Source: a virus. Taken from it: a stretch of 64,000 nucleotides of DNA. Both the position numbers and the translations under genes were made by a program. Below are positions 1-64,000 of the stretch, piece by piece; positions within the stretch are counted from its first letter, which is position 1, and every line of letters starts with the position of its first letter. The stretch lies in IMG/VR virus record IMGVR_UViG_3300031834_000002, positions 25,805 to 89,804 of that record, one strand, 5' to 3'. The notes under the pieces are model-generated. The model was not told where the DNA came from and ran no database searches. It saw nothing but the letters and a program-made list of their open reading frames with translations.

Positions 1-2
1 TA

Positions 3-518
3 GAGAATAGATTTAACATTAAGTTAAAACGCAATACACAAGTATTGGGTATCGATACAGCTTCGAAATCTGGTTATTGTATTGCTAAGACAGACGAAAA
101 GAAATTGATATTAGAGATTGGATTTGTAAATATAAATGTATCGCAAATTAAAGATAGAGACACCAGACATGAAATGTTATATAATGCTATATATGAAGCG
201 TTTAATGGATTAATCGCTTCACAATTCGATACAGTTGTTATTGAAAATGTATTTCATAGTTTTAATCCCGATACTACAATTTTACTTTCTCGTTTTGGTG
301 GTATAATTTACAGTATTTGCAAGGCAAAACAAATTAAAAATATTATATGGAAATCGGCTTCGCAAGCAAGAAAAGTATTAGGAATTAATCAAAAATGTCC
401 AAAAGGTAAAGCAAAAGAAACCATTGTAAAAAGAGTTAATAAAAAATTAGATACTCATATTACAAATAATGATGAAATAGACGCAATCGTTTTGGCATTA
501 GTAGGATTAATAAAATGA
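3..518 (+). CDS. RuvC-like Holliday junction resolvase, 5' end cut by window edge
   Basis: RNase H-fold resolvase expected to cut branched recombination or replication intermediates. The first acidic residue lies in VLGIDTASKSG (Asp codon at 54-56), the second in VVIENVF about 63 residues later, and the last pair in NNDEIDAIVLAL near the C-terminus, which is the RuvC order. The frame is open to the left edge (it reads RFNIKLKRNTQVLGID), so the true start lies outside the window and the TTG at 45 is probably internal. ATGA overlap with the next gene. What is seen is the motif set; junction cleavage is inferred from the family. Confidence 0.8.
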   Translation, partial: ENRFNIKLKRNTQVLGIDTASKSGYCIAKTDEKKLILEIGFVNINVSQIKDRDTRHEMLYNAIYEAFNGLIASQFDTVVIENVFHSFNPDTTILLSRFGGIIYSICKAKQIKNIIWKSASQARKVLGINQKCPKGKAKETIVKRVNKKLDTHITNNDEIDAIVLALVGLIK

Positions 519-769
519 ATAATCTTTGGCAAATCACTATAGAACAATATCTCGAAATTATAGAACTTGCAAAACAACATGGTAAAAAAGAAGGCGATAG
601 TATGCAAGAAGAATTTAATGAAATTATGAAAAAATATAAAATTAAATCTTTAGGAACTACAAATAAAGACATTGATGATTTAACTGGAGATTTAAGAGAA
701 AATGGAATAAAAGTATTAAATTTAAAAGAAATAGAACGAAGAAAGAAAAATAATGAAAAAGAAATATAA
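515..769 (+). CDS. hypothetical helical protein, 84 aa
   Basis: Not recognised. Lysine- and glutamate-rich, predominantly helical by composition, with no cysteine cluster or membrane segment. Its ATG overlaps the resolvase stop (ATGA) and its end overlaps the next gene by 17 bases, so it is translated as part of the same operon. Gene reality rests on the tight coupling and phage-like composition; no function is proposed. Confidence 0.6.
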   Translation: MNNLWQITIEQYLEIIELAKQHGKKEGDSMQEEFNEIMKKYKIKSLGTTNKDIDDLTGDLRENGIKVLNLKEIERRKKNNEKEI

Positions 770-1019
770 AATAAAGAAAACAAAAACTCTAATCAAAAAA
801 TTACAGATATTTTTAAACCGCTATCGAACTGTAGAAACTATATATTACGAGTTATTAGAACAAGTAGAAAAAGATATGAAATTAGTTACAGGTATAAAAG
901 ATATTGAATTTTTCTTTTGTGATGGAGAATTCTCAGGAATTGGAAATACTTCACGAACTATGGAATTAATTCATAGACATGAATTAGAAGAAGGAGATAT
1001 AGATGAAGAAAAAAATTAA
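753..1019 (+). CDS. conserved phage hypothetical protein, 88 aa
   Basis: A basic N-terminus is followed by the compact pattern FFFCDGEFSGIGNTSRTM and LIHRHEL. From memory this resembles a recurrent small phage protein family of unknown role (a GIG.xSRTM.LIH pattern). It overlaps both neighbours. The recurrence suggests a real conserved gene, but neither enzymatic nor structural role can be assigned from the sequence. Confidence 0.65.
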   Translation: MKKKYKIKKTKTLIKKLQIFLNRYRTVETIYYELLEQVEKDMKLVTGIKDIEFFFCDGEFSGIGNTSRTMELIHRHELEEGDIDEEKN

Positions 1020-1173
1020 ATATTTATCTAAATGTTGTAAAACAGAAATTATTACGATTATGTCTCCAGATTTTATAGGAGACGATACAAAGACAATGAG
1101 AGTAGGAACTTGTCATTTCGGATGTAATAAATGTGGTAAACCATGTGATATTATACAAAGGAGAAAGAAATAA
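1003..1173 (+). CDS. small cysteine-rich protein, 56 aa
   Basis: ATG at 1003 lies inside the end of the previous gene, and the TAA at 1171-1173 shares its last base with the recA start. The protein has Cys11, Cys12, Cys38, Cys41, Cys44 and Cys48, consistent with a small zinc-binding fold. Perfect end-to-start coupling on both sides argues that it is a real gene although very short. Function unknown. Confidence 0.5.
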   Translation: MKKKIKYLSKCCKTEIITIMSPDFIGDDTKTMRVGTCHFGCNKCGKPCDIIQRRKK

Positions 1174-2222
1174 TGGGCAGACATCCAAAGGATTGTAATT
1201 GTGAAAATTGTAAAAAAGATAATAAAGAAGAAATAAAACAACCTATACAATCAGAACAAAATAAAGATTTTGAACATCTTATGAAAGAATATGAAAATAA
1301 ATACAATGCCAAACCTGCTTCAAAAATTGTTATTCTTCCTAAAATCAGAACAGGAATATATGCCCTCGATTATGTATTATCAGGAGGTATTGCCCAATGC
1401 GAAGGAGGTCATAAGATAGAGTTTCATGGTAGAGAATCTTCTGGTAAAACTACTATGGCTTTAAAAGTTATCTCCAAATATCAAGAATTAAATAAAACCT
1501 GTGTTTTTATAAATGCCGAAAATTCATATGACCCTCAATGGGCAGAAATTAATGGAGTAAATAATGAAAAATTATTAGTCCTTAAACCCGACACTCTTGA
1601 ACAAGCAGGAGATATATTAATAGATTTAATTCCTAAAGTTGATTTGATAGTTATTGATAGTATTATTGCACTCATTCCTGCCGAAGAATTAGAAGGGTCT
1701 TTAGAAGATAAACATATGGCAAGTTCGGCAAAAATAAATGCTCCTTTATGTAGAAGAATTAATCAGACATATAAAGATTTTAAGACAACTATTATTTTTA
1801 TTAATCAGATAAGAGAAAAGGTTGGAATTATGTATGGCAACCCAGAAACTACAAGTGGTGGGCGTGCATTACGTCATCTTTATGATACTACTGTAGAGAT
1901 AAAAACAGGAAAATCTATAGAAATATCTGTAGAAGGTCTGGATAAAAAAGAACGAATAGGAAACGAAACCATATTAATTAATAAAAAAAATAAAAAAGGA
2001 GTTCCTTTTAGACAAACTATTGTCGATTTTTACTTAACAGGTATTCTGGACAATCGCAAATCTTTACTTTATGCAGGTATTAAATTCGGAATTATTAAGT
2101 TAATGGGTAATACTTATAGTTATAAAGATATAAAAGCAGTAGGAAAAGATAAATTTGGAGAACTTTTAACGGATAAAATGTTAAAAGAAATTGAAGACGA
2201 TATTTGGAAATCTCAACCATGA
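1173..2222 (+). CDS. recA: RecA-family recombinase
   Basis: ATP-dependent strand-exchange protein of the RecA/UvsX group. Walker A is GRESSGKT (residues 86-93) and Walker B is DLIVIDS (157-163). The DNA-binding loop region at 211-230 starts NQIREKVGIMYG and ends PETTSGG, very close to bacterial RecA. An extra N-terminal segment with Cys8, Cys10 and Cys13 precedes the core and looks like a small metal site. At 349 aa it is near full RecA length but lacks an obvious long acidic C-terminal domain. It heads the recombination module with the resolvase upstream. ATGA overlap with the HNH gene downstream. Confidence 0.93.
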   Translation: MGRHPKDCNCENCKKDNKEEIKQPIQSEQNKDFEHLMKEYENKYNAKPASKIVILPKIRTGIYALDYVLSGGIAQCEGGHKIEFHGRESSGKTTMALKVISKYQELNKTCVFINAENSYDPQWAEINGVNNEKLLVLKPDTLEQAGDILIDLIPKVDLIVIDSIIALIPAEELEGSLEDKHMASSAKINAPLCRRINQTYKDFKTTIIFINQIREKVGIMYGNPETTSGGRALRHLYDTTVEIKTGKSIEISVEGLDKKERIGNETILINKKNKKGVPFRQTIVDFYLTGILDNRKSLLYAGIKFGIIKLMGNTYSYKDIKAVGKDKFGELLTDKMLKEIEDDIWKSQP

Positions 2223-2833
2223 AAAAAATATATTATTGTATAGATTGTAGAAAACAACTTACAGCAACAAATCCTATAAAGAGATGTCGAAAATGTCATT
2301 ATAAGTATCAAGTTAAAGAAAATAATCCTAATTGGAAAAATCTTCCTATTTTATTATGTATTGATTGTGGTAAAGAATTATGTAAAAGTGCACGTGCTAT
2401 GAAATGTATAAGATGCGATAAATGTTCGATTTTATTTCAATTAAAAGGAAATCCTGAAAATCATCCAAGATTTAAAACACATCATACAGAAGCAACAAAA
2501 CAAAAAATAAGTATTAAAGCTAAAAAAAGGTTAGAAGACCCTACTAATCATCCAATGTGGCAAGGTGGGCTTTCAAAATTGCCTTATCCTATCATTTTTA
2601 ACAATAAATTAAAAACAGAAATTAGAGAACGTGATAATTATAAATGTAAAAAATGTAATATTACAGAAAAAGAAAATAAACAATTATTAGATATTCATCA
2701 TATTGATTATAATAAAACTAATTGTAAACCAGAAAATTTGGTCAGTGTATGTCATAAATGTAATAGCGAAGTAAATGCTAATAGAGATTATTGGTTCGCA
2801 TATTTTAATTATATTGTAAAGGAGGTGATATAA
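2219..2833 (+). CDS. free-standing HNH homing-type endonuclease with zinc-ribbon modules (copy A)
   Basis: Two to three Cx2C...Cx2C ribbons (CIDC...CRKC, CIDCGK, CIRC/CDKC) and an NHPMWQGG linker lead to a C-terminal HNH site with IHHIDYNKTN and CHKCN, ending NANRDYWFAYFNY. The ATG at 2219 overlaps the recA stop by ATGA and is preferred over the upstream in-frame codon at 2204. It sits directly behind recA, a conserved gene, as free-standing homing endonucleases often do. Its C-terminus is close to those of copies B and H. DNA target and homing are inferred. Confidence 0.85.
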   Translation: MKKIYYCIDCRKQLTATNPIKRCRKCHYKYQVKENNPNWKNLPILLCIDCGKELCKSARAMKCIRCDKCSILFQLKGNPENHPRFKTHHTEATKQKISIKAKKRLEDPTNHPMWQGGLSKLPYPIIFNNKLKTEIRERDNYKCKKCNITEKENKQLLDIHHIDYNKTNCKPENLVSVCHKCNSEVNANRDYWFAYFNYIVKEVI

Positions 2834-3109
2834 TTGGAAAATCCAGAAATAACACCAATACCAATTAAGATACCAGAAGTTATTAGATTACAAGGGTTTA
2901 AAATTGAAGTTAGGCGAAGTGCTAATCCAGATGGTCAACTTCAATCTTTGGAAAAAGCTCTTAAAATTTTAAAGAGAAAACTTGAAAAAGATGGAGTTTT
3001 AAGAGAAATTAAGGAAAGAAAATGTTTTATAAAGCCATCTATGATAGAACATATTCGTGTAGGTAAAATAGAACGATTAAATGAATTAAATAGGAAAAAA
3101 TTATTATGA
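2834..3109 (+). CDS. rpsU: phage-encoded ribosomal protein bS21 homologue
   Basis: Residues about 38-90 match bS21: ALKILKRKLEKDGVLREIKE, then a KP motif (FIKPS) and a basic C-terminal helix, as in bacterial S21 (ALRRFKR..EKAGVL.E...KP). bS21 joins the 30S subunit near the mRNA exit and the anti-Shine-Dalgarno region. The start is a TTG preceded by a near-perfect GGAGGTGAT site at 2821-2829. About 37 extra N-terminal residues precede the conserved part. Phage bS21 genes are known from metagenomic phages; incorporation into host ribosomes to favour phage mRNA is an inference. Confidence 0.85.
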   Translation: MENPEITPIPIKIPEVIRLQGFKIEVRRSANPDGQLQSLEKALKILKRKLEKDGVLREIKERKCFIKPSMIEHIRVGKIERLNELNRKKLL

Positions 3110-3741
3110 TTTATTGGACATCAGATTGGCACATAAACCATGCTAACGCAATAAAATACTGTGGCAGGACTATATATATGAACGAAGAAGAATTATCTAT
3201 ATATAATCTTTTGAAAGATAAACCAATGCATGAACAGAAACAATTTAAAATAAGCAAGGAATCTGTCGATAAAATGAATCAGGATATAATCTATCGTTGT
3301 AATGAACGAGTTAAAGAAGAAGATACTTTATTTTTTGTAGGAGATTTAGGGTTTAAATCTGGCACAGGACGAGGAGAAGGCGAACCAGAAAAATTGCAAA
3401 AATATATTTCTCAAATTAACTGCAAGAATATTATTTGGATAGAAGGCAATCATGATTATGCAGGAAGAAATGGTTTCAAAACTATAATAAGAAAAGTAAT
3501 TGTTCATTATGGCGGAATGGATATTTGTATTGTTCATGACCCCAAATTTGCAGATATTAGATATAAATTGAATTTAGTTGGTCATGTGCATAATAATTGG
3601 CTAATTTCGAGAATAGAAAAAGGAGAATTATTTACAAACTGCTATAATGTTGGCGTAGATATGCATAATTTTTATCCCATAGACTTTAATAAAATAATGA
3701 AAAATTTAACAAAAGGAGAGAAAGAAAATGAAATTACTTAA
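3106..3741 (+). CDS. calcineurin-like metallophosphoesterase
   Basis: Carries the complete dinuclear metal site of the family: Asp7-x-His9 (SDWHINH), Asp80 (VGDLG), Asn115-His116 (EGNHDY), His144 (VHDP) and His160-x-His162 (GHVHNNW). At 211 aa it is a minimal catalytic domain and probably acts on phosphodiesters or phosphomonoesters in the cytoplasm. The actual substrate is not visible. It overlaps bS21 by ATGA and the next gene by 14 bases. It is one of three phosphoesterases of this fold in the window. Confidence 0.85.
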   Translation: MIYWTSDWHINHANAIKYCGRTIYMNEEELSIYNLLKDKPMHEQKQFKISKESVDKMNQDIIYRCNERVKEEDTLFFVGDLGFKSGTGRGEGEPEKLQKYISQINCKNIIWIEGNHDYAGRNGFKTIIRKVIVHYGGMDICIVHDPKFADIRYKLNLVGHVHNNWLISRIEKGELFTNCYNVGVDMHNFYPIDFNKIMKNLTKGEKENEIT

Positions 3742-4420
3742 AGGAACTGACAAAATAATAGATGCAATCAATAATAATCAAAAAGATATTGAAAAAATAC
3801 ATAAATCAATATTCGAGAAAAAAATGAAGAACAAAAAATTTAAAAAGACCTACGATAAAGTTGCACAAGGATTAGAAGAAACTGCAAAGTCCCTGAAAAT
3901 GACAGAAGTAGGAGTGGGTAAAAAATATAAAGATATAGACGAAATGTTGGATGATATGAAAAAAGATTGGACTGTATTAGACCATTTAGAAAGTTATTGG
4001 TATAGATATTTCTGGAATTATGTCGAACAAATAATACCACGAATTAGAACATTTATTCAAAGAGGTATAAGAGGATGGGCAATTTCGGATACTTGGAGTT
4101 TCGATTATTATTTAGCTAAAGTTATTGCAGAAGGGTGTCAACATTTAAAAAATAATAGTTATCATGAACTTCATGAGCAAAAAGATTTTAATACAATTAT
4201 ACAAACATTTAAAACAGCAACCGATATTTTAGAATATCAAAAATATTATATTTCCTCTGAAGAATTTACTTGGGCAAAATATAAAAAAGCAATACGATTT
4301 CATAAAACAAATGATAAAAAATATAATCAAGATTGCCATGTAATGACTTTGCGAGAAGTAAAACGATTTGAAAAAGGATTCGATTTATTTAAGAAATATT
4401 TTTTTGGACTTTGGGATTAA
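3728..4420 (+). CDS. conserved phage protein of unknown function, 230 aa
   Basis: A charged, probably coiled-coil N-terminal third is followed by an aromatic-rich segment containing RGIRGWAISDTWSFDYYL and AKVIAEGCQHL. From memory this W-S-D-T-W...DYYLAKVI pattern recurs in unrelated tailed phages near replication genes, without a known role. A ribosome site (AGGAGAG) precedes the ATG. The protein is soluble by composition. Confidence 0.7.
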   Translation: MKLLKGTDKIIDAINNNQKDIEKIHKSIFEKKMKNKKFKKTYDKVAQGLEETAKSLKMTEVGVGKKYKDIDEMLDDMKKDWTVLDHLESYWYRYFWNYVEQIIPRIRTFIQRGIRGWAISDTWSFDYYLAKVIAEGCQHLKNNSYHELHEQKDFNTIIQTFKTATDILEYQKYYISSEEFTWAKYKKAIRFHKTNDKKYNQDCHVMTLREVKRFEKGFDLFKKYFFGLWD

Positions 4421-4422
4421 AT

Positions 4423-4623
4423 ATGAAAAAATATATACCATGTCAAATTTGTAAATGTAAAGATTGTTTAAAAGGAACTTATCGTATTAATTCTTGGTTT
4501 TGCCCAATTCTTAAAAAACAAATTTGTGATATTTGTTGTCATTTTGATATGGATGCAATAGAATATAAAAAAATTCGTAAACAATGTATAAAAACAAATT
4601 GTAAACATTACGCAGAATTATAA
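4423..4623 (+). CDS. small zinc-binding protein, 66 aa
   Basis: Begins MKKYIPCQICKCKDC; the ATG at 4423, two bases after the previous stop, is preferred over a TTG at 4411. Clusters of cysteines (CQICKCKDC, CPILKKQICDICC, and a distal pair) with histidines suggest one or two zinc sites. Function unknown. It lies in a run of small co-directional genes between the 230-aa protein and the cupin. Confidence 0.6.
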   Translation: MKKYIPCQICKCKDCLKGTYRINSWFCPILKKQICDICCHFDMDAIEYKKIRKQCIKTNCKHYAEL

Positions 4624-4627
4624 TCAA

Positions 4628-4828
4628 ATGAGAAAATGTAAATATTGCAATTCAATTTGGGTATGTTGGAATTGGATAAAAGCACAAAATTATTATATTC
4701 ATGAATGTTGGGATTGTGGAGATGGTATTGCAGGTTCTTGTTTTGACACTAAAGAAGAAGTAAAAAATGGTATTCCTTATTGGATATTGAAATATTTTCA
4801 TAGATATTTTAAAAAAGGAGAATTATGA
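4628..4828 (+). CDS. small zinc-ribbon protein, 66 aa
   Basis: CKYC near the N-terminus and CWDC some 25 residues later form a plausible zinc ribbon, with an aromatic-rich core (WVCWNWIKAQNYY). The stop overlaps the next start by ATGA. Possibly nucleic-acid binding or protein-interaction only; no family recognised with confidence. Confidence 0.6.
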   Translation: MRKCKYCNSIWVCWNWIKAQNYYIHECWDCGDGIAGSCFDTKEEVKNGIPYWILKYFHRYFKKGEL

Positions 4829-5049
4829 AAAAGAAAATGAAGTTTAAATGTCATTGTGGATTTCATATAATAGATATAGATACTGAACCATTAGAAGGCG
4901 AAAATTATATTGGCATTAGTATTTATAATCATATTTCTACAAATAGTGGTAAAAAATTAAAAAAACCTATTCATGAAGGAACAGTGGTATTAATAGGAGA
5001 AGAAGCAAGAAAATTTAAAGAATTTATTAAAAAAGGAGAACTAAAATGA
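4825..5049 (+). CDS. hypothetical protein, 74 aa
   Basis: Starts with a CHC pair, then a beta-rich segment (GISIYNHIS) and a helical end (EEARKFKEFIKKG). Coupled to both neighbours by ATGA overlaps and preceded by AAAGGAG. It resembles small early phage proteins of unknown role. Confidence 0.6.
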   Translation: MKKKMKFKCHCGFHIIDIDTEPLEGENYIGISIYNHISTNSGKKLKKPIHEGTVVLIGEEARKFKEFIKKGELK

Positions 5050-5495
5050 GAATACTTGAAATTGAACAAATGTTTCAAAAAGAAGAAACTCTTACCAAAG
5101 TGCTTGAAGAATGTAAGGGAGATTTTGAACAAATAGATTATTATGCTAATTCTGTTTTAAAATCGAAGTTAGCTAATAATGCAGAAGAAGCTAAAGACGC
5201 CTTACTTGTTTTAGCTGGTTGTTATTCGAATTTAACTACTGTTCTTTCAATAGCGATAGCCGAAAAAAAGAATAGAGAAGATAAGGAATATAATCGCCTT
5301 CGTATTGAAATCGAAAATGCTGGTGGAAAATTTACTTCTGCAAGTGCAGAAAAACAAGCAAGTGTTTATATTGTTAATTATAGACGAATTCGTAATATAA
5401 TAGAAGGATACGTTACTGGATGCGAAAAACAGATGTCGGCTCTTCAATCTACTTTAAAGAACGAAAAAAGAACATATAATAATACACCAGAATAA
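5046..5495 (+). CDS. hypothetical coiled-coil protein, 149 aa
   Basis: Largely helical, with an alanine-rich central helix and a C-terminal segment NYRRIRNIIEGYVTGCEKQM followed by SALQSTLK. This end recalls small coiled-coil proteins that accompany phage recombination genes, but the match is from memory and no activity can be given. No membrane segment. Preceded by AAAGGAG; ATGA overlap with the gene before. Confidence 0.65.
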   Translation: MRILEIEQMFQKEETLTKVLEECKGDFEQIDYYANSVLKSKLANNAEEAKDALLVLAGCYSNLTTVLSIAIAEKKNREDKEYNRLRIEIENAGGKFTSASAEKQASVYIVNYRRIRNIIEGYVTGCEKQMSALQSTLKNEKRTYNNTPE

Positions 5496-5504
5496 AGAAT
5501 AATT

Positions 5505-5723
5505 ATGGAAAATAAAATAAAAAGCGTTCTTATTATTTGTAGAGAAAGACCAACAGAAGAATTTGATGTTTATTATTGCGTGGGTAGATATGGAACATCA
5601 CGAATCGAAAAAGGTCAAAGAACAGGCGATATGGCTTACATTGATATTTATAACATCTATAAAGATGAAAAATTAATTGCAACTATCGAACGTCCTGATG
5701 TAATAGAATATGAGGTAATTTAA
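5505..5723 (+). CDS. hypothetical protein, 72 aa
   Basis: A short beta-rich protein (VLIICRERP, FDVYYCVGRYG, YIDIYNIYKDEK). Not recognised. It lies between the coiled-coil protein and the cupin in the same direction and lacks cysteine pairs or hydrophobic helices. Reality is supported by position and absence of competing frames. Confidence 0.55.
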   Translation: MENKIKSVLIICRERPTEEFDVYYCVGRYGTSRIEKGQRTGDMAYIDIYNIYKDEKLIATIERPDVIEYEVI

Positions 5724-5725
5724 AA

Positions 5726-6190
5726 ATGGAAAAGAAGATTTGGGGAAGTAAAATAAGATTATTAGAAACTCCTACTGTGGTAGTAGATTTATTGGCATTA
5801 GATAAGAATTCATTTTGTTCTTGGCATTATCATGAATTCAAATATAATATGTTTTTTGTTTTGGAAGGGATTGTAGAAATTAATTTACAACATAAATCTA
5901 AAACAATAGATAGATATAAATATTACATAGTAGAACCTAAAATCAAACATCAATTTATTACAAAAGGCAAAGCAACAATGTTAGAAATAATGTATACAAA
6001 ATCTGTATTAGAACAAGATATAATAAGAGAAATACAAGGTGGTAAAATTATTAATGGTAAACATATTACAGAAGATAAATTAAATAAAAAAGATATTTAC
6101 CAACTACCTGAAATGGATTATAACGACCATAATGAAGAAAGAGATTTTGGTAGAGGGTTTAATGGTATGAGAGAAAAAGATTATGAATAA
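5726..6190 (+). CDS. cupin-domain protein
   Basis: Small beta-barrel protein with the cupin metal motif WHYHEFKYNMFFVLEG (His34, His36) and a second-half histidine in KIKHQF (His75). Its N-terminal 95 residues are one cupin_2 domain, as in sugar-phosphate isomerase or epimerase relatives. The charged C-terminal tail of about 55 residues is unlike the family. The ligand is unknown; a link to the sugar cassette further right is only speculation. A GAGGT ribosome site precedes ATG 5726. Confidence 0.75.
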   Translation: MEKKIWGSKIRLLETPTVVVDLLALDKNSFCSWHYHEFKYNMFFVLEGIVEINLQHKSKTIDRYKYYIVEPKIKHQFITKGKATMLEIMYTKSVLEQDIIREIQGGKIINGKHITEDKLNKKDIYQLPEMDYNDHNEERDFGRGFNGMREKDYE

Positions 6191-6353
6191 TACATGTTCT
6201 TGTGGTCAAGAAATAAATACAACTGGAATAGGATATAGTCATAGAGTTTATAATGGTCAAGGCGAAGTTATTTATGAACAATGTATGCATGGATGTATAA
6301 CTGTAGATATAAGAATAGATATAGACCCAGATTATTTAGGAGATTTAGGATGA
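6183..6353 (+). CDS. small cysteine-containing protein, 56 aa
   Basis: ATG at 6183 overlaps the cupin stop, and its TGA overlaps the polymerase ATG at 6350 (ATGA). Cys5, Cys7, Cys34 and Cys38 could hold zinc. Perfect coupling on both sides argues for a real short gene, and it also fixes the polymerase start. Function unknown. Confidence 0.55.
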   Translation: MNNTCSCGQEINTTGIGYSHRVYNGQGEVIYEQCMHGCITVDIRIDIDPDYLGDLG

Positions 6354-8596
6354 GACTTATAAATATATTTAATTTTCGCAGAGATGTATATACTTTTTGG
6401 AGAGAAGATAATAATGACTTAAAAATTACTAAATGGACAGGATTTTTTCCATATTTTTATGAAAAAGATTCGAATGGAACTTTTAAATCCTATAAAGGAG
6501 ATACTTTAAAACGTTGGATAGTTTCTGAACCAGCAGAAGTAGCGAAAAAGCGTTCTGTTCATGCTTTCGAAGCTGATATTCTTTTCACCAAACGTTTTTT
6601 AATAGATAAAGTAGATATTATAGAAAAATGTCCTATCAAAGTAGGATTCGTTGATATTGAGATTCAAGCACCTGAATTACCTAATGTAACAGATGCTAAA
6701 TACCCAATTTCTTGTATCTCGGTCTACAACTTCTTGTCTAAAACTATACAAACTTTCTTCTTGCCAGAATACGAAACAGAATATAAAATGATAGATGCTT
6801 TTGTTCTATATTTACAAAAAGAAAAATTTGATATTTTAACAGGATGGAATTTTGTTAAGTTTGATTTTCCTTATCTTGCAAATAGATTTCCAGACTTTGT
6901 AGAAAAAATAAGCCCTATTAATAAATGCAGATATGGCGATGGTCAAGTTTTTTATCCTGCTGGAGTTTCTATTGTAGATTATCTTATTTGGTTTAAAAAG
7001 ATTACTTTAAATAGAGAAAAAGTATATACCTTAGATTATGTATCTCAAAAACATTTAAAACAACCTGCCAAAGTAAAATTAGATTTTATGAAATTAACTC
7101 CTGAATTAAAAGAAAGAAATATTAATGATGTGAAATGTCTTGCAGGATTAGAAGATAAATTTAATTTAATAGGTTATTTTGATGAAATCCGAAGATTAAC
7201 TAAAGTTGAATGGGAAGACCTTGAATTAAATAGTAGAATGATTGATATGCTCTTATTAGAGGAAGCCAAAATACAAAAAGTAGTATTACCAATGAAACCT
7301 GCCGAAGAACGAGGCACTCTTGAAGAAGAATCTGAATTTCAAGGAGCTTATCGAGAAATATTTCAAACAGGTAGATTTGAGAATGTTTATAAGGCAGATA
7401 TAGCCAGTGCTTATCCATATAGTATTATAAATTTTTGTTTAGACCCTGCAAATATTATTTCAACAAAAAGTGATAATTCTATCACTATAAATGATAATGA
7501 ATTTATCCAAAATGATAATGCACTTCTTCCTACTGTAACTAAAAAATTAATTACTCTTAAAAATACTATTAAACAAGAATTAAATAATACTTCTGTAGAT
7601 GCTTTAAATTATAAAGAAGTTAAACAAAAATATGATGCCATTAAAAGTTTAGTAAATTCTGCATTTGGAGTTATGGGTAATCGCTTTTTTAGACTTTATG
7701 ACCCTAAAGTTGCAAGCAGTATTACTTTCATTGTGCGGTCGTTATTACACTATGCAAAAGATAAATTAACAGAAAGAGGATGTAAAATATTATATATAGA
7801 TACTGATGGTATTTTTTATCAGGCAAAAGAAGACCAAATAGATTATCTTAATCAATTAATTAAAGAATGGGCAAAAGAAAAATTTAATAAAGAGAATGTA
7901 GATATTATTTTTGAAAGCGAAGGAATTTATGAAAAAATACTTTTATTAGCATTATGTCGTTATTATGGATTACTTAGAAAATCTAATGGAGAATTAGAAA
8001 CTGAAATTAAAGGTATAGAAATGAAACGTAAAGATTCTACTAATTATTTAGTTATATTCCAAAAAACTCTTATTAATAAAATTTTAGATAATGAACCAAA
8101 AGATAAAATTTATGATTGGATAAAAAACGAAATTAACAATTTTCAAAAACAAAATCTTATAGATATTTCTTTGCCCTGTAAATTAGCTAAATCTCCAGAA
8201 GAATATAAAAATATTCCTATTTCGGTTAGAGCTTTAAAAAATACTCCAAACTTTAAACATAAAATCGGAGACGCTTTTTATTATATTTTCATGGAAGGCA
8301 AAGACACTACTGAAAAAGAAATGGTTATGGCTTTAAGTGAAGACCAACTTGACCATATTAATAAAGAAAATGTGGATTGGCAAAAAATGTTAGAAAGAAA
8401 TATAATAATGAAATTATCTGTAATCTTTGAAGCGATGAAATGGAATATTACTGATATTTATACTGCTCCGCCAAAAGCTAAAAAAAGAGTCAAAAAGGTC
8501 TCAAATACCCTTGATTCTGCCTTAGATTCCTCTATTATAGAGGCAAGGCAAGAAGATGACAAAAATCAGGTAGAAGATACTCAAAAGGAGGAATAA
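6350..8596 (+). CDS. family B DNA polymerase with 3'-5' exonuclease
   Basis: Replicative polymerase of 748 aa. Exo motifs: Asp102-Ile-Glu104 and GWNFVKFDFPYL. Polymerase motif A is DIASAYP (Asp350), motif B KSLVNSAFG, and motif C YIDTDG (Asp484, Asp486); a later MKRKDS fits the KxY-like region. The in-frame extension up to 6281 is rejected because ATG 6350 forms an ATGA overlap with the preceding gene. The length is typical of phage enzymes, and no intein is present. The charged last 40 residues may bind partners. Confidence 0.95.
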   Translation: MRLINIFNFRRDVYTFWREDNNDLKITKWTGFFPYFYEKDSNGTFKSYKGDTLKRWIVSEPAEVAKKRSVHAFEADILFTKRFLIDKVDIIEKCPIKVGFVDIEIQAPELPNVTDAKYPISCISVYNFLSKTIQTFFLPEYETEYKMIDAFVLYLQKEKFDILTGWNFVKFDFPYLANRFPDFVEKISPINKCRYGDGQVFYPAGVSIVDYLIWFKKITLNREKVYTLDYVSQKHLKQPAKVKLDFMKLTPELKERNINDVKCLAGLEDKFNLIGYFDEIRRLTKVEWEDLELNSRMIDMLLLEEAKIQKVVLPMKPAEERGTLEEESEFQGAYREIFQTGRFENVYKADIASAYPYSIINFCLDPANIISTKSDNSITINDNEFIQNDNALLPTVTKKLITLKNTIKQELNNTSVDALNYKEVKQKYDAIKSLVNSAFGVMGNRFFRLYDPKVASSITFIVRSLLHYAKDKLTERGCKILYIDTDGIFYQAKEDQIDYLNQLIKEWAKEKFNKENVDIIFESEGIYEKILLLALCRYYGLLRKSNGELETEIKGIEMKRKDSTNYLVIFQKTLINKILDNEPKDKIYDWIKNEINNFQKQNLIDISLPCKLAKSPEEYKNIPISVRALKNTPNFKHKIGDAFYYIFMEGKDTTEKEMVMALSEDQLDHINKENVDWQKMLERNIIMKLSVIFEAMKWNITDIYTAPPKAKKRVKKVSNTLDSALDSSIIEARQEDDKNQVEDTQKEE

Positions 8597-8839
8597 ATGA
8601 CTAAATATGACTATACAGAACAATATTTAATAGGTATTCAAGAAATAGACACAGAAATAACTTATTATATGATAATTCCTAATAATAAAGATTTAGCAAT
8701 ATTAATGGGTAATTTAAACACAATAGATTATCTTGTTATTAATATTACTCCTTTAATAAATTTTGTAGATTTTGATGAATTTTTATCTAAGATTAGAAAA
8801 AATAACAAACCCAATGATATGAATTATGGAAACAAATAA
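8597..8839 (+). CDS. hypothetical protein, 80 aa
   Basis: Starts immediately after the polymerase stop with an AAAAGGAGGAATAA ribosome site. Mixed alpha/beta composition (YYMIIPNN, YLVINITPL), no cysteine pairs, no clear membrane helix. Not recognised; co-translation with the polymerase is the only context clue. Confidence 0.6.
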   Translation: MTKYDYTEQYLIGIQEIDTEITYYMIIPNNKDLAILMGNLNTIDYLVINITPLINFVDFDEFLSKIRKNNKPNDMNYGNK

Positions 8840-8854
8840 AGGAGAATAAATAGA

Positions 8855-9070
8855 ATGAGAAAATTTTTAAATTGGTTTCGTTTGTCATTTTATCAATATT
8901 TATTCGAAAAAGCCGATTATCCAAAATGGAGGTCGAATAATTTTTTTATAGATTGGTTTATAAGATTAAGATGTAGAATTAAAGGGCATCCTCATGGAGA
9001 AATTTATTATAATCCAAATGGTTATAAACCTGATGGAAGATGTAAAGATTGTGGGGATTTAATAATATAA
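8855..9070 (+). CDS. small zinc-ribbon phage protein, 71 aa
   Basis: An aromatic N-terminal half is followed by RLRCRIKGHPHG, a YNPNGYKPDGRC stretch and CKDCGD, a half ribbon that recurs in phage small proteins (CR..GH.x.G...YNP.G..PD.RCK.CGD). Probably binds one zinc ion. Role unknown. A GGAG site precedes the start. Confidence 0.65.
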   Translation: MRKFLNWFRLSFYQYLFEKADYPKWRSNNFFIDWFIRLRCRIKGHPHGEIYYNPNGYKPDGRCKDCGDLII

Positions 9071-9097
9071 AATTCACAAAGGAAGGAGGACAAACCA

Positions 9098-9316
9098 ATG
9101 ATTAGAAGCGAACACGCAAAAGACGATTTTACTGTGTTAGAGAATAAGATAAAAGAAGGTAAAGTTACACTTGAAGATGTGGCGAAAGTTGTCATAACTT
9201 TAGGTAAACTCCTTCTAAGTGTTAGAAGTAATCAAGTTACACAGATGAAAGCACAGGGAGTAGAATTGAGAAAACCAGTAATAAGAACAGAAGAAAAGAA
9301 AGAAGTAGAAGAATAA
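9098..9316 (+). CDS. hypothetical protein, 72 aa
   Basis: Helical, charged protein (LEDVAKVVITLGKLLLSVRS) with an acidic-basic C-terminal tail, preceded by the strong site AAGGAAGGAGGA. It is the last gene of the first rightward operon, just before the hairpin at 9339. No domain recognised. Confidence 0.65.
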   Translation: MIRSEHAKDDFTVLENKIKEGKVTLEDVAKVVITLGKLLLSVRSNQVTQMKAQGVELRKPVIRTEEKKEVEE

Positions 9317-9338
9317 TTTCTTTTCTGTAGTATAAAAT

Positions 9339-9362
9339 GAGAGGGGAATAAATGCCCCTCTC
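9339..9362 (+). terminator. hairpin ending the first rightward operon
   Basis: GAGAGGGG (9339-9346) pairs perfectly with CCCCTCTC (9355-9362) around an 8-base loop, 22 bases after the last stop. No U-tract follows, so it may terminate inefficiently or act as an RNA 3' boundary. It separates the first operon from the promoter at 9412. Confidence 0.6.
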
Positions 9363-9380
9363 CCAACTGTTTATAGAGGT

Positions 9381-9400
9381 TGTTAAGAAAACAAAAGTTA
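9381..9400 (+). promoter_or_regulatory. 20-bp box upstream of promoter, repeated at 63682
   Basis: The 20-base sequence TGTTAAGAAAACAAAAGTTA occurs here and, without a mismatch, at 63682-63701. In both places it starts 53-54 bases before an extended -10 element. Likely an upstream promoter element or activator site; inference from exact conservation and spacing. Confidence 0.55.
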
Positions 9401-9411
9401 CCATGAAATCA

Positions 9412-9440
9412 TTGACTTTAAGATTAAATTATGCTATACT
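9412..9440 (+). promoter_or_regulatory. sigma70-type promoter of second rightward operon
   Basis: TTGACT (9412-9417), 17-base spacer, TATACT (9435-9440), with an extended -10 TGC directly upstream. Transcription should begin near 9447, leaving only about 14 bases of leader before the ATG at 9461. The initial region TATACTTATAGT is shared with leftward promoters near 61.7 and 50.0 kb. Confidence 0.85.
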
Positions 9441-9460
9441 TATAGTGTAAAGAAAGAAAA

Positions 9461-9748
9461 ATGAAAAATAAATCGAATAAAGACAAAGGAAATAAATTTG
9501 AAAAAGAATGTCAACGAACAATTAATAGTGGTGCTTTTAATAGAGACCATGACCTTTCGACCAGTGAACAATGTATAGAATGTAAATTTACTGAAGCTAA
9601 AGGATTTAGAATTTCAACAAAAATTTTAGAGAAGTTATGGGGAGATTCTCTCGATGCCAACAAGATTCCTTGTTTAATTATCGGAATAAAAGACGGAACT
9701 ACGCAATGGACAATTAAATGTGAAATAAATAAGGAGAATAAACCATGA
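9461..9748 (+). CDS. Hjc-like PD-(D/E)XK nuclease, putative Holliday junction resolvase
   Basis: 95 aa with the core of a PD-(D/E)XK nuclease: Glu14 in GNKFEKE, Asp29/Asp31 region, then IECK (Glu40, Lys42), followed by PCLIIGIK and WTIKCEI strands. The arrangement resembles archaeal and phage Hjc-type resolvases. It is the first gene after the strong promoter, so it should be well expressed. A second, unrelated resolvase (RuvC-like) opens the window. Junction specificity is inferred; a general nuclease is possible. Confidence 0.65.
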   Translation: MKNKSNKDKGNKFEKECQRTINSGAFNRDHDLSTSEQCIECKFTEAKGFRISTKILEKLWGDSLDANKIPCLIIGIKDGTTQWTIKCEINKENKP

Positions 9749-10839
9749 AAAATAAAGAAACAAAATGGACACAAGATAAGTTAGATTTATTAAAAGTTTA
9801 TTTATCAGAAGGAAGGACTATCGTTAAAATCGCACAACTTATGAATCTAACCTATGGGGCGGTTGAAAAAACTATAACAAGATATAATCTTCGTATAGGT
9901 ATTAAAGAGACTAATGAAACAAAAACAAAACAGAAAAAAGATTTATCAAAAGAAATTATACAAACTCTTAAAGATGAACTTAGTCAGATTAAACCTTACG
10001 AACCTGCTAAACAAAGTAAAATAGATGTAAAAGGAGATACATTAGTTATTCAACTTACAGACCTTCATGCTGGAAAAATAGTAAAAGACCAAGAAGGCAA
10101 AGTTGTTTATGATGAAAATATTTTTAGACAGAGAATGGACAAATTATGTAAACAAATTTTAAAATTACTTGATAACAATATTATAAAAGGAGTTCCTATT
10201 ACAGATGTTGTAATTTTAAGCACTGGAGACCTTGCAAATGGAGAAGGAATTTATGCCACACAAGCATTTGAACAGGAATTAGCACCTCCAAGACAAACTA
10301 TGTTAGTTGTTGAAGTTATACAGAAATTAATTGTCTCGTTATTAGATAGAAAATTACCAGTTCGTTTTGCAGGTATAAGAGGGAATCATGGAAGAACTGG
10401 AAAAGATACTGATATAGCAAGTAATTGGGACTTAATGATTTATATGATTTTAGATTTTTGGGCAAAAGTAGTTTTGAAGAATTCTAAATTACAAATTAAA
10501 TATGCAGAAACAGAACAAATGAAACTCGATATTCGTGGACATGGATATTTAATCCGTCATATTTGTCCAGAACAAGTTGACTCTCCTGCTGGTCGTGTAA
10601 AAATAAATGAATGGGCAAGAAGACATGATGTAGAAGGTATAGTTTATGGACATTATCATCATGCAGGTATATTTGATTGTGATTCTATTAGAGTCTTTCG
10701 TGGAGGGTCAACTGTAGGAGGAGATTCATTATCGGAAAACATGGCAAAACATAGCGAACCTCTACAATTATGTTGGGGAGTTAATGAACATCGAGTATCT
10801 ACTTTTATTTATTTAGTAGATTTAGGAGAAAAAATATAA
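9745..10839 (+). CDS. metallophosphoesterase with N-terminal helix-turn-helix
   Basis: Residues 8-50 (WTQDKLDLLKVYLSEG...GAVEKTITRYNL) look like a recombinase-type or SANT-like helix-turn-helix. From about residue 100 follows a calcineurin-like phosphoesterase: Asp106-x-His108 (LTDLHAG), Asp162 (TGDLANGEGIY), Asn214-His215 (RGNHGR) and His303-x-His305 (GHYHH). This DNA-binding plus phosphoesterase arrangement recurs in phages. A DNA-processing role is likely but the substrate is unknown. ATGA overlap with the preceding nuclease. Confidence 0.8.
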   Translation: MKNKETKWTQDKLDLLKVYLSEGRTIVKIAQLMNLTYGAVEKTITRYNLRIGIKETNETKTKQKKDLSKEIIQTLKDELSQIKPYEPAKQSKIDVKGDTLVIQLTDLHAGKIVKDQEGKVVYDENIFRQRMDKLCKQILKLLDNNIIKGVPITDVVILSTGDLANGEGIYATQAFEQELAPPRQTMLVVEVIQKLIVSLLDRKLPVRFAGIRGNHGRTGKDTDIASNWDLMIYMILDFWAKVVLKNSKLQIKYAETEQMKLDIRGHGYLIRHICPEQVDSPAGRVKINEWARRHDVEGIVYGHYHHAGIFDCDSIRVFRGGSTVGGDSLSENMAKHSEPLQLCWGVNEHRVSTFIYLVDLGEKI

Positions 10840-10840
10840 A

Positions 10841-11074
10841 ATGATAGCAACCATCATAACTATTCAACGCAAACTTAGCCAATACGGAGGATATTATTTT
10901 CTTGTTACAATGAAAGGCGAAAATAGTAAAAGTTATTTTACTTACATCTATCCGAAGATGAGAAATTATTCGCATTGGAAACCTCTTTTAAAAGAAGGCA
11001 TTACTTTGACTGGTTTAAATATAAAGTCTAAAAACTTAATCGACGCAGATAGTTTAATTAAGGAAATAAAATAA
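10841..11074 (+). CDS. conserved phage hypothetical protein, 77 aa
   Basis: Contains the pattern RKLSQYGGYYFLVTMKGENS and later RNYSHWKPLL...DADS, which from memory recurs in small phage proteins next to recombination genes. Beta-rich and compact, possibly an OB-like fold, but this is not demonstrable here. It follows the phosphoesterase by one base. Confidence 0.6.
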   Translation: MIATIITIQRKLSQYGGYYFLVTMKGENSKSYFTYIYPKMRNYSHWKPLLKEGITLTGLNIKSKNLIDADSLIKEIK

Positions 11075-11136
11075 TGCTAATTATTGGTATACTTATATTA
11101 TTATTTTTAGTATGTGATTATTTAAGTGTTAATTAA
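11074..11136 (+). CDS. possible 20-aa hydrophobic peptide
   Basis: ATG at 11074 overlaps the previous TAA by one base and encodes a single membrane-spanning stretch (LIIGILILLFLV) ending CDYLSVN. It is too short to be sure. The coupled start and clear transmembrane character are the only support. Confidence 0.25.
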   Translation: MLIIGILILLFLVCDYLSVN

Positions 11137-11170
11137 GGAGAAATGTTAAATATATTTACAAGATAGTAAT

Positions 11171-11210
11171 CGGTAAGTTTTCGGTAAGTCATTTTTGCTA
11201 ATTGGTAAAG
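11171..11210 (+). repeat. short direct repeats in intergenic region
   Basis: CGGTAAGT at 11171-11178 and 11182-11189, with a related TGGTAAAG at 11203-11210, inside the 142-base gap before sbcD. Possible protein-binding sites or chance in AT-rich DNA. No good promoter was seen in the gap. Confidence 0.35.
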
Positions 11211-11278
11211 TTATATTAAAAACAATAAATACATTAACAGAAGAAAATAGAATAATTATTTAAGAAAGAAAAAATATA

Positions 11279-12154
11279 ATGATAAGAACAATAATTTGTG
11301 GCGACCTACATATCGACGAACGCAGTATTCCAGAGATAGACAGTATATTTTCTAATGATATTCTATCTATTGAATCAGATAGGTTTATTCAACTTGGGGA
11401 CTGGTTTCAATCAAATCGCCCTACTCCTTTAGAGCTTACATATTCTACACAATTAGTTTTAAAATTAAAGCAACATTATAAAGAAATAGTCATTCTTTCA
11501 GGAACAGGCGAACACGACCTATTGCATAATGAAAGTGTCATTTCGCATTTAGCGTCTTTAGGCGTGAAAACTATTAAAGGAGATTATATAGATAATACTA
11601 TTCTTTATGGTCATTTTATGGTAAATGAATCACGTTTTGCTTTCGGAACAGCAAGATGTGGTCTAAAAGATTTAGAAAAATATCAATATGTCTTCTTAGG
11701 ACATCAACATAGTCCTCAAGACCTTACAACGACAATATTTCATGTAGGGTCAATTAGATATTGTTCTTTTAATGAAGTAGAAGATAGAAAACAAATCATG
11801 ATATTACAAGATGGATTAATTGCCAATATAGAATTAAAATCTCTAATACCAATGTTAGATGTTACAGATGTAACAAAATTAGAACAATTAGAACCTCGTA
11901 ATAAAGTAAGAGTTATATTTAATTCTTTTGAAGATTATAAGAAAAATGCTTCTTATGTAAATAAGTTAGGGAAGAAATTTTTTCAATTTAAAATTTTGAC
12001 TAACTTTAAGGAATCTAATATTTTAGTGCAATCTTCTAATAGATTAGATATTAAAATTAATAAATCAAATATCATATCGAGTTATTTAGATAACATAAAA
12101 GATATAGAGGTTCGCAACTTATTGAAAGAACAATTTAATGAAAACAAAACATAA
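11279..12154 (+). CDS. sbcD: SbcD/Mre11-type recombination nuclease subunit (gp47-like)
   Basis: Calcineurin-fold nuclease expected to pair with the SbcC-like ATPase downstream for double-strand-end processing. Motifs: Asp9-x-His11 (GDLHID), Asp41 (LGDWF), GTGEHD at 75-80, His112 (YGHF), and His142-x-His144 (GHQHS). The usual Asn of the GNHD motif is Glu78 here. At 291 aa it is shorter than cellular SbcD and close to phage gp47. It overlaps the HNH gene by 17 bases; the partner gene lies 1.8 kb further on. Confidence 0.85.
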   Translation: MIRTIICGDLHIDERSIPEIDSIFSNDILSIESDRFIQLGDWFQSNRPTPLELTYSTQLVLKLKQHYKEIVILSGTGEHDLLHNESVISHLASLGVKTIKGDYIDNTILYGHFMVNESRFAFGTARCGLKDLEKYQYVFLGHQHSPQDLTTTIFHVGSIRYCSFNEVEDRKQIMILQDGLIANIELKSLIPMLDVTDVTKLEQLEPRNKVRVIFNSFEDYKKNASYVNKLGKKFFQFKILTNFKESNILVQSSNRLDIKINKSNIISSYLDNIKDIEVRNLLKEQFNENKT

Positions 12155-12758
12155 TATTAAAACATGTAGATGTGCTTCTTGTGCATCTTTACGAGGAGAA
12201 ACTAAAGGGGTTAATCATCCCAATTTTAAGGATGGTAGAAGTTTAAAATTATATTATTGTAAAGATTGTGGTAAACAAATAACTTGGCAAGCTATAAGAT
12301 GTTTATCTTGTGCTTCTAAATTAAGAATAGGGAAAAGAGAAAATAATCCTAATTGGTTAGGAGGATTTCTTCGAAATAAATGCATCGATTGTAATGAATC
12401 TATAAGTGTATATGTATCAAGATGTCAAGAATGTTATTTAAAAACTATTAAAGGTAAAAATCATCCTATGTATATTGATGGTTTGACTCTTTCTCCTTAT
12501 TCTTCCAAATTCACTAAAAAGTTAAAACAACAAATAAGAGATAGAGATAATCACGAATGTCGGTTATGTTATAAAACCGAAAAACAAGAATTGAAAAAAT
12601 TGAACAAAGTATTGTCTATTCATCATATTGATTATAATAGGCATAATTGTTTACATGAAAATTTAATAACAGTTTGTAATGCTTGCAATTTAAAAGTCAA
12701 TGCTAACAGAGATTATTATTATGCTTATTTTAATTATATTTTAAAAAAGTCAATTTAA
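12138..12758 (+). CDS. free-standing HNH homing-type endonuclease with zinc-ribbon modules (copy B)
   Basis: Inserted between sbcD and sbcC, its start overlapping sbcD. N-terminal repeats CRCASC, CKDCGKQ...CLSC and CIDCNES...CQEC are separated by NHPNFKDG, NNPNWLGG and NHPMYIDG linkers. The C-terminal HNH site has CRLC, SIHHIDYNRHNC and CNACN, ending NANRDYYYAYFNY. The catalytic end is very close to copy H (NKVLSIHHIDYN). DNA cleavage is inferred from family. Confidence 0.85.
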   Translation: MKTKHNIKTCRCASCASLRGETKGVNHPNFKDGRSLKLYYCKDCGKQITWQAIRCLSCASKLRIGKRENNPNWLGGFLRNKCIDCNESISVYVSRCQECYLKTIKGKNHPMYIDGLTLSPYSSKFTKKLKQQIRDRDNHECRLCYKTEKQELKKLNKVLSIHHIDYNRHNCLHENLITVCNACNLKVNANRDYYYAYFNYILKKSI

Positions 12759-12767
12759 GGAGAATAT

Positions 12768-12914
12768 ATGAAATTATCTAAATATTTTTTTATTATATAC
12801 TGTTTTATTTTCGGACATGAATTTAAAAATATAGGTAATCAAAATGGCAGATATTTAAAATGTATTAGATGTAAATTAACTATAAACAAAATAGACAAAT
12901 TTTTTAAAGGATAA
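12768..12914 (+). CDS. small membrane-like or zinc-binding protein, 48 aa
   Basis: Preceded by AAGGAG. A hydrophobic N-terminus (YFFIIYCFIFGHEF) is followed by CIRC. Cys12, His17, Cys32 and Cys35 could form a zinc site as in small phage proteins with a HEF...CxRC pattern. The short length lowers certainty. Confidence 0.45.
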   Translation: MKLSKYFFIIYCFIFGHEFKNIGNQNGRYLKCIRCKLTINKIDKFFKG

Positions 12915-12919
12915 TATAA

Positions 12920-13159
12920 ATGAAATTAGTGCAAATGGGATTTAAACAAGCATTTGAATATATATTAGATTTATTATGTTATTCGTATTATGTTAAGGCA
13001 GACAATTTAGTATCAGATACCACTTTTGATGAACTTGAAAAACTTTATTGTAAAATATTTAATACTCGAACAGCACCAAATCGAGCACATGAGCGAGATG
13101 GTTGCTATACTACAGGAATTAAAGTTATATATGATTTTTATAAAGGAATAAAAAAATAA
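12920..13159 (+). CDS. small protein resembling the Ia domain of NAD-dependent DNA ligase
   Basis: The segment YYVKADNLVSDTTFDELEKL resembles the NMN-recognition (Ia) region of LigA (YY..D.P.ISD..YD.L...L). There is no adenylation domain, so it cannot be a ligase alone. Such stand-alone small proteins occur in phages. The similarity is judged by eye only. It could be an NAD-related binding protein or a coincidental motif. Confidence 0.45.
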   Translation: MKLVQMGFKQAFEYILDLLCYSYYVKADNLVSDTTFDELEKLYCKIFNTRTAPNRAHERDGCYTTGIKVIYDFYKGIKK

Positions 13160-13161
13160 AT

Positions 13162-13404
13162 ATGGATAAACTTACAACTCAAATAAAATTATTAAATCAA
13201 ATTTATAAAGATATGAGATATAATTTAGAAACACTTAAAAAAATGTTTAAAAATGAATCAGGGATAAAACAAAAAATTGTATTAGTAGAAGCATTAACTA
13301 ATCAAATATATATGTCTATAATGGAGAAAATAGAAACAAAGGAAATAAATGAACAGTTTTTTAATATTATAAAGGATATAAGGAAAGAGAAAAATAATGA
13401 ATAA
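13162..13404 (+). CDS. hypothetical helical protein, 80 aa
   Basis: Almost entirely helical, charged sequence with no cysteine and no membrane segment. Two bases after the previous stop and overlapping the next start. Not recognised. Confidence 0.55.
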   Translation: MDKLTTQIKLLNQIYKDMRYNLETLKKMFKNESGIKQKIVLVEALTNQIYMSIMEKIETKEINEQFFNIIKDIRKEKNNE

Positions 13405-13549
13405 AGATGTTTATAGTTTTGGAAAATGTAGAGAATGTAATAAAAATACAGCATTAAAGAATGGATATTGCGTCGAATGTAAAGAACACGATATGCCAGA
13501 TTTTTTGAAAGATTTATTCAGACAAAAGGAGAACAATAATGAATCTTAA
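13397..13549 (+). CDS. small zinc-ribbon protein, 50 aa
   Basis: Cys11-x2-Cys14 and Cys25-x2-Cys28 (CRECNK...GYCVEC) make a standard zinc ribbon, followed by MPDFLKDLF, an ending that recurs in phage ribbon proteins. The start overlaps the previous gene by 8 bases and the end overlaps the next by 11. Confidence 0.6.
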   Translation: MNKDVYSFGKCRECNKNTALKNGYCVECKEHDMPDFLKDLFRQKENNNES

Positions 13550-13703
13550 AATAAAAATAAGAAAAATATTAAATGAAGGTTTAGTATTACCTATTTTAAG
13601 ATTAAGAGAAACGCATCCTGAATATACATTTACAGAAAAAGGATATAATATGTTATTAGATAATACTACAGAAGAAATAATAAAACTATTAGGAAAAGAA
13701 TAA
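13539..13703 (+). CDS. hypothetical protein, 54 aa
   Basis: Helical small protein starting inside the preceding gene after an AAAGGAG site and ending directly before ATG 13704. No domain recognised. Coupled position is the main support. Confidence 0.5.
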   Translation: MNLKIKIRKILNEGLVLPILRLRETHPEYTFTEKGYNMLLDNTTEEIIKLLGKE

Positions 13704-13973
13704 ATGAATAATTTAATTTGGAAATATGGTCATCTTTATGCACCATGTAATTGTGAAAAAGTTCATAAGTTCGTGAATTTTACTACATTATGTCCATATA
13801 CAAATCCTATAACTGCTGACGATTATAAAGAATATCATAAAAATATTGATATTGTTGCTAATAAATTAAAATGTTTGGGATTTAAATTTATAATGGGAGT
13901 TATGATAGGTAGTCATTCTGATATAGACAAAAACACGATTGAAAGAATATTACAACAGAAAGTTATAGAATGA
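13704..13973 (+). CDS. hypothetical protein, 89 aa
   Basis: Contains CNCEK, TLCPY and a segment KLKCLGFKFIMGVMIGSH. Not recognised. ATGA overlap with sbcC suggests co-translation with the recombination ATPase. Confidence 0.55.
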   Translation: MNNLIWKYGHLYAPCNCEKVHKFVNFTTLCPYTNPITADDYKEYHKNIDIVANKLKCLGFKFIMGVMIGSHSDIDKNTIERILQQKVIE

Positions 13974-15697
13974 TACTAAAATCAATTAACCTCAAAACTT
14001 TTAAATGTTTCGAAGATTATTCTGTCTCCTTTGACAAGATTAATTTACTTTCTGGTGCTATTGGCATTGGCAAAAGCACGATTTTAGAAGGATTAATCTT
14101 TGCTCTTTATGGATATTATTCTGGAGTTCTTGCCGACCTACCTACCAGAGATAAGTCGAAATCATGCACTGCAATGGTTATAATAGAGGATAATGGACAT
14201 ATTATAGAGATTATTAGGGATTATCCTTTAAAATTGACCATTAAAGAGGATGGAAAAATCTTAAAAATGTCCACAAGCGAAGGTAATACCTATTTAATAG
14301 ATAGATTTGGTAGTAGGCAAGATTTTTTCCAGTTTCGTATTGTTGATGCTTACAGTAAAGAAACTAATCTTTTGGAACAAGGTAATGTAGTTTTTAAGAA
14401 AATACTTTTCGCAGGAACAGACGAAAAATTTAATGAAGTAAGAAATAATCTAAATATAATTAAACTTGAACGAGAAAAATTAAATAAAGATTCAGTTGTA
14501 GTTTATAAACATTATCCATCTGAAAAACGTCTAAATACCCTAATTACTAATTTAGTAGATATTAATAATTCGTTAGTAATTGCAAATAGTAATATTGCAA
14601 CGATTGAAAAAGAACTAAGAGAAGATGAATTAAAACTTTCTCGAAATGAATCTCGACATGGAGAAATACAACGAATTGTAGGAGAATATTGCAAACAAAT
14701 AGAAAATATAGATACTATCCGTTCTTCTTATGATAGTTCCTTACAAACTGTTGAAACTCGTATTAAAACTTTAGAGAAAGATATTGAAAATTTTAAAAAA
14801 CAATTGGAAGAAATAGATAAACAATCGGATACTATAAAAACTACTGCTATTTGTTATGTATGTAAACAACCTTTAAATCAACATACTGCCGAAGACATTA
14901 TGAAAGAAAAAATTACTAAGAAAGAGGAATTATCGCTTAATATAAAAAGATATAAACATGATATAGAGATAACACAAGAAAATATTAAAACTTTAAAAGA
15001 AAATATTATGATAGAACGAAAAAAACGAGCCGATGAATTGGCAAAAGAATTAGAAAATATAAGAAACGAAGATATTGAACTTTGTCATGACATTCCTCGT
15101 TTATTGAATGATATTCAAAACACCAAAGAAATTATTATACAAAATAAAGAATCAAAAGATAAACTTCTTTTAAGAAAAGAAAGATTACAAGTATTAATAA
15201 TAAAACTCGAAGCTCGTTTACAACAGAAACAATACATCTATACTGAAAAAGATATAATTGTGGTTAAAAAAGCAATCGAAGAATTGGATAAACTTTCCAG
15301 TGTATATTTAGTGTCAACAGTGCAATCTCTTGAGCCAATTATAAATTCTATTTTAGAAAAAATAGGATTCCAGATAACATTTGATGTAGATATTAAAGGA
15401 AAATTTAATATAATTCTTAGTAAAGAAGACATTCAATACAAATATTCTGACCTTAGTTGCGGTCAACGTCTTATTCTACAAATAGCATTAAAATTATCAT
15501 TGCTTCTGCAACAAAGTAAAACAGGAATTATTTTAAGTGATGAAGGATTATCTGCACTTGAAAATAACAATCTGGAAGACATTATTAATTTATTTAAAGA
15601 ACTACAATTTCAATTAGTCTTCGTTTTACATCGTGCTTCAATTGAAGACACAGAAATAAATACTATCAGATTAGGAGAACAACATGACACTATATGA
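13970..15697 (+). CDS. sbcC: SbcC/Rad50-type recombination ATPase subunit (gp46-like)
   Basis: SMC-like ATPase. Walker A is GAIGIGKS (residues 29-36). Long coiled coils flank a zinc hook CYVC (Cys295, Cys298). The ABC signature is DLSCGQRLILQ and Walker B is GIILSDEG. At 575 aa it has phage gp46 size. It should act with the SbcD-like nuclease at DNA ends; an HNH gene and five small genes now separate the two partners, which are usually adjacent. Confidence 0.93.
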   Translation: MILKSINLKTFKCFEDYSVSFDKINLLSGAIGIGKSTILEGLIFALYGYYSGVLADLPTRDKSKSCTAMVIIEDNGHIIEIIRDYPLKLTIKEDGKILKMSTSEGNTYLIDRFGSRQDFFQFRIVDAYSKETNLLEQGNVVFKKILFAGTDEKFNEVRNNLNIIKLEREKLNKDSVVVYKHYPSEKRLNTLITNLVDINNSLVIANSNIATIEKELREDELKLSRNESRHGEIQRIVGEYCKQIENIDTIRSSYDSSLQTVETRIKTLEKDIENFKKQLEEIDKQSDTIKTTAICYVCKQPLNQHTAEDIMKEKITKKEELSLNIKRYKHDIEITQENIKTLKENIMIERKKRADELAKELENIRNEDIELCHDIPRLLNDIQNTKEIIIQNKESKDKLLLRKERLQVLIIKLEARLQQKQYIYTEKDIIVVKKAIEELDKLSSVYLVSTVQSLEPIINSILEKIGFQITFDVDIKGKFNIILSKEDIQYKYSDLSCGQRLILQIALKLSLLLQQSKTGIILSDEGLSALENNNLEDIINLFKELQFQLVFVLHRASIEDTEINTIRLGEQHDTI

Positions 15698-15869
15698 TAT
15701 AATAGAAATAAAAAAAATAATGAATGTCGAAGATAAAAAATTATGTAGTAAATGTATTAATATACTACTTAATTATGCTTGGAATTATTTCCATATAAAT
15801 AAAACTAAAACAGATAGAATTTTAGATAATTTAATCGAAAAATATAAAGGAGCATCTAATGAAAAATAA
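15684..15869 (+). CDS. hypothetical protein, 61 aa
   Basis: Small helical protein with one Cx2C (CSKC). It overlaps sbcC by 14 bases and the peptidase gene by 11. Not recognised. Confidence 0.5.
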   Translation: MTLYDIIEIKKIMNVEDKKLCSKCINILLNYAWNYFHINKTKTDRILDNLIEKYKGASNEK

Positions 15870-16224
15870 ATGCCCTAAAAATGTTATAATGTTTAGCGAC
15901 CCGATTTATTGTCAAGATTTTATGGTAGTTGTAACTCCTTCTCATACTAAATATAGAAAGATAATGAAAAAAATGTTAAATTTTGATGTAGAAAAAGATG
16001 ATTCTTGTAGCGGATGTTTTCAAGTAATTCATAATAAAACAAGAGGAGATTTAGGTATTATATGGATTCCTAATAAACAAACTACATTAATTCACGAATT
16101 GTTTCATGCAACTTCATGGTTAATGAGAAATCGAGATATAACGCTTGATTCAGAAGGAGCAGAAGAGGCATGGGCGTATCATATATCTTATCTTTATAAA
16201 GAGATTAAAGAAAGATTAAAATGA
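15859..16224 (+). CDS. zinc metallopeptidase-like protein (HExxH)
   Basis: TTLIHELFHATSW places His79, Glu80 and His83 in a classical HExxH zinc site, with a downstream EGAEEAWAYHIS whose glutamates could give the third ligand. At 121 aa it is a minimal minigluzincin- or SprT-like domain. Several phages carry such short HELFH proteins. The substrate is unknown. AAAGGAG precedes the start; ATGA overlap with the HNH gene. Confidence 0.65.
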   Translation: MKNKCPKNVIMFSDPIYCQDFMVVVTPSHTKYRKIMKKMLNFDVEKDDSCSGCFQVIHNKTRGDLGIIWIPNKQTTLIHELFHATSWLMRNRDITLDSEGAEEAWAYHISYLYKEIKERLK

Positions 16225-16844
16225 TACAAATGAAAAATAAAACTACGATAAAAATTTGTAAAGAATGTAAAAAAGAATTCTTTATAAATTATTATTTTCA
16301 TAATGCTCGAAAATATTGTTCTGATATTTGTCATAAAGAAGCACATAATAAATCCAGTAAAAAATATAATCGCAAAAATAAACAAAAAAGAAAAGATTAT
16401 AATAAAAAATATTATCAAACACATCGAAAATTAATTTTAAAGAGCCAAAAGCAATATAGAGAAAAAAATAAAAAACAACTTAAAGTAAAACGAATTAAAA
16501 ACAAAGAAAAATTAAGATTAAATTTTCAAAAATGGTTAAAAAATCCTATTAATCGATTAATTTATAATTATCGAATTAGACTTTCTCATGTATTATCATC
16601 TGGTATTAAAGATATACCTACTTTAAAATTAATAGGTTGCACAATAGAATTTTTAAAGAACCATTTAGAAAAACAGTTTACTAAAGGTATGTCTTGGTCA
16701 AATTACGGTAAGTGGCATGTTGACCACATTAAACAATGTTGTCTATTTAATTTATCTAAAAAAAGTGAACAATTTAAATGCTTTAACTATAAGAATCTTC
16801 GCCCTTTGTGGGCGAAAGATAATTTTAAAAGACCAAAAAGATGA
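16221..16844 (+). CDS. HNH endonuclease of a second type (copy C)
   Basis: An N-terminal zinc finger (CKECKKEF...CSDIC) and a long lysine-rich helical linker precede a C-terminal nuclease domain with IGCTIEFLKNHLEKQF, MSWSNYGKWHVDHI and NLRPLWAKDN. This is a known phage HNH subtype (GMSW.NYG.WH.DHI). Unlike copies A, B and H it lacks the repeated ribbon plus NHP-W-GG architecture, so it was probably acquired separately. ATGA overlap with the peptidase gene. Confidence 0.8.
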   Translation: MIQMKNKTTIKICKECKKEFFINYYFHNARKYCSDICHKEAHNKSSKKYNRKNKQKRKDYNKKYYQTHRKLILKSQKQYREKNKKQLKVKRIKNKEKLRLNFQKWLKNPINRLIYNYRIRLSHVLSSGIKDIPTLKLIGCTIEFLKNHLEKQFTKGMSWSNYGKWHVDHIKQCCLFNLSKKSEQFKCFNYKNLRPLWAKDNFKRPKR

Positions 16845-17014
16845 AAAACTATTTCGACAAATTAAATTATTATTGTATTCGTTGTCATAATTTATGGCTT
16901 TTAAGGTCTAATGGATATATAGAAGTCGAAGAAATAAAAAGATGGTTTAAAGATGTAGATATTGAACATTTTATAATTTGTGAAAATTTTAGAAAATCAC
17001 AAGGAGGAAAATAA
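16841..17014 (+). CDS. small protein with CxxCH motif, 57 aa
   Basis: The ATG overlaps the preceding stop (ATGA). YCIRCHN near residue 12 and a later Cys47 could bind metal. Ends just before the ribosome site of the next gene. Not recognised. Confidence 0.5.
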   Translation: MKNYFDKLNYYCIRCHNLWLLRSNGYIEVEEIKRWFKDVDIEHFIICENFRKSQGGK

Positions 17015-17015
17015 C

Positions 17016-17213
17016 ATGAATTGTGGAAAATGTGGTAAAGAAATGGTATCAATTGGAGAACCTCAAATGGTTCTACAGGAAGTTAAGGAAGAAGGGAAAA
17101 CTTTTCCAACTAAAGTAATTTGTTTTTTATATCATTTTTTTGGATGTAAAGATTGTCAAGTAAAATCATCACAGGCAGAATTGAAAGAATATTTTGAAAA
17201 GAAGGAGGAATAA
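17016..17213 (+). CDS. small zinc-ribbon protein, 65 aa
   Basis: CGKCGKEM at the N-terminus and CKDC about 40 residues later form a ribbon. ATG 17016 is chosen because CAAGGAGG sits just upstream; an in-frame start at 16980 would overlap the previous gene. Function unknown. Confidence 0.6.
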   Translation: MNCGKCGKEMVSIGEPQMVLQEVKEEGKTFPTKVICFLYHFFGCKDCQVKSSQAELKEYFEKKEE

Positions 17214-17624
17214 ATGAAAGATTATATTGGGCAAATTTGTGCATATTATTTGAATAAAAGAAGTAAAAATCAACAAGCGAAGAAACAACAACTTAATGAC
17301 GAAAAGTTAAAAGAAGTTTATACCCGATTACAACAACTTGCGTCTTTTGTTAAATTCTTACATGAAAAAGTTTTTGTAAATCGACATGAAAGAAAAGCAT
17401 TTTGGAAAGATGTTCAAGATGGTAAACCTGTTATGGAAGATATACTTAAACGATTATTAGAACGTTATGGTGTAAAAAAAGAAACAATGGAAGAACTTGA
17501 AAGACGTAAACAAGAATCTATAAAACAAAGGCAAGAAAAAGAAGAAGCAAATCGCAAAAGAATGGAAGAACAAAATAAAGCAAAAGAACCGCCAAAACAA
17601 GAAGAAAAGAAAGATGAAAAATAA
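17214..17624 (+). CDS. charged helical protein, 136 aa
   Basis: Starts right after the previous stop with GAAGGAGGAA upstream. The N-terminal half is a basic helical domain; the last 45 residues are a low-complexity E/K/Q/R helix (RKQESIKQRQEKEEANRKR). Likely a coiled-coil or nucleic-acid-associated protein. Not recognised. Confidence 0.6.
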   Translation: MKDYIGQICAYYLNKRSKNQQAKKQQLNDEKLKEVYTRLQQLASFVKFLHEKVFVNRHERKAFWKDVQDGKPVMEDILKRLLERYGVKKETMEELERRKQESIKQRQEKEEANRKRMEEQNKAKEPPKQEEKKDEK

Positions 17625-18330
17625 AATTGCTTTGATTACAGGAGCAAGTCGGGGTATAGGAAAACAAATCGGATTAGATTTGTTAGATAAAGATTATCAT
17701 GTAATTTTTAATGGCAGAACTTGTCGAAATTTAGATATAATAGCGGAAGAATTACGCCAAAAAAATATAACTGATTTTGATTTATGGGAAGCAGATTTGT
17801 CTAATATTGATGAAATTTATAATATTAATACTCCTTTTCCTGATTTAGATGTTCTTGTTTTAAATGCTGGAATGACCGATAGAACTCCATTTGGCGAGGT
17901 ATCTCTTTCTAATTGGGATAAAATATTCAATACTAATTTAAAAGTTCCTTTCTTCTTAGTTCAAACATTAAAAGATAAAATAAAACCAAATGGAAAAATA
18001 ATATTTATAAGTTCTATTGCAGGATGCACAACAGATTCTACTTCTATAACATATGGGGTCTCAAAAGGTGCTATTCATATTTTAGTGCCCAATTTAGCTA
18101 AAGCATTTGCATCAAAAAATATAACTGTTAATGCAGTTTGTCCTGCTTATATCGATAGCGATTGGCATATAGGTAAATCTAAGGCACAAATAGAACGAAT
18201 AGCAAATAAACATCTGGTAAAAAGATTAGGAACAATAAAAGAAGTATCTAAAGCAGTGTTAAGTATAATAGATAACGATTTTATCAATGGGCAGGTCGTT
18301 CGTGTAGATGGAGGATTTGGAATTGGATAA
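17614..18330 (+). CDS. short-chain dehydrogenase/reductase (FabG-like)
   Basis: Rossmann-fold NAD(P)-dependent oxidoreductase of 238 aa with every classical SDR motif: TGASRGIG (9-16), NAG (84-86), the Ser in FISSIAG (133/134) and Tyr147-x3-Lys151 (YGVSK), ending GQVVRVDGG. The closest look is 3-oxoacyl-ACP reductase FabG, but SDRs act on many sugars and alcohols. Its place at the head of the glycan cassette makes reduction of a sugar or alditol precursor plausible. This is inference. Confidence 0.88.
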   Translation: MKNKIALITGASRGIGKQIGLDLLDKDYHVIFNGRTCRNLDIIAEELRQKNITDFDLWEADLSNIDEIYNINTPFPDLDVLVLNAGMTDRTPFGEVSLSNWDKIFNTNLKVPFFLVQTLKDKIKPNGKIIFISSIAGCTTDSTSITYGVSKGAIHILVPNLAKAFASKNITVNAVCPAYIDSDWHIGKSKAQIERIANKHLVKRLGTIKEVSKAVLSIIDNDFINGQVVRVDGGFGIG

Positions 18331-18823
18331 AATAGAATTTAATCCTAAAGTGCTTGGTTCATATTTTGAAAATAATGTGCGAGAAATGTGTAAATCTTGC
18401 AAACGTTATAATATTAGTTCATCTTGTCCTCCTCATATAGAAACAATAGAATATTATAAAGAATTACTTCCTACTTATTGTAATGGAGTATTATTTATCA
18501 AAAAATTTATTATAAATGATATAAAAAACTGGCAAGAATTAGGAAGAAATTCAAGTGAAGAATTGAGAATAGAAATGAAACCATTTATAGATGGATGTAT
18601 TTATGAAGGTTGCGATGAATATGACTATTATGGTGCTGGCTCATGTAAAAATTGTATAAAATGTTCTTATCCATGTAAATTTCCTAATAAACAATTAATT
18701 CCTATAGAAGGAACTGGTATTAATGTAATAAAATTAGTTAAAGATTTAGCAAATATAGATATTAAATTTCCTGTAGAAAATTATGGATATTTTTATAGAG
18801 TAGGACTGATATTATGGGATTGA
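18308..18823 (+). CDS. DUF2284-like predicted metal-binding protein
   Basis: CKSCKRY...SSCPPHI in the first third, and GAGSCKNCIKC, SYPCKFPN and IEGTGINV in the second half match the cysteine-rich pattern of DUF2284, a family of predicted metal or Fe-S proteins of unknown function. At 171 aa it is near the family size. It overlaps the SDR by 23 bases and the cytidylyltransferase by 10, so all three are likely co-translated. A redox role beside the SDR is possible but unproven. Confidence 0.7.
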   Translation: MEDLELDKIEFNPKVLGSYFENNVREMCKSCKRYNISSSCPPHIETIEYYKELLPTYCNGVLFIKKFIINDIKNWQELGRNSSEELRIEMKPFIDGCIYEGCDEYDYYGAGSCKNCIKCSYPCKFPNKQLIPIEGTGINVIKLVKDLANIDIKFPVENYGYFYRVGLILWD

Positions 18824-19266
18824 AAAAAATAATCTACAGTTCTGGTTCGTATGACCTTTTCCATTTTGGTCATCTAAATGTGCTTCTACAAGCTAAAAAG
18901 TTAGGTTCTATTCTTATTGTAGGAGTTAGTTCGGATAAACTTATAAAATCTTATAAAGGATTAAACCCTATAATTTGTTATAAAGATAGAGCCTCCATTG
19001 TTAAACAATTGAAATGTGTAGATAAAGTAATTAAACAAGATACTTTCTTTGATATTAAACAATTACATAAATACAAAATAGATATTATTGTTCTTGGAGA
19101 CGATTGGAAAGAAAAATCTTTTCCTGAATTAGAAAAATGTCTTAAAGAACTTAATATAAAAATAATATATGTGCCTTATACTAAACGATTGTCAACTTCT
19201 ACTATTAAAGAGACAATTATTAATAATGCCGTCAAAATTATCAAGGCACAAGTAAAAAGAATATGA
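18814..19266 (+). CDS. glycerol-3-phosphate cytidylyltransferase-like (TagD family)
   Basis: Nucleotidyltransferase of the HxGH superfamily. GSYDLFHFGH (His17, His20) binds CTP; VLGDDW and RLSTSTIKE correspond to the TagD regions GDDW and RT.GISTT.IK. TagD makes CDP-glycerol from CTP and glycerol 3-phosphate; related enzymes make CDP-ethanolamine or ADP-heptose, so the exact alditol is open. At 150 aa it is slightly longer than TagD. Two LicD-type genes follow, whose family uses CDP-activated donors. Confidence 0.85.
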   Translation: MGLKKIIYSSGSYDLFHFGHLNVLLQAKKLGSILIVGVSSDKLIKSYKGLNPIICYKDRASIVKQLKCVDKVIKQDTFFDIKQLHKYKIDIIVLGDDWKEKSFPELEKCLKELNIKIIYVPYTKRLSTSTIKETIINNAVKIIKAQVKRI

Positions 19267-19343
19267 AAACAAGAAAAGAATTAGATAAATATAATAAAAA
19301 ATCCCAAAATAAATATCATAAAAAATGGCAAAAGAAAAGATGA
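19263..19343 (+). CDS. possible 26-aa basic peptide
   Basis: Begins with ATGA overlapping the cytidylyltransferase stop and ends with TGA overlapping an ATG at 19340. Composition is K/Q/Y-rich (LDKYNKKSQNKYHKKWQKK), like the linker of the HNH protein at 16221. It may be a relic of such a gene or a translational coupler. Weak. Confidence 0.2.
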   Translation: MKTRKELDKYNKKSQNKYHKKWQKKR

Positions 19344-19921
19344 TAGAACCTATTTATAATAGAGAATATTTTAGTGATAGAAACGAAGACCTAAAAAATC
19401 AGCATATTAAAGATATTTTAGATTTAATAGAATTTTTTAAAGATGTATTTAACTTAAAACTTTATATCGGTTATGGAACTCTCTTAGGTGCTATTAGAGA
19501 ACATGATTTTATTACACACGATAAAGATATTGATTTAGTTTATATAAGTGCTTATGAATCGAAAGAACAAATTAAAAGAGAACTTTTATTTAAAATTGCA
19601 GAAATATTAAAACAATATAATATGTTAGTAAAAGATTTTAATAATAGAGGTCAATTACATGTAAGAGTTCCAAATGGAAGTTTAGTTGTAGATATTTTTA
19701 CCTCTTGGATTTCTAATAATATGTATAATCTTGTTCCTTTTGGAGAACTTTGTTCAAAAGATATAATTTATCCTTTTAAATCTTGTTTACTTAGAAATGC
19801 ATATTTTGAAATTCCTAATCAAAGTGAAGTATTGCTTAATATTTTATATAAAGATTGGATGAATTCAATACCAAAAAATGAAAACTATTTAAAACTTTTA
19901 AAAAGGAACGATTTAAAATGA
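19325..19921 (+). CDS. LicD-family phosphotransferase
   Basis: YGTLLGAIREHDFITHDKDI (residues 50-69) is the signature of the LicD/fukutin nucleotidyltransferase fold, which moves phosphocholine, phosphoribitol or related groups from CDP donors onto sugars. 198 aa, one domain, ending in the family-typical region after FEIPNQSEVLLNILY and KDW. ATG 19325 is used; ATG 19340 is an alternative. ATGA overlap with the next gene, itself LicD-containing. Confidence 0.82.
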   Translation: MAKEKMIEPIYNREYFSDRNEDLKNQHIKDILDLIEFFKDVFNLKLYIGYGTLLGAIREHDFITHDKDIDLVYISAYESKEQIKRELLFKIAEILKQYNMLVKDFNNRGQLHVRVPNGSLVVDIFTSWISNNMYNLVPFGELCSKDIIYPFKSCLLRNAYFEIPNQSEVLLNILYKDWMNSIPKNENYLKLLKRNDLK

Positions 19922-22221
19922 CACAAACAGAATTATTATTAAAAGTAAAAGAATTATTAGATAAAAATAATATCTCTTTTTGGCTAATGGGAGGAACTTT
20001 ATTAGGAGCTGTTAGAGATAAAAGTTTTATAAAACATGATGACAAAGATATTGATATAGGACTTTATTCTAAAGACCAATGGAAAGTTAAAGAATTAATA
20101 GAAAATTCGGAATTTAAGTTTAAATATTGTTGGAGAAAAGAATTTGCAATTCATTATGGAGAAGAAGTTCATCCTCATTTAGATTTTTTCTTTCACGATA
20201 TAATAGATAATAGTGCTCATTGGTATTTTTATACTCCGAACCAATTTGATAAAATTTGGAATGTCGAAAATAGATTAACAATATCTAAAAAAATTTTAGA
20301 ACCTTTAAATACAATAGAATTCTTAAATACGACTTTTAAAGTTCCTAATAAAACAGAAGAATACTTAGTAAATTGTTATACTGAAAACTGGACAACTATT
20401 AATCCTGATTGGCATTATAGTCAAATACCTGCCTTTGAACCAGATTATCAACCAATTACTGCTATTGTTCCTTCTTTTTTAAGAGACGAATGTTTAGCAA
20501 AATTAGTTACTTCTTTTAGAAAATATTATCCTAAAATGCCTTTAATTATAGGCTATCAAGGGAAATCTCAAAATCCTATTATACCTGATGAATATACTAA
20601 AATTCTTGAATTACCATATGATTGTGGACTTTCTTGTTCCAGAAATTCTTTAGTAGCAGAAGTAAAAACTCCTATGACATGGCTTTTAGATGATGATTTT
20701 ATTATATCTCCCACTGCTAATATCTATAAAATGGCAGAAGTATTTGGTGCAGATAAAAATATAGGCATTGTTGCTGGAAGATTTCTACAAAATAATGAAA
20801 TATTTCCTTATGAAAAATTATTTGAATTTAGCGGAGATATGTTATTTGGAGTTTATTGGGAAGCCTTACATAAGGCTAAATTAGTTCATCTTTATAAATA
20901 TAATAGATTAGAATTTGGTTATGCTGATATTGTGCATAACTTTTTTATAGCTAAAACAAAAATATTAAAAAAATATACTTGGGATAATCGACATAAAGTG
21001 CATAGTGTAACCGAAGAAACTCCTGTTATTATTAAAGATGGGTTTAATAATATTAAAATTATACCTATAGAAAATTTAATGCCACAAAGTTATCAAACAT
21101 TAAAAAATAAAGAATGGAAAGTCAAAGGAAATATATCTATTTGGAGCGATATAGGATGGCAAAAAATAAAATATGTGTCTAAACATACTGTTAATAAAAA
21201 AATGTATAAAATTAAAACAGTAAAAGGATTTATCGAATGTTCTGAAAATCACAGTTTAATAATTAATAATAAAGAAGTAGAACCTAAAACTTTAAAATTG
21301 AATCAAACTATAGAACAACTAAATTTTCCAAAATTAAATAACGAAATAAAATTAAATAAATATTGGGCTTGGTTTTTAGGATTCTTTTTAGCAGAAGGGT
21401 GCTATAGAAAAAATTATATAAGTATCTCTAATCAAAATTTAAAACATCTTAAAAGATGTATGAAGGCATTAAATATGTTTGGAATCGAATATCATTTAGT
21501 AGATAAAAAACAACGAAAAGATAAATGTTATCAATTACAAATACATAATACTAAAATATATGCAGAATATTTTCGTAAATTTTATACTCCAAATTTTAAA
21601 ACTAAAACAATACCAAATTTTTTATTTAAAACAGATAAAAAATCTCGATATAATTTTATTAATGGATTTTTAAATGGAGATGGATATAAAAAAGGAAGAA
21701 AATATAGACATAATTATAGAACTTTTTCTTCTAAATATCTTAATGTTTTACAAGGAATTTCTTTTTTATTATCAGATTTTATAACTCATTATTGGTTTAA
21801 TATAGACCAAAATGAATTAGGTAAATGGTGGGTTTTTAACTTTTCATCTTCTAATTTTCCTTCTCATAAATCTGTAAATATTATTACTAAAATAGAGTCC
21901 TATAATGCAATCCAAATACCTTTATATGATATAGAAACCGAAAATCATCATTTTTGCGGAGGGATAGGAAATATTAACTTACATAATAGTGAACATTTAG
22001 ACTTTTTCTTAAATCTAAAAATAAATTCTAATGTAAAAGTTGCTTTTATTCCAAATCTTACAGTTATTCACGATAAACAGACAAACTCTGTATATAAAGA
22101 ACATAGAACAAGGCAATATTATGACTTAATTTATGAAAAGTATGGTTTAAGAATAGGATATAGTTTAGGAGAAAATAATATATTTAATTATAAAGAAAAT
22201 AGATTGGAAAAATTACCATGA
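19918..22221 (+). CDS. LicD + GT2 fusion interrupted by an intein
   Basis: After removal of the 328-residue intein (residues 363-690) the mature protein would be 439 aa. Residues 1-175 are a LicD domain (GGTLLGAVRDKSFIKHDDKD). From about 180 follows a GT2 glycosyltransferase with ITAIVPSFLRDE, YDCGLSCSRNSLV, metal-binding LLDDDF, and after the splice the SEHLDFFLNL acceptor-side motif. Such a bifunctional enzyme could add a sugar and then a CDP-derived phosphoalditol. ATGA overlaps link it to both neighbours. Confidence 0.85.
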   Translation: MTQTELLLKVKELLDKNNISFWLMGGTLLGAVRDKSFIKHDDKDIDIGLYSKDQWKVKELIENSEFKFKYCWRKEFAIHYGEEVHPHLDFFFHDIIDNSAHWYFYTPNQFDKIWNVENRLTISKKILEPLNTIEFLNTTFKVPNKTEEYLVNCYTENWTTINPDWHYSQIPAFEPDYQPITAIVPSFLRDECLAKLVTSFRKYYPKMPLIIGYQGKSQNPIIPDEYTKILELPYDCGLSCSRNSLVAEVKTPMTWLLDDDFIISPTANIYKMAEVFGADKNIGIVAGRFLQNNEIFPYEKLFEFSGDMLFGVYWEALHKAKLVHLYKYNRLEFGYADIVHNFFIAKTKILKKYTWDNRHKVHSVTEETPVIIKDGFNNIKIIPIENLMPQSYQTLKNKEWKVKGNISIWSDIGWQKIKYVSKHTVNKKMYKIKTVKGFIECSENHSLIINNKEVEPKTLKLNQTIEQLNFPKLNNEIKLNKYWAWFLGFFLAEGCYRKNYISISNQNLKHLKRCMKALNMFGIEYHLVDKKQRKDKCYQLQIHNTKIYAEYFRKFYTPNFKTKTIPNFLFKTDKKSRYNFINGFLNGDGYKKGRKYRHNYRTFSSKYLNVLQGISFLLSDFITHYWFNIDQNELGKWWVFNFSSSNFPSHKSVNIITKIESYNAIQIPLYDIETENHHFCGGIGNINLHNSEHLDFFLNLKINSNVKVAFIPNLTVIHDKQTNSVYKEHRTRQYYDLIYEKYGLRIGYSLGENNIFNYKENRLEKLP
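21004..21987 (+). mobile_element. intein with LAGLIDADG homing endonuclease domain
   Basis: In-frame 328-aa insert in the glycosyltransferase. Splice junctions are H/Ser1 (block A SVTEETPVI) and Asn328/Ser+1 (block G NINLHN followed by SEH). Block B is CSENHSLI, and block F is near LYDIETENHHFCGG. Two LAGLIDADG-type motifs, LGFFLAEG and FINGFLNGDG, mark an apparently intact homing endonuclease. Removing the insert restores a continuous GT2 motif region (NRHKVH/SEHLDFF). All splicing residues look present, so activity is expected but not shown. Confidence 0.93.
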
Positions 22222-23561
22222 AAATTAAATTTAATAAAGAAGTGGCTATTGGAATAACTACATTTCTTCGCAATGCTTCGTTATATAAACTTATCGAATC
22301 TATATGCGAATATTTGCCAGATATTAAAATGTATATAGTAGACCAAAATATATCCACTAAATTTAAAAAAGCTTTATATGAAGGATTAAAAACTCAAGGA
22401 CATGTCATCAAAAGTATTGAATACGATTGCGGAATAAGCAATGCAAGAAAAATACTTAAAAATTTAGTAAAAGAACCTTTTATAGCTTGGATGCAAGATG
22501 ATTTTACTATTACTCCTAAAACTAATTTAATGAATATGGTAAATATTTTAAAATCTAACCCCAAACTTGGTGTAGTAGGAGGAAGAATAGAAGGGTCTCC
22601 TATAGCAGGAAGTTATAGTTATTATTTTCTAAGATGGGGAGATGGGCTTTTTTATTTACCTGTAAGCCATTGTTTAGAAAAAGGAATTATTCAATGGCAA
22701 AAAACTCCTGAAGGACTTTCGTATGTTCCTGCTGATATAGTATCAGAATTTACAGTTTGGAAAAAAGAAGTTCCTAATATTTTCGATGAAAAAGTTAAAG
22801 TTATAGAACATTCTCATGTTTATTTACTTTTAAAATATAATACTAAATGGCAAGTTGCTTATACTCCTGATTCTGAAATCATACATTGGCATGATAGAAA
22901 TGAACCTGCCTATACTAAATTTAGAAGTAGAAAAGAAGATATAGACTACATTCAAAAATATTGGAATATAACAGAATGGGTAAAATTCGATGTTAATAAA
23001 TATAAATTTTTACTTGAACATATTAATTATCATATTCCTATAACAAATAATAGAATATTAAAGAACGAATCTATTCCATTAATACCAAAAGATTCTCTCA
23101 AAGAAAAAATTGAAAAAGATAATCAAACTTTACAAACTCTTTCTACTGATATTACTATTAGTCCTTCTCTTAATATGATTAATGCTGAAATTTATGATAT
23201 ATTTAATGAATTTATTTCTATTATGAATAATTTTGATAAAAATTGTTTTTTAAGAGAGCAAACTTGTTGGGAAGCTGTAGTAAAACATTCTATTATTACT
23301 TCTCCTTTGTATATATCTATTCCTAAATTGAATCAATACGAATTACAATGTCTAATTAATAAAGGATTTAATTATATTGAATCAAATAATACCTTTACTA
23401 AAAATAATTATTCTATAATTGTAGATTATAAATTACCTCAAAATTTTAAAATCGTAACTGTCGAAAATGGTAAATATTTAGTGCCTTTTCCTGTCCATCC
23501 ATATTTAAAACGATTATATGGACAAGATTGGAAAGAATTAGGTAATAAAAATGGGAACTAA
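22218..23561 (+). CDS. GT2 glycosyltransferase with degenerate LicD-like C-terminal domain
   Basis: Residues 1-260 form a GT2 domain: IGITTFLRNASL, YDCGISNARK, WMQDDF (metal motif) and a later EHSHVYL in the place of EHEDFF. Residues about 310-447 end in VPFPVHPYLKRLYGQDW, like the C-terminal part of LicD proteins, but no GTLLGA...D.D nucleotidyl motif is seen. This half is probably a non-catalytic relic or binding domain. It is paralogous to the two flanking GT2 genes. Confidence 0.78.
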   Translation: MKIKFNKEVAIGITTFLRNASLYKLIESICEYLPDIKMYIVDQNISTKFKKALYEGLKTQGHVIKSIEYDCGISNARKILKNLVKEPFIAWMQDDFTITPKTNLMNMVNILKSNPKLGVVGGRIEGSPIAGSYSYYFLRWGDGLFYLPVSHCLEKGIIQWQKTPEGLSYVPADIVSEFTVWKKEVPNIFDEKVKVIEHSHVYLLLKYNTKWQVAYTPDSEIIHWHDRNEPAYTKFRSRKEDIDYIQKYWNITEWVKFDVNKYKFLLEHINYHIPITNNRILKNESIPLIPKDSLKEKIEKDNQTLQTLSTDITISPSLNMINAEIYDIFNEFISIMNNFDKNCFLREQTCWEAVVKHSIITSPLYISIPKLNQYELQCLINKGFNYIESNNTFTKNNYSIIVDYKLPQNFKIVTVENGKYLVPFPVHPYLKRLYGQDWKELGNKNGN

Positions 23562-24405
23562 AATAGGAATTATAGTTACAACTTTCTTACGCAATTCTTT
23601 ATTAGAACGAATTATTGGTTCTATTTTAGCCAATTGGAAAGATGAATATATCCTCTTTATAGGTAATCAGGGGATTTTAGACGAAAATCATCTTAAATAC
23701 CTTCAAAATGCCCTTAATTTACAGGGGTTTAAGGCAGAGAATTCAATAATTAACGATATTACAGGACAATCTACCAAAAAAGCGAAAATAGATGGTTTAT
23801 TAGCATATAATGACAAAATTAAGTATTATAGATTGTCTTATGATTGTGGACTTAGTTATGCTCGTAATTTCTTAGTGCAAGAAGCAAATAAAGTAGGATG
23901 TAATTATATTTTTCTTACCGCAGATAGTTATGAATTTAAAGATTATAATTTAGAACCAATAATAGAATTTTTAGAATCCGATGATAAAAATGGTTTAGTA
24001 GGATTTATTGAAGATGAAAAAAAAGACCCCTATTGGAGTTGGGATTTAGAACTTGTTCCTAATCAACATTTTTTATTAAAAAGACCTAAACAACCTATAA
24101 TAGAATTTAAAGAACTTAAATTTCAACCTTGCAATGTAACCCAAAATTTTTATTTAGCAAAAACTAAAATGCTATTAGATGTTCCTCATGATAATGATTT
24201 GAAATTATGTGAACATGAAGATATAATGTATCGTTTTAAATTAGCTGGTTATAAGGTCTTTTTTAATGATTCGATTCATTGTAAATATATTAACCAAAAA
24301 CCAAACGAATATTCTGAAAAAAGACAAAGAATCTATAATGAATTTAAAAAGAAATTACAAGAAAAATATCATATTAAAGGATGGATAAGAATAGATAGAA
24401 GTTAA
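23551..24405 (+). CDS. GT2-like glycosyltransferase with altered metal motif
   Basis: Starts inside the previous gene. IGIIVTTFLRNSLL and YDCGLSYARNFLV are shared with the two upstream GT2 proteins, and EHEDIMYRFKLAG matches the catalytic-base region. At the DXD position it reads TADSYEF, lacking the second aspartate, so donor binding or activity may be changed. 284 aa, single domain. Last gene before a 53-base gap that contains no obvious promoter. Confidence 0.75.
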   Translation: MGTKIGIIVTTFLRNSLLERIIGSILANWKDEYILFIGNQGILDENHLKYLQNALNLQGFKAENSIINDITGQSTKKAKIDGLLAYNDKIKYYRLSYDCGLSYARNFLVQEANKVGCNYIFLTADSYEFKDYNLEPIIEFLESDDKNGLVGFIEDEKKDPYWSWDLELVPNQHFLLKRPKQPIIEFKELKFQPCNVTQNFYLAKTKMLLDVPHDNDLKLCEHEDIMYRFKLAGYKVFFNDSIHCKYINQKPNEYSEKRQRIYNEFKKKLQEKYHIKGWIRIDRS

Positions 24406-24458
24406 AATTACCATACTATATATAAAACTATACATGTTGTTAGGTAACTAAAAATACT

Positions 24459-25163
24459 ATGGAAAATAAATCCAATCAATTAATAATTTTAGGAGGTGGT
24501 TCAAGTATTTCAGAAGGTTTATCTTTTGGGCTTTGGGATAAACTAAAAGGGCATTTTGTTATCGGAACTAATTACAGCTACAAATTCTACGAAGCAACCT
24601 TACAAACATATGTAGATAGCACCTTCTACACTCAAAATTTCGAAGATATAAAAAAATTGCCCTTGATAATAGGACAAGGACGACATATAGATATGAAAAA
24701 TAGACCAGAAAATTCTTTTGTTATTTCTACAAATCATATATATAATAGAGATTTAAAAGATGGAGTTTATAGTGCAATGCTTGTAGGGTTATACTCTCTT
24801 TCTTTAGGTATTTATTTATTAGATTTTGGAGAAATTTATTTATTAGGTTTTGACTATGGTAATATAGATAATAAAGTCGATGACAAAAAAAGAAAAATTA
24901 CTCATTTTTATCAAAGTCAAATCAATCATCGTGGTATTGGAAAAACAAGTTGGTATGATGCAAAAAATCGTGCAGACAAGGATTTTGGAGTTTATTCTTC
25001 CGAAAAACAATGTAAAATTTATAATGTTTCTCCATTATCAAAAATAAATATCTTTGAAAAAATTTCATATGAACAATTCTTTATGAAATTAGATAATAAA
25101 ACTTTTGACCAAAATGAATTGAGGAATTATGTTAAGGAACAACTTAAAAACAAAATTAAGTAA
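24459..25163 (+). CDS. DUF115-like / glycosyltransferase-associated protein
   Basis: LIILGGGSSISEG at the N-terminus, VIGTNYSY and LLGFDYG are arranged like DUF115 (MptE-like) and related glycan proteins, which have a Rossmann-type start with G-x-G-x-S. 234 aa, soluble. It belongs to the glycan cassette by position. The reaction is unknown; sialyltransferase-like or pyrophosphokinase-like activities have both been linked to such folds. Confidence 0.55.
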   Translation: MENKSNQLIILGGGSSISEGLSFGLWDKLKGHFVIGTNYSYKFYEATLQTYVDSTFYTQNFEDIKKLPLIIGQGRHIDMKNRPENSFVISTNHIYNRDLKDGVYSAMLVGLYSLSLGIYLLDFGEIYLLGFDYGNIDNKVDDKKRKITHFYQSQINHRGIGKTSWYDAKNRADKDFGVYSSEKQCKIYNVSPLSKINIFEKISYEQFFMKLDNKTFDQNELRNYVKEQLKNKIK

Positions 25164-25665
25164 TCTTATTTTCGGAGGGATAATTGGAGGCATTTTAGGT
25201 GCGTTGGGAGGAACAGATAATTCATCTAAAATCTTTCGTAGAATTTCTTTACCTCTATTTCTTGCTGGAACTGCATGGAATCATTTACACCATTGGTATA
25301 TATTTAGTATATTATTGCTAATTCCTATTTTTAGTATAGGATATGGAATCCCTTCAAAAGATGATAAAGGCAGTTGGTTAGGTAGGTCTTTTTATGCCTT
25401 ATTTGGTCATAATATGCCATTAGCGAACATATTTACAAGGGGAACGATAGGATGTCTTATTTCCCTTGTTTTAGCCCCCATAGCATTATTAAAGGGCGAT
25501 TTAGTGGTATATTTGATAGGTTGTCTCGTTATTATAGTAGTTTTTGCGACATTATCTTGGAAAGACTTAGGAGGATTTGAATTTCAAGGAAAAAGGCTAC
25601 TTTGGAGCGAATTTACCCCTTATTTCGTAGTATCTATTATTATATTACTTTTAATCTATTTTTAA
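25129..25665 (+). CDS. multi-spanning membrane protein, 178 aa
   Basis: Four to five hydrophobic segments (around residues 12-27, 56-76, 104-122, 125-142 and 165-178), a conserved-looking GGTDNSSKIFRR loop and short polar loops. It overlaps the DUF115-like gene by 35 bases. Recurrent in phages, function unknown. It could anchor or export a glycan, act as a holin-like pore, or exclude superinfection; none of these can be shown. Ends 6 bases from the convergent leftward operon. Confidence 0.65.
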   Translation: MLRNNLKTKLSNLIFGGIIGGILGALGGTDNSSKIFRRISLPLFLAGTAWNHLHHWYIFSILLLIPIFSIGYGIPSKDDKGSWLGRSFYALFGHNMPLANIFTRGTIGCLISLVLAPIALLKGDLVVYLIGCLVIIVVFATLSWKDLGGFEFQGKRLLWSEFTPYFVVSIIILLLIYF

Positions 25666-25671
25666 ATAATA

Positions 25672-27258
25672 TTAATCATTTGTAAAATTGACTATAACTG
25701 ATTCTAAATCGCTCTCCATATACGAAAAAATATGTTCGAATACTGTTAGCGAACAATAAGAACGTAAATTTATACCAGACAAAACAAATCCTTTAGAACC
25801 AAGTTCTCCATTATAATATTTAATTGCATCTGGAAATGCTATCATTAAATCATCGTAACAATTTCTTAATAAATTAATTTTTGACATTGAGTTATAATCG
25901 AAAGGTTGTGACCAAGCGCTAATAACTGAAAATCTTATAAAACCTCCTCCATCAATATAACCTAATGGGGTATCATATCTAATTCTTACTTCTATAGAAG
26001 GGTCGTCAAGAGAACTATAAATAGTATCTATACAATGAAAAGTATCGCCAAGAAAAAGATTACTATCTACATGAAAAGCATTTTCAGAAGTTACTGCAAA
26101 TAAACGGAGTTGCGATTTGGTATTAATTTTCAATAAAGGGGTAATTAATGTTGTCGGATACCCTTTTGTATATATTTGCATTTCTTCATAATAAGTTCCT
26201 ATATCATCAGTTTCTATATGAGTAGTTCCTAATAAAATTCCATGTAAACGTTTTACATTACTATAAGAAGTCCATTTAGAAGGAATTATTGACCCTATTA
26301 TGCTGGTTATCCAAAAATGTTCTGTTGATTGTCCAATTTGACCTTGAATAATTGGAGTATTAAAATCAATAATACCTTGTTTATCAATCAAAATATCTTT
26401 TTGTGATTGGTCTATCCAAAATATAGATTGACACCATGAAGTTATCATCATTAAAAATTTTCTTAAATCTTCTATATGCATATCTTTAATTTGATATTTT
26501 CCATTTTCAGCAGTTAAACCTAAATCTATCCAATCCATTTGATGTAGAATTTTTCTTTCTATGCCTTCTTCGTCATAATTAAAATAATCTTCTTTTGTTT
26601 GTCCTGTGATTTCTAATATTTTTTCTGTAGATTCTCGTAATTCTGCTATATGTTTTTTATTTATAATCCAATAACCATATTCGTCAGATTGCACTTTTGA
26701 AAATTCTGTTCTATCGACTTCTATAATACCGCTATCTATTTCTTGTTGTATGCGAATATCCTGTAATTCTTTTATATGAATAGCTTTAATCCTTAAAAAT
26801 CCTTTATAATAAGTTTGTAAAGTATTCTCAAATTGATTAGTATATATATTCAATTTTTTATTTATACCACTTTTTGTTAAAATAGAATCATCTTGCCATG
26901 TTCCTAATTTACTGAAGCATTTAGGGCAACGGTCGATATAAAGAATTTCTTCTTGTGGCGGAGGATTAGCTACCACAGGTATCAGAGTTTGAGTTTCTTC
27001 TGCAATCATACTGATAATTTCCTCGTTGACTCCTACATAAGTTCTATCGATATATCGAATACAACTTTTTATTTTTTCTTCAGTTTGGGTAATATTAACC
27101 GCAATAGTGGTTATTATGGGTTCTTCTTCTTCTTTAGTATATATTATCTTCTCAGTTGAAATATTTATTGCAGTAGTAGATATTGCTTTAGTTAAATCTA
27201 CAATTGGTAAAGGAATAGGGACAGGCATTGGAAAATTAGGGAGAGGTATTAAAGGCAT
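25672..27258 (-). CDS. distal tail or fibre-associated protein
   Basis: 528 aa when started at ATG 27258, which has AGAAGGAGG just upstream; the in-frame ATG at 27285 is less likely. A proline-rich N-terminus precedes a CPKC half-site and three spaced HI.xLR modules (KAIHIKELQDIR, NKKHIAELRES, KDMHIEDLRKF) that resemble repeats in phage tail appendages. The C-terminal half is beta-rich. Last gene of the late operon, so likely at the tail tip. Confidence 0.65.
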   Translation of the reverse strand: MPLIPLPNFPMPVPIPLPIVDLTKAISTTAINISTEKIIYTKEEEEPIITTIAVNITQTEEKIKSCIRYIDRTYVGVNEEIISMIAEETQTLIPVVANPPPQEEILYIDRCPKCFSKLGTWQDDSILTKSGINKKLNIYTNQFENTLQTYYKGFLRIKAIHIKELQDIRIQQEIDSGIIEVDRTEFSKVQSDEYGYWIINKKHIAELRESTEKILEITGQTKEDYFNYDEEGIERKILHQMDWIDLGLTAENGKYQIKDMHIEDLRKFLMMITSWCQSIFWIDQSQKDILIDKQGIIDFNTPIIQGQIGQSTEHFWITSIIGSIIPSKWTSYSNVKRLHGILLGTTHIETDDIGTYYEEMQIYTKGYPTTLITPLLKINTKSQLRLFAVTSENAFHVDSNLFLGDTFHCIDTIYSSLDDPSIEVRIRYDTPLGYIDGGGFIRFSVISAWSQPFDYNSMSKINLLRNCYDDLMIAFPDAIKYYNGELGSKGFVLSGINLRSYCSLTVFEHIFSYMESDLESVIVNFTND

Positions 27259-27763
27259 GTAAATTTCCTCCTTCTGTTCCTGCATATAAAATATTATTAT
27301 TTACTAACATACAATTAATTTGTTCTCCTAAATTTAAAACTTCAGTAAAAATAATTTCATTCCATTCGTATATTTTACCACTTAAAGAACTGACATAAAT
27401 TTTATTATCAAAAGTAATCATGTCAGTGGGTCGTTCTGGAATAAAAGATTTATAAACATTTGAAATTTTATCATATTCATATAATTTGCCATTGTAATCA
27501 ATAGAAAATAAATTTATATTTACTGTTAAAGCCACAACTTTATCTGTTATATTACAAATAGAAATTAAAGAATCATTTAAAAATTTATAAATCAAACCTG
27601 CATTATCACTAACATAAAGGTCAGAATCATAAATTGCATTATCTGTAATTTCTGTTCCATTTGTAGCACCAACAAAAATTAAGTTATCTACATCATCGAA
27701 CATATACATTCTTCCTGTTGAAGAAAATCCATATAATTTGTTATTAAATGTAATTAATTTCAT
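27236..27763 (-). CDS. beta-propeller-like tail protein, 175 aa
   Basis: Repeated short units of the form NKLYGFSSTGRMYMFD, GKLYEYDKIS, NKIYVSSLSGKIYEWN and NILYAGTEGGNLHAF are typical of propeller blades (Kelch/PQQ-like). About four blades are visible, so it may complete a propeller with another subunit. Overlaps the downstream gene by 23 bases. A receptor-binding or structural role is inferred from its place among tail genes. Confidence 0.6.
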   Translation of the reverse strand: MKLITFNNKLYGFSSTGRMYMFDDVDNLIFVGATNGTEITDNAIYDSDLYVSDNAGLIYKFLNDSLISICNITDKVVALTVNINLFSIDYNGKLYEYDKISNVYKSFIPERPTDMITFDNKIYVSSLSGKIYEWNEIIFTEVLNLGEQINCMLVNNNILYAGTEGGNLHAFNTSP

Positions 27764-27772
27764 ATTTTCCTT

Positions 27773-28459
27773 TTATTCGCTATAAACTGCAAAAAATCTC
27801 CAAACTTGTGAACTTTTATCCCATATGATATTTGTTTTAGAATTACTTTCATTTTGTAAAAGACTTCTTTTTTCCTGTCCTTTACTATCAAGTGCTATAT
27901 TACCATCTTCATCTCTTTCTACAAAATAACATTTTTTAATATCTATTTCGTATGCAGTAGTTCCCCATTTTTGTGTATCTGCATTAAATATTAAGTCTAA
28001 TAATCCTATTTTTTCTACATTCTCTTGCTTAGAATTTTGCATTTTTTTAATTTTCGGATAAGTTTTCCAAAGAGATTGACAATCTTTATTAAAAGTTATA
28101 TTTTCTTCCCAATCTATATCATATTCTATAATTTCTAAAGTATTTATATCCAATGCTCCTCCAGAAAAACGAGAATGAGAATGACGATTATAACCTTTAG
28201 TAGAGTCAGATGGTTTTGTTCCATAAGGAGGAAAGGTTAATTCTACATCATTCCATATAATCGAACCAGCTAAAGCTTGTGATAGTCCTGTAGAAATATC
28301 AATTGCCCTTTGTTGACTATGGTCTTTAATACCTCCTGATTTTGAATATGGAGTAATTGCTTTTTCTTCTACGTTATTTGAAATATCTTCTAATTTAGAT
28401 GTTAAAAGTTTTATTTCTTGTTCTAATTCTTCTATTCTTCCATTTAAAGTTTGTTCCAT
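27773..28459 (-). CDS. tail tip protein with N-terminal coiled coil
   Basis: The first 35 residues form a coiled coil (GRIEELEQEIKLLTSKLEDI), and the rest is a globular domain with a histidine-rich RHSHSRFSGGALDI segment seen in some tail fibres. Possibly a trimeric appendage. No enzymatic motif. Two bases separate it from the large hub gene upstream. Confidence 0.6.
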   Translation of the reverse strand: MEQTLNGRIEELEQEIKLLTSKLEDISNNVEEKAITPYSKSGGIKDHSQQRAIDISTGLSQALAGSIIWNDVELTFPPYGTKPSDSTKGYNRHSHSRFSGGALDINTLEIIEYDIDWEENITFNKDCQSLWKTYPKIKKMQNSKQENVEKIGLLDLIFNADTQKWGTTAYEIDIKKCYFVERDEDGNIALDSKGQEKRSLLQNESNSKTNIIWDKSSQVWRFFAVYSE

Positions 28460-28461
28460 AC

Positions 28462-31400
28462 TTATTCTCCTCTCGAAGGAATACTAACAGACCGAGAATA
28501 ATATCTTTTATTTTGCAATTGAATAGATACTGTAAACGATGAAATATTAATATTAATACTTTCTATATTTAAAGGATTATTCAAAATATTATTTATCATA
28601 ATTCTTTTAGAAAGGTCTATTCCATAATAACACAGAGCATCTAAAGTAATTTCTATATTTCCATTTATTTTTTCATCGCAATCTTTACTTAATTGCCAAT
28701 CAGTATAATCTTTTGCAAAATTAGTATCGTTCCATGAAGGAATTATTTCTTTAACAGTTAAAAGAGCAGAATGTTCTGCATTTGTAATATATACCCATTG
28801 AGGATTTTGGACTGTCCATTTATACCATTTATTTGCCTCAAATTTGAATTTTAATTTAATAGGTATATCTGGATTAGGTATTTGTCTAATAGCACCTACT
28901 TGTATAGATAAATTAGTTAAATTTAAATCTTTTATAATAGTTTTAGAATAATCTCCTATTTTATCAGTAAAAAACATCAATGGATTAGATATATCTGTTT
29001 CAGGGTTTTCAGTAGGAGTATTTGTATAAGAATAATATTGCTTTTTGAATAATTCTAATTCGATGTTAGACCTTCTCAGACCAATTTTGACACCTGTTCC
29101 ATCTTCTATAAAAAAATATTGAGGTTCGTTAAATATAAGAAGTCGATGTTCGTAATCTATAGTAAATCCATCGTTGAATTCTTCTTTTTCCCATCCATAT
29201 CTACTTTGTGCCACAGATATTTTTGGAGGTTGCCAATCGCTATATGATTCTAAACTTCTATCTAATTCAGGTATACTATATTTTTTAAATACATCTTTAT
29301 ATAATTCGTTATCTTCTGTTTTATGATGGTCAAATCCATATCCTGTTGATGAATTTTTTGATAAAACTTCATAACGAGAATCCCATGCTGGAACAGCATA
29401 ACACCAAAAATATCTATGATTATAACCTGAAAATTGTTTAGTTCCTCCTTGTGAATTAAATCTACGAATTACTTTTTCTCCCATTTGAACTCTATATTTA
29501 TTAACAATATTTTCGACATCATTTCTTATAGTATGATTTAATATTTGATATAATTTTAAATTTTCTCCAAATTCTTGAACTTCTAAATTGATAATATCTC
29601 CATTTCCATCGATTTTAAGTTTTGGTGTTTCTGTTATATCATAATACCAAGAAAAATTTCCTGATTGTTCTGTTAAATTTGTAATTGCATCTGATTTTCC
29701 AGACCCAAAAATATCTATAGTCTGTGGAATAAAATTGCCAATATTAAAATTAATTCCGCATACTGCAAGACCTTCTTTAATAGTATTATAGTATAATTCT
29801 GTTTCGTCTTTTGGTTTATGTCCTACATGAAAATAAACATTCTCTTGATTATCTTTCCAATATTTATCCTGACAATTAATCTTAATATGTTCTGGATTAT
29901 CAGTAGGATTTATTTGAGTTATATATCCTTTATATAATGTCCATATATGATATTTAATTTCTACTTCGGATTCCATATCTGGTTTAGTAGAATCATAAGG
30001 TCTTGCTAATTCAAATACAGCAGTATGAGCACTATTTAATCCTTTAGAAATAGTAATACTGTCTATATTAGCATCTGCTTGTTCTATAGAATCTATATAA
30101 ACTTTTATATAAGATTTTCCTAAAGATTGCACTCCAGCATTTTCTACAGTAGGAGGAGGAGTTTGTGGAGGAATAATTGGAGGAGTCGTAGTATAAATAC
30201 CAAAACTTATATAATTACTTATGCCTATATTATTAGTAACTGTTACATTGTATCTTCCATTAGCAAGACTGGGAACTAAACAAGTAATAGAGATATTAGT
30301 CCAATTTGTTATCACAGCAATAGTTGTATCAAATTTTACCAAACCTTGAATTGCTCCAAAATTAGTTCCTGTAATAATTCTACTATCTCCTATTTGACCT
30401 ATTGTAGAAGATAAACTGGTAATATGAGGAGAAGGAATTTGAAAAGATTTTCTTGTTCTTATATCATTTTTTAAATTATAGATTTCTTGACGTTTAGTAT
30501 TGATTTTATTAGTTAAATTTTTAATAATAACAGAACTTACAATTGAAATAAGATTACTGAGATTATTTAAAACTTGTCTACAAAATACAAATTTATTTTC
30601 TATATTTCCAAATTGTTGTTTACACATCCTAAAATCATTAATTAAATCTCTTGTTTCTTGTAATTCAAATTGTATAGTATCAGATAAAGATAAAGTATCT
30701 GAAAGTTCTTGTTTTTCTAAAGATACATCTAATTCTATATTGTCTGAAAGAGATAAAGAATCTATATCTATAAATTCTTTTAAATTAAAGTCGTCAGTTA
30801 ATGAAATTTCATCATCTAATATTGCTTTTTCTAATGATAAATTAACAAGGATATTATCTGATAAAGATAAAGTATCGCTTTTAATGACATCAGTTCCTAA
30901 ATCTACAAAACTATATCTCGTATCATAAGGCGAACCTATTTCATCTTGATGTAAAGTTCTAAGTATTCCATCTGTCGATATATTAAGACAACTTATCCTA
31001 TTAAGAGATATTCCAGTATCGAGAATAGTTCCTAAAGCATCCCATGTTTCTCCAACTCGTTTAATATAATATGCAGTATTAGTTTCATTGGCATAAATAA
31101 CTATTACTATATTATTCGCTAAAATTCCAATATCCAAACGAGTAGAAGGCTTAATATTAGCAGTTATTATTGTAGTTTTTACGACATCCCAAGACGAAAT
31201 ATATCTTTTATATACAATAGAAGAACTATTATATCTCCACGCTAAATGAATATAATTATTAATATCTACTGCAACTACTGGATAGCGAGCTTGATTTGCT
31301 AAAACATTGGTTTCTACAATTACATTACTCCAAGAAGTTGTATATATTAATTCTTTTACTTCGGTATAATATAAATAACTGCATGTAAATACATGCAAAG

Positions 31401-31926
31401 TCTCTCCAATTACACAAGCATCGATATGGGAAGAAAGTTGACTCGGATTTATTGTAGTCCAATTTACGCCATCATTATCAGAATAAGAAACATTAAGATT
31501 ATTAGTGCCATTTACAGAACAAGCGAATAATCTTCCAGAAATAGTTTTTCTAATGACTGAACAATCGAAAATACTATTTAAACTATTCCATACTATACAT
31601 TCAACTCCAATAGACCAAGTTCCTACAGAATAAGTTAATTTTATTACAGACCCACGACTGTTAATATTATTATAATATAATATATATATATTATTATCGG
31701 AATCTATACAAGTATTATAAAAACGAGCACCAGTATTAACAATTTGAATAGCACTTCCCCACGTTACTCCATCATCTATTGAGACCTGATAACATAAATT
31801 AGTAGGAGATATTGTGCCTAAATTAACTATTGCTACTAATTTTCCGTCAGTCGTGCGGAGAATTCGCTGAGCATTAGATGCTAAATAAGTATTGTTATTT
31901 GTAGTAGTTCCTAATAAAACACTCAT
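28462..31926 (-). CDS. giant tail hub protein: propeller + TIG + hub domains
   Basis: 1154 aa. Residues 1-330 have sialidase/propeller-like repeats (SIDDGVTWG, SYSDNDGVNWT). Residues about 340-420 hold LSLSDNI/LSLEK repeats. Residues about 500-580 read ITSLSSTIGQIGD...GTNFG, an IPT/TIG immunoglobulin-like domain. From about 610 on (IKVYIDSIEQADANIDSITI) lies a late-control-D/baseplate-hub-like domain with a cysteine-poor beta barrel. Likely the central tail-tip hub carrying a host-recognition domain at its N-terminus. Confidence 0.7.
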   Translation of the reverse strand: MSVLLGTTTNNNTYLASNAQRILRTTDGKLVAIVNLGTISPTNLCYQVSIDDGVTWGSAIQIVNTGARFYNTCIDSDNNIYILYYNNINSRGSVIKLTYSVGTWSIGVECIVWNSLNSIFDCSVIRKTISGRLFACSVNGTNNLNVSYSDNDGVNWTTINPSQLSSHIDACVIGETLHVFTCSYLYYTEVKELIYTTSWSNVIVETNVLANQARYPVVAVDINNYIHLAWRYNSSSIVYKRYISSWDVVKTTIITANIKPSTRLDIGILANNIVIVIYANETNTAYYIKRVGETWDALGTILDTGISLNRISCLNISTDGILRTLHQDEIGSPYDTRYSFVDLGTDVIKSDTLSLSDNILVNLSLEKAILDDEISLTDDFNLKEFIDIDSLSLSDNIELDVSLEKQELSDTLSLSDTIQFELQETRDLINDFRMCKQQFGNIENKFVFCRQVLNNLSNLISIVSSVIIKNLTNKINTKRQEIYNLKNDIRTRKSFQIPSPHITSLSSTIGQIGDSRIITGTNFGAIQGLVKFDTTIAVITNWTNISITCLVPSLANGRYNVTVTNNIGISNYISFGIYTTTPPIIPPQTPPPTVENAGVQSLGKSYIKVYIDSIEQADANIDSITISKGLNSAHTAVFELARPYDSTKPDMESEVEIKYHIWTLYKGYITQINPTDNPEHIKINCQDKYWKDNQENVYFHVGHKPKDETELYYNTIKEGLAVCGINFNIGNFIPQTIDIFGSGKSDAITNLTEQSGNFSWYYDITETPKLKIDGNGDIINLEVQEFGENLKLYQILNHTIRNDVENIVNKYRVQMGEKVIRRFNSQGGTKQFSGYNHRYFWCYAVPAWDSRYEVLSKNSSTGYGFDHHKTEDNELYKDVFKKYSIPELDRSLESYSDWQPPKISVAQSRYGWEKEEFNDGFTIDYEHRLLIFNEPQYFFIEDGTGVKIGLRRSNIELELFKKQYYSYTNTPTENPETDISNPLMFFTDKIGDYSKTIIKDLNLTNLSIQVGAIRQIPNPDIPIKLKFKFEANKWYKWTVQNPQWVYITNAEHSALLTVKEIIPSWNDTNFAKDYTDWQLSKDCDEKINGNIEITLDALCYYGIDLSKRIMINNILNNPLNIESININISSFTVSIQLQNKRYYSRSVSIPSRGE

Positions 31927-31967
31927 TATTATATTACTCCTTACTAAAAATTATATATTTTCTACAA

Positions 31968-32648
31968 TTAACTAACAGTTATAGTAATCTTATGTATCAA
32001 TTTATCTATATCTTTTAATTCATGTTCCCAAATAATTAAAGTTTTATAGCCATATTTTTTATAGGTATTTAATCTGCGTTTGTTTCTTTCTCCGAATTTT
32101 GAAGGACGATGCCAATAATCTCCATAAAGTTCTATAATCTTTTTTTGTCCATTAATATTTATAAAATCTGGACAAAATTCTCCAATTATCATTTTTCCAT
32201 TACCGACAAATTTATATTCATTTGGAAATACTTTTTGCAGTATTTTATTTAATAATTTTTCTGATTTATTTGGACTTTGACGATTGCCTTTTAATCGTTT
32301 TCCAAGAGTTTCTATAGAAGAACAAATCAAACATCTTTTGCTTCTATAATCAATTAATTGTTTTCCACAATCTACACATTTAGGCAGTTTTGATAATTTG
32401 CCATAAGAATGATGATTTTTTCCACATCTAAATTTACCAGCACAAGAACGACAATTACCCTTTCCATATTTCCAACTTCTATAACTTATTTCATTATCAC
32501 ATTCTTTACAATAATGAATTTTTCCTGTTTCTCCTCCAGTTGCCATTGCATCTAAATATTTAACTCTACATTTCCAACACCTTTTAGGAGGATTTAATTT
32601 ACCTCTATTTTGTAAAAGTATATTACAATCTATACAATAATTTTTCAA
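31968..32648 (-). CDS. zinc-ribbon homing-type endonuclease with Vsr-like domain (copy E)
   Basis: Three to four Cx2C...Cx2C ribbons (CIDC...CWKC, CKEC...CRSC, CVDCGK...CLIC) precede a C-terminal domain with NKSEKLLNKIL, GEFCPDFI, KIIELYGDYWH and YKTLIIWEHEL. This is the arrangement of Vsr-like (EDxHD) homing nucleases: an early Glu, the Asp of PDFI, Glu/Asp of ELYGD, and His. It is inserted between tail genes. The ribbons are of the same kind as in the HNH copies, but the catalytic fold is unrelated. Confidence 0.78.
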   Translation of the reverse strand: MKNYCIDCNILLQNRGKLNPPKRCWKCRVKYLDAMATGGETGKIHYCKECDNEISYRSWKYGKGNCRSCAGKFRCGKNHHSYGKLSKLPKCVDCGKQLIDYRSKRCLICSSIETLGKRLKGNRQSPNKSEKLLNKILQKVFPNEYKFVGNGKMIIGEFCPDFININGQKKIIELYGDYWHRPSKFGERNKRRLNTYKKYGYKTLIIWEHELKDIDKLIHKITITVS

Positions 32649-32669
32649 TTTTTATTCCTATTTCGTTAA

Positions 32670-33113
32670 TTATGTTATTTGAATCGTAATTTTTACATAG
32701 AGGTCGGTATCGATGTCAACATTTTTAGCTGTAAATGTAAATCTGTCTAACATATCTCCACCAGCAGAAGTATCATTAAATACACCAGCTTCAGTAATTG
32801 CATAAGATTCAGCAGTGCCGAAATCAAATGTTTTTTCAAATATTGCTTTTCCTGTTGCTTCATAAGTAAGAGTAGCTAATGCTCTTTTTGATTCACTAAC
32901 TAATGCTTCTTGTCCTATTGCTGGAACCGTTACACCTTCTCCTACAGCAATAGTATTAAAATAATTAAGACTAACTCCATTTAAAAGTTTAGCAACTTCT
33001 ACTAAACCCATTGTAACTATCAGATTATCACATTCCCAACTATCAATCTTTGTTCCATCTTTTTTTCTTCTTTCGAAATATCCATGTCCTTTTAACTTTA
33101 ATTTTGATTCCAT
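32670..33113 (-). CDS. phage tail/virion structural protein, 147 aa
   Basis: NLIVTMGLVEVAKLLNG, IAVGEG, ALVSESKRALATL and YAITEAGVFN form a pattern shared by many phage tail-associated structural proteins of unknown exact place. GC-richer codons than average suggest good expression. A TAGGAGGAACT site precedes the ATG. Confidence 0.7.
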   Translation of the reverse strand: MESKLKLKGHGYFERRKKDGTKIDSWECDNLIVTMGLVEVAKLLNGVSLNYFNTIAVGEGVTVPAIGQEALVSESKRALATLTYEATGKAIFEKTFDFGTAESYAITEAGVFNDTSAGGDMLDRFTFTAKNVDIDTDLYVKITIQIT

Positions 33114-33190
33114 TTTTTAGTTCCTCCTATTTTTGATAATATATTCTCGATATAAATATTTTTTAGTTAAAATATTAGAGTATTTGGATT

Positions 33191-33559
33191 TCATCGCCAC
33201 CCCAAAGAATTAAGAGATTTTATAAAGGTGTCATTTATATTATATTCTATTCTCTCTATATTACTATTTTTTAAATTAATTTTATAACAAACAACTTTAT
33301 CATTTTTAGACCCCATAACATAAGCATATTCTAAATTAACTTTTCCATTATTTTTACCATTCAAATCATTAGTGCCTTCAATAAAATGATAGTATTTATC
33401 ATACATATCTAAACATAAATGGTTTCCATCAGGAAGAGTATAGAATAATCTTTTAATCTTTTTATCTGGAATTTCTGTCCATTTTGTTTTATAATAATCT
33501 CCTCCTGTGTAGATACTTTCGTCCTCAAGAACTGCTACAAAAAGAGGTTTAATATTCAT
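33191..33559 (-). CDS. conserved phage protein, 122 aa
   Basis: LEDESIYTGGDYYKTKWTEI followed by PDKKIKRLFYTLPDGNHL resembles a small phage family (GG..Y...W..IP..KI..L...LP.G) often near tail genes, function unknown. It overlaps the PD-(D/E)XK endonuclease gene by 4 bases. Beta-rich; no cysteine pairs. Confidence 0.6.
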   Translation of the reverse strand: MNIKPLFVAVLEDESIYTGGDYYKTKWTEIPDKKIKRLFYTLPDGNHLCLDMYDKYYHFIEGTNDLNGKNNGKVNLEYAYVMGSKNDKVVCYKINLKNSNIERIEYNINDTFIKSLNSLGWR

Positions 33560-34323
33560 GAGATTACTCCTATCTTTTGTAAATCTTTCTCGAAAAGAAC
33601 TTTAAAATTTACCTCGGAATATATTTTTCTAAATAAATTTATTTTGTTCTTAGCAATTGTAGTTAAATAACCTTTTATTTCTATATATTCTTTAGTTTTA
33701 GGTAAGTAAAAGTCAGGTGTATAAGTAGTATCTACTAAATCAAAAGTTTTAGATTCATATAACCATTTTATTTTTTCTCTGTCTAAATATTTAGCATATT
33801 TTACTTCCCAATAACTTCTAAACCAAATATTATTATATTGCACAAATTTTGGTTTCATTGGTTTTCCGAAATTAGGATTATTCTTACCTGACATTAATAT
33901 ACTCATTTTTTGTTTTGTTTCTTTTGTGCGAAGTTTATCTGTCATATTTATTCTATTGGCACATGATTTACAATGACCAATTCCATCTTTCCATGTCTTA
34001 TATTCAATCCGTTTATCACAAATAGAACAATAATGATTGATTAAAGTTCTTCCATCTATAAAATTCAGAGCATTTTCTCCTGTTCTGTTTTTATTTGCAA
34101 CACTTACTGCTGAATTTTTTCTACCTTTCATTATTTTACTGTGTTCTGGTCTTTTTTTACCTCTCCAGCAAGCAGTATCTCTTCGAGGAATATTATATTC
34201 TTTCAATCGATTATAAATAGTCATAGTAGTTGTATTTAATTCTATAGCAATTTCTTTCATTGATTTCTTTTTATTTATATATTCCTCGTAAAGAAAGTCA
34301 AATAAAATATTTAATTTTTTCAT
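33556..34323 (-). CDS. homing-type endonuclease: HTH, zinc ribbon and PD-(D/E)XK domain (copy F)
   Basis: N-terminal helix-turn-helix (KSMKEIAIELNTTTMTIYNR), two NUMOD3-like stretches (KRPEHSKIMKGRKN and KETKQKMSILMSGKNN), one ribbon CSICDKR...CKSCAN, then a nuclease core FRSYWEVKYAKYLD, YTPDFYLP and YIEIKGY, i.e. E, PD and ExK. Modular DNA binding with a PD-(D/E)XK cutter is known among homing endonucleases. Preceded in translation by tail genes and overlapping the 122-aa gene. Confidence 0.8.
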   Translation of the reverse strand: MKKLNILFDFLYEEYINKKKSMKEIAIELNTTTMTIYNRLKEYNIPRRDTACWRGKKRPEHSKIMKGRKNSAVSVANKNRTGENALNFIDGRTLINHYCSICDKRIEYKTWKDGIGHCKSCANRINMTDKLRTKETKQKMSILMSGKNNPNFGKPMKPKFVQYNNIWFRSYWEVKYAKYLDREKIKWLYESKTFDLVDTTYTPDFYLPKTKEYIEIKGYLTTIAKNKINLFRKIYSEVNFKVLFEKDLQKIGVIS

Positions 34324-34335
34324 ATTTTTCCTAAG

Positions 34336-34974
34336 TTAAATCCATGTGTATCGAACTGTTAGACAAAAAGACTCCACACTCGGAGTAGAATAATTTACAG
34401 GTATTACAATTTTAATATTAGCATAAAGATGTCCTGCCCCTGATAATGCTCCAGTTTCTTCATTTAATAATATAAATCTTCCAACACCACTTCCTGCAAT
34501 TGCTGTTCCTGCCCAATCTGAAGGTGGAGTTGTAAATGTAGTAGCCACTGCTTTTACCATAGAATCTGCTGGAATTCCTTCTCCTAAAACTTTTTTATCT
34601 GTAGTAGCATGAGTATCGTCGTCCCATACTTCTAATTGTGGTTCTTTAGCTGTAGGCCCATCAAAATAAAAATTAAAAACAAATTTTTTTCCTATACCCA
34701 TGCCATTAACTAAATGAGTATAATAAGCACCACCAAAATCTCCACTATAATCGAATACTAAACATTCTGGAACTTTTTTATCTGCATCATCATCTATTAT
34801 TACTCCATGTTCGTTTAATTCAGTCGGTGTAGGTTCATGGTCAAGATTATCTTCTAAATCCTCTGACCATATTAAATAATCATTTACCAAATCCAATGTA
34901 ATATAATTAGCAGGATTTGTAGTATAATTTTGGTCAGCATTAACCAAGTTTGCTCGTATTGTCAAATTTGTCAT
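34336..34974 (-). CDS. putative tail structural protein, 212 aa
   Basis: Beta-rich, acidic, no cysteine pairs or hydrophobic helices. Contains KFVFNFYFDGP and GRFILLNEETGALSG, with an end VRYTWI, suggesting a beta-sandwich. Located between the tape measure side and the tail tip. Not recognised; a virion role is inferred from location. Confidence 0.55.
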   Translation of the reverse strand: MTNLTIRANLVNADQNYTTNPANYITLDLVNDYLIWSEDLEDNLDHEPTPTELNEHGVIIDDDADKKVPECLVFDYSGDFGGAYYTHLVNGMGIGKKFVFNFYFDGPTAKEPQLEVWDDDTHATTDKKVLGEGIPADSMVKAVATTFTTPPSDWAGTAIAGSGVGRFILLNEETGALSGAGHLYANIKIVIPVNYSTPSVESFCLTVRYTWI

Positions 34975-34999
34975 ATTTATATCTCCTTTACTTTAAATA

Positions 35000-35410
35000 T
35001 TAATAACTAACTACAAGAAAATTTATTGAATATTTCTGACTATCTGTTCTTAAACTCTCTTCGAATATAATTTCTTCAATTCTTCGAACGGATACTGCCC
35101 AATCTTGAATCCAACTTCCTGAAACTAAATGTTCCAATGTAAGAGTAGATAAGTTTCTATTTACTTTTGTTCTCATTGTATTCATAGCATTAATAATTGC
35201 TACATAATCATCTCCTGTGATTACTCCTTTTATAGATATTTCATTACTCTTTTTTCCTGCTGGAATAATTATACTACCATCTCCTCTATTACCTGAAATA
35301 ATTGTATCTTTACCGCCTGTTTCAGGGTCAGAAATAGAATATACTAAAGGAAGAATATATTCGTTCGACTGACCTTTTTGGAATATTACTCTTGCTACAT
35401 ATGAAGACAT
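35000..35410 (-). CDS. phage tail protein, 136 aa
   Basis: Follows the tape measure gene, where distal-tail or tail-tip connector proteins usually lie. Begins SSYVARVIFQKGQSNEYILP and ends QKYSINFLVVSY; beta-strand rich with one helix (DDYVAIINAMNTMRTK). Could be a Dit-like protein. Confidence comes from position and composition only. Confidence 0.6.
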   Translation of the reverse strand: MSSYVARVIFQKGQSNEYILPLVYSISDPETGGKDTIISGNRGDGSIIIPAGKKSNEISIKGVITGDDYVAIINAMNTMRTKVNRNLSTLTLEHLVSGSWIQDWAVSVRRIEEIIFEESLRTDSQKYSINFLVVSY

Positions 35411-35431
35411 ATTATTTAACCTCCATAAATT

Positions 35432-38014
35432 TTATAAATAAGGTCTTAACACTTTACCTAATTTTTTCTGTAATTCGCTATTAGTTTCTAATTCCTGTTT
35501 TAACTTATTACTTGCAGATGTAGCAACATCATCCAAAGCATTAGCAGGTAGATTAATTTCTATCTTATCTATTTGTGTTCCTAAATCTACATTTTGTTGT
35601 ATGGCTTGTTTAGTCATTGCAGTAGCATATCCTTCTACACCTACAAATCCCTTAGACATTCTTGACCATTCTTTGCCAAATATATCTAAAGCATCTGCTT
35701 GTCTTGTATTCCAAGTATCCCAAAATATTGATGCCTTTGGAGTTTCTATTGAAACTGTATCTGGAGAAAATACACTTTTAAATAAATCTGGAGAAAATAC
35801 ACTTTTAAATAAATCTGGTATTCCTTCTATATTTATATTGGACATTGTAGGTAATTCAAACTCAAACATTTTTGCCATAACTGCATTAACTGCCTGTTGT
35901 CCTTTTTGAGAAAAATCAGAAAAATATTGTTCTATAATTCCTCTATCGAACATATTTTCTTCCCATTGACGAGCTAATTGTTCTACAGGTAATTGACGAA
36001 GTTCCATCATTCGTTTTAAACGACCTCTTTCTACATTATCTGCCTCATAATAACGCCTAACAAGATTAGATTGAATTTCTAATTCTTTTCTTTTTTCGTT
36101 TTCTATAGAAATTACTCTTTGCAATCTTAAATCTTCCATTTCAGATAAAAATTGAGCATCTCCTATAGCTTGACGATTTGTTTCTAAAATTTTCATTCTA
36201 ACTGTCAAAATTTGGCTTTCCGATGCACCTGTTGTTTTTAATAAATCTAAAGAAGCTTTTTGGTATACATTAACTATTTCTTTTCTATATTCTAATTGAG
36301 TTCTAATAAGTTCGTTTTCATTTTTTTGTTTTTCTAAAATATAATCTTGTTCTGTTAGACGAGATTTTATTGTTTCTAAAGATTGAAGTTTATATTTTGC
36401 TATATCTAATTCATTTGCTCCCATAATTTTTAAAATGGCAATATTATGAGTCATTTCTTCTCTTTCTATCTTTAAGCCACTTATTTTAAAATCACTTGCT
36501 TGTTTTTCCTTTATTGATAACTCTTCAAGAGTTTTTTTTCGCTCTGCTGTTATTTGTTGTCCTTTTGCTTGTTTAGCTAATTGTTCTTCTGCATATTCTA
36601 CAGGAGATTTTAATGATTCTACATATTTTAACTCTTTAAGAGACTTAACTGTATTTTCGATTGTAGTATTTAACATTATAAAAGGATTATTTGCTAATGC
36701 AGGTAAATTAATTTTAGATAAAATATCCCAATATAACATTAATTTACCTAATGTATCTCCTAACCATCCAATCTGCATACCTAATCCTTGAATATTAGGA
36801 CGTAATTCAATCATTGTTGTATTCATTAACTTTAATGCTTCTGCAAAATCGCTTACTCCATAAACTCCTGAAATAAAATCATTAGTTAATACCGCTAAAA
36901 TATTTTGCATTTCTGCCATTTGAGCAGTAACGGTATTCATTTTTATATCTGCTATCTTTTTAGCAAATCCTTCGAAATTTTCAGATGCATCTTTTAACGT
37001 TGCTTTAAATTCGTCATAATTTCCTAAAATAAGACGAAGTGGAACTCCGCCCTTAGAAGCCGAAATTAAACGAATAGCTTCAGATTGTGCTGTTGTTAAT
37101 TTTGTAGTATCTGTCATTGTTTTTTGGATTTGACCTATAGTCTTTAAAAAATTCATTGGTTGATTTGGGTCAAAAGTAATACCAAAAATAGAAGCTAAGT
37201 CTTTAGCAGATTTAGTCATATTCATAATAGCTTGACCTGTTAAAGTTCCTGTCCTACCTGCCTTTAATAAATGAGTATTTAAAAATCCTAAAGTAGAAAT
37301 TATATCTATAAAACTATCATCTAATCCTGCTAAATAAGGAGCTAATTTAGAATAACCTGCTATTAATTCTCCCATTTCTGCATCTTGTTTAGCATAAGTA
37401 TATGTTAAAATATCTGCAATTTTTATCATTTTTTCTGATACGGATAAATTTTCTCCAATAGACTTGCCCATCGTATTATACATACCTGCTAAAGCTCTGG
37501 ACGCTTCTTTTGCTCCAACGCTTGTTCCTGTCATTATATTAACTACTGGTTGAAATCCTGCCATTGTTTCTTCGGCAGTTAATGCAGATGTCTTTAAAAA
37601 ATAAAAAGCCTCTGCTAAATCTTTTATACTTATTTTTGTAGTAAGAGAAGTATCGAGAATAGTTCGTTTAATTCCTATCATTTGAGCATTAATTTCGCTT
37701 GTAGTTCCTTGTATAACTGTCTGAATACGAGCCATACCTTCTTCTAAATCAAAATTAGCTTTAATCATCGCACTAATTACACTAAGTCCTAACATCATTG
37801 CAGAACGGATTGCTAACCATATAGGAGCAACAATTAAAGCTCTTTGTCCTGCTTTAGCTAAAATATCCGAATAATCTTGTGTTTTTTTACCAGTTAAATT
37901 AACAGTTTGGGAGAATTTTTGAGTTTCTCCTTCCATTGATTTTAAACCAGTAATAACGACTTTATCTCCCTTTAATTGGGCTTGGATAGACAATATATAT
38001 TCTTTACCATTCAT
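35432..38014 (-). CDS. tail tape measure protein
   Basis: 860 aa, mostly helical. A hydrophobic N-terminal region (LIVAPIWLAIRSAMMLG), then the TMP-like core with DLEEGMARIQTVIQGTTSEI, KDLAEAFYFLKTSALTAEET and SRALAGMYNTMGKS, then long coiled coils. It sets tail length and is probably ejected or exposed during DNA entry. Length would correspond to a tail of moderate length. A 9-residue tandem duplication (SPDLFKSVF) lies near the C-terminus. Confidence 0.9.
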   Translation of the reverse strand: MNGKEYILSIQAQLKGDKVVITGLKSMEGETQKFSQTVNLTGKKTQDYSDILAKAGQRALIVAPIWLAIRSAMMLGLSVISAMIKANFDLEEGMARIQTVIQGTTSEINAQMIGIKRTILDTSLTTKISIKDLAEAFYFLKTSALTAEETMAGFQPVVNIMTGTSVGAKEASRALAGMYNTMGKSIGENLSVSEKMIKIADILTYTYAKQDAEMGELIAGYSKLAPYLAGLDDSFIDIISTLGFLNTHLLKAGRTGTLTGQAIMNMTKSAKDLASIFGITFDPNQPMNFLKTIGQIQKTMTDTTKLTTAQSEAIRLISASKGGVPLRLILGNYDEFKATLKDASENFEGFAKKIADIKMNTVTAQMAEMQNILAVLTNDFISGVYGVSDFAEALKLMNTTMIELRPNIQGLGMQIGWLGDTLGKLMLYWDILSKINLPALANNPFIMLNTTIENTVKSLKELKYVESLKSPVEYAEEQLAKQAKGQQITAERKKTLEELSIKEKQASDFKISGLKIEREEMTHNIAILKIMGANELDIAKYKLQSLETIKSRLTEQDYILEKQKNENELIRTQLEYRKEIVNVYQKASLDLLKTTGASESQILTVRMKILETNRQAIGDAQFLSEMEDLRLQRVISIENEKRKELEIQSNLVRRYYEADNVERGRLKRMMELRQLPVEQLARQWEENMFDRGIIEQYFSDFSQKGQQAVNAVMAKMFEFELPTMSNINIEGIPDLFKSVFSPDLFKSVFSPDTVSIETPKASIFWDTWNTRQADALDIFGKEWSRMSKGFVGVEGYATAMTKQAIQQNVDLGTQIDKIEINLPANALDDVATSASNKLKQELETNSELQKKLGKVLRPYL
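35759..35812. repeat. 27-bp perfect tandem duplication inside the tape measure gene
   Basis: Two identical 27-base units (35759-35785 and 35786-35812) encode the repeated nonapeptide SPDLFKSVF. Likely a recent slippage event; frame is preserved. Confidence 0.85.
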
Positions 38015-38017
38015 AAA

Positions 38018-38368
38018 TTATTTACCTCTTTTACGAAAAATTAATGAACCAAATTCATTTGCAGTATCTATTGATTGTTTAGTTGTCTTTGAAGATTTTT
38101 TCTTATCTTTTAATTCTTTTCTAAGTAATAAATATGCTTCGGTTCTAATACTATCTTCTATGACTTCCTCGCTAATAAAATCTTCTCCTGAATTAAGGTC
38201 TTGATATAACATAGAATATAAAGAAAGAAAATGTAAAAACATAATTTGTAGATGACTTTGATTTGTAACATTATCAAAAAGTTGCAAACCATTAATTTCT
38301 TTGGCTCTATTATATATAATTTGATATTTATCAGACCTTGCTAATTTTTCGAGAATCTTTATATACAT
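38018..38368 (-). CDS. tail assembly chaperone-like or tail protein, 116 aa
   Basis: Helical, charged protein immediately upstream of the tape measure gene, the usual place of the second tail assembly chaperone. Its frame is the same as that of the 213-aa gene before it, 12 bases after that stop, so no frameshift is needed or visible. An AAGGAT ribosome site precedes the ATG. Assignment by position only. Confidence 0.5.
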   Translation of the reverse strand: MYIKILEKLARSDKYQIIYNRAKEINGLQLFDNVTNQSHLQIMFLHFLSLYSMLYQDLNSGEDFISEEVIEDSIRTEAYLLLRKELKDKKKSSKTTKQSIDTANEFGSLIFRKRGK

Positions 38369-38380
38369 ATTTAATCCTTA

Positions 38381-39022
38381 TTATTTTTTTTCTTCTGTTT
38401 CGAGTGGATTTTGATAGATTAAAAAATTAATATAATAAAACGCCTGTGAAATACATTTATCTCCACTTTTCATAAAGTCATTATAATTATTATATACTTT
38501 AATCCAATTTTCTCCATCTTTTTTTTCGAGCACTAAATAAGTTATAAATGAATTTATAAAAATAAGAAGTTGATTCTCTATACTATGAGTTAAAAGGTCA
38601 GTAATTTCTATACTAATAGAAAATTGTTCGTCTCGTTTTTTAAGAATTTCTTGTTTTAATGTTGAAATATCATTAGGTTCAGTAGATTTAGCTAATCTTA
38701 ATAGAGAATCTTTAATTTCTTCATTTAATCCTCTTATTTTAGTTTCCATAGCAGTAATATCTATACCTTTTTCCTGATATTGAGCAATCCATTGTTTTTT
38801 AAAAAGATAACTTGGGTCTTTCATATATTCTAAATATTTTTTTCTACGAATAGTAGATATTTCTTCTTCTTCAGTAAAATCTGGTTTACGCACCCTATAA
38901 CTTATATTATCTATTTTCCATTCAATCTTATTGTCTTTTATCAGATTTTCCATTTTTGTAGTTTCTTCAATCTCTATTAACGCCTTTAACGCTTCTTTCG
39001 CTATCTCATTTTTATTTTCCAT
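38381..39022 (-). CDS. putative tail assembly chaperone, 213 aa
   Basis: Acidic-basic helical protein with IEWKIDNISYRVRKPDF near the N-terminus, a pattern seen in chaperone-type or tube-interacting proteins, and a hydrophobic LLIFINSFITYLVLE helix. Located between tail tube and tape measure, where gpG-like chaperones lie. Ends in an A8 run, but the downstream gene is in frame, so classical -1 slippage is not supported. Confidence 0.5.
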   Translation of the reverse strand: MENKNEIAKEALKALIEIEETTKMENLIKDNKIEWKIDNISYRVRKPDFTEEEEISTIRRKKYLEYMKDPSYLFKKQWIAQYQEKGIDITAMETKIRGLNEEIKDSLLRLAKSTEPNDISTLKQEILKKRDEQFSISIEITDLLTHSIENQLLIFINSFITYLVLEKKDGENWIKVYNNYNDFMKSGDKCISQAFYYINFLIYQNPLETEEKK

Positions 39023-39057
39023 ACATTTTCTCCTTTTTATAAAAAAAAATCCAAAGA

Positions 39058-39279
39058 CTATTTTTGTGGGTCTTTGGCTCTAAATTCTAATTTTCCTATT
39101 TTTATTATAGTTTTAATAGTTCTGAATGATTCATAAACTGATTCTTTTACAAGTTTTTTATATAAACTTGGAGTAAGAACTTTTTCTTCTTCTAAAACTT
39201 CTATCCTTTTAAGTAATACTCCGACCAGCGTTTTTGCTTGTCCATCTAAAAGTTCAAAAAGTTCATTATTCTGTTCCAT
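39058..39279 (-). CDS. small helical protein, 73 aa
   Basis: Helical with LTPSLYKKLVKESVYESFRT near its centre. Lies directly downstream of the tail tube hairpin. Similar small proteins occur in the same spot in other phages from memory; function unknown. Confidence 0.55.
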   Translation of the reverse strand: MEQNNELFELLDGQAKTLVGVLLKRIEVLEEEKVLTPSLYKKLVKESVYESFRTIKTIIKIGKLEFRAKDPQK

Positions 39280-39319
39280 ACATTCTCCTTACAAAATTTT
39301 ATCACTTTTTCTTGAATAA

Positions 39320-39360
39320 CCAGAGAGGAATCTCTAAATTAATAGAGAAATCCTCTCTGG
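39320..39360 (-). terminator. long hairpin directly after the tail tube gene
   Basis: CCAGAGAGGA (39320-39329) pairs with TCCTCTCTGG (39351-39360), extended inward by a second short stem around an AT-rich loop. It begins 8 bases after the tail tube stop. There is no U-tract on the leftward side, so it may limit readthrough or protect the 3' end of an abundant message rather than fully terminate. Confidence 0.6.
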
Positions 39361-39368
39361 ACTAATTT

Positions 39369-40613
39369 TTATATCCCTAACTCACTTGCATCTGCTGTTA
39401 TAATAAGATTCTCACCTTCAAGAGTTGTATCAGCTTTTGCATAATCAGCAACATTAATTCCACCACCAACTTTAGTAGCTGTCATTCCAGTAGCTTTAAA
39501 TCCATATTTGAATGTGGTTTTTGTATTATCAGAAAATATTTTTACAATCAATGCTATCTGGTCAGAAAATTTTTCTACATCTATCTTACCAAATCCAGCA
39601 ACTTCGCCTCTTAATACTTCTTCTATTGTAAATTGTTCAAGAATTCTACCAAGAGTAGCTGTTACAGTTTTTGTATTAATACCTCTCTGAACTATATTCT
39701 TATTACCTATTTCTCTAAGGTCTTCTCTATCAAATTTTCCATCAAGGGTAATACTCTGTAATCTATAAACATAATCAGAAACAGAAGGCTTTCCAGAAGC
39801 AGGAATATAAAGATAAATCGAAGCACAATCTCCTAATAAAGCAGATACATCTGAATTATTAAGTGTAAAAATTTCATTTGGTGCATCAGCGGAAGTATAT
39901 GTATATTTTATAACATCGCCAGCAATTACTGTTGCTATTGTTAGAATCTCAGTAGAATTAGAATAAGTATAATCTGTTCCTTCGACAAGAATAGTCGATA
40001 CACCACTTCTAACTCTAACTACTCTAACCATATATATACCAGCATTATCAGGGTCTTCAGCAGGTGTAGCTGTAGCAGAACCACCTAAATCTATTTCATT
40101 ATCGTCTCCAGATTCTACTGTATGTTTATCATTAATGACATATTTATTCAATCCTTGCCAAATTACAGCAGATTCTCCAATTAAATCAAATGACCTCTCT
40201 ATACGATTCTGTGGGTCTCCTATACTTATAGAAAATCCAGAAGTTCTTAGAGCAGGGTATTGATAAGTTCCTCTAAATGTTCCATCGTCATCAGTTAAAT
40301 AAGCTAATATATCAAAATACGGAACTTTAAAATCATTAAGGTCTATAGGTGTTTGCCCATCATTTCCTTTAACAGAATTATTAATTAACTTCTGCCAAAA
40401 TTCTAATGAACCATATTCCAACTGTGTTAATTTATAAGCTATTGTAGGATTTTTCTTTAAATAGCCTACTGCACCATCTCGACCAATTTCTTCTACTTTT
40501 TCTCTATTTAAAGTAGCAGTTGGGTCTATACTTTGTGCCCTATCGATTTCAGCAGAATCTACATCGCCCAGAATTGGAACGATGCGTGGTTTGTAGTCAG
40601 AAAAACGTATCAT
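39369..40613 (-). CDS. major tail tube protein with inserted beta domain
   Basis: 414 aa from ATG 40613, which has AAAGGAGGACAAAACC upstream; the longer ORF to 40676 would run into the HNH gene. The N-terminus IRFSDYKPRIVPILGDV and central GFSISIGDPQNRIERSFDLI fit a tube protein. A middle domain with ILVEGTDYTYSNSTEILTI looks like an Ig/fibre-type insertion. A strong hairpin after the gene and GC-richer codons suggest high expression. Confidence 0.7.
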   Translation of the reverse strand: MIRFSDYKPRIVPILGDVDSAEIDRAQSIDPTATLNREKVEEIGRDGAVGYLKKNPTIAYKLTQLEYGSLEFWQKLINNSVKGNDGQTPIDLNDFKVPYFDILAYLTDDDGTFRGTYQYPALRTSGFSISIGDPQNRIERSFDLIGESAVIWQGLNKYVINDKHTVESGDDNEIDLGGSATATPAEDPDNAGIYMVRVVRVRSGVSTILVEGTDYTYSNSTEILTIATVIAGDVIKYTYTSADAPNEIFTLNNSDVSALLGDCASIYLYIPASGKPSVSDYVYRLQSITLDGKFDREDLREIGNKNIVQRGINTKTVTATLGRILEQFTIEEVLRGEVAGFGKIDVEKFSDQIALIVKIFSDNTKTTFKYGFKATGMTATKVGGGINVADYAKADTTLEGENLIITADASELGI

Positions 40614-40627
40614 GGTTTTGTCCTCCT

Positions 40628-41281
40628 TTAGACTTTTACCATTGTAGTGGATTTCTTCTCCATTAAGAAAAACCACTTGATATAATTATCTACCATACTA
40701 TTTTTTACTAAATATTCATAAGTTTCTTGATGAAGTTTATGATGAAATGCCATACTTGTAAGATAGAAAAAATTATCTTTGTTATTATTTTCTCTATCAC
40801 AATCTATATGATGAAGCACATTTTGTGCTATCATAGCTTTTGGATATTTTTTTAAAAATTCTTTTATATAATTTTTATGTAATCCTAAATAAACTAAATA
40901 TTCATATCCTTTCCAATGCATACTCAAATGCTGTGATTGAGTGATTTTTAATATTCGATTACTATTTTCTTTTAAATCTATATGATGTCTAATGATTGTA
41001 TCTTTATTACTTTTTCCTAACCAATATTTATTTGGATTATTAATCTTAGCACAAGAAGAACATCTATGTTTACCGATTCTATGATTTTCATAACTTATCT
41101 TATTACGACAATCTCTGCATTTATAATATTTTTTGTTAAATTTTCTTCCATCTATAAACATTGGATTATTTCTCCCTTTATTTGCACAAGAACGACAATG
41201 ACCTTTTCTATACAAAGCAGTTCGAGAAGATATTCGTTTGCCACATTTACAGAAATATTTTATATCGAATTGTTTATTCAT
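40628..41281 (-). CDS. HNH homing-type endonuclease with zinc-ribbon modules (copy G)
   Basis: CKCGKR...CRSCAN, a NNPMFIDG linker and CRDCRNK...CSSCAK are followed by two HHID motifs: IIRHHIDLKENSNR with QHLSMHWKGYEYLV, and VLHHIDCDRENNNK with FHHKLHQETYEYLV. The second looks like the catalytic HNH_3-type site; the first may be a duplicated or degenerate one. It lies just upstream of the tail tube gene, 14 bases away. Confidence 0.8.
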   Translation of the reverse strand: MNKQFDIKYFCKCGKRISSRTALYRKGHCRSCANKGRNNPMFIDGRKFNKKYYKCRDCRNKISYENHRIGKHRCSSCAKINNPNKYWLGKSNKDTIIRHHIDLKENSNRILKITQSQHLSMHWKGYEYLVYLGLHKNYIKEFLKKYPKAMIAQNVLHHIDCDRENNNKDNFFYLTSMAFHHKLHQETYEYLVKNSMVDNYIKWFFLMEKKSTTMVKV

Positions 41282-41305
41282 AATTTTTTTATCTATATCG
41301 TCTTC

Positions 41306-41527
41306 TTACTTATTTTTATGTGTAGTTTTACAACGTGTATCTATTTTTACAACTATTTTTTCTAACGAATGTTGTCTTTCTATAAATTTTGTTAGAGTAT
41401 CTTTTATTTCCTTGACATCTTTAGATAAATGAACAAGGTCATTAAACTTAATGGTTATAAAAATAACGATATTCGATATTAATACTATAATACTTAATCC
41501 TACTGATAAATATGTTGATATGGGCAT
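41306..41527 (-). CDS. small membrane-anchored coiled-coil protein, 73 aa
   Basis: One N-terminal membrane helix (LSVGLSIIVLISNIVIFITI), then a coiled coil (VKEIKDTLTKFIERQHSLEK) and a basic end. The layout resembles phage small membrane proteins next to tail or lysis genes (holin- or spanin-like), but no lysis partner is present in the window. Topology is visible; role is not. Confidence 0.6.
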   Translation of the reverse strand: MPISTYLSVGLSIIVLISNIVIFITIKFNDLVHLSKDVKEIKDTLTKFIERQHSLEKIVVKIDTRCKTTHKNK

Positions 41528-41528
41528 A

Positions 41529-42017
41529 TTATTCTACCTTTCCTGTTGTTATATTTATAGTTAATCTATGTCTGAATTTATCATGTTCATCAAGTTTATC
41601 TTTTTCGGTATCAAAATTAACTGGAGTATCTATTATTTTTAAAATTCTAATTCTTCCATTTTGTGTTTTATTTTCTATTATTGTAGTTCTTCCTTGTTTT
41701 TTTGTTTCATATTCATAATAAGGGCATCCCTCTTTTAAAATTTCTATCAATGTATCTTTTAAATCCAAACGCTGACCGTCGCTATTGCAAAATAAATCGA
41801 TAATTACTGTAACTTCTCTTTCAAAAGAGTTATCTCCTATTTGAATTTTATCATAAAGAGTATCCTCTGCTTTAACACATATTGTAGGTAAAGATAATTC
41901 ATAAACTTTCGCAAAAGATTTTTCTATATTTATATTTTGCCAAAATGATTCTAATCCGTCTTTTAAGAAGTCGATAATACTGGCTTCTAAATTTCTCGAA
42001 ATTCTATATATTGCCAT
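41529..42017 (-). CDS. tail completion/neck protein, 162 aa
   Basis: Alpha/beta protein with LPTICVKAEDTLYDKIQIGD and FEREVTVIIDLFC, similar in layout to tail terminator proteins that sit between connector and tail tube genes. Assigned by order and fold impression; not proven by a diagnostic motif. Confidence 0.6.
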   Translation of the reverse strand: MAIYRISRNLEASIIDFLKDGLESFWQNINIEKSFAKVYELSLPTICVKAEDTLYDKIQIGDNSFEREVTVIIDLFCNSDGQRLDLKDTLIEILKEGCPYYEYETKKQGRTTIIENKTQNGRIRILKIIDTPVNFDTEKDKLDEHDKFRHRLTINITTGKVE

Positions 42018-42031
42018 ATGTATTCTCCATA

Positions 42032-42562
42032 TTAATCTACATATTGTCTTAATAATTGATTTATTTCAAATACTAATAAATTTCTTGAAAATTCTATATA
42101 ATTCATAGGTTTAATTGGATTTTTTGGAAACATAAAAAACATATCTTTGCCTTGTGTAAATGTTTGTGTTCCTATATCAGTTCCTCGTTTTGCTGAATCA
42201 GGAGCATCACCACCAAAAGAACCACCAACTCCTCTACCTTCTTTAGCTATTGTTGTTAAACCTCCAAAATTAATTAAATACCAATAAGGAGCAAGTTTGC
42301 TCATTTCCGATATAAGTCCAATACCCCATGTTACTTCGCCAAGTTTTGTAGAAGGTTCTCTATATAATTTAATACTATTCGCTAAATTGCCTGTTCTTCC
42401 TTCTCTATGAGAATTAGCATTTATATATGTTTGAATAGAACCTAACATTCTATCTCCTAATTCATAAACTAAAGAGCAGAGCCAAGCACTGCCACCATTT
42501 ATAGCCTCGTCATAAATAGTCTTTACATCGAACTTAGGAGTAAATGTTGTATTAAACTGCAT
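42032..42562 (-). CDS. HK97 gp10-like neck/tail protein, 176 aa
   Basis: SHREGRTGNLANSIKLYRE, VTWGIG and APYWYLINFGG match the gp10 family pattern (G.L..SI, ...YA..vEFG). Expected at the head-tail junction. A glycine-rich segment (GRGVGGSFGG) and FMFPKNPIKPMNYIEFSRN follow, as usual at the C-terminal end of this family (P..F). Confidence 0.7.
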   Translation of the reverse strand: MQFNTTFTPKFDVKTIYDEAINGGSAWLCSLVYELGDRMLGSIQTYINANSHREGRTGNLANSIKLYREPSTKLGEVTWGIGLISEMSKLAPYWYLINFGGLTTIAKEGRGVGGSFGGDAPDSAKRGTDIGTQTFTQGKDMFFMFPKNPIKPMNYIEFSRNLLVFEINQLLRQYVD

Positions 42563-42564
42563 AA

Positions 42565-42804
42565 TTAATCTCTCTTATGATTTCTTTGATATTCTTTATA
42601 TTCATTTGATGCTCTTATAGCCCAAAGTTCTTTATAAGATAATATTCCTTTTTTTGTAATTCTTTGTAAAAATTGCTTACCACCAGCTATTGATAAATTT
42701 AAACATTTACAAGTAATTAATTTTTTACTTTTTGAAACTAATACTTCTTTGCATAATAAACATTTAGCACTATTATATCTAATTATAAATTTAAAGAATT
42801 TCAT
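42565..42804 (-). CDS. small zinc-ribbon protein, 79 aa
   Basis: CLLCKEVL, then CKCLNLSIAGGKQFLQRI and LSYKELWAIR. From memory this resembles a short bacterial/phage family (C..C...S.....CkC....GG..Y..R) of unknown function. Nested among head-tail connector genes with 2-base gaps on both sides. Confidence 0.6.
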   Translation of the reverse strand: MKFFKFIIRYNSAKCLLCKEVLVSKSKKLITCKCLNLSIAGGKQFLQRITKKGILSYKELWAIRASNEYKEYQRNHKRD

Positions 42805-42806
42805 AT

Positions 42807-43157
42807 TTATATTTCTTTATTATAAGCATAAATACGAATATAATCGCCTTCTTCTTTAATAGCCATTTTACTATTTACTCTAAATCCTTCAAAAGATTTA
42901 CCAGCAATTTCTATTCTATAACAATTTTCAATTAAATTTTTATATTTCTTTTCTATATATATTTCTTTAGCAGAATTAGTTATAATTCCTATCAATGTCC
43001 AGTGAATCTTTGAAAAAGATAAATCATTTACAATTGCTGAAATAGGAATAGAAGACAATTCTGTTATTTCAGTTGAATGTTCATAGGGGTCAGTTTCGTC
43101 TACTTTTGCAAGATAAATTTTAATTCGTTGCGACCATTCTTTAAATAAATTTTCCAT
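42807..43157 (-). CDS. head-tail connector candidate, 116 aa
   Basis: Beta-rich with AKVDETDPYEHSTEI and IHWTLIGIITNSAKEIYIEK. The order (after the 46-aa gene, before gp10-like) fits a head-closure or connector protein. Not recognised by motif. TAATG coupling with the upstream small gene. Confidence 0.55.
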   Translation of the reverse strand: MENLFKEWSQRIKIYLAKVDETDPYEHSTEITELSSIPISAIVNDLSFSKIHWTLIGIITNSAKEIYIEKKYKNLIENCYRIEIAGKSFEGFRVNSKMAIKEEGDYIRIYAYNKEI

Positions 43158-43297
43158 TACAGTAGTCCTAATTTTTTTGCTATTAATAGAATTAATTCTC
43201 TTATTTCTTTATCTGTAAGAGATTTCTCATCTCTTTTTTTAAACTTAGAATATTCTTTAATTTTTTTTAGTTCTTGTTCGTTAATTAATCTTTTCAT
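43157..43297 (-). CDS. small basic protein, 46 aa
   Basis: Overlaps the LamG gene stop by ATGA and the next ATG by one base. The end LTDKEIRELILLIAKKLGLL resembles a recurrent tiny phage protein found between head and connector genes. Function unknown. Confidence 0.5.
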   Translation of the reverse strand: MKRLINEQELKKIKEYSKFKKRDEKSLTDKEIRELILLIAKKLGLL

Positions 43298-45735
43298 GCC
43301 CATGATTGTGTCACTCCATGAAGTTTAAGATTTTTTTCATTATATGTAATAGCTTTATATTTAATATTAGTTCCTGTTCTTGCAGAAACATCTACAATAC
43401 CAGAAAGAATTCGTTTTCCAGTATTCCAATCACCTTCATCTGATAAAGTTATTTGGTCATAATTCGAACCACCATCGATACTTGCATAAACTTTTAGGTC
43501 AGTATTTAAAGTAATTGCATCTACATCTTCTTCGAATAAAACTATACGAGTCTGAGAAGGTTCTGCTTCTGCAACAACTACGTCAGAAATTAATGTCATA
43601 TTTAACATTATAGATACAGATTTAAAGTCATCTATATAAAATGTATTCTCTGCATCTGAATTTAAAATTTTTATTATTATTTTGTCTATATCATTTTTAT
43701 TAGCATTGCTTATTCCAGAAATATCTAAGGTCTTTTGTTCCCAAGTATTTGCCGAATTTATTGTTATATTAAAAGTAGAAGTAGTGCCTCCTGAATCATG
43801 GAACTGTAATTGTAAATTTTCACCTGTTCTTGTTGCTCTTACATATACCACTAAATCTTCTATACCAGAAAGGTCTTTTTTACTTCCTCCTGTTAATGTT
43901 TTTGTTAAAGTTTTATTTAAAGAATCAGTAATATTAGCTATTCCTTTTAATGAGTATGAACCTTGTTGTTTTATTGTTCCTTCTGAATAAGATTGTAATG
44001 TTTCTGCTCCATATTCATTTGTAGGCGGTGTAAAATTAGAAGTCCATCGTGCTATACCTTTCGATACACGAATTTCATCTATATAGCCATTAAATCTTCT
44101 TGCAGGGTCATCGGCTTCTGCACCAATCACAAGTGGATAAGCGACATCATACCAAGTAATAAAATTATCTGTATTAGGACAAGCTATTCCATTTACATAA
44201 CAAGTAGTTACTCCACTTGCTCTTACAAATGCAAGATGAGCCCAAGTATTTAAAGAAAGTGCTGAGCCTCCGAAATTATGGTCATTTCCACCAAAATCTC
44301 CAGCAGTATAAAAATAAGGCACTCCATTATTAAGAGTAAAAAACCATTGAGCATTATTAGTCGGATTTCCTTGTCCAATCAAAGGAGCATAAGGAGCATT
44401 AGATATAGGATATATCCATCCATCAATTGTAAAGTCTCCTGCCCCAAAATTCCAATCTGCACTATCCGCTAAACTTAAACATTCTCCACTATTTCCCAAT
44501 CTTGCAGAACCAGTTCCAAATTTCTTAATAGAAGTATCTACATAAACTTGACCATAAGGAGAAGGAGGAACTGTAAAGTTAGAAGTCCATCGAGCAATTC
44601 CTTTTGATACACGAATTTCGTCCATAAATCCATCTACATAATACGATGCATCTAATCTTCCTATTTCTAATATTCTGCTACTATTATAAATAGTAACTCC
44701 AGTAACATCGCCAGTAGCTCCAGTTTGGATGCCATCTACATAGAACTTTAAATCATTTCCATATCTCACAAAAGCTAAATGATAATAAGTATCTATACTT
44801 GGAGACCAAGAAAAACTTTTATCTATCTGATTCGACCCATTAGTGCTATAAGAAAAATATACTGTTGTTCCTCCTGAAAATGCAGTAAAAAAAGCACAAT
44901 CGCTTCCACCAGATAACCATTGACTTATGAATCCTTTCCATCCTGAAATAACATCAAATCTAATCCAAAAATCAATAGTAAAATCTCCACTACCAAAATC
45001 CCAATCAGTAGATTCTGGAACTGTTAAATAGGAAGTGCTACCATTAAATATTCCTGAATATCCCCATTTATATTGTCCTGCTGTATTAGAAAAAGTTACA
45101 TTATTATTAGTTACTGTTTTACCTATTTTATCTGTAACATTATTATCTAAATGAAGCATTAATCTAGTATAAGAATCATAATTTTCAGTATTAGTAACTG
45201 ATTTTCCTATTTCATCTATAAAAGAAGTATCTCCTTGACTTCCATTTCCATGTAATAATAATTTAGCATAACTATCGACTCCTCCAGCATCATCTGTTAC
45301 ATAATTCGATTGTGCAGTTTCATCTGTTGCATATTCCATATAATCTATTTCTTTTAATGGTATATTTACAGGACTATAATAATCATCTGAAGAATTATAA
45401 AGTTGATTTATAGAGTTTACTGTGTCTATTCCAGATTCGTCTTCATATTCATCTATAAATCCATCTACAAGATTATAGATTATTTTACTTTGGTCTATTG
45501 CACGATAAAATGCAAGTAACATTATATTTTGTTCTATTCTATCTGCTATTTTTAAAGTTCCTGCATTATTTATAATAGTAAAATTATCTACTAAAATAAT
45601 AGGAGTAATCCAAGTAAATTGTCCATCTGCTCCTAAAGAAGGAACTTGACCTAAAGATGGAGAATTAGTTACGTCCAAATCATCAGAACGAATTGGAGCA
45701 AGTTGTCCTCTTGTTATATGAGTATTTCTATCCAT
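43294..45735 (-). CDS. virion fibre protein with two LamG domains
   Basis: 813 aa. An N-terminal anchor DRNTHITRGQLAPIRSDDLD resembles two neighbouring proteins. Two concanavalin A-like (LamG) domains follow: GSTSYLTVPESTDWDFGSGD through YVDGFMDEIRVSKGIARW, and LADSADWNFGAGDFTIDGW through NGYIDEIRVSKGIARW. They are clear duplicates, including WTSNFT ends. A C-terminal beta domain ends the protein. LamG domains bind sugars; the place among connector genes suggests a head- or neck-attached fibre. Confidence 0.75.
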   Translation of the reverse strand: MDRNTHITRGQLAPIRSDDLDVTNSPSLGQVPSLGADGQFTWITPIILVDNFTIINNAGTLKIADRIEQNIMLLAFYRAIDQSKIIYNLVDGFIDEYEDESGIDTVNSINQLYNSSDDYYSPVNIPLKEIDYMEYATDETAQSNYVTDDAGGVDSYAKLLLHGNGSQGDTSFIDEIGKSVTNTENYDSYTRLMLHLDNNVTDKIGKTVTNNNVTFSNTAGQYKWGYSGIFNGSTSYLTVPESTDWDFGSGDFTIDFWIRFDVISGWKGFISQWLSGGSDCAFFTAFSGGTTVYFSYSTNGSNQIDKSFSWSPSIDTYYHLAFVRYGNDLKFYVDGIQTGATGDVTGVTIYNSSRILEIGRLDASYYVDGFMDEIRVSKGIARWTSNFTVPPSPYGQVYVDTSIKKFGTGSARLGNSGECLSLADSADWNFGAGDFTIDGWIYPISNAPYAPLIGQGNPTNNAQWFFTLNNGVPYFYTAGDFGGNDHNFGGSALSLNTWAHLAFVRASGVTTCYVNGIACPNTDNFITWYDVAYPLVIGAEADDPARRFNGYIDEIRVSKGIARWTSNFTPPTNEYGAETLQSYSEGTIKQQGSYSLKGIANITDSLNKTLTKTLTGGSKKDLSGIEDLVVYVRATRTGENLQLQFHDSGGTTSTFNITINSANTWEQKTLDISGISNANKNDIDKIIIKILNSDAENTFYIDDFKSVSIMLNMTLISDVVVAEAEPSQTRIVLFEEDVDAITLNTDLKVYASIDGGSNYDQITLSDEGDWNTGKRILSGIVDVSARTGTNIKYKAITYNEKNLKLHGVTQSWA

Positions 45736-45751
45736 AAATTATTCTGCTTTC

Positions 45752-46222
45752 TTAGACTCTTGTTATATAATGTATAATTACTATATCATCAATTTCAGTT
45801 GCTTCGGTAAAAGTAATAACTGAATTAGCAGTAAGTTCAGAATATATATAATCTTTACCAGAACCTTCTTCTTGTAAAAGACCATTAAGAAAAACCTGAA
45901 TAGAACTTACAATAGCTAAAGTTCCCATAATATATTCTGTTTTTTCAGAAACGATAGGATATTCAACTACAAAAGCACCTTCAAAATCAATAATTTTATC
46001 TCTTGTAATATTATTTACTTTAAGAGTTCTATCTATAATTAAAGTATCATTATCAACATTAACTATAATTTTACCTTCTTCATCTGTAGATAAACCATCT
46101 GCTATAATACTTAATACGTCGACTTGAGCAACATCAGGATTACCTTGTTTTCTTCTTAAACCAAATCCAAAAAATGAATCTTGAATTTGTAATCCTCTTA
46201 TAGAAGTATTTCTATTATCCAT
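45752..46222 (-). CDS. small fibre-type virion protein, 156 aa
   Basis: N-terminal anchor NTSIRGLQIQD and C-terminal beta module VFLNGLLQEEGSGKDYIYS ... DIVIIHYI are both shared with the 153-aa protein at 46574. Likely paralogous decoration or fibre subunits. The N-terminal anchor also resembles that of the LamG protein upstream in sequence. Confidence 0.6.
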   Translation of the reverse strand: MDNRNTSIRGLQIQDSFFGFGLRRKQGNPDVAQVDVLSIIADGLSTDEEGKIIVNVDNDTLIIDRTLKVNNITRDKIIDFEGAFVVEYPIVSEKTEYIMGTLAIVSSIQVFLNGLLQEEGSGKDYIYSELTANSVITFTEATEIDDIVIIHYITRV

Positions 46223-46239
46223 ATAATTTTCCTTTGCAC

Positions 46240-46500
46240 TTATTCTTTTTTAATTTCGTCTTTTGGTTCAAGCAATTCTGTTAAAACTAAAATTATACCA
46301 TCAAGTTTTAGAATAGTATCTTTATTTTCTTTTATTTGAGCAAGTTGCTTTTCAATTACTTCTAAACCTTTTTTCTTTTCCTCTATTGACCATTTTAATT
46401 TTTGTTCGATTGTTTTTCTTAATGAAATAGAATCTTCTGCCCTACGTTGTTTCATTGCTTCGAGAGTTTTTTTTCCTTTTTCACTTGTAGGTTTTCTCAT
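46240..46500 (-). CDS. coiled-coil protein, 86 aa
   Basis: Highly charged helix (IEQKLKWSIEEKKKGLEVIE, KQLAQIKENKDTILK) with a leucine-rich end, predicted coiled coil. A TAAGGAGA site precedes the ATG. It lies between two paralogous fibre genes; possibly an assembly factor. Not recognised. Confidence 0.55.
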   Translation of the reverse strand: MRKPTSEKGKKTLEAMKQRRAEDSISLRKTIEQKLKWSIEEKKKGLEVIEKQLAQIKENKDTILKLDGIILVLTELLEPKDEIKKE

Positions 46501-46573
46501 TTATTATTTCTCCTTACATTTATAAAAATGACTTAACGTATTTTTGGGGTTTACTACAATTTAACTAATTACT

Positions 46574-47035
46574 TTAAGCCTTTATATAATGAACTATAAT
46601 TATATCAGTAACTTCAGTTGCAACAGCAAAAGTAATTTGTTTAGCAGAAATTGTATAATCTTTACCAGAACCCTCTTCTTGTAAAAGACCGTTCAAATAT
46701 ACTTGAACAGAACTTGCAACAGGAGTCTCTGTAAGAGGAGCAGGGGTTGTATCCGCACTACCTGTTAAATCATCAACATAAATATCACCAGCTACTATAC
46801 CAACGTTATCGGTAATAGTATAAAATTCCAGAGCATTTGCTCCAGCATTAACTCTTACACCTTTAAGAGCAGAATCAGTATAATTAGCAGGAACATCTGT
46901 TAAAGATGTAAATGCACCCATCGCTTGTAAAGCAGTATCAGCTAAATCTAATGACGCATTTACGGAAACGTTTAACTGCGTTTCAGTAACTTCTCCATCT
47001 TTTATTTGAATACCACGAATTGCTGTATTTCTCAT
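46574..47035 (-). CDS. small fibre-type virion protein, 153 aa (paralogue)
   Basis: Started at ATG 47035 because AAGGAGGACTAA lies just upstream; the longer frame to 47077 has no such site. NTAIRGIQIKD and VYLNGLLQEEGSGKDYTI ... DIIIVHYI match the 156-aa protein. The middle (FTSLTDVPANYTDS) is a typical fibre linker. GC-richer codons suggest good expression. Confidence 0.65.
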   Translation of the reverse strand: MRNTAIRGIQIKDGEVTETQLNVSVNASLDLADTALQAMGAFTSLTDVPANYTDSALKGVRVNAGANALEFYTITDNVGIVAGDIYVDDLTGSADTTPAPLTETPVASSVQVYLNGLLQEEGSGKDYTISAKQITFAVATEVTDIIIVHYIKA

Positions 47036-47162
47036 TTTTTTAGTCCTCCTTGACTTTTTATTATTTCTATCTATCAAGGTTAATATTTAATTTTTCAAAG
47101 ATTTGAAAGCATTTACCCATGCCTTCTACGTTAAGTCTTACAAAATTCAATTCAGTAAAATT

Positions 47163-47435
47163 TTATATATTTGTGTATCCACTGCCATTGCAATGTTCGC
47201 ACAAAGTATAGCCTTGTCTAATACTACATCCTTTTGGACATCTTTTAATCAATTTTTCAGATTCTAATTGTTTAAATAATTTTGACATATCTATATAAAA
47301 AAAATCAAATATTTGTTTCTTTAAATATTTAAAATTTGGCGATTCTTTACCTTCTTTATATTCTATGAGAGAAAGTATTTTTTTTAAAATATTTAGTTGT
47401 GTTAAATATATTGAACGAGCAATTTGATAAGACAT
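47163..47435 (-). CDS. phage protein with C-terminal zinc knuckle, 90 aa
   Basis: Helical first two thirds (ILKKILSLIEYKEGKESPN) followed by CPKGCSIRQGYTLCEHCNGSGY, a DnaJ-like CxxxC...CxxC-GSG ribbon. From memory such proteins recur in phages. Function unknown. The 86-base gap between this gene and the fibre gene holds nothing recognisable. Confidence 0.6.
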   Translation of the reverse strand: MSYQIARSIYLTQLNILKKILSLIEYKEGKESPNFKYLKKQIFDFFYIDMSKLFKQLESEKLIKRCPKGCSIRQGYTLCEHCNGSGYTNI

Positions 47436-47457
47436 TTTTTATATTTCCTTACATTAT

Positions 47458-47805
47458 TTAAGTTAATTCTAAATATTCAACTTCTATATAATCATCTATC
47501 ATCACTGCTTCTGTAATTTCAAAAATTGTAGAACTAATCTCTATTAAGTCTGATTGTTTTTCTTTAAGTCCATTAAGATAAAATTTTAAACTACCGATTA
47601 CATAAGATTTAGAAGTTTGAAAGCGAATTGTTGATAATCGATAAGGAACTTCTTGAATAAGTTTACTTACTGTTACTTTTTCTAAATAATTTAATACATC
47701 TATAGTTGTAAATCTTGCAGAGATTATTTCTTTCTCTACAAAGTCTACTCTGATTAGGTCTTTTTCTATAAACTGTGCAGATATAACGTCTGTTTGTGAA
47801 TACAT
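47458..47805 (-). CDS. beta-rich virion protein with LNG-type C-terminal module, 115 aa
   Basis: A repetitive N-terminal half (VISAQFIEKDLIRVDFVEKE) and a C-terminal module LKFYLNGLKEKQSDLIEISS ... DDYIEVEYLEL of the same kind as in the fibre paralogues (LNG...I.F..A...D.I.V.Y). Probably a small decoration or connector-associated protein. Confidence 0.55.
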   Translation of the reverse strand: MYSQTDVISAQFIEKDLIRVDFVEKEIISARFTTIDVLNYLEKVTVSKLIQEVPYRLSTIRFQTSKSYVIGSLKFYLNGLKEKQSDLIEISSTIFEITEAVMIDDYIEVEYLELT

Positions 47806-47817
47806 TAGTTATTCCTT

Positions 47818-48174
47818 TTAAGCGACCTTTTCTATAGTGATACGTCCTCTGACAATAACACCTTTATTAGCAGGGTTTTCGACATCTATAAATTTCACTG
47901 AGTAATAATACGACTTTGGTGTAATATTAGTATCGGTAGATTCTAAACGAATTAAAGATTTACCATTAATTGCATCGGAATGAGTTGTTATTTCTTTATT
48001 AATTATAGCTTCTCCATCATCATCACCAAGTTTTTCTTTAACAATAAAAATAATAGTCCATCCTGTAATATTTTCAACTGCATTATTCTTAGTTATTTGA
48101 ACTTCATAGGCTTTAGTCATTCCTTTTGGAATAATTAAATCCTTATCGATAGGAGCAATATTTGGTGTTAGCAT
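47818..48174 (-). CDS. conserved phage protein, 118 aa (BppU-like fold)
   Basis: IPKGMTKAYEVQITKNNAVE, then NITGWTIIFIVKEKLGDDDG and KSLIRLESTDTNI form a pattern common to phage small structural proteins (D.T.PkG.t......DiTG.ti.f.vk). The fold resembles the N-terminal domain of BppU-like baseplate proteins, though the position here is next to connectors. Confidence 0.6.
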   Translation of the reverse strand: MLTPNIAPIDKDLIIPKGMTKAYEVQITKNNAVENITGWTIIFIVKEKLGDDDGEAIINKEITTHSDAINGKSLIRLESTDTNITPKSYYYSVKFIDVENPANKGVIVRGRITIEKVA

Positions 48175-48188
48175 TTCTTTTCTCCTTA

Positions 48189-48773
48189 TTATATATTAGG
48201 GAATATATCAAAATTTAAAATATAATTAGCTCCAAGACCTATTTGAAATTTACTTATTAGTTTTTCTATTCTTTCTTCTTTAGTCATTTTTTCTGGATAA
48301 ACTACAGAAACATTTGGCAATTTATAAGAAATCCAATTTGGTTTTATTAAAATAGATGCTATTAATGCCACTAAATCAGTTGTTCTATTATCAGGAGTAG
48401 GAACAATATTACCTACATTGCCTGATTCATATTCTAATTCATAGTCTTTATCATCGTAACAATGAACAGAAATAAATACTAATGCAGAGCGAATATAACC
48501 ATCTATTTCTGTATCAGAATATTTATAATAAGTATAATCTACTTCTATAATATCACTTGTAGTTAAACCAGATGATTCTATGGTTATTTTATTAGTTATA
48601 GCATCAAATGTATAATCTTCTATTTCTTCTCCATTAAGTAATACTTTTGCAATCGTAATATTATTCTGTGTTATTGTAAAAATATTAGAAGTAGTATATG
48701 AAAATATTTCTATATCTGATTTTCCATTATCAACTATAAGTGCACGAATTTTTATTCTTATAGATTCTAACAT
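48189..48773 (-). CDS. head-tail adaptor protein with LNG module, 194 aa
   Basis: Residues about 40-80 contain KVLLNGEEIEDYTFD and DIIEVDYTYYKYSDTEID, the same kind of module as in the fibre proteins. The rest, with IASILIKPNWISYKLPNV and TKEERIEKLISKFQ, fits a helical adaptor (gp6-like) that joins portal to tail. Function assigned by order and helical content. Confidence 0.6.
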   Translation of the reverse strand: MLESIRIKIRALIVDNGKSDIEIFSYTTSNIFTITQNNITIAKVLLNGEEIEDYTFDAITNKITIESSGLTTSDIIEVDYTYYKYSDTEIDGYIRSALVFISVHCYDDKDYELEYESGNVGNIVPTPDNRTTDLVALIASILIKPNWISYKLPNVSVVYPEKMTKEERIEKLISKFQIGLGANYILNFDIFPNI

Positions 48774-48785
48774 TCTAAGTCTCCT

Positions 48786-49277
48786 TTAATTCTTTTTATA
48801 ATTAATAGTTTCATAATCGTCGTCTTTAGTATTTCTTACTTCAGGACGAAATATATATTTTCTCATTAGAAGCACTTCAGACCCTCTATTACCTTGAAAA
48901 ACATATTGATTTTTTTGAAATACTTTTAATAATGGATTATTTTTATGTAACTTTACAAATACATCTTCTTTTATATTCCAGTTTACTATTTTAAGAAAAT
49001 TACTTGCAAGTTTTTCATCTTTTGTTAATATTTTGAGATAAGTTCTAAATCCTTTTTCTTTTAAAATTAAAGCAATTCCATTTTCTTTATCAATTTCATA
49101 TACTATTTGACTTCCTTTTTTAAGATAATTAAATAATACATCAGGATTATCTCTTAAAGAAATTCTTATATTTTGTTGGGTAGAATAAAAATCTCCATAT
49201 AAATCTACTGTATCACAAAGAACAGTTTCTATAAGTCTTTTTTCTTTTTTATTGTATCCTTGTTTTATTTTTATCAC
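48786..49277 (-). CDS. conserved virion-associated protein, 163 aa
   Basis: Contains a beta barrel-like start (ETVLCDTVDLYGDFYSTQQN, IRISLRDN) and a C-terminal GSEVLLMRKYIFRPEV. Located between the HNH gene after the capsid and the adaptor. Not recognised by a named family; a connector or capsid-associated role is inferred. Confidence 0.5.
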   Translation of the reverse strand: MIKIKQGYNKKEKRLIETVLCDTVDLYGDFYSTQQNIRISLRDNPDVLFNYLKKGSQIVYEIDKENGIALILKEKGFRTYLKILTKDEKLASNFLKIVNWNIKEDVFVKLHKNNPLLKVFQKNQYVFQGNRGSEVLLMRKYIFRPEVRNTKDDDYETINYKKN

Positions 49278-49293
49278 GATAAAACTCCTATGG

Positions 49294-49983
49294 TTATGAA
49301 ACTAAAATAGTAGAAATAAGTTCTGTGAAATATGAGAACCAATAATCACGATTTTTATTTACTTTAGTATTACAAGAACTGCAAAGACTTATTAAATTAA
49401 TATCTGAACAATTTTCTTTATTATAATCGATGTGATGAATTGATAAAACTTTATTTAATTCTTTAAGTTCTTGTTCTTCATTTTTATAGCAACATTGGCA
49501 TTTATAATCGTCTCTTATACGAATCGATTCTTTTAAAGATGCGTTAAATTCAATAGTATAAGGAAATCGAGAAAGACCACCTAACCACATTGGATGATTT
49601 TCAGGGTTCTTATATTGTGAGATTCTGGCACAATGTTTGCAACGTTTATCATTATCGTAACAAGCTGTATGATTTAATTCTTTATTACAATCTTTACAAT
49701 ATCTTTTACGAGATTCTATACCACCTTTGAAAGTAGGATGTTTATTTCCATATTTACCAAAACAAGGATTTGTTTCTGGATATAAACGATATTGTTCTTT
49801 ACGAGCACATGAACGACATCTTTTATCACCACGATAACAAGCAAGTTTATGTAATTCTTTCTCACAATCGCAACAATTAATAGTTTCATGTTTAGATTTA
49901 GCGAGAAAACATTTTCTACAAATCTTCACATGTTTTGCACTTACTTTTTTACCACATTTCTTACAATTTGAAGTTTTTCTCAT
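49294..49983 (-). CDS. HNH homing-type endonuclease with zinc-ribbon modules (copy H)
   Basis: Three ribbons (CKKCGKK...CRKC, CCDCEKE...CRSCAR, CKDCNKE...CKHCAR) with GNKHPTFKGG and NHPMWLGG linkers, then an HNH end CQCC, SIHHIDYNKENC, CSSCN and NKNRDYWFSYF. It lies just behind the major capsid gene and has its own promoter (50002-50030), with AGGGAAAG right before the ATG. Its C-terminal half is close to that of copy B. Confidence 0.87.
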   Translation of the reverse strand: MRKTSNCKKCGKKVSAKHVKICRKCFLAKSKHETINCCDCEKELHKLACYRGDKRCRSCARKEQYRLYPETNPCFGKYGNKHPTFKGGIESRKRYCKDCNKELNHTACYDNDKRCKHCARISQYKNPENHPMWLGGLSRFPYTIEFNASLKESIRIRDDYKCQCCYKNEEQELKELNKVLSIHHIDYNKENCSDINLISLCSSCNTKVNKNRDYWFSYFTELISTILVS

Positions 49984-50001
49984 ATCTTTCCCTATACTAC
50001 A

Positions 50002-50030
50002 AGTATATCATAAAATTCAATAAATTACAA
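50002..50030 (-). promoter_or_regulatory. leftward sigma70-type promoter before the HNH gene
   Basis: Reading leftward: TTGTAA (50030-50025), 17-base spacer, TATACT (50007-50002), then TTGTAGTATAGG. Transcription would start just before the HNH gene and continue into the connector and tail genes. The -10 and initial region match the promoters at 61684 and 62035. Confidence 0.75.
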
Positions 50031-50046
50031 GTATTTCTTATTTTGG

Positions 50047-50099
50047 GAATTCGGAGGAGAAAGTCATCCACTCAGTGAACACCTTCTCCTGCCGAATTC
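50047..50099 (-). terminator. strong hairpin after the major capsid gene
   Basis: GAATTCGGAGGAGAA (50047-50061) pairs with TTCTCCT-G-CCGAATTC (50084-50099), 15 pairs with one bulge. It begins 7 bases after the capsid stop and has no U-tract leftward. Likely separates the abundant capsid message from downstream genes, which restart from the promoter at 50002. Confidence 0.7.
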
Positions 50100-50105
50100 T
50101 ATATT

Positions 50106-51050
50106 CTATATATTAGCTACAACAATGGCTTTAGGATTAGTTATACAAAAGATAACCGACTCATATCCATAGACCCCATACGCCAAAGTATTTACGCCAG
50201 CTAAATTAACAGGAGTAGGATTTACGATAAGTGCTCTCTGAGCCTTATCAACTGTCGCACCCATCAACTTTGCTATTTCTGGACTAATTAAACGTCTTAC
50301 AAACTTAATCGGTTTGCCTTCTGATATTCTTGAATTCTTAGCTATAAGAATCATTTTACCAGCTGGCATAATCGCTACTTCAGCTTCATTAGAAGCCTGT
50401 GAAACTTTACCAAATATCTTCACAACCTCTATACCGAGTTCTTTCAGTTTTGCAGGTAGTGAAACTCCACCAACGTTAGTTGCGTTGATGCTCTTATCAT
50501 AATTATCAATAGCTTCTTTTACGTCTGAAGCACAAAGTAGAACATAGCCATCGCCATAATCTTCAACTTTATGTTTCATCGCTACGATTAAATCATATAT
50601 ATCCGAGCCACTTCCTAAATCTTCAGGATTGACAGCAGGAAAATATATATTATCGCCTGACGCATCGCCAGCTATAATCGCATCTAAAATATTCTTTATT
50701 TCTTTTTTATCCATAGCTCTGGTAATCGACTCTTTTCGACGAGAGAGCAAATCTGTATCTGGAGAAGCGAGAACCGCATCAACAAGAACATACTCTAATT
50801 TAGAGTTTAGACCTTTGAAGGTCATTTCCGCATCGCCAACGCCATCTCTCTTAACAGTAACGATTGCTCCAGTGCTAACATCTAAAACTACATCCGCTGT
50901 AGTTTCGAGAGCATTATATCTCCAAACTTTTTCGCCAGCCTGTGCAGTAAACACATCGGCAATAGCTGTCAATTCCACTGGAACTGGCAACTGTGTATTA
51001 ATAGGTTGTCCTATTAACTGTGCAATTTCTAACACAAAATTTTTATCCAT
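50106..51050 (-). CDS. major capsid protein
   Basis: 314 aa, HK97-fold candidate. The order (protease/scaffold directly before it, strong hairpin after it) and the visibly GC-richer, more balanced codons fit the most abundant virion protein. Segments such as TAQAGEKVWRYNAL, LVDAVLASPDTDLLSRRKES, GYVLLCASDVKEAIDN and PAGKMILIAKNSRISEG resemble E-loop and P-domain layout of phage capsid proteins. GAGGAG site before the ATG. Accessory decoration proteins may be the small fibre-like ones nearby. Confidence 0.85.
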   Translation of the reverse strand: MDKNFVLEIAQLIGQPINTQLPVPVELTAIADVFTAQAGEKVWRYNALETTADVVLDVSTGAIVTVKRDGVGDAEMTFKGLNSKLEYVLVDAVLASPDTDLLSRRKESITRAMDKKEIKNILDAIIAGDASGDNIYFPAVNPEDLGSGSDIYDLIVAMKHKVEDYGDGYVLLCASDVKEAIDNYDKSINATNVGGVSLPAKLKELGIEVVKIFGKVSQASNEAEVAIMPAGKMILIAKNSRISEGKPIKFVRRLISPEIAKLMGATVDKAQRALIVNPTPVNLAGVNTLAYGVYGYESVIFCITNPKAIVVANI

Positions 51051-51081
51051 TTTAATATCTCCTCTTTACTACTTTACTCTA

Positions 51082-51112
51082 TAAACGAATATTATCTTTA
51101 ATAATCCGTTTA
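51082..51112. other. inverted repeat in the capsid gene leader
   Basis: TAAACGAAT (51082-51090) and ATCCGTTTA (51104-51112) form a 9-pair stem with one G-U pair in the leftward transcript, 31 bases before the capsid ATG. It could stabilise or regulate the capsid message. Moderate support only. Confidence 0.35.
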
Positions 51113-51143
51113 TTTTTTACTATATATTTTAATACCTTATCTT

Positions 51144-53186
51144 TTACCTTGTTCTTGGTTGTTTACCTTCTGCTTTTGCAGTTATTTCGTCTCTATATTT
51201 TTTTAAAGTATCTTCATTAGTAAGTTTAGTGCCAGCAATTGAACTGGTTTCTAAATTTGCTTGAATAAGTTTTGCATCTGAAAATTTAGTTGTATCTATT
51301 AAATCTTCATCCGAAAGATTTTTACCAGCATCTCCGAGTTCTTTTCGTCTTTTATTTATTTCTTCCGCATTTGCTTTGTAAAACTCAATCTTCTCTTCCA
51401 TTGTTTTTATAATAGACGCTTTTTCTTTCTTCATATCTTTAATCTTTTTATCTAATTTACGAAGTTCAAGTTTATGTTTCTTTGTTTTCTTTTCTTCTTT
51501 TGTTTCTTCTTTCGCAACTTCTACTTTAATCTCTTCGACCTTCGGAGTTTCTTCAGTCTTTGCTTCTACAAGAGTTTCTACTTTTATCTCTACTATAGGA
51601 GCAACTACTTCTTCTACCTTCGCTTCAACAACTGGAGCAACTATTGTCTCTTCGACGTTTATTACTTGGGGTATTGGTTCAACAAGTTTTTCTTCCTCTT
51701 TTGCCACGACAGGTATAACAGTTTCGGCAACTACCACTTTTACCTCTGCTACCTCTGATTGGGCAATTGGAGTAGAAGCAACTATAACTTCAACAATATT
51801 TTCTACTGATTTCTGTTCCATTTTTAATTCTCCTTTTGCTTCTTCTTTAATAGCAGATTTATCTATATTTAACTCGTCTGCTTTCGAGGGTATTTCTTCT
51901 GATGCCTTTATTGGTTCTATAATTTCAGTTATCTTAGATAATTGTTTTAATTGTCCATCTTTTAATATATCATGAATAAATGTTAATCCGCATTTTATAC
52001 ATTTTAAATTATAAGTAGTTACTTGAGAAGTTCCACTATAACTTATATAATTTCCACATTGTTTACAAGCAACATGTCCAATATGTAAAAATTGAATCAT
52101 ATTTAATACAGCATTTGGTTCTACTTTACTAAAAGCAATAGAATATTTCTTTGCACAAGAAAGACATTTAATCTCTCCTGAATTTTCTTCCTTCTTTAAT
52201 AGTCTCCAATTACGAGAACTACAAGAAGGACAAGAAATATTAAAATCTATAATCTGAGGAGGATAAAGTATATCGCCTTTATCATTAATAATAGCAAAAC
52301 ATTCAGAACATTTTATTTCTGAAGTTAAAACTTGTGGTTTGTCAAATTCATGTTGACAATTTGCACATTTAATTTTAGAAATTATTATTGGTGCTGGTAA
52401 TTGTGTATCTACTGGTTTTGGTTCTATTTTTATATCTACAACTTTTACTTCTTCTACTTTTGGAGTTTCTACTGGAAGAACTGTTGCTTCCTCTATATTA
52501 CATTTTCCACATTTACGACATATTGATTCTCCATGAATAATCAAATCTTCACATTTTGCTTTTGAAGCATATACTAAATTCTCTATATCTTTTCCAATAT
52601 TTTCTTTCGCTATCTCAAGAACTTTTGCATCAGGAAAAGCTGGTTTTTCTTTAAATAATAAAGCACCGCCAGCAATCTCCATATCATGTAATTCAAATGT
52701 TCCATCTGCAAGCACTGTGCGTTTATTTTTAGGACTTAAAATTTCATATGAAGTTGTCAATTTTCCTGCTTTAAATAATTTTTGAGCATTTGCCCATTCA
52801 TCTGCAAAATTTAATTTATAAAATACTCCATAAGCTATAACGCTATCATCCTTAACTATATAACGATAATCTATATATGCACCACAAACATAATTTCTTT
52901 GATGGTCTATATCTATTGGAGTGCCTACTAAAGTTGGGAGAGCTTTAAGTAGTTCTTTTTTAGGAAGTCTTGCTTTATTCAAATTAGCTTCATTTGCAAA
53001 TGTATAAACAGTTTTAAATCCTGCAAGCGATTGTCTGTCTTTTAATTTTATACCTCTGGCTTCTGCTATTTGAAATATTTCATTTTGTTCCTTAGAATCA
53101 TCTTCAAGTAATTCGGTAGTAGAATTTTTTTCAAAATCTGCTAAAAATTCTTGAATAATCGCACTATTTAAAAGTTCATTTTCCAT
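51144..53186 (-). CDS. prohead protease fused to zinc ribbons and scaffold-like coiled coil
   Basis: 680 aa. Residues 50-190 look like a prohead serine protease: RLPKKELLKALPTLVGTPID, His95 in IDIDHQ, Ser146 in GKLTTSYEIL and HDMEIAGGALLF. Residues about 210-410 hold four Cx2C...Cx2C ribbons (CRKCGKC, CANC...CSEC, CPSC...CLSC, CKQC...CIKC). A V/E/A/P-rich low-complexity stretch and a C-terminal coiled coil (KLDKKIKDMKKEKASI) follow, as in scaffolds. Directly upstream of the capsid gene in transcription. Catalytic residues are assigned by eye. Confidence 0.72.
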   Translation of the reverse strand: MENELLNSAIIQEFLADFEKNSTTELLEDDSKEQNEIFQIAEARGIKLKDRQSLAGFKTVYTFANEANLNKARLPKKELLKALPTLVGTPIDIDHQRNYVCGAYIDYRYIVKDDSVIAYGVFYKLNFADEWANAQKLFKAGKLTTSYEILSPKNKRTVLADGTFELHDMEIAGGALLFKEKPAFPDAKVLEIAKENIGKDIENLVYASKAKCEDLIIHGESICRKCGKCNIEEATVLPVETPKVEEVKVVDIKIEPKPVDTQLPAPIIISKIKCANCQHEFDKPQVLTSEIKCSECFAIINDKGDILYPPQIIDFNISCPSCSSRNWRLLKKEENSGEIKCLSCAKKYSIAFSKVEPNAVLNMIQFLHIGHVACKQCGNYISYSGTSQVTTYNLKCIKCGLTFIHDILKDGQLKQLSKITEIIEPIKASEEIPSKADELNIDKSAIKEEAKGELKMEQKSVENIVEVIVASTPIAQSEVAEVKVVVAETVIPVVAKEEEKLVEPIPQVINVEETIVAPVVEAKVEEVVAPIVEIKVETLVEAKTEETPKVEEIKVEVAKEETKEEKKTKKHKLELRKLDKKIKDMKKEKASIIKTMEEKIEFYKANAEEINKRRKELGDAGKNLSDEDLIDTTKFSDAKLIQANLETSSIAGTKLTNEDTLKKYRDEITAKAEGKQPRTR

Positions 53187-53211
53187 AATAATCTCCCATT
53201 ATTTATTATTT

Positions 53212-53406
53212 TTAAGACCATTTTACTAATGAAGCATATTTGAATGTTCCACCTACTCCTAAATTTGTAGAAGTATAATAAATTTCTACATTATCGCCAA
53301 CTACTGCTTGTGTTATTGTAATTCCTGTAGTTCCTATATTATTATTATTATTTCCACCTACTACAGTCGTTCCATTATTAACTTTTTGAGTATATATTTG
53401 TTGCAC
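53212..53406 (-). CDS. C-terminal part of collagen-like fibre, separated by an in-frame UGA
   Basis: If translated alone it would start at GTG 53406, without a convincing ribosome site. The frame continues without other stops back to the UGA at 53434-53436: FTF-(UGA)-FFSIERNGAVQQIYTQ. The sequence GNNNNNIGTTGITIT and VEIYYTSTNLGVGGTFKYAS is a typical fibre C-terminal beta domain. It is better read as the distal half of the 53434-53736 gene, through readthrough or before a nonsense mutation. Confidence 0.5.
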   Translation of the reverse strand: MQQIYTQKVNNGTTVVGGNNNNNIGTTGITITQAVVGDNVEIYYTSTNLGVGGTFKYASLVKWS

Positions 53407-53433
53407 CGCACCATTTCTTTCTATTGAAAAAAA

Positions 53434-53736
53434 TCAAAATGTAAATTTATCGCTTTTTGGATAACTAAATAATAATTGAGGAGTGGATTGATTATCTAAA
53501 AGAGTAATTGGTGTAAATTCAATTGCTCCTCCAGCATCTCCCTTATCGCCTTTTTCGCCCTGAATTCCTTGTTCTCCTGTTTCGCCTTTGGCTCCGATTG
53601 CAGTTTCTTTTACAATTAAACTATTTTCTACCTGTATATCTTGAACTATAATAGGTAATACTTCTATCGTTTCATGAGTTTCTGAATTAAAAGTGGTCGT
53701 TTGCCCTGTTGTTTTTATTTTTCTTTTTATAGACAT
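53434..53736 (-). CDS. collagen-like fibre protein, N-terminal part ending in UGA
   Basis: 100 aa with an N-terminal segment (KIKTTGQTTTFNSETHE), a collagen-like GAKGETGEQGIQGEKGDKGD stretch of Gly-X-Y triplets, then the beginning of a beta domain (FTPITLLDNQS, LFSYPKSDKFTF) that is cut by UGA. Trimeric fibre or spike on the virion. The domain is completed in the same frame by the following 73 codons, so the full product would be about 173 residues plus the recoded position. Confidence 0.7.
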   Translation of the reverse strand: MSIKRKIKTTGQTTTFNSETHETIEVLPIIVQDIQVENSLIVKETAIGAKGETGEQGIQGEKGDKGDAGGAIEFTPITLLDNQSTPQLLFSYPKSDKFTF

Positions 53737-53737
53737 A

Positions 53738-54805
53738 TTATAATTCTTCCTGATTTATTAGCCCATCGTTATCTATTGTTATTCTCCATCTTGTTCCGTC
53801 GGGAGATTTTAAAATTATTCCTTTTAATGCATCAGTTATTTCTAAATTTTTGAATTTTATATTTCCATCTGCTTTTACCTCTGCGTCGTAATCTATTCCA
53901 TCTCCTTCTTGCGATTGAACTCCAAAAACAGTTTCATAAGGAGAAACTATAATTGCAGTTGGTGTTTGAGTTGGAGTAGTTGTGCTTCTAATTCTAATAA
54001 AATTTCCTAAAAATCCATTAATTGTCGTCATTTTCCAATCAGATGGATTATTATAAAATAATTTTCCAGATTGTGTTAAATTTAAAGTTCCGTCATCAAT
54101 TAAACCAACATCTACCCAAGTATCTTCTTCATTAAAATATTCAACAACTAAATTTATTCCTATACCAACTGTATCTATAGCAAAATATATTTCTCCATAC
54201 CAATAATTCATATTATCTACTGATACATAAAATCTATCATTATTATCTGTTAATATATCAAAAGGAATTCCAGTTTTTGTTCTTGCTTTATCAGTTAAAT
54301 CGGTATAATCGGCTCCATCAAAATAACATACCGAACTAAAAGGGTAAGGCGTAATTGCGACTTCTCTATATTGTCCTTTAATATTATCTGCACCAATGAC
54401 CATTTTATTTGTTAATACCTGTCCATCATTATCGCCAACAATATTTCCTGTAATCCCATGCACTCCAGTTGTAGCGTCTATGTGGTCTTGAACAGAAATT
54501 CCACTGTCATTAGTAGGAACAGTATCGGCGATTTGATTATCGCTATTTGGTGCATGAGAAATTCCTTGTAATGAATCGAGTTTATCCTGAACAGATATAC
54601 CAGATTCATCTGTTGGGACTGTATATGCTGTTTGATTATCGCTTTCAGGAGAATGTTTTTTTAAAATTGCATCGGCTATATCGAGGTCGGCTTTTACTTC
54701 ATCTAAAGTAATTCCTCCTGATGATAAAGAAGCAACATATTCATCAGTAAGTATTCTCTGTAATAATCCTGTTGTAGGATTGATAATATTTTTATATTTT
54801 TTCAT
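53738..54805 (-). CDS. tail or head fibre protein, 355 aa
   Basis: The N-terminal anchor YKNIINPTTGLLQRILTDEY is shared with the 527-aa fibre at 55184. A linker repeats the unit SDNQ.A.TVPT..SGISVQD twice. The C-terminal part is beta-rich (DGTLNLTQSGKLFYNN, GIILKSPDGTRWRI), typical of fibre tips. It lies in a block of four appendage genes between portal and protease. Confidence 0.65.
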   Translation of the reverse strand: MKKYKNIINPTTGLLQRILTDEYVASLSSGGITLDEVKADLDIADAILKKHSPESDNQTAYTVPTDESGISVQDKLDSLQGISHAPNSDNQIADTVPTNDSGISVQDHIDATTGVHGITGNIVGDNDGQVLTNKMVIGADNIKGQYREVAITPYPFSSVCYFDGADYTDLTDKARTKTGIPFDILTDNNDRFYVSVDNMNYWYGEIYFAIDTVGIGINLVVEYFNEEDTWVDVGLIDDGTLNLTQSGKLFYNNPSDWKMTTINGFLGNFIRIRSTTTPTQTPTAIIVSPYETVFGVQSQEGDGIDYDAEVKADGNIKFKNLEITDALKGIILKSPDGTRWRITIDNDGLINQEEL

Positions 54806-54823
54806 ATTATTTTTCCTTTTTAT

Positions 54824-55156
54824 TTAATCTATTTTACTATATCCTGCTAAGTCTGCAACAGATTTTGCAAGTGTTCGTAATGTTTGATATTCTATATATT
54901 CATCGTTATTAGGATTTAAAAGTTCATTATTAATTAAAGCAATTTCTGCATCTATAGAATGAGTATTTCTAATAATAGCACTAATAATTTTATCTCTTGT
55001 TACTTCTCCTTCTATTTCAACATAAGAGAAATTATAACTAATATGAGATTCATTATTTATATCTTGATAAGTTGTTTCTATAATATTAAAACGAATTTGT
55101 GTTTTATTATTTGATTTTATTGTAATTTCTGGATAAGTATATGAATTTCCTATCAT
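54824..55156 (-). CDS. conserved small phage protein, 110 aa
   Basis: SYNFSYVEIEGEVTRDKIIS followed by AIIRNTHSIDAEIALINN and EYIEYQTLRTLAK resembles a phage small-protein family of unknown role commonly placed beside fibres (tr..Ii.AiI...ys...e.al..n). Possibly a fibre assembly or attachment protein. Confidence 0.55.
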   Translation of the reverse strand: MIGNSYTYPEITIKSNNKTQIRFNIIETTYQDINNESHISYNFSYVEIEGEVTRDKIISAIIRNTHSIDAEIALINNELLNPNNDEYIEYQTLRTLAKSVADLAGYSKID

Positions 55157-55183
55157 ATTTATATCTCCTTTAAAAAGTTTTTA

Positions 55184-56767
55184 TTATTTTCTAAAACATA
55201 ATCGAGAACCAGCACTTGCGTTAGAAAAATTAGAATCAACCAAAGCAGTAAGTAAATAGAAAAAACCAGCTTCTAATCCTACATAACAAGCCCCTCCAGT
55301 AGCAACTGGTTGCCATCCTGCCATTTGAGAATAATTATCTGTAATCTTATGAGAACTATCTGCTCCAGTAGATGCTGGTAAAAATCCTCTTGCTATATTA
55401 AGTAAAGTATCTTGATAGCCATCAGAATTAATATTATCTATTCCTATATCTGTATAATTAACTAAAGTATCGTCGGCTAAATTTAAAGCATTATTACAGA
55501 TATAACTACGATTGTTATTTATATTTATACCATCTACAAATTTCCATAAATGTCCAAAGAAATTTTCAATACCACGATAACTCATGTATTTAGATGCTTC
55601 TGATGCATAACCAGTTCCACCTGCATTATTTCCAGATACATTGCCAATACTATTACTATTTCCAGTTGGTGCAAATGGATAAAAAAGTATATCATACCAA
55701 TCCGTTACATTTGTAATACCGCTTCCAATCATTGTTTGAGAATTAAAAGAAGCATATTCTACTAAATATAATAATTGTATGGCAGAATATACATCGTATA
55801 ACATACCTGTCCAATTAGTTCCTCTTTTACTTGCCATTATTCTACCTTCTGAACGTGTATGATTGGTTACAGGTCTTTTTCCAGAAACGCTACTTAATAT
55901 ATCTTCAGATGATGTAATTAAACTTTCAAATGTATAGTCTGCATAAATAGACTCAGAATAATCGTATAATACTGCTTCATAAGCACCTACATAAATATAA
56001 TCAAGTTCTACTGCATCAGATAAAAAAGCTGGATGAACATCAAATCCAACTTGTGCTTGCGAACTAATTTCCCATGTATGTATTGTTCCTGCATAAGAAT
56101 GTTTATACCAAAATTTTGGAATTTCTACCATTACTTGTCCATCTGCACCTGTTAAATCAGATGCAGTTATCATATCCTCTTTTTTTGTAGAATCTGTAGC
56201 ACCAAGATAATAATTAACTGTTCCATTATTTAATACAACGCATCTTCTCATACTTCTTTGAATTGGTAAGTATGGAGAATTGAGAGTCTGTCCTACTGGT
56301 TGACCAAGTGTATCTCCTGTTCTTACATAAGTATCTGCAAATTCATCCCAAGAAACTCCATATGTAACACTGGTGTCTAAAGTAGTTGCATCGTCTTCAT
56401 TAGAAGGTAAACTTATACCACTTAAATTTATTGCACTTACTCTATAATTATATTCTGTAGTAGGAGTTAATTCTATATCTGAATAAGTTACATCGGTATT
56501 TCCAGTGTCAGATATTATTGTAGACCATCCTCCATCAATTGGAGATTCTCTTTCTATTTTATATCCTATAATTAGACTACTTCCATCATCTAAAGGAGCT
56601 ACCCAAACTAAATCTATAATACTATCTGATACAGTAGTCGCAACAAGAGAAGTTGGTGCATCTGGCACGATACCTATATTACCTTGTAAAGAAGCAATAT
56701 ATTCGTCCGTATGAACTTTTTGAAGTCTACCTGTATGAGGATTTATAATATATTTATATTCGTTCAT
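55184..56767 (-). CDS. fibre protein with FN3 domain and C-type-lectin-like tip
   Basis: 527 aa. Anchor NEYKYIINPHTGRLQKVHTD (shared with the 355-aa fibre), then a fibronectin type III domain (PDAPTSLVATTVSDSIIDLV ... YRVSAINLSG), then a C-terminal domain with YRGIENFFGHLWKFVDGI, FLPASTG and GSRLCFRK. That ending is the pattern of lectin-fold adhesin tips in phages, which bind receptors and may be diversified. No reverse transcriptase or template repeat was seen in the window. Confidence 0.7.
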   Translation of the reverse strand: MNEYKYIINPHTGRLQKVHTDEYIASLQGNIGIVPDAPTSLVATTVSDSIIDLVWVAPLDDGSSLIIGYKIERESPIDGGWSTIISDTGNTDVTYSDIELTPTTEYNYRVSAINLSGISLPSNEDDATTLDTSVTYGVSWDEFADTYVRTGDTLGQPVGQTLNSPYLPIQRSMRRCVVLNNGTVNYYLGATDSTKKEDMITASDLTGADGQVMVEIPKFWYKHSYAGTIHTWEISSQAQVGFDVHPAFLSDAVELDYIYVGAYEAVLYDYSESIYADYTFESLITSSEDILSSVSGKRPVTNHTRSEGRIMASKRGTNWTGMLYDVYSAIQLLYLVEYASFNSQTMIGSGITNVTDWYDILFYPFAPTGNSNSIGNVSGNNAGGTGYASEASKYMSYRGIENFFGHLWKFVDGININNNRSYICNNALNLADDTLVNYTDIGIDNINSDGYQDTLLNIARGFLPASTGADSSHKITDNYSQMAGWQPVATGGACYVGLEAGFFYLLTALVDSNFSNASAGSRLCFRK

Positions 56768-56771
56768 ATTT

Positions 56772-57014
56772 TTATCCTTTTGCTAATCTGTCAAAAGTAG
56801 TATAATTTAATTCTGTTCGGTCTTCCCATTTTTCCGTTCCTTTTCCTGCATTAACATATAAATATTCTGTGTCATCACTATTTCCTCGCATTATTACTGA
56901 TTGTCCAGATGGATGTATATAAAGGTAATAAGTATACTCTTCTCCTGATTCAGGAACAGAGATTTTATGAATAACAAAATCTGATAATGGAATGTTCAAA
57001 TATTCCGTTGGCAT
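56772..57014 (-). CDS. small phage protein, 80 aa
   Basis: Beta-rich protein: LSDFVIHKISVPESG, EYTYYLYIHPSGQSVIMRGN and WEDRTELNYTTFDRLAKG. Located between portal and fibre. Possibly a fibre-attachment or capsid-related small protein; not recognised. Confidence 0.55.
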   Translation of the reverse strand: MPTEYLNIPLSDFVIHKISVPESGEEYTYYLYIHPSGQSVIMRGNSDDTEYLYVNAGKGTEKWEDRTELNYTTFDRLAKG

Positions 57015-57032
57015 TTTAGTTCTCCTTTTAAA

Positions 57033-59018
57033 TTATTTTCCTTTTATTTTGTCTTTTAATCTTTCAAAAAATCCTTTGTTTTCTTTTATTTGTCTAATCT
57101 GACTATTTGCTACCCTAAAAGCATACTTCTCTGCTATTTTAGTATCTCCTGTTTTACTTAACATATATCTAAAAGCATTGTTAAAAATATTTTTCCAAGC
57201 ATCTTGTTTAGTTGTTGACATCTTTTTTACATAATCAGGCAATGATTGTAAAGTTGTATAAGGTGCAGTAATTAAATCATATTTTTCTACTGTTGCAACA
57301 AAAGCAGAAGAATGTTGTATTAACCAATCCTGTGCTTTTTGGTCATCCCATTTCGTCTTTAAGAATAAATAAGATTGTATTGTTGTAGTTTTTGCTCCTT
57401 TTATTTTTCCTACGATTGCTTTAATTCCTTTTGATGGAGAAAGAGTAACTGTTCTAAAAGATTTTTCATCAAATTTATTAGGTTCAACTTGTCTATATCT
57501 TAAATATGTATTGGTAACTCTAAGATTTGTTTTTAATACTGCTATTTCAAGGTCTACTTCTTCATCAAAAGAATTTATAAAATCATATGATGTAGGTTCG
57601 TCTTCTTCTAAAGAAGCCATCTTAAAATTTTTCTTTTCCACACTTACTTTATCTAAAGGAATATTAACATCTTGCGGATTTCCTTCAGGATTTGTTCCTT
57701 GAACATCTATTCCTTTGGCTTCTTGATTCTGAGTAATTTGTGGATACATAATGTAATCTATACCATCTTTTGCTTCTTTTTCTCTACGATAAACTTCAGT
57801 TTTAAAATCAGTTTCTCCGACAAGTTCAATATAAGTTTTCTTTGACAAACATCCTCTATCATATAAAGCCCTAATAGAAGTTTTAAATTCGCCAGTCATA
57901 AATGCTTTTACTGGTGAAGAACAAACATAAAATTCAGAATTAGTATATTTTATATGAGTATCATTTTTTGTTTTAATTAATACCAAAAGTTGTCTTAGTA
58001 TATCTTTAAAAGATTCTACTCCAGCATTTACTTCTTGTATAAATGCTTTAGGATTTAAAGTGCTTTCTCTGCGAGTAGAACTTATTCCCTGAATAACATC
58101 TATAAATCCAAGACCTGAAAGAATATTTCTCTCTGCTTGTTCGAATAATACAGTATCGAAAATTGTTTTTAAATCTGGAATAAAATGTTTTATATCTTCA
58201 TCAAAATTTGTAACTCTTATAGGAGTTTTTATTTGTTTATCTCCTAAATTAGTAGTTCTCATTTCAGTCATTAATTCTTGAAATTGATTTGCTATATTTT
58301 GTAATTCAGGTTGACTATATGTTTTGCCCTGAAGAGTAAGTGCTTCACTGCCTTTTTTAGCAAGTAAAAGATATGGTATAATTTGGTCAAGAATTTCTGT
58401 TTCTTTATTTTTTAGAGATTTTATAATTTCTGAATTATGATATATTCCTCGTTTTATTAGATAAGGAATAGGATATTTATCAAACCAACGACAAGAAGGA
58501 CGATTAATAATTGCTGATTTAGAATTTATAGATTCTTTAGATTCTCCTATAAAATATTTATAACTATCAATCTGTAAATTAGTATTTTTTTCATTAATAT
58601 CTTCTGCATGAATACTACTACCATCTACAAAAAACATTTTAGTTGGTAGTATTAAATCTGTATTTTTAAATTTTTCCCATTTGGCAATTTGTAATACCGC
58701 AAAAGACGAACCTTTCCATCTCTCTTTAAAATATTCAGAAGCTAATGCTTTAATACCCATTGGAGCTATACCTAAATCTATATTAACAGTATCTAACCAT
58801 TCTTCGCATATATCATTAAAGGTAGGGCTATCTGTCTCAATACTAAAATCAACAGTAGCACTTGTAACTGCAAAATCAGTTAAAACATCTATAAGACCAG
58901 TAACATCATCTTGTAACATAGTTTTTATTGCAAGGCATTGAGAAGAAAAATCTATAGGAGTTGTTGTTTTTCTAAGTAAAAGTGAAAAGAGAGTGTTCGC
59001 TAAGAAACCTGTGTCCAT
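57033..59018 (-). CDS. portal protein with C-terminal ChaB-like domain
   Basis: 661 aa. Order after TerL and helical content fit the portal that forms the dodecameric DNA channel. Portal-like segments are SLLLRKTTTPIDF, LLAKKGSEALTLQGK, NILSGLGFIDVIQG and VYRREKEAKDGIDY. The C-terminal 70 residues, SLPDYVKKMSTTKQDAWKNI with FNNAFRYML and AEKYAFRVANSQI, match a ChaB domain (LP..VK..p...Q..w..vFN.A). The region between carries a long linker. ChaB in a portal is unusual. CTGGAGAA precedes the ATG. Confidence 0.78.
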   Translation of the reverse strand: MDTGFLANTLFSLLLRKTTTPIDFSSQCLAIKTMLQDDVTGLIDVLTDFAVTSATVDFSIETDSPTFNDICEEWLDTVNIDLGIAPMGIKALASEYFKERWKGSSFAVLQIAKWEKFKNTDLILPTKMFFVDGSSIHAEDINEKNTNLQIDSYKYFIGESKESINSKSAIINRPSCRWFDKYPIPYLIKRGIYHNSEIIKSLKNKETEILDQIIPYLLLAKKGSEALTLQGKTYSQPELQNIANQFQELMTEMRTTNLGDKQIKTPIRVTNFDEDIKHFIPDLKTIFDTVLFEQAERNILSGLGFIDVIQGISSTRRESTLNPKAFIQEVNAGVESFKDILRQLLVLIKTKNDTHIKYTNSEFYVCSSPVKAFMTGEFKTSIRALYDRGCLSKKTYIELVGETDFKTEVYRREKEAKDGIDYIMYPQITQNQEAKGIDVQGTNPEGNPQDVNIPLDKVSVEKKNFKMASLEEDEPTSYDFINSFDEEVDLEIAVLKTNLRVTNTYLRYRQVEPNKFDEKSFRTVTLSPSKGIKAIVGKIKGAKTTTIQSYLFLKTKWDDQKAQDWLIQHSSAFVATVEKYDLITAPYTTLQSLPDYVKKMSTTKQDAWKNIFNNAFRYMLSKTGDTKIAEKYAFRVANSQIRQIKENKGFFERLKDKIKGK

Positions 59019-59020
59019 AA

Positions 59021-60838
59021 TTATTCTCCAGTTTTAAATAAATTATTAAGTCTTTTGATTTCTTCTTCTAAATATTTTAATAGGTCTAATTTATTTTCTA
59101 AACTAAATTTTACTAATTCAGTCTGAAAAAAATATTTTAAACCATCTTGATATTCTTGTTTAGTTAAAATTAATTCTTCTTTTTTTTCAATCTTTTGTCG
59201 CCATTCTATTTTATTTATATTTATTCGTTGTGGTCTCGTCCAACTATTAGCACCTAACCCAGCTTCGGTTATAATTTTGGGAGTAGAATTAAAATCTTTC
59301 TTTAACCAAACTGCTATTGCAAAAACTTTAAAAGCATCGAATACATGGTCTCCTGTTTCAGAAATACATGCATATACTGTTCGAGTTCCAATTGTTCGAG
59401 AAATTACTGAGTTTATTTGATTTAAAAATTTAAAATCTCTTGGCATTAATATTCTGCCTTCGTATAATAAAGTCTTCAAAAATTTATTACTCCATTCAGA
59501 TTGAAATTCTTCTAATAATACTGGTTTGCCATCTTCTACCATTATTTCATTTTTATCATTTTTCTTAAAATCTACACCTATTTTATCTCCACCAGCATAA
59601 CGAACTAAATTATTTAATGGATATTTTTTTTCTGCTCTTCTATACAGACTACGACCTGTTCCATCTCCACAATCAAATCCTATAACATTTGCTTGCAATT
59701 TTTGAATTAACCAATCTATAATTTCCCATTGTTCGTCATCTTTTAAAGAATAAAGAGCAATTCTATAAAGATATTGATATTTATTATCTATTTCTCCAAG
59801 AATAATAATTTCACTTCCGCCAGCACCATCTCCAATATCACCTGCTATAAAAATTCTTTGTATATTTTTAGGTCTTTCTACAACAATTAAATTTTTAAAA
59901 TAATGAAAAGATTCTTTTTTAATTTCAAATATTTTAACTTCTGATTTTTCGTCTATATAAGGTTCTATCCGAGAAATGTCGAATTCGCTGATTCCGTCTT
60001 CTATAACTTCCGCTTTTACAAATATGCGATAAGTAGACGAGTCGATTCCGCCATATTCTTCTCGGCGTGATTCTTCTTCTTTTTTATCAAATGTAGGATT
60101 AACATACTGAGGAAGATTACATATTTTGTTTTTATTTTTTGGGTCGTAAAATGCTCTTCCAGCAGGTGTGAATTTTGTAAAGTTTGTCATTCCAGAACTT
60201 CTTATTACTGCCCCATTTTCAGAAAGAGCGTCTTTTCTTTTATCATAAGATGCAGAATTTTCAAGTGAGGCTTCTTCTATATATATCTTCTTAAAATGTT
60301 TTCCGAACCATTGTCGTCCTGCGTCCTTAGATGCAATATTCATATTCACGCCTTGTAACGTCCAACCATTACGAGCAAATATTTCATATTTTGGTGCACC
60401 ACGAACTCTTTGTTTCCACATTTTTAAAATTGGGTGAAAACAAATTGCACGAACACAAACATCTAATACATCTTGAAGATGTATAGAATCAGCACTTGAA
60501 AAACCTTCTATATCATTTTCATCATGAAGCATAGAAATTGGAATATCTATTTTTTCTGTAACTAAGGATTTTCCATATTTTCTTGCTCCAAAATTATAAA
60601 TATCTCCTGCACCTTTACGAAGTTCGAACTGTTCCTTTGGAGAAAGTTCTGGCATATTTGTATCTATAAATGGTTCTGAAGAAAGAAAAGGATATTGATA
60701 TAATCTCAAAGAACCAAATGTTTCTTTAAATTCGCTAAGGTTATCGAAATTAGAAAACAAACTCTCAGCTAAAGCAACAGGTGTATGAAATAGTTGTATA
60801 AATTCTAATTCTTCTTCTGTTATTCTTTCGGCTATCAT
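59021..60838 (-). CDS. terL: terminase large subunit
   Basis: 605 aa packaging motor. A Walker A-like loop GARKYGKS (residues 84-91), Walker B with catalytic Glu in KKIYIEEAS (183-191), and an RNase H-type nuclease with Asp334 (AGDIGDG), Asp389 (GFDCGDG) and Asp497/Asp501 (GDHVFDAFKVF). Walker A lacks the usual GxxxxGK(S/T) glycine spacing partner, as in many TerL proteins. TerS lies 50 bases upstream. The start has no clear ribosome site. Confidence 0.9.
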   Translation of the reverse strand: MIAERITEEELEFIQLFHTPVALAESLFSNFDNLSEFKETFGSLRLYQYPFLSSEPFIDTNMPELSPKEQFELRKGAGDIYNFGARKYGKSLVTEKIDIPISMLHDENDIEGFSSADSIHLQDVLDVCVRAICFHPILKMWKQRVRGAPKYEIFARNGWTLQGVNMNIASKDAGRQWFGKHFKKIYIEEASLENSASYDKRKDALSENGAVIRSSGMTNFTKFTPAGRAFYDPKNKNKICNLPQYVNPTFDKKEEESRREEYGGIDSSTYRIFVKAEVIEDGISEFDISRIEPYIDEKSEVKIFEIKKESFHYFKNLIVVERPKNIQRIFIAGDIGDGAGGSEIIILGEIDNKYQYLYRIALYSLKDDEQWEIIDWLIQKLQANVIGFDCGDGTGRSLYRRAEKKYPLNNLVRYAGGDKIGVDFKKNDKNEIMVEDGKPVLLEEFQSEWSNKFLKTLLYEGRILMPRDFKFLNQINSVISRTIGTRTVYACISETGDHVFDAFKVFAIAVWLKKDFNSTPKIITEAGLGANSWTRPQRININKIEWRQKIEKKEELILTKQEYQDGLKYFFQTELVKFSLENKLDLLKYLEEEIKRLNNLFKTGE

Positions 60839-60888
60839 AGTTTTTTATTTTTTGGAGTTCAATCAGAAACTAAAGGCAAGCGAAAATC

Positions 60889-61563
60889 TTAAACAGTAGG
60901 ATTAGCCTTATTATCAGTTGGTTCTTTTTTTAAATAAATTTTTTCTTCTAACCAATCAATATACATGTCAGAACAACCTAAGATGTCTGCTACTTGTTTT
61001 TTTGTAATAATATTTTGTTTATATAAATCCCACAATATTTTATTACCTAATACTTTTGATTCAAAGAAAGGATGTTTCATTGTATCCCAAACATCTGATT
61101 TAATATAAAGAAGAATCATCTTCGAGCAATGTGGGCATGTAAATGTTCTATCCTGATTTTCTTTACACCAAACTTTAAATTTATTTTTTAATTGTTCAAT
61201 ATATTTATAACCATCATTACTATCGTTATTATCGAACAATCCTAATTTTGTTTTTAAATTAAAAATTTGTTCGAGATTTTCATTCATTGCATCTACAATA
61301 TATTTTGGAACAGTAAAATCTTTTTGGTCATTTTCTGATTTTGTTTTATTGTCTTTTTTTATCTTTGTTTCTTTATCGGCAATATTATTCTTCATTTTAT
61401 CTTGAAGTAATTCTTTATAAACTAATTCTTCAAGTAATTCCATATCGGAATAATTAGAAATCGAATAAACTTGACAATATTCGTCGAATTTTTCTTGACC
61501 ACGTTTTTTTTCATAGCGGTCTAAACCAATTCCACGATACTCATACTTTTTATTTTCTTCCAT
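60889..61563 (-). CDS. terminase small subunit-like protein
   Basis: 224 aa directly before TerL. It has FTCPHCSKM (Cys143, Cys146) half-ribbon, a WDTMKHPFFESKVLGNKILW segment, and a C-terminal helix-turn-helix like TKKQVADILGCSDMYIDWLE. This combination recurs in phage small terminases that bind the packaging site. First gene of the late operon, behind the terminator-like hairpin at 61590-61616. Confidence 0.65.
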   Translation of the reverse strand: MEENKKYEYRGIGLDRYEKKRGQEKFDEYCQVYSISNYSDMELLEELVYKELLQDKMKNNIADKETKIKKDNKTKSENDQKDFTVPKYIVDAMNENLEQIFNLKTKLGLFDNNDSNDGYKYIEQLKNKFKVWCKENQDRTFTCPHCSKMILLYIKSDVWDTMKHPFFESKVLGNKILWDLYKQNIITKKQVADILGCSDMYIDWLEEKIYLKKEPTDNKANPTV

Positions 61564-61578
61564 ACATTTTCTTTTCTT

Positions 61579-61616
61579 ATAAAAAAATTCAGAGGGTAGA
61601 ACTTAGCTACCCTCTG
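61579..61616 (-). terminator. intrinsic terminator in the late-operon leader
   Basis: CTACCCTCTG/CAGAGGGTAG, a perfect 10-bp stem (61590-61599 with 61607-61616, 7-base loop), followed leftward by a run of seven Ts (AATTTTTTTATAAG). It lies about 60 bases after the start of transcription from the promoter at 61684 and 16 bases before terS, so it would block late transcription unless antiterminated. Confidence 0.8.
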
Positions 61617-61683
61617 GCGGTTATATTTATATATTAAGCCATAAGATTTTTATACAAATAGACATATTCCCTCTTCTACTATA

Positions 61684-61712
61684 AGTATACCATACTAACC
61701 TCTTAAATACAA
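61684..61712 (-). promoter_or_regulatory. leftward late promoter (P2)
   Basis: Reading leftward: TTGTAT (61712-61707), 17-base spacer, TATACT (61689-61684), then TATAGTAG. Transcription starts near 61677 and runs to the terminator and terS. Matches the other promoters in the window in -10 and initial region. Confidence 0.8.
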
Positions 61713-61751
61713 GGATTTCTCTAAATTAATTTATATCTGAATTATATCTAA

Positions 61752-61821
61752 TAAAAAGCAAGGGGGATTAGATTCTTTTATATACTTGCCCTGTAAAGTG
61801 GGCTTCTTTAATCTATCCCCC
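61752..61821 (-). terminator. branched terminator after the 53-aa gene
   Basis: GGGGGATTAGAT (61762-61773) pairs with ATCTATCCCCC (61811-61821); inside, GCCC/GGGC forms a second hairpin, giving a branched structure. TTGCTTTTTATT follows leftward as U-tract. It ends the short transcript from the promoter at 62035. Confidence 0.75.
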
Positions 61822-61827
61822 AGCGAA

Positions 61828-61989
61828 TTAATCTTCTTTTTTATTATCTGTATATACCTGACCATTTGCATAATCATCTTTACCTCTAAGCATCTTGGTT
61901 TTTAATTCTTTAAAAAAGTATAATAATTTCATCGTATTTTTATCTATATCAAGATAACTATAAAATTTATTCCTTCCGTCTCTCTCCAT
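61828..61989 (-). CDS. small protein between promoter and terminator, 53 aa
   Basis: Starts at ATG 61989 (GGAGTATGT just upstream); an upstream ATG at 62046 would lie within the promoter. MERDGRNKFYSYLDIDK..., helical and charged. It forms a monocistronic unit between P1 and the branched terminator, a position often held by a regulator or an early inhibitor. Function unknown; an antitermination or host-takeover role is only a guess. Confidence 0.6.
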   Translation of the reverse strand: MERDGRNKFYSYLDIDKNTMKLLYFFKELKTKMLRGKDDYANGQVYTDNKKED

Positions 61990-62034
61990 ACATACTCCAT
62001 TTCTATTAAAAGTTAGTTCTATTTTCCTAATACA

Positions 62035-62063
62035 AGTATAACACAACTATTTACAAAAGTCAA
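62035..62063 (-). promoter_or_regulatory. leftward promoter P1
   Basis: Reading leftward: TTGACT (62063-62058), 17-base spacer, TATACT (62040-62035). The sequence GAAATCATTGACTTT around the -35 also occurs at the rightward promoter at 9412. Drives the 53-aa gene. Confidence 0.85.
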
Positions 62064-62202
62064 TGATTTCTCTTTCCCACCGACGACAAAAATTAAATAA
62101 ATCCCAAAAATCTATACTTTTTTTGTTACCAAACCGCTACAAACCGACGAATTCCTAACCCAAATCTTCTATTATATATATCTATATAATATTTATATAT
62201 CA

Positions 62203-62232
62203 TTGACATATATAGTAATCATATAATATAGA
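62203..62232 (+). promoter_or_regulatory. possible rightward promoter before hairpin cluster
   Basis: TTGACA (62203-62208), 18-base spacer, TATAGA (62227-62232). The -35 is a consensus match but the surrounding DNA is extremely AT-rich, so chance is possible. Transcription would enter the hairpins at 62244 and 62290-62388. Confidence 0.4.
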
Positions 62233-62243
62233 TATATAAATAT

Positions 62244-62278
62244 TATAGTAGTAGTTTATTACATAAACTACTACTATA
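62244..62278. repeat. 16-bp perfect inverted repeat
   Basis: TATAGTAGTAGTTTAT (62244-62259) and its exact reverse complement (62263-62278) around a 3-base loop. The strongest palindrome of the region; possible cruciform, origin element or RNA hairpin. Confidence 0.8.
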
Positions 62279-62289
62279 GAATAATGTTT

Positions 62290-62388
62290 TATACTCGCTA
62301 ACGCTCGTATAAAGGGTCGGGATAAACTATCCCTCCCCTTAGAAAGTTCGTTCCTCACTTTCTTAACAGGATTTCTTTACAAAATCCT
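62290..62388. repeat. cluster of four short inverted repeats
   Basis: In order: TATAC/GTATA (62290-62311), GGGATA/TATCCC (62319-62333), GAAAGT/ACTTTC (62342-62362) and AGGATTT/AAATCCT (62368-62388). Each is a compact stem-loop; spacing is close. A structured RNA or protein-binding array is possible. Confidence 0.6.
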
Positions 62389-62525
62389 AATAACAATCTT
62401 GCTAAAGAATTCGTAAGTAAAATGCGATTAACCGAGCTAACTTTTTATATTCTTAATTATTATTAAATTACTAATTAATACGAAATCAGTAACAAACTTA
62501 ATAAAAAGGATAAATAAACAATCCT

Positions 62526-62542
62526 GTTAGGTATTTCCTAAC
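62526..62542. repeat. short inverted repeat
   Basis: GTTAGG (62526-62531) and CCTAAC (62537-62542) around a 5-base loop, in the non-coding region. Weak alone. Confidence 0.4.
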
Positions 62543-62592
62543 TATAATACCCGATAGGGAGGAATTGATTCAAATAATCAATCATATTGCTA

Positions 62593-62795
62593 AAAACCCC
62601 ATACAATCTGCTAAATTACACCCTATCGGATTAAGTTTAAATCTATTCTCGAATGTCAACTCTGACTTGTCATAAAAAGATACTATTATTTGTTACAAAG
62701 AAAACAATATAAATCAATCTTGCCTATTTTTAATAAAAACCTACACACCCCCTGCTAAACTACACCCATAGGGTCAAGGTTAAATGTTATTCGCC
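62593..62795. repeat. pair of diverged direct repeats of about 60 bp
   Basis: Copy 1 at 62593-62651 and copy 2 at 62736-62795 share the order AAAACC...CTGCTAAAyTACACCC...GG.T.AAG.TTAAAT..TATTC. Roughly two thirds of positions agree. Possible remnants of a mobile or regulatory element. Confidence 0.5.
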
Positions 62796-63461
62796 CCCAA
62801 GTAGGTTATCATTAAAAAGCTAAATAAGACCCCTCTAATAGATAATTTGAGCATATTTATATAACAACCTAAAATAACACAATTTAGCATATATATTGAA
62901 TTGGAGCACAACAGGATTTAACAAGAATTCACAGAATTTAACATGGGAAGATTTTTGGGGAGTTTTTATAATTATTTTATTATATAAGTCCTTACTATAT
63001 AAAGCGTTAGAAAAATACGGTGGGTATCTAAAACGTTAAGAATTAACTTTTTGCTAAAAAAGACCCTCCGCCTTGATTATTATTGTAACTCATTACATTG
63101 TAATAGGTTATGATTATTATTATAATCTTTATCTGTCATTATACTTTATAGGTATAAATACAAATAGCCTTCTTTTTAGCCGTCTTAAAAAAAAGCCGTT
63201 TTTATTTGTCTTTATACTCTATTTTAGCTCAATCTTGCTTTGTTTATCCTGTTATCTTGTCTTTGTTGCATAATGTTAGGAAGTAACTATTTTATTGTAT
63301 TTGTTATTCAATTAGTTTTTTAACTCTTTTATTCTTAACTAATTTATTGTATTATTATACCATTAGATTGATTGTATTTTTTATAGTAAGGGATTATCTT
63401 GTCTTTATACTTTGGTATAGTTATCTTTGTTTATAGGTGATTATTACATTGTAGTTAAGAA

Positions 63462-63491
63462 TTGACTTTTTATTTAATAGATAAGTATAAT
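63462..63491 (+). promoter_or_regulatory. rightward promoter in non-coding region
   Basis: TTGACT (63462-63467), 18-base spacer, TATAAT (63486-63491). No ORF with a ribosome site follows before 63700, so it may make a non-coding leader or RNA that runs into the 63768 gene. Confidence 0.55.
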
Positions 63492-63681
63492 CAGATTGAT
63501 GTTGTTGTTAGTGTAAAGGTTATCTATTTATTTTATACAGGCATAGTCAAGGCGTTATTAGTTTTCTTTATCATAAACACAACACAAAAAAGCAATCAAT
63601 TTTAGAATTATCTTTTTATTTTTATTGTATTATCTTTTAGTTATTCGTTATTTTTTATTTTTACCGTCGGAGAATTTGAAA

Positions 63682-63740
63682 TGTTAAGAAAACAAAAGTT
63701 AGCCTGTTTGACTTGTATTTTTTTTATAGTATGCTATAAT
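63682..63740 (+). promoter_or_regulatory. rightward promoter with conserved 20-bp box
   Basis: The box at 63682-63701 is identical to 9381-9400. An extended -10 TGC-TATAAT lies at 63732-63740; candidate -35 elements are TTGACT at 63708 (long spacing) or TTGTAT at 63713 (16-base spacer). Drives the tiny gene at 63768 and possibly an operon beyond the window. Confidence 0.7.
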
Positions 63741-63767
63741 AGTATTGAGGATAGGAAAGGGGATAAA

Positions 63768-63881
63768 ATGAAAATACAAAAAATTGACTGTTTAATAAAA
63801 GCAAGAAAAATTGCAAAACGTTGTGGCGGTTTTACCATAGATTATTATTATAAATTATTGACAAAGTATAAACTATGGTAA
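63768..63881 (+). CDS. small basic protein, 37 aa
   Basis: ATG 63768 follows GGAAAGGGGAT, 28 bases after the -10; the longer frame to 63681 would overlap the promoter. Basic helical sequence (CLIKARKIAKRCGG, YYYKLLTKYKLW). First gene of a new rightward unit. Function unknown. Confidence 0.5.
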   Translation: MKIQKIDCLIKARKIAKRCGGFTIDYYYKLLTKYKLW

Positions 63882-63897
63882 AAATTTTTTTCATACC

Positions 63898-64000
63898 TTC
63901 GGCAAGGGCGAAGCCAAAGCCGAAGGCAAGGGCGAAGCCAAAGCCGAAGGCAAGGGCGAAGCCAAAGCCGAAGGCAAGGGCGAAGCCAAAGCCGAAGGCA
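63898..64000. repeat. GC-rich 24-bp tandem repeat reaching the right edge
   Basis: Unit GAAGGCAAGGGCGAAGCC plus AAAGCC. Three full copies (63922-63945, 63946-63969, 63970-63993) flanked by a nearly complete copy on the left and a partial one at the edge. Each unit contains GCGAAGC, known as an unusually stable DNA mini-hairpin. The array is far richer in GC than the rest of the window and lies in no started ORF. Confidence 0.9.

Follow-up and report, generated by a model that had tools for sequence, protein, structure and literature searches.

Genes for phage surface glycans have mostly been described one by one, as isolated morons. An ispD-licD pair has been described in some 'Flandersviridae' gut phages, for which isoprenoid and teichoic-acid roles were proposed (Benler et al. 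2021, PMC8008677), and we found the same adjacent pair in MT121964 (L011). As in the window, the 64,000-nucleotide stretch of viral DNA analysed here, a cytidylyltransferase gene adjoins a licD gene in a phage and the insertion is variably present. However, the 'Flandersviridae' enzyme is IspD-type rather than TagD-type, and the pair lies in the replication module instead of the window's slot and lacks glycosyltransferases (GTs), SDR and DUF2284. The polysaccharide clusters of cyanophages and jumbo phages (P-SSM2 type; Iyer et al. 2021, PMC7824862), as presented in the available part of that paper, resemble the window in combining HIGH-family nucleotidyltransferases with several GTs and in being polymorphic among related viruses. 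In contrast, they make NDP-sugars rather than LicD-transferred phospho-groups, and the same part of the paper neither mentions LicD nor shows a fixed slot with alternative cargos. Mycobacteriophage-encoded GTs decorate capsid and tail-tube proteins of the virion (Freeman et al. 2023, cited in PMC12363180), but the available text of PMC12363180 describes neither LicD nor CDP-donor synthesis.

Outside phages, the Haemophilus influenzae capsule locus with Acs1/Bcs1 resembles the window locus in carrying serotype-specific cargo between constant regions, and its reductase and CDP-ribitol synthase yield an alditol donor, as proposed for an IspD-SDR allele in a related phage, L068 (PMC6790013). It differs in being a bacterial capsule locus with dedicated export machinery, none of which is present in the window cassette; separate proteins are a further difference, and the window enzyme is TagD-type. 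The FKTN/FKRP-ISPD ribitol-phosphate pathway of alpha-dystroglycan likewise uses LicD-fold enzymes, CDP-ribitol and a GalNAc-containing glycan (PMC4873967), although it is a eukaryotic Golgi pathway. FKRP was the best PDB match of our LicD family profile (9e-23) and B4GALNT1 that of the GTs, a likeness that partly mirrors which structures are solved.

An earlier note on this DNA knew of no named system with such a composition, which was too strong, as the phage ispD-licD pair and the nucleotidyltransferase/GT clusters had already been described. The window offers a defined slot for comparison among related viruses, in which, as at bacterial capsule loci, one gene stays constant while the donor pathways plainly differ; through this comparison it becomes testable which surface phages alter and why it is variable. 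In addition, the pairing of LicD with a cytidylyltransferase, published for one phage case, is now seen in many viral contigs, which suggests that a CDP-alditol donor, instead of isoprenoid synthesis, could explain the published pair. We estimate a probability of roughly 0.7 that the genes at 17614-25665 represent one allele of a locus for glycan assembly in phages, formed by a constant part and exchangeable cargo and acting through the pathway proposed below.

Gene content of the cassette and its intein

The window belongs to an 89.8-kb virus record (G000) that carries tail, tape-measure and DNA polymerase genes. All nine plus-strand ORFs of the consecutive-gene cassette that the earlier note placed at 17614-25665 were confirmed. 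They are tightly packed, neighbours overlapping by 4-35 bp at all junctions but two, where gaps of 58 and 53 bp separate them, and their LicD, cytidylyltransferase, SDR and GT-A motifs are intact. The variable cargo spans 17614-24405 and the conserved part of the locus 24459-25665. Promoter-like matches equalled the shuffled expectation (79 vs 79.4). The features are as follows:

17214..17624, + strand: 136-aa gene, upstream border of the slot
17614..18330, + strand: SDR reductase, proposed alditol-phosphate-forming step (PF00106, 2e-39)
18308..18823, + strand: DUF2284, Cys-rich putative metal-binding protein (PF10050, 3e-23)
18814..19266, + strand: TagD/HldE/PCYT2-like cytidylyltransferase, putative nucleotidyl donor activation (PF01467, 1e-20)
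19325..19921, + strand: LicD1, stand-alone predicted LicD-type phosphotransferase (PF04991, 5e-7)
19918..22221, + strand: LicD2-GT2a fusion precursor, intein-interrupted (LicD at about residues 1-170; GT12-like GT-A at 180-362 and 691-767)
21004..21987, + strand: predicted intein of 328 aa (S363-N690) containing a LAGLIDADG homing endonuclease domain (TIGR01445, 27.0 bits vs cut-off 24.5)
22218..23561, + strand: GT2b, GT12-like with degenerate LicD-like C-terminal domain (Foldseek best PDB match B4GALNT1, 5e-16)
23551..24405, + strand: GT2c glycosyltransferase (PF00535, 9e-8)
24459..25163, + strand: putative glycosyltransferase of DUF115/GT42-like type, constant gene (51% identity with its counterpart in the collinear phage G028)
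25129..25665, + strand: membrane protein, partly constant gene (59% identical in G028)

The assignments of SDR, DUF2284, TagD-like enzyme, two LicD domains and three GT2 enzymes were borne out by Pfam, with the second LicD domain at 8e-10 and Glycos_transf_2 at 2e-5 to 8e-8 in three proteins. In contrast, the intein, the exchangeable slot, the relationships to GT12 and FKRP and a third, degenerate LicD-like domain in GT2b had been missed. The SDR retains TGASRGIG, NAG and YGVSK. Its phage-database matches were uninformative: they look like generic SDRs, and the records that hold them are short or of poor curation. The TagD-like protein carries HFGH (the HxGH motif) at residue 17 and STS at 127, and its 74.3 bits against PF01467, above the Pfam cut-off, place it in the CTP_transf_like superfamily.

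Both window LicD domains are short, with modest scores that nonetheless exceed the Pfam cut-off, and they contain GTLLGAxR and the D-x-D-x-D metal/nucleotide motif (GTLLGAIR..HDKDID in LicD1), whose Asp columns are invariant in an alignment of 19 sequences. They match a cholinephosphotransferase model, and LicD2-GT2a matches FKRP at 6e-4. By sequence they belong to the LicD phosphotransferase family and are predicted to transfer from a CDP donor.

All three GT2 enzymes resemble GT12, the B4GALNT1-related enzymes of GT-A fold with DDF and EH motifs. GT2a matches B4GALNT1 at 1.5e-6 (phmmer against PDB; Pfam GT2 2e-5), and the fusion keeps the invariant LicD and GT residues. For GT2b, whose AF2 model has a pLDDT mostly above 90 over residues 11-220, human B4GALNT1 is the best PDB match by both sequence and fold; its C-terminus aligns with the LicD profile (hhalign 91%, E 1e-6), and the Asp motif is absent. 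Among 84,980 prokaryote genomes the GT12 family gave a match in a single one, which is a phage contig.

The 328-aa insert in LicD2-GT2a has the sequence features of an intein and is predicted to splice. It matches LAGLIDADG_3 (5e-9) and a V-ATPase intein (5e-7), while PF14890 stayed under its cut-off. Its junctions read H|S...HN|S, with S363 as first residue, H689 as penultimate His, N690 as terminal Asn and a +1 Ser. The insertion point lies directly 5' of the conserved 'EH' motif of GT2a, and exact removal yields an ungapped alignment with intein-free homologues (KVHSEHLDFF vs KVAYEHSDFF). The intein is thereby placed at a glycosyltransferase active-site motif; no report of an intein in a glycosyltransferase was found in the portion of the literature covered by our search.

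The enzyme class of the constant gene, called DUF115-like in the earlier note, is weakly suggested by its relatives. The window protein by itself had no Pfam match, its G027 homologues matched MptE-like at 0.003 and 0.027, under the cut-off, and a 3-sequence profile matched the CstII sialyltransferase (GT42) at 0.007. A structure model of this protein was unusable (pLDDT 44.8).

Linkage in viral contigs and cargo exchange

Scans of viral contigs with single proteins (LicD2-GT2a, GT2b, a terminase/portal-like ORF, DUF2284) returned no relatives, and alignment queries were needed. With these, SDR, DUF2284, TagD and LicD were found together in two further viral contigs, ordered SDR-DUF2284-TagD-LicD...GT2c...DUF115 in L082 and DUF115...DUF2284-SDR-TagD-LicD1-LicD/GT fusion-GT2c in L083. 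The DUF2284 homologues of both are 43-44% identical to that of the window with conserved Cys motifs, and the LicD of L082 is fused with a GT4-type rather than a GT12-like domain. LicD1 homologues adjoin TagD in L083 and L091, and GT2c homologues adjoin LicD/GT genes in G027, L068, L078, L079, L082, L083 and L091. Of 26 viral contigs with LicD, 13 have a TagD-like gene no more than 1.3 kb away from it; the 26 include four contig-edge loci that have no cytidylyltransferase and may be host sequence flanking prophages (L013-L016). Where PF04991 and PF01467 are both present, the pair is within 1.3 kb in 13/13 contigs (median 387 bp). For GT12-like GTs the distance to LicD is at most 3.3 kb in 13 of 18 viral contigs. 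TagD matches in LR756511 and MT835584 (L006, L007) showed no cassette synteny. This conserved co-occurrence agrees with the proposal of a system that encodes donor synthesis along with transfer. Since the module recurs elsewhere and the motifs are intact, we found neither the solely unlinked homologues nor the inactive sites that had been named as evidence against it.

Comparison with collinear relatives located an exchangeable slot. G028, collinear with the window phage at about 40-80% identity, carries WecB/FnlA/RmlD-type (UDP-FucNAc-type) genes in the slot, and LicD and CTP_transf are absent; in L068 the slot holds IspD-SDR-UPF0047-LicD/GT (IspD 5e-27). The 136-aa border gene adjoins different cargo in G028 (E 1.1e-26; 40%) and also has a homologue in L068 (2e-10). 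The slot is marked by the DUF115/GT42-like gene, usually with the membrane protein, which has homologues in L069, L070, L073, L077 and L079. Among 27 loci, GT2c-type (9 loci) and NucT-type (14 loci) cargos never co-occurred (P about 1.5e-4). Because the same slot holds differing cargo in collinear relatives, the locus is, at the level of sequence, a conserved, exchangeable, serotype-like glycan locus. A LamG-like tail protein (43294-45735) is also without a counterpart in G028.

Proposed pathway, donor and target surface

We infer every chemical step of the pathway. The intein, which splits the GT active site, would first be excised from LicD2-GT2a. A keto-sugar phosphate would be reduced by the SDR, with DUF2284, and the product activated with CTP by the TagD-like enzyme. 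LicD1 and the LicD2 domain would move the phospho-group from the CDP donor onto a glycan assembled by the DUF115/GT42-like enzyme and by the GT12-like GT2a, GT2b and GT2c, which probably add HexNAc. The donor is likely a CDP-activated phospho-group. The earlier proposal of a TagD-type CDP-alditol maker stood for the cytidylyltransferase family, and the alditol is plausible. However, the enzyme is not assignable to glycerol-3-phosphate, since it scored far under the NCBIfam cut-offs for TagD (TIGR01518, 85.8 vs 165.4 bits) and HldE (87.3 of 181.5), and its best PDB match is the ethanolamine-phosphate cytidylyltransferase PCYT2 (1e-22; G3P-CT 7e-18, phosphonate-CT 4e-17). No equivalog-level model assigned a substrate. 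CDP-ribitol synthesis of the TarI/TarJ or Bcs1 type (IspD-family enzyme with reductase) was not found in the window, which has an SDR with a TagD-type enzyme. We somewhat favour an alditol, as the SDR is repeatedly paired with either of two non-homologous cytidylyltransferases. CDP-ethanolamine, CDP-choline, CDP-phosphonate or an ADP-heptose-like sugar, with SDR and DUF2284 acting otherwise, is a credible though less favoured donor. The PCYT2 and phosphonate cytidylyltransferase matches, the equal HldE and TagD scores and the cholinephosphotransferase matches of both LicDs speak for it, whereas the cassette has no choline or ethanolamine kinase genes, and the SDR recurs beside a TagD-type or IspD-type enzyme ahead of LicD/GT, a pairing that fits the known reductase and CDP-ribitol synthase logic.

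As to the surface, we lean slightly and tentatively toward the virion, because the cassette follows the major capsid gene in L032, L037 and L030, as a GT does in Salinibacter phages. A realistic alternative is that the infecting phage alters the host envelope, so as to exclude superinfection or mask receptors; another target is improbable. The envelope is the reading favoured for phage licD (PMC8008677) and GT clusters (PMC7824862) in the available portions of these papers. It is also supported by the conserved membrane protein, by the likeness of cargo exchange among relatives to bacterial surface serotype loci and by the LamG-like tail protein likewise lacking a G028 counterpart; on the other side, LicD/GT12 cassettes lie inside late structural operons, beside capsid/terminase genes, in several unrelated phages, and among the prokaryote genomes the GT12 family turned up only in that one phage contig. 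In the window phage itself the cassette is outside the structural operon and includes a membrane protein, and an envelope target fits this equally well. Glycosylation of phage DNA is very improbable: no match to the thymidylate-synthase family (PF00303), the usual source of hydroxymethylated bases, was found in G000, G027 or G028, and known members of the LicD and GT42-like classes have glycans as their substrates, although the available part of a review cites phage GTs able to hypermodify DNA (PMC12619734). That unrelated accessory genes clustered by chance is hardly credible and largely refuted by the conserved linkage: the whole cargo is missing from the immediate relative G028, but L082 and L083 carry the combination again, LicD is linked with TagD and GT12 across many viral contigs, and the GT2c-type and NucT-type cargos are mutually exclusive.

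Within the preferred reading of an exchangeable glycan-assembly locus, we consider it doubtful that a fukutin-like phospho-alditol glycan is built on the phage's own virions with the intein controlling LicD-glycosyltransferase maturation. If so, exchange between the UDP-FucNAc-type and CDP-alditol-type cargos would alter the virion 'coat serotype'.

Enzymes of the cassette and an insert in LicD-GT2

The earlier note had placed eight to nine consecutive genes at 17614-25665, and these coordinates were borne out for nine ORFs: all lie on the + strand, where neighbours overlap by 4-35 bp except at two short gaps, in an 89.8-kb virus record that has tape-measure and tail genes and a DNA polymerase. 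Pfam and NCBIfam backed its calls of an SDR, a DUF2284 protein, a cytidylyltransferase-like enzyme, two LicD domains and three GT2 enzymes. Its DUF115-like call proved weak. The window protein had no Pfam match; homologues from a related phage scored 0.003 and 0.027 against MptE-like, below cut-off, and a small profile matched the CstII sialyltransferase at 0.007.

Both window LicDs kept the GTLLGAxR motif and Asp triad intact, a motif that showed no variation among 19 viral LicDs, and the top PDB match of the LicD profile was the fukutin-related protein (9e-23). The structure model of GT2b was confident across the GT-A domain, with B4GALNT1 as the top solved fold (5e-16). The LicD profile matched the C-terminal 135 residues of GT2b (hhalign 91%, E 1e-6); this LicD-like domain looks inactive because SPLYISIP stands in place of the Asp motif. 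The window cytidylyltransferase kept HxGH, and no single substrate could be assigned to it.

19918-22221, + strand, LicD-GT2 precursor of 767 aa, with an insert at residues 363-690

The insert has the features of an intein: it matched TIGR01445 above cut-off and LAGLIDADG_3 at 5e-9, its alignment to a solved V-ATPase intein reached the terminal Asn, and its junctions were H|S and HN|S. Removing it left ...WDNRHKVHSEHLDFFL, which aligned ungapped to ...WDTNIKVAYEHSDFFL of an intein-free viral homologue. Since the E and H of the motif at this site were invariant in 17 homologues, the active site would be split before splicing. Every other homologue examined lacked an insert at the same site.

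A Hint-like insertion was seen in a different gene of a close relative, the 1169-aa family B DNA polymerase of G028 (L061:1472-4981). This insertion of about 320 aa, with a weak Hint match (0.0025), is missing from the window polymerase, and the pair may represent an intein polymorphism within one lineage.

Free-standing HNH-type homing endonuclease-like ORFs of the window were spread over both arms, with zinc-finger-like N-termini, and most had related copies in G028:
2204-2833 (weak HNH_3 match)
12138-12758
16221-16844
31968-32648
33556-34323
40628-41281
49294-49983

Exchangeable cargo in related phages

The window phage and the related genome G027 (62,962 bp) have in common their DNA polymerase, primase-helicase, SbcCD and tail genes, and the slot of G027 has the same location, downstream of SbcCD and ahead of convergent tail genes. 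G028 (91,572 bp) is collinear with the window phage across almost the whole genome, mostly at 40-80% identity; the borders of its slot carry counterparts of the 136-aa upstream gene, of DUF115 (51% identical) and of the membrane protein (59%), and no LicD or CTP_transf was found anywhere in this genome.

Slot cargo in related genomes and loci
G027: GT-LicD-GT12 fusion, GT2c, two DUF115 genes, pyruvyl transferase, GT29-like gene, weak CTP_transf match, APS kinase
G028: GT2, WecB-type 2-epimerase, PseB/FnlA-type dehydratase, RmlD-like reductase, GT29-like gene, Nucleotid_trans gene (NucT)
L091: LicD1, TagD, SDR, UPF0047, LicD/GT, GT2c
L068: IspD, SDR, UPF0047, LicD/GT, GT2c, DUF115

Of 42 loci found when the constant DUF115 gene was used as the query, 27 were clearly related (about 25 after dereplication). 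SDR, DUF2284, TagD and LicD occurred together in L082 and L083, and LicD stood alongside G028-type cargo in L075 and L086. Of the 27 related loci, 9 held GT2c cargo and 14 held NucT cargo, and none held both. The evidence for cassette and slot is comparative throughout, and on it the locus is best described as a constant end with swapped donor and transferase cargo, much as capsule loci combine conserved flanks with serotype-specific centres (PMC6790013).

Receptor-binding-type tail genes vary between relatives, as the glycan cargo does: the tail-region proteins at 43294-45735 (apparently with two LamG-like domains), 53738-54805 and 55184-56767 lack counterparts in collinear G028.

LicD, cytidylyltransferase and GT12-like genes in viral contigs

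Beyond the lineage of the window phage, in metagenomic contigs, a LicD alignment retrieved 26 viral loci. Thirteen of these contigs also had PF01467, never farther than 1.3 kb from LicD (median distance 387 bp; placement test, combined P about 1e-5 with near-duplicates dropped). Of 18 viral contigs found to have glycosyltransferases resembling B4GALNT1 (GT12-like), 13 had LicD no more than 3.3 kb away, 6 had a TagD-like gene at up to 3 kb, and 14 had terminase, portal or coat genes at distances up to 4.4 kb. Contig L032 reads terminase-portal-capsid-GT-LicD-GT12-TagD, and L038 reads LicD-TagD-GT12-terminase. Fusions included LicD-TagD (L036) and GT2-TagD (L020). In Salinibacter phages, a related GT lies two genes downstream of the capsid gene. 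Across 84,980 prokaryote genomes the GT12-like family had one match, a phage contig in a MAG; this is no more than suggestive, as the scan depends on exact short patterns.

Phage glycan clusters (PMC7824862), the ispD-licD pair (PMC8008677) and virion glycosylation (cited in PMC12363180) are each separately known. As far as the searched part of the literature shows, the broad LicD-cytidylyltransferase-GT12 linkage in viral contigs, a fixed slot that takes alternative sugar-donor cargos and the putative intein at a glycosyltransferase active-site motif are new.

Sulfotransferase-like genes adjoin GT12-like GTs at L091:11705-12439 (Pfam), L012:7342-7983 and L051:2270-2893 (the latter two called from a GTGRCGT-type motif alone), which suggests sulfation of phage glycans. 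By sequence inspection, a DUF2061-like membrane domain is adjacent or fused to the TagD-like enzyme (L027:9777-10169, L032:11361-12011).

Proposed chemistry and target surface

Because the SDR adjoins either of two unrelated cytidylyltransferase folds, upstream of LicD, we infer that the cassette would act by reduction, CTP activation and phospho-alditol transfer. Acs1/Bcs1 combine a reductase with a CDP-ribitol synthase (PMC6790013 and its reference 19), and ISPD supplies CDP-ribitol for FKTN/FKRP (PMC4873967). CDP-ethanolamine or another donor is also possible, since the closest solved cytidylyltransferase is PCYT2. As to where the product would go, the presence of similar cassettes in capsid/terminase operons of several other phages leads us to lean slightly to the virion rather than the host envelope. 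For the envelope speak the position of the window locus outside the structural operon, its membrane protein, and the preference for superinfection exclusion in PMC8008677 and PMC7824862. Modification of phage DNA is unlikely, a search for thymidylate-synthase-family proteins having found none in the virus record, G027 or G028.

Beside the SDR, DUF2284 and UPF0047 seem to alternate: UPF0047 proteins (L068:6232-6714, L091:14208-14606) lie between the SDR and the LicD/GT fusion, where other alleles carry DUF2284, and could possibly replace it functionally. Neighbouring IspD and LicD genes occur in a gut phage (L011, MT121964, 7166-8786); such a pair has been read as isoprenoid synthesis (PMC8008677), and a CDP-alditol donor for LicD would be the simpler account.

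The left arm of the virus record encodes an M16 peptidase, an M50 (site-2-type) peptidase, an MFS/BT1-type transporter and a stand-alone GGDEF domain (L004:12443-13600, L005:6272-6916, L005:7048-8253 and L004:7833-8315), an unusual phage cargo. M50-like ORFs adjoin glycan genes in L083 and L091 too, by sequence inspection.

Follow-up and report, generated by a model that had tools for sequence, protein, structure and literature searches.

Organization of the late-operon head

The window analyzed here, a stretch of 64 kb, is the right-hand part of an 89.8-kb virus record, and coordinates refer to this window unless stated otherwise. Its minus strand carries, from right to left, a gene for a 53-aa protein, a promoter, a short leader open reading frame (ORF), an intrinsic terminator, terS, terL and a probable portal gene, and the run of minus-strand genes extends to position 25672. 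An initial annotation had given the coordinates and the order of promoter, terminator and terS correctly; the main feature that it missed is the short leader ORF, whose stop codon abuts the terminator. The large terminase gene terL (59021–60838, minus strand; 605 aa) is assigned from its predicted fold and from the PHROG matches of its relatives. The gene that we call terS (60889–61563, minus strand; 224 aa) is the first past the terminator and is named only by its position before terL; homologues with 36–63% identity to its product precede terL in related genomes.

The late promoter (61684–61712, minus strand) comprises a −35 hexamer TTGTAT (61712–61707), a 17-nt spacer and a −10 hexamer TATACT (61689–61684). 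It had been described as a consensus promoter, which overstates the weak −35 element (three of six consensus positions), but the extended −10 is strong, with TATG at 61694–61691 and the complete TATGG-TATACT element spanning 61694–61684. The site itself is real and is the best in the record: with a matrix built from the promoters of 14 relatives, the window left out, it ranks first in the whole record with 16.9 bits, against 14.7 for the next site. A simple promoter scan reports an overlapping site in its place. TATAGT-like bases follow the −10 hexamer, where a Q-type late promoter would have a −10-like pause element in its first transcribed bases, but the early promoters of this phage have such bases as well. 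Judged from the −10 element, the predicted leader RNA begins at about 61677 and carries a Shine–Dalgarno sequence, AGAGGG, at 61674–61669, the two together occupying 61669–61677 (minus strand).

The terminator (61581–61616, minus strand) consists of a stem-loop (61616–61590) with a perfect 10-bp stem and a 7-nt loop, two A residues and a run of seven T (61587–61581). Its hairpin begins about 61 nt past the predicted transcript start and has a folding energy well below that of shuffled sequences (z = −4.3; 0 of 200 shuffles as low), in agreement with the earlier description of a perfect intrinsic terminator some 60 bases downstream of the promoter. Under a stricter scan, it is the sole strong intrinsic terminator of the 89.8-kb record (−15.4 kcal/mol; the next ones reach −7.6). 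Between the T-run and the terS ATG (61563) lie 17 nt without a −10-like site, and the earlier remark that no other promoter is to be seen there thus stands. Because this gap leaves too little room for a promoter, polymerase can reach terS only by passing the terminator.

Upstream of the late promoter lies the 53-aa gene (61828–61989, minus strand), itself preceded by a promoter-like site (62035–62063, minus strand; TTGACT, 17 nt, TATACT) that matches 10 of 12 consensus positions and has a TG before the second hexamer. Between this gene and the late promoter, at 61821–61762 (minus strand), lies an inverted repeat, GGGGGAT...ATCCCCC, that encloses a GCCC/GGGC hairpin and has no Rfam match. A similar-looking inverted-repeat element is found in the equivalent place in the related contig L039, directly after a tRNA-Met gene. 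Further repeats lie upstream of the 53-aa gene, in a non-coding region of roughly 2 kb: a 9-bp inverted repeat, CCGATAGGG...CCCTATCGG, at 62629–62551 (minus strand) brackets some 60 nt, and a motif, GGGTGTARTTTAGCAG, is present there and again near 62760 (about 62767–62752, minus strand).

Several features lie elsewhere in the record. Its first 65 bases (L007 1–65) recur exactly at window positions 63867–63931, near the right end, where a 24-bp tandem repeat comes next after this copy (63867–64000). These two repeats make it probable that the record represents a complete circle or else a genome that is circularly permuted. The early region (L007 and L008; record positions 1–25804) encodes a tyrosine integrase, a RuvB-like ATPase, an M16 peptidase, a trypsin-like peptidase, a BT1/MFS transporter and a Prim-Pol protein, a set that is unusual for a phage. 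In the late region, again on the minus strand, a second extended −10 promoter stands directly 5′ of a 229-aa gene (window 50012–49294).

The module heads the terS operon in 16 related genomes

TerL and TerS of this phage have no match in PHROGs, Pfam or the phage collection, and single-protein searches with TerL, TerS and the DNA polymerase returned no usable relatives. A Walker-A DNA pattern for FGARKYGK recovered eight related contigs, and alignment-based scans raised their number to more than 20; the genome contigs that we scanned with the TerL alignment gave no match. The best PDB matches to the predicted TerL fold are the large terminases of D6E, T4 (gp17), Sf6 and HK97. Whole-chain TM-scores are low (0.2–0.3), presumably because the two TerL domains are placed differently, and the match improves when the nuclease domain is taken by itself (target TM-score up to 0.70). 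TerL proteins of 4 of the 15 relatives match phrog_5909. Taken from the predicted fold and these PHROG hits, TerL is assigned as a true large terminase.

The promoter–leader–terminator module heads the terS operon in 16 genomes, including the window, and the TerL proteins of the relatives are 42–66% identical to that of this phage. A terminator is found in the corresponding place in all 16 modules. A near-identical sigma-70-type promoter is present in all 15 for which promoter sequence is available (L016, whose promoter falls beyond the contig end, is counted among the 16 carriers). These promoters share CTTG, a TATAMT hexamer 23–24 nt downstream and a TG before that hexamer; the spacer between −35 and −10 is little conserved, the extended −10 excepted. 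A supported branch (95/89) of a TerL tree sets the carriers apart as one clade, and the module occurs in 0 of 7 outgroup members, some of whose contigs are short of upstream sequence (122 nt in L031). One counterexample, L036, which was left out of the TerL tree, has the promoter without the terminator, and its TerS is close to that of the carrier L029.

The module also stays intact where other genes have come to lie between terminator and terS, namely an HNH-like gene in L021 and L035 and another ORF in L040. L018 likewise has an HNH-endonuclease-like gene near terS; in these three HNH-bearing contigs, the gene lies between the module and terS or just before terS. Two further observations concern single carriers. 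A tRNA gene cluster (eight genes by ARAGORN, more by Rfam) lies upstream of the late promoter in L029 (1582–2336), and the TerL frame of L016 (1075–3876) has an insertion of about 400 residues past the Walker-A region, free of stops and intein-like in appearance.

Promoter, ORF and terminator, with their spacing and their conservation, can be read directly from these genomes. A terminator that heads a late operon and is kept in 16 related genomes together with a near-identical promoter points to a conditional element, and we consider it likely that the late genes are under read-through control at this site.

Leader ORFs end at the terminator

The leader ORF of the window (61627–61665, minus strand) has 12 codons and a stop and encodes MSICIKILWLNI; the terminator starts 10 nt after its stop codon. 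In 13 of the 16 modules, a Shine–Dalgarno sequence and a short AUG-initiated ORF (MSI... or MSM...) lie between promoter and terminator, and 13 of the 16 leaders have a G-rich purine tract at the 5′ end of the transcript, shortly before the leader ATG. When the first ATG is used throughout, without selection, every one of the 13 ORFs reaches the terminator: 11 stop 3–18 nt before the hairpin and two, in L020 and L021, stop inside its loop. Dinucleotide shuffles yield a mean of 3.8 ORFs that reach the terminator and a maximum of 10 in 4000, and the remaining two reading frames do so in only 4 of 13 and 3 of 13 cases. As the 16 genomes are related and are not independent trials, we repeated the test with one representative per close group, which answers this concern in part: all nine representatives reach the terminator, compared with a mean of 3.0 in mononucleotide shuffles (0 of 5000 equal the observed value).

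The length of the ORF varies from 10 to 30 codons across carriers, even between sisters (12 in the window and 27 in L039), the distance from ATG to hairpin ranges from 43 to 93 nt, and the peptides have little in common past M-S. Given that sister leaders are unlike in length and share little sequence, the spacing between stop codon and hairpin appears to be kept while the sequence drifts. Codon 2 encodes Ser in 11 of 13 leader ORFs, as TCT in ten and as AGT in L024; in ordinary ORFs, TCT is the second codon in 2 of 88 and 1 of 101. Three module carriers, L019, L027 and L029, retain the terminator without an AUG-initiated leader ORF, which favours a translation-independent role of the terminator in these genomes. 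A scan of viral contigs for the promoter, the Shine–Dalgarno sequence and ATGTCTA gave at least 121 matches in the loci examined; among the matches listed, a terminator comes right after the ORF in two, both prior members (L039 and L037), and in one more that lies inside a long gene.

Searches for antitermination signals

The initial annotation had likened this arrangement to the late switch of lambda and had pointed to a Q-like protein or a put-like leader RNA as its agent. A conditional terminator, the first part of that proposal, is likely in view of its retention in 16 genomes; an agent of the lambda Q or put type found no support. The Q family PF06530 is absent from 13 related records, and no known antiterminator is among the families listed for the plus-strand proteins of the record, including the lists of the best 25 families. 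Rfam returned nothing in the window at the gathering score and nothing in 61500–63200 at E ≤ 1, and we therefore set aside a riboswitch or another known RNA family. For RNA antitermination of the put/nut type, which likewise found no support, the terminator proved the sole structure common to the leaders, again with no Rfam match (boxA was judged by eye).

Other leader-based mechanisms fared no better. Across leaders, there is no conserved alternative antiterminator helix (Stouffer z of 0.2 and −0.9), and competing antiterminator pairing is accordingly rejected for the clade; in the window only, the Shine–Dalgarno AGAGGG could pair with the 3′ arm of the terminator (z = −2.4). The leader peptides are not more hydrophobic than shuffles, which speaks against a selected hydrophobic peptide. 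T-runs in the leaders are not clearly above chance, and pausing at such runs was dropped as an explanation. No conserved stalling motif or codon run was found in the leaders. An amino-acid attenuator of the trp type is disfavoured by the lack of a conserved competing helix and of a codon run, as well as by stop-to-hairpin gaps of 3–18 nt where more than 20 nt would be expected (PMC4824070).

A model of translation-coupled attenuation

We propose that this region is a translation-coupled transcription attenuator that heads the late operon and resembles pyrBI in its logic, a reading to which we assign a probability of about 0.5. A promoter of the host sigma-70 type would produce a short mRNA that bears the 12-codon leader ORF, and terS and terL, with probably the remainder of the leftward late operon, would be transcribed only by polymerases that pass the terminator. 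The stop codon of the leader abuts the terminator, which makes leader translation the likely input. If a ribosome stood at this stop codon or close to it while polymerase was at the T-run, it would occupy or crowd the 5′ arm of the hairpin and allow read-through. With less than 100 nt of leader ORF (43–93 nt from ATG to hairpin), the ribosome would normally arrive too late, making termination the default and coupling the switch. A slower polymerase in the leader or faster ribosome loading would then open the late genes, and nucleotide levels or a phage-encoded factor, for example the 53-aa protein, could act as the trigger. We infer from sequence that terminator and leader are active and that read-through is set by ribosome position, and the trigger and the timing are inferred in the same way.

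Work in E. coli bears on this model. The terminator tR2 is nearly fully repressed by translation that ends a few nucleotides upstream and regains full efficiency once translation ends more than about 30 nt upstream; terminators that lie less than 100 bp into a coding region escape this effect unless a pause gives the ribosome time to catch up, as happens in pyrBI (PMC4824070). In the phage leaders, the lack of a conserved alternative helix and the ordinary hydrophobicity of the peptides favour direct blocking by the ribosome over a trp-type switch or a selected peptide. Ribosome blocking is further favoured by the fixed closeness of stop codon and hairpin, which neither a competing helix nor a Q-type protein explains. 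Against the attenuator, some leaders, including that of the window (gaps of 10–18 nt), place a ribosome at the stop codon at the hairpin edge only, and a mini-gene with a terminator directly after it would look alike.

Processive antitermination of the Q kind, in which a phage protein would join polymerase at the late promoter or shortly past it and carry it through the terminator, with the leader ORF as a secondary element, is the best of the alternatives and in our judgment unlikely. It would account for an order of late promoter, short leader, terminator and late genes that matches lambda and phage 21 (PMC6606751), and for the persistence of promoter and terminator in the three genomes that lack the leader ORF. 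The first candidate for such a protein would be the 53-aa product, whose gene lies just upstream as Q precedes the lambda late promoter. Members of its family occur in 12 of 14 module-bearing records and in 0 of 6 others, and in six records within 0.6 kb upstream of the module, making the protein a possible cofactor of the late switch under either reading; yet no member was found in the carriers L024 and L029, and the distribution may merely mark one clade. The absence of PF06530 from all 13 related records, and of known antiterminators from the families listed for this phage, weighs against a Q-like agent, as does the little-conserved promoter spacer, where Q binds, although Q sites do differ between phages. 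Such a protein also leaves the constant placement of the leader ORF end at the hairpin unexplained.

That same placement would be trivial if the promoter served a micropeptide mRNA with its own terminator, a stop codon closely before a terminator being an ordinary gene end. The late operon would then be fed by constant partial read-through, in a fixed ratio and with no switch. With two nucleotides separating its stem from its T-run, the terminator may be leaky, and the AGT codon of L024 indicates that what is kept at codon 2 is the Ser residue of the peptide. Still, the peptides, at 10–30 residues, share little past M-S and have shuffle-level hydrophobicity, and the ORF ends inside the terminator loop in L020 and L021, a strange position for a simple gene end. 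In these phages, moreover, the ordinary genes that have terminators stop 27–57 nt upstream of them (three clear cases only). We regard this reading as quite improbable. It is highly improbable that the terminator is only an insulator, stopping transcripts that the promoter-like site at 62063–62035 would send towards it from before the 53-aa gene, with the late genes started by another type of promoter close to terS, as the 17-nt gap has no −10-like site and the strongest promoter of the record precedes the terminator, as in 15 of 15 modules with promoter sequence available.

Translation-coupled attenuation, with its conserved leader ORF, is therefore our better guess from the sequence than a Q or put mechanism. 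Extended to the clade as a whole, it would mean that these uncultivated phages run their late operon by transcription–translation coupling, the leader ORF sensing ribosome position or supply in place of an antiterminator protein or late sigma factor, and that the virion genes open only if host translation keeps pace. We offer this broader claim tentatively, at somewhat less than even odds.

Comparison with known systems

The well-known late switches of phages use a protein, whether an antiterminator, an activator, a new sigma factor or a new polymerase. If our reading is true, the conserved pair of ORF and terminator that leads into terS makes ribosome movement the signal for late genes. Promoter, ORF and terminator together also provide a handle for locating the start of the late operon in a divergent clade with terminase genes that have almost no match in current libraries. 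The literature that we searched, which covers few subscription papers, held no leader-ORF attenuator of a phage late operon; as far as searched, attenuation, a known kind of control, thus appears here at a site with no prior description.

IsrK of the prophage Gifsy-1 is likewise a short RNA made from a phage promoter and ending at an intrinsic terminator, with partial read-through into downstream genes and a short ORF, but its ORF lies past the terminator and acts on anti-repressor translation, whereas ours precedes the terminator and the late operon that it heads (PMC4825925). In the AlpA system of Pseudomonas (PMC7969949) and the GafYZ system of the Caulobacter gene transfer agent (PMC11150451), a large gene cluster is controlled by antitermination at a terminator close to the promoter; each depends on a dedicated protein, and none was identified here. 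The switch of lambda and phage 21 (PR′, tR′ and Q) shares a strong sigma-70 late promoter, a short leader and a terminator that blocks the late operon (PMC6606751), but in our phages no Q homologue or common Q-binding element was found, and a leader ORF stands between promoter and terminator.

The closest likeness is to the pyrBI attenuator of E. coli, which also has a short leader ORF at the 5′ end and a terminator inside or near the end of that ORF (PMC4824070). In both systems, no competing antiterminator helix is found, and read-through is expected when a ribosome follows close behind polymerase. The pyrBI leader has about 44 codons and spans the hairpin, whereas the phage leaders have 10–30 codons and usually end just before it. 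The pyrBI system is a UTP-sensitive control of E. coli; the predicted attenuator described here heads the late genes of a phage.
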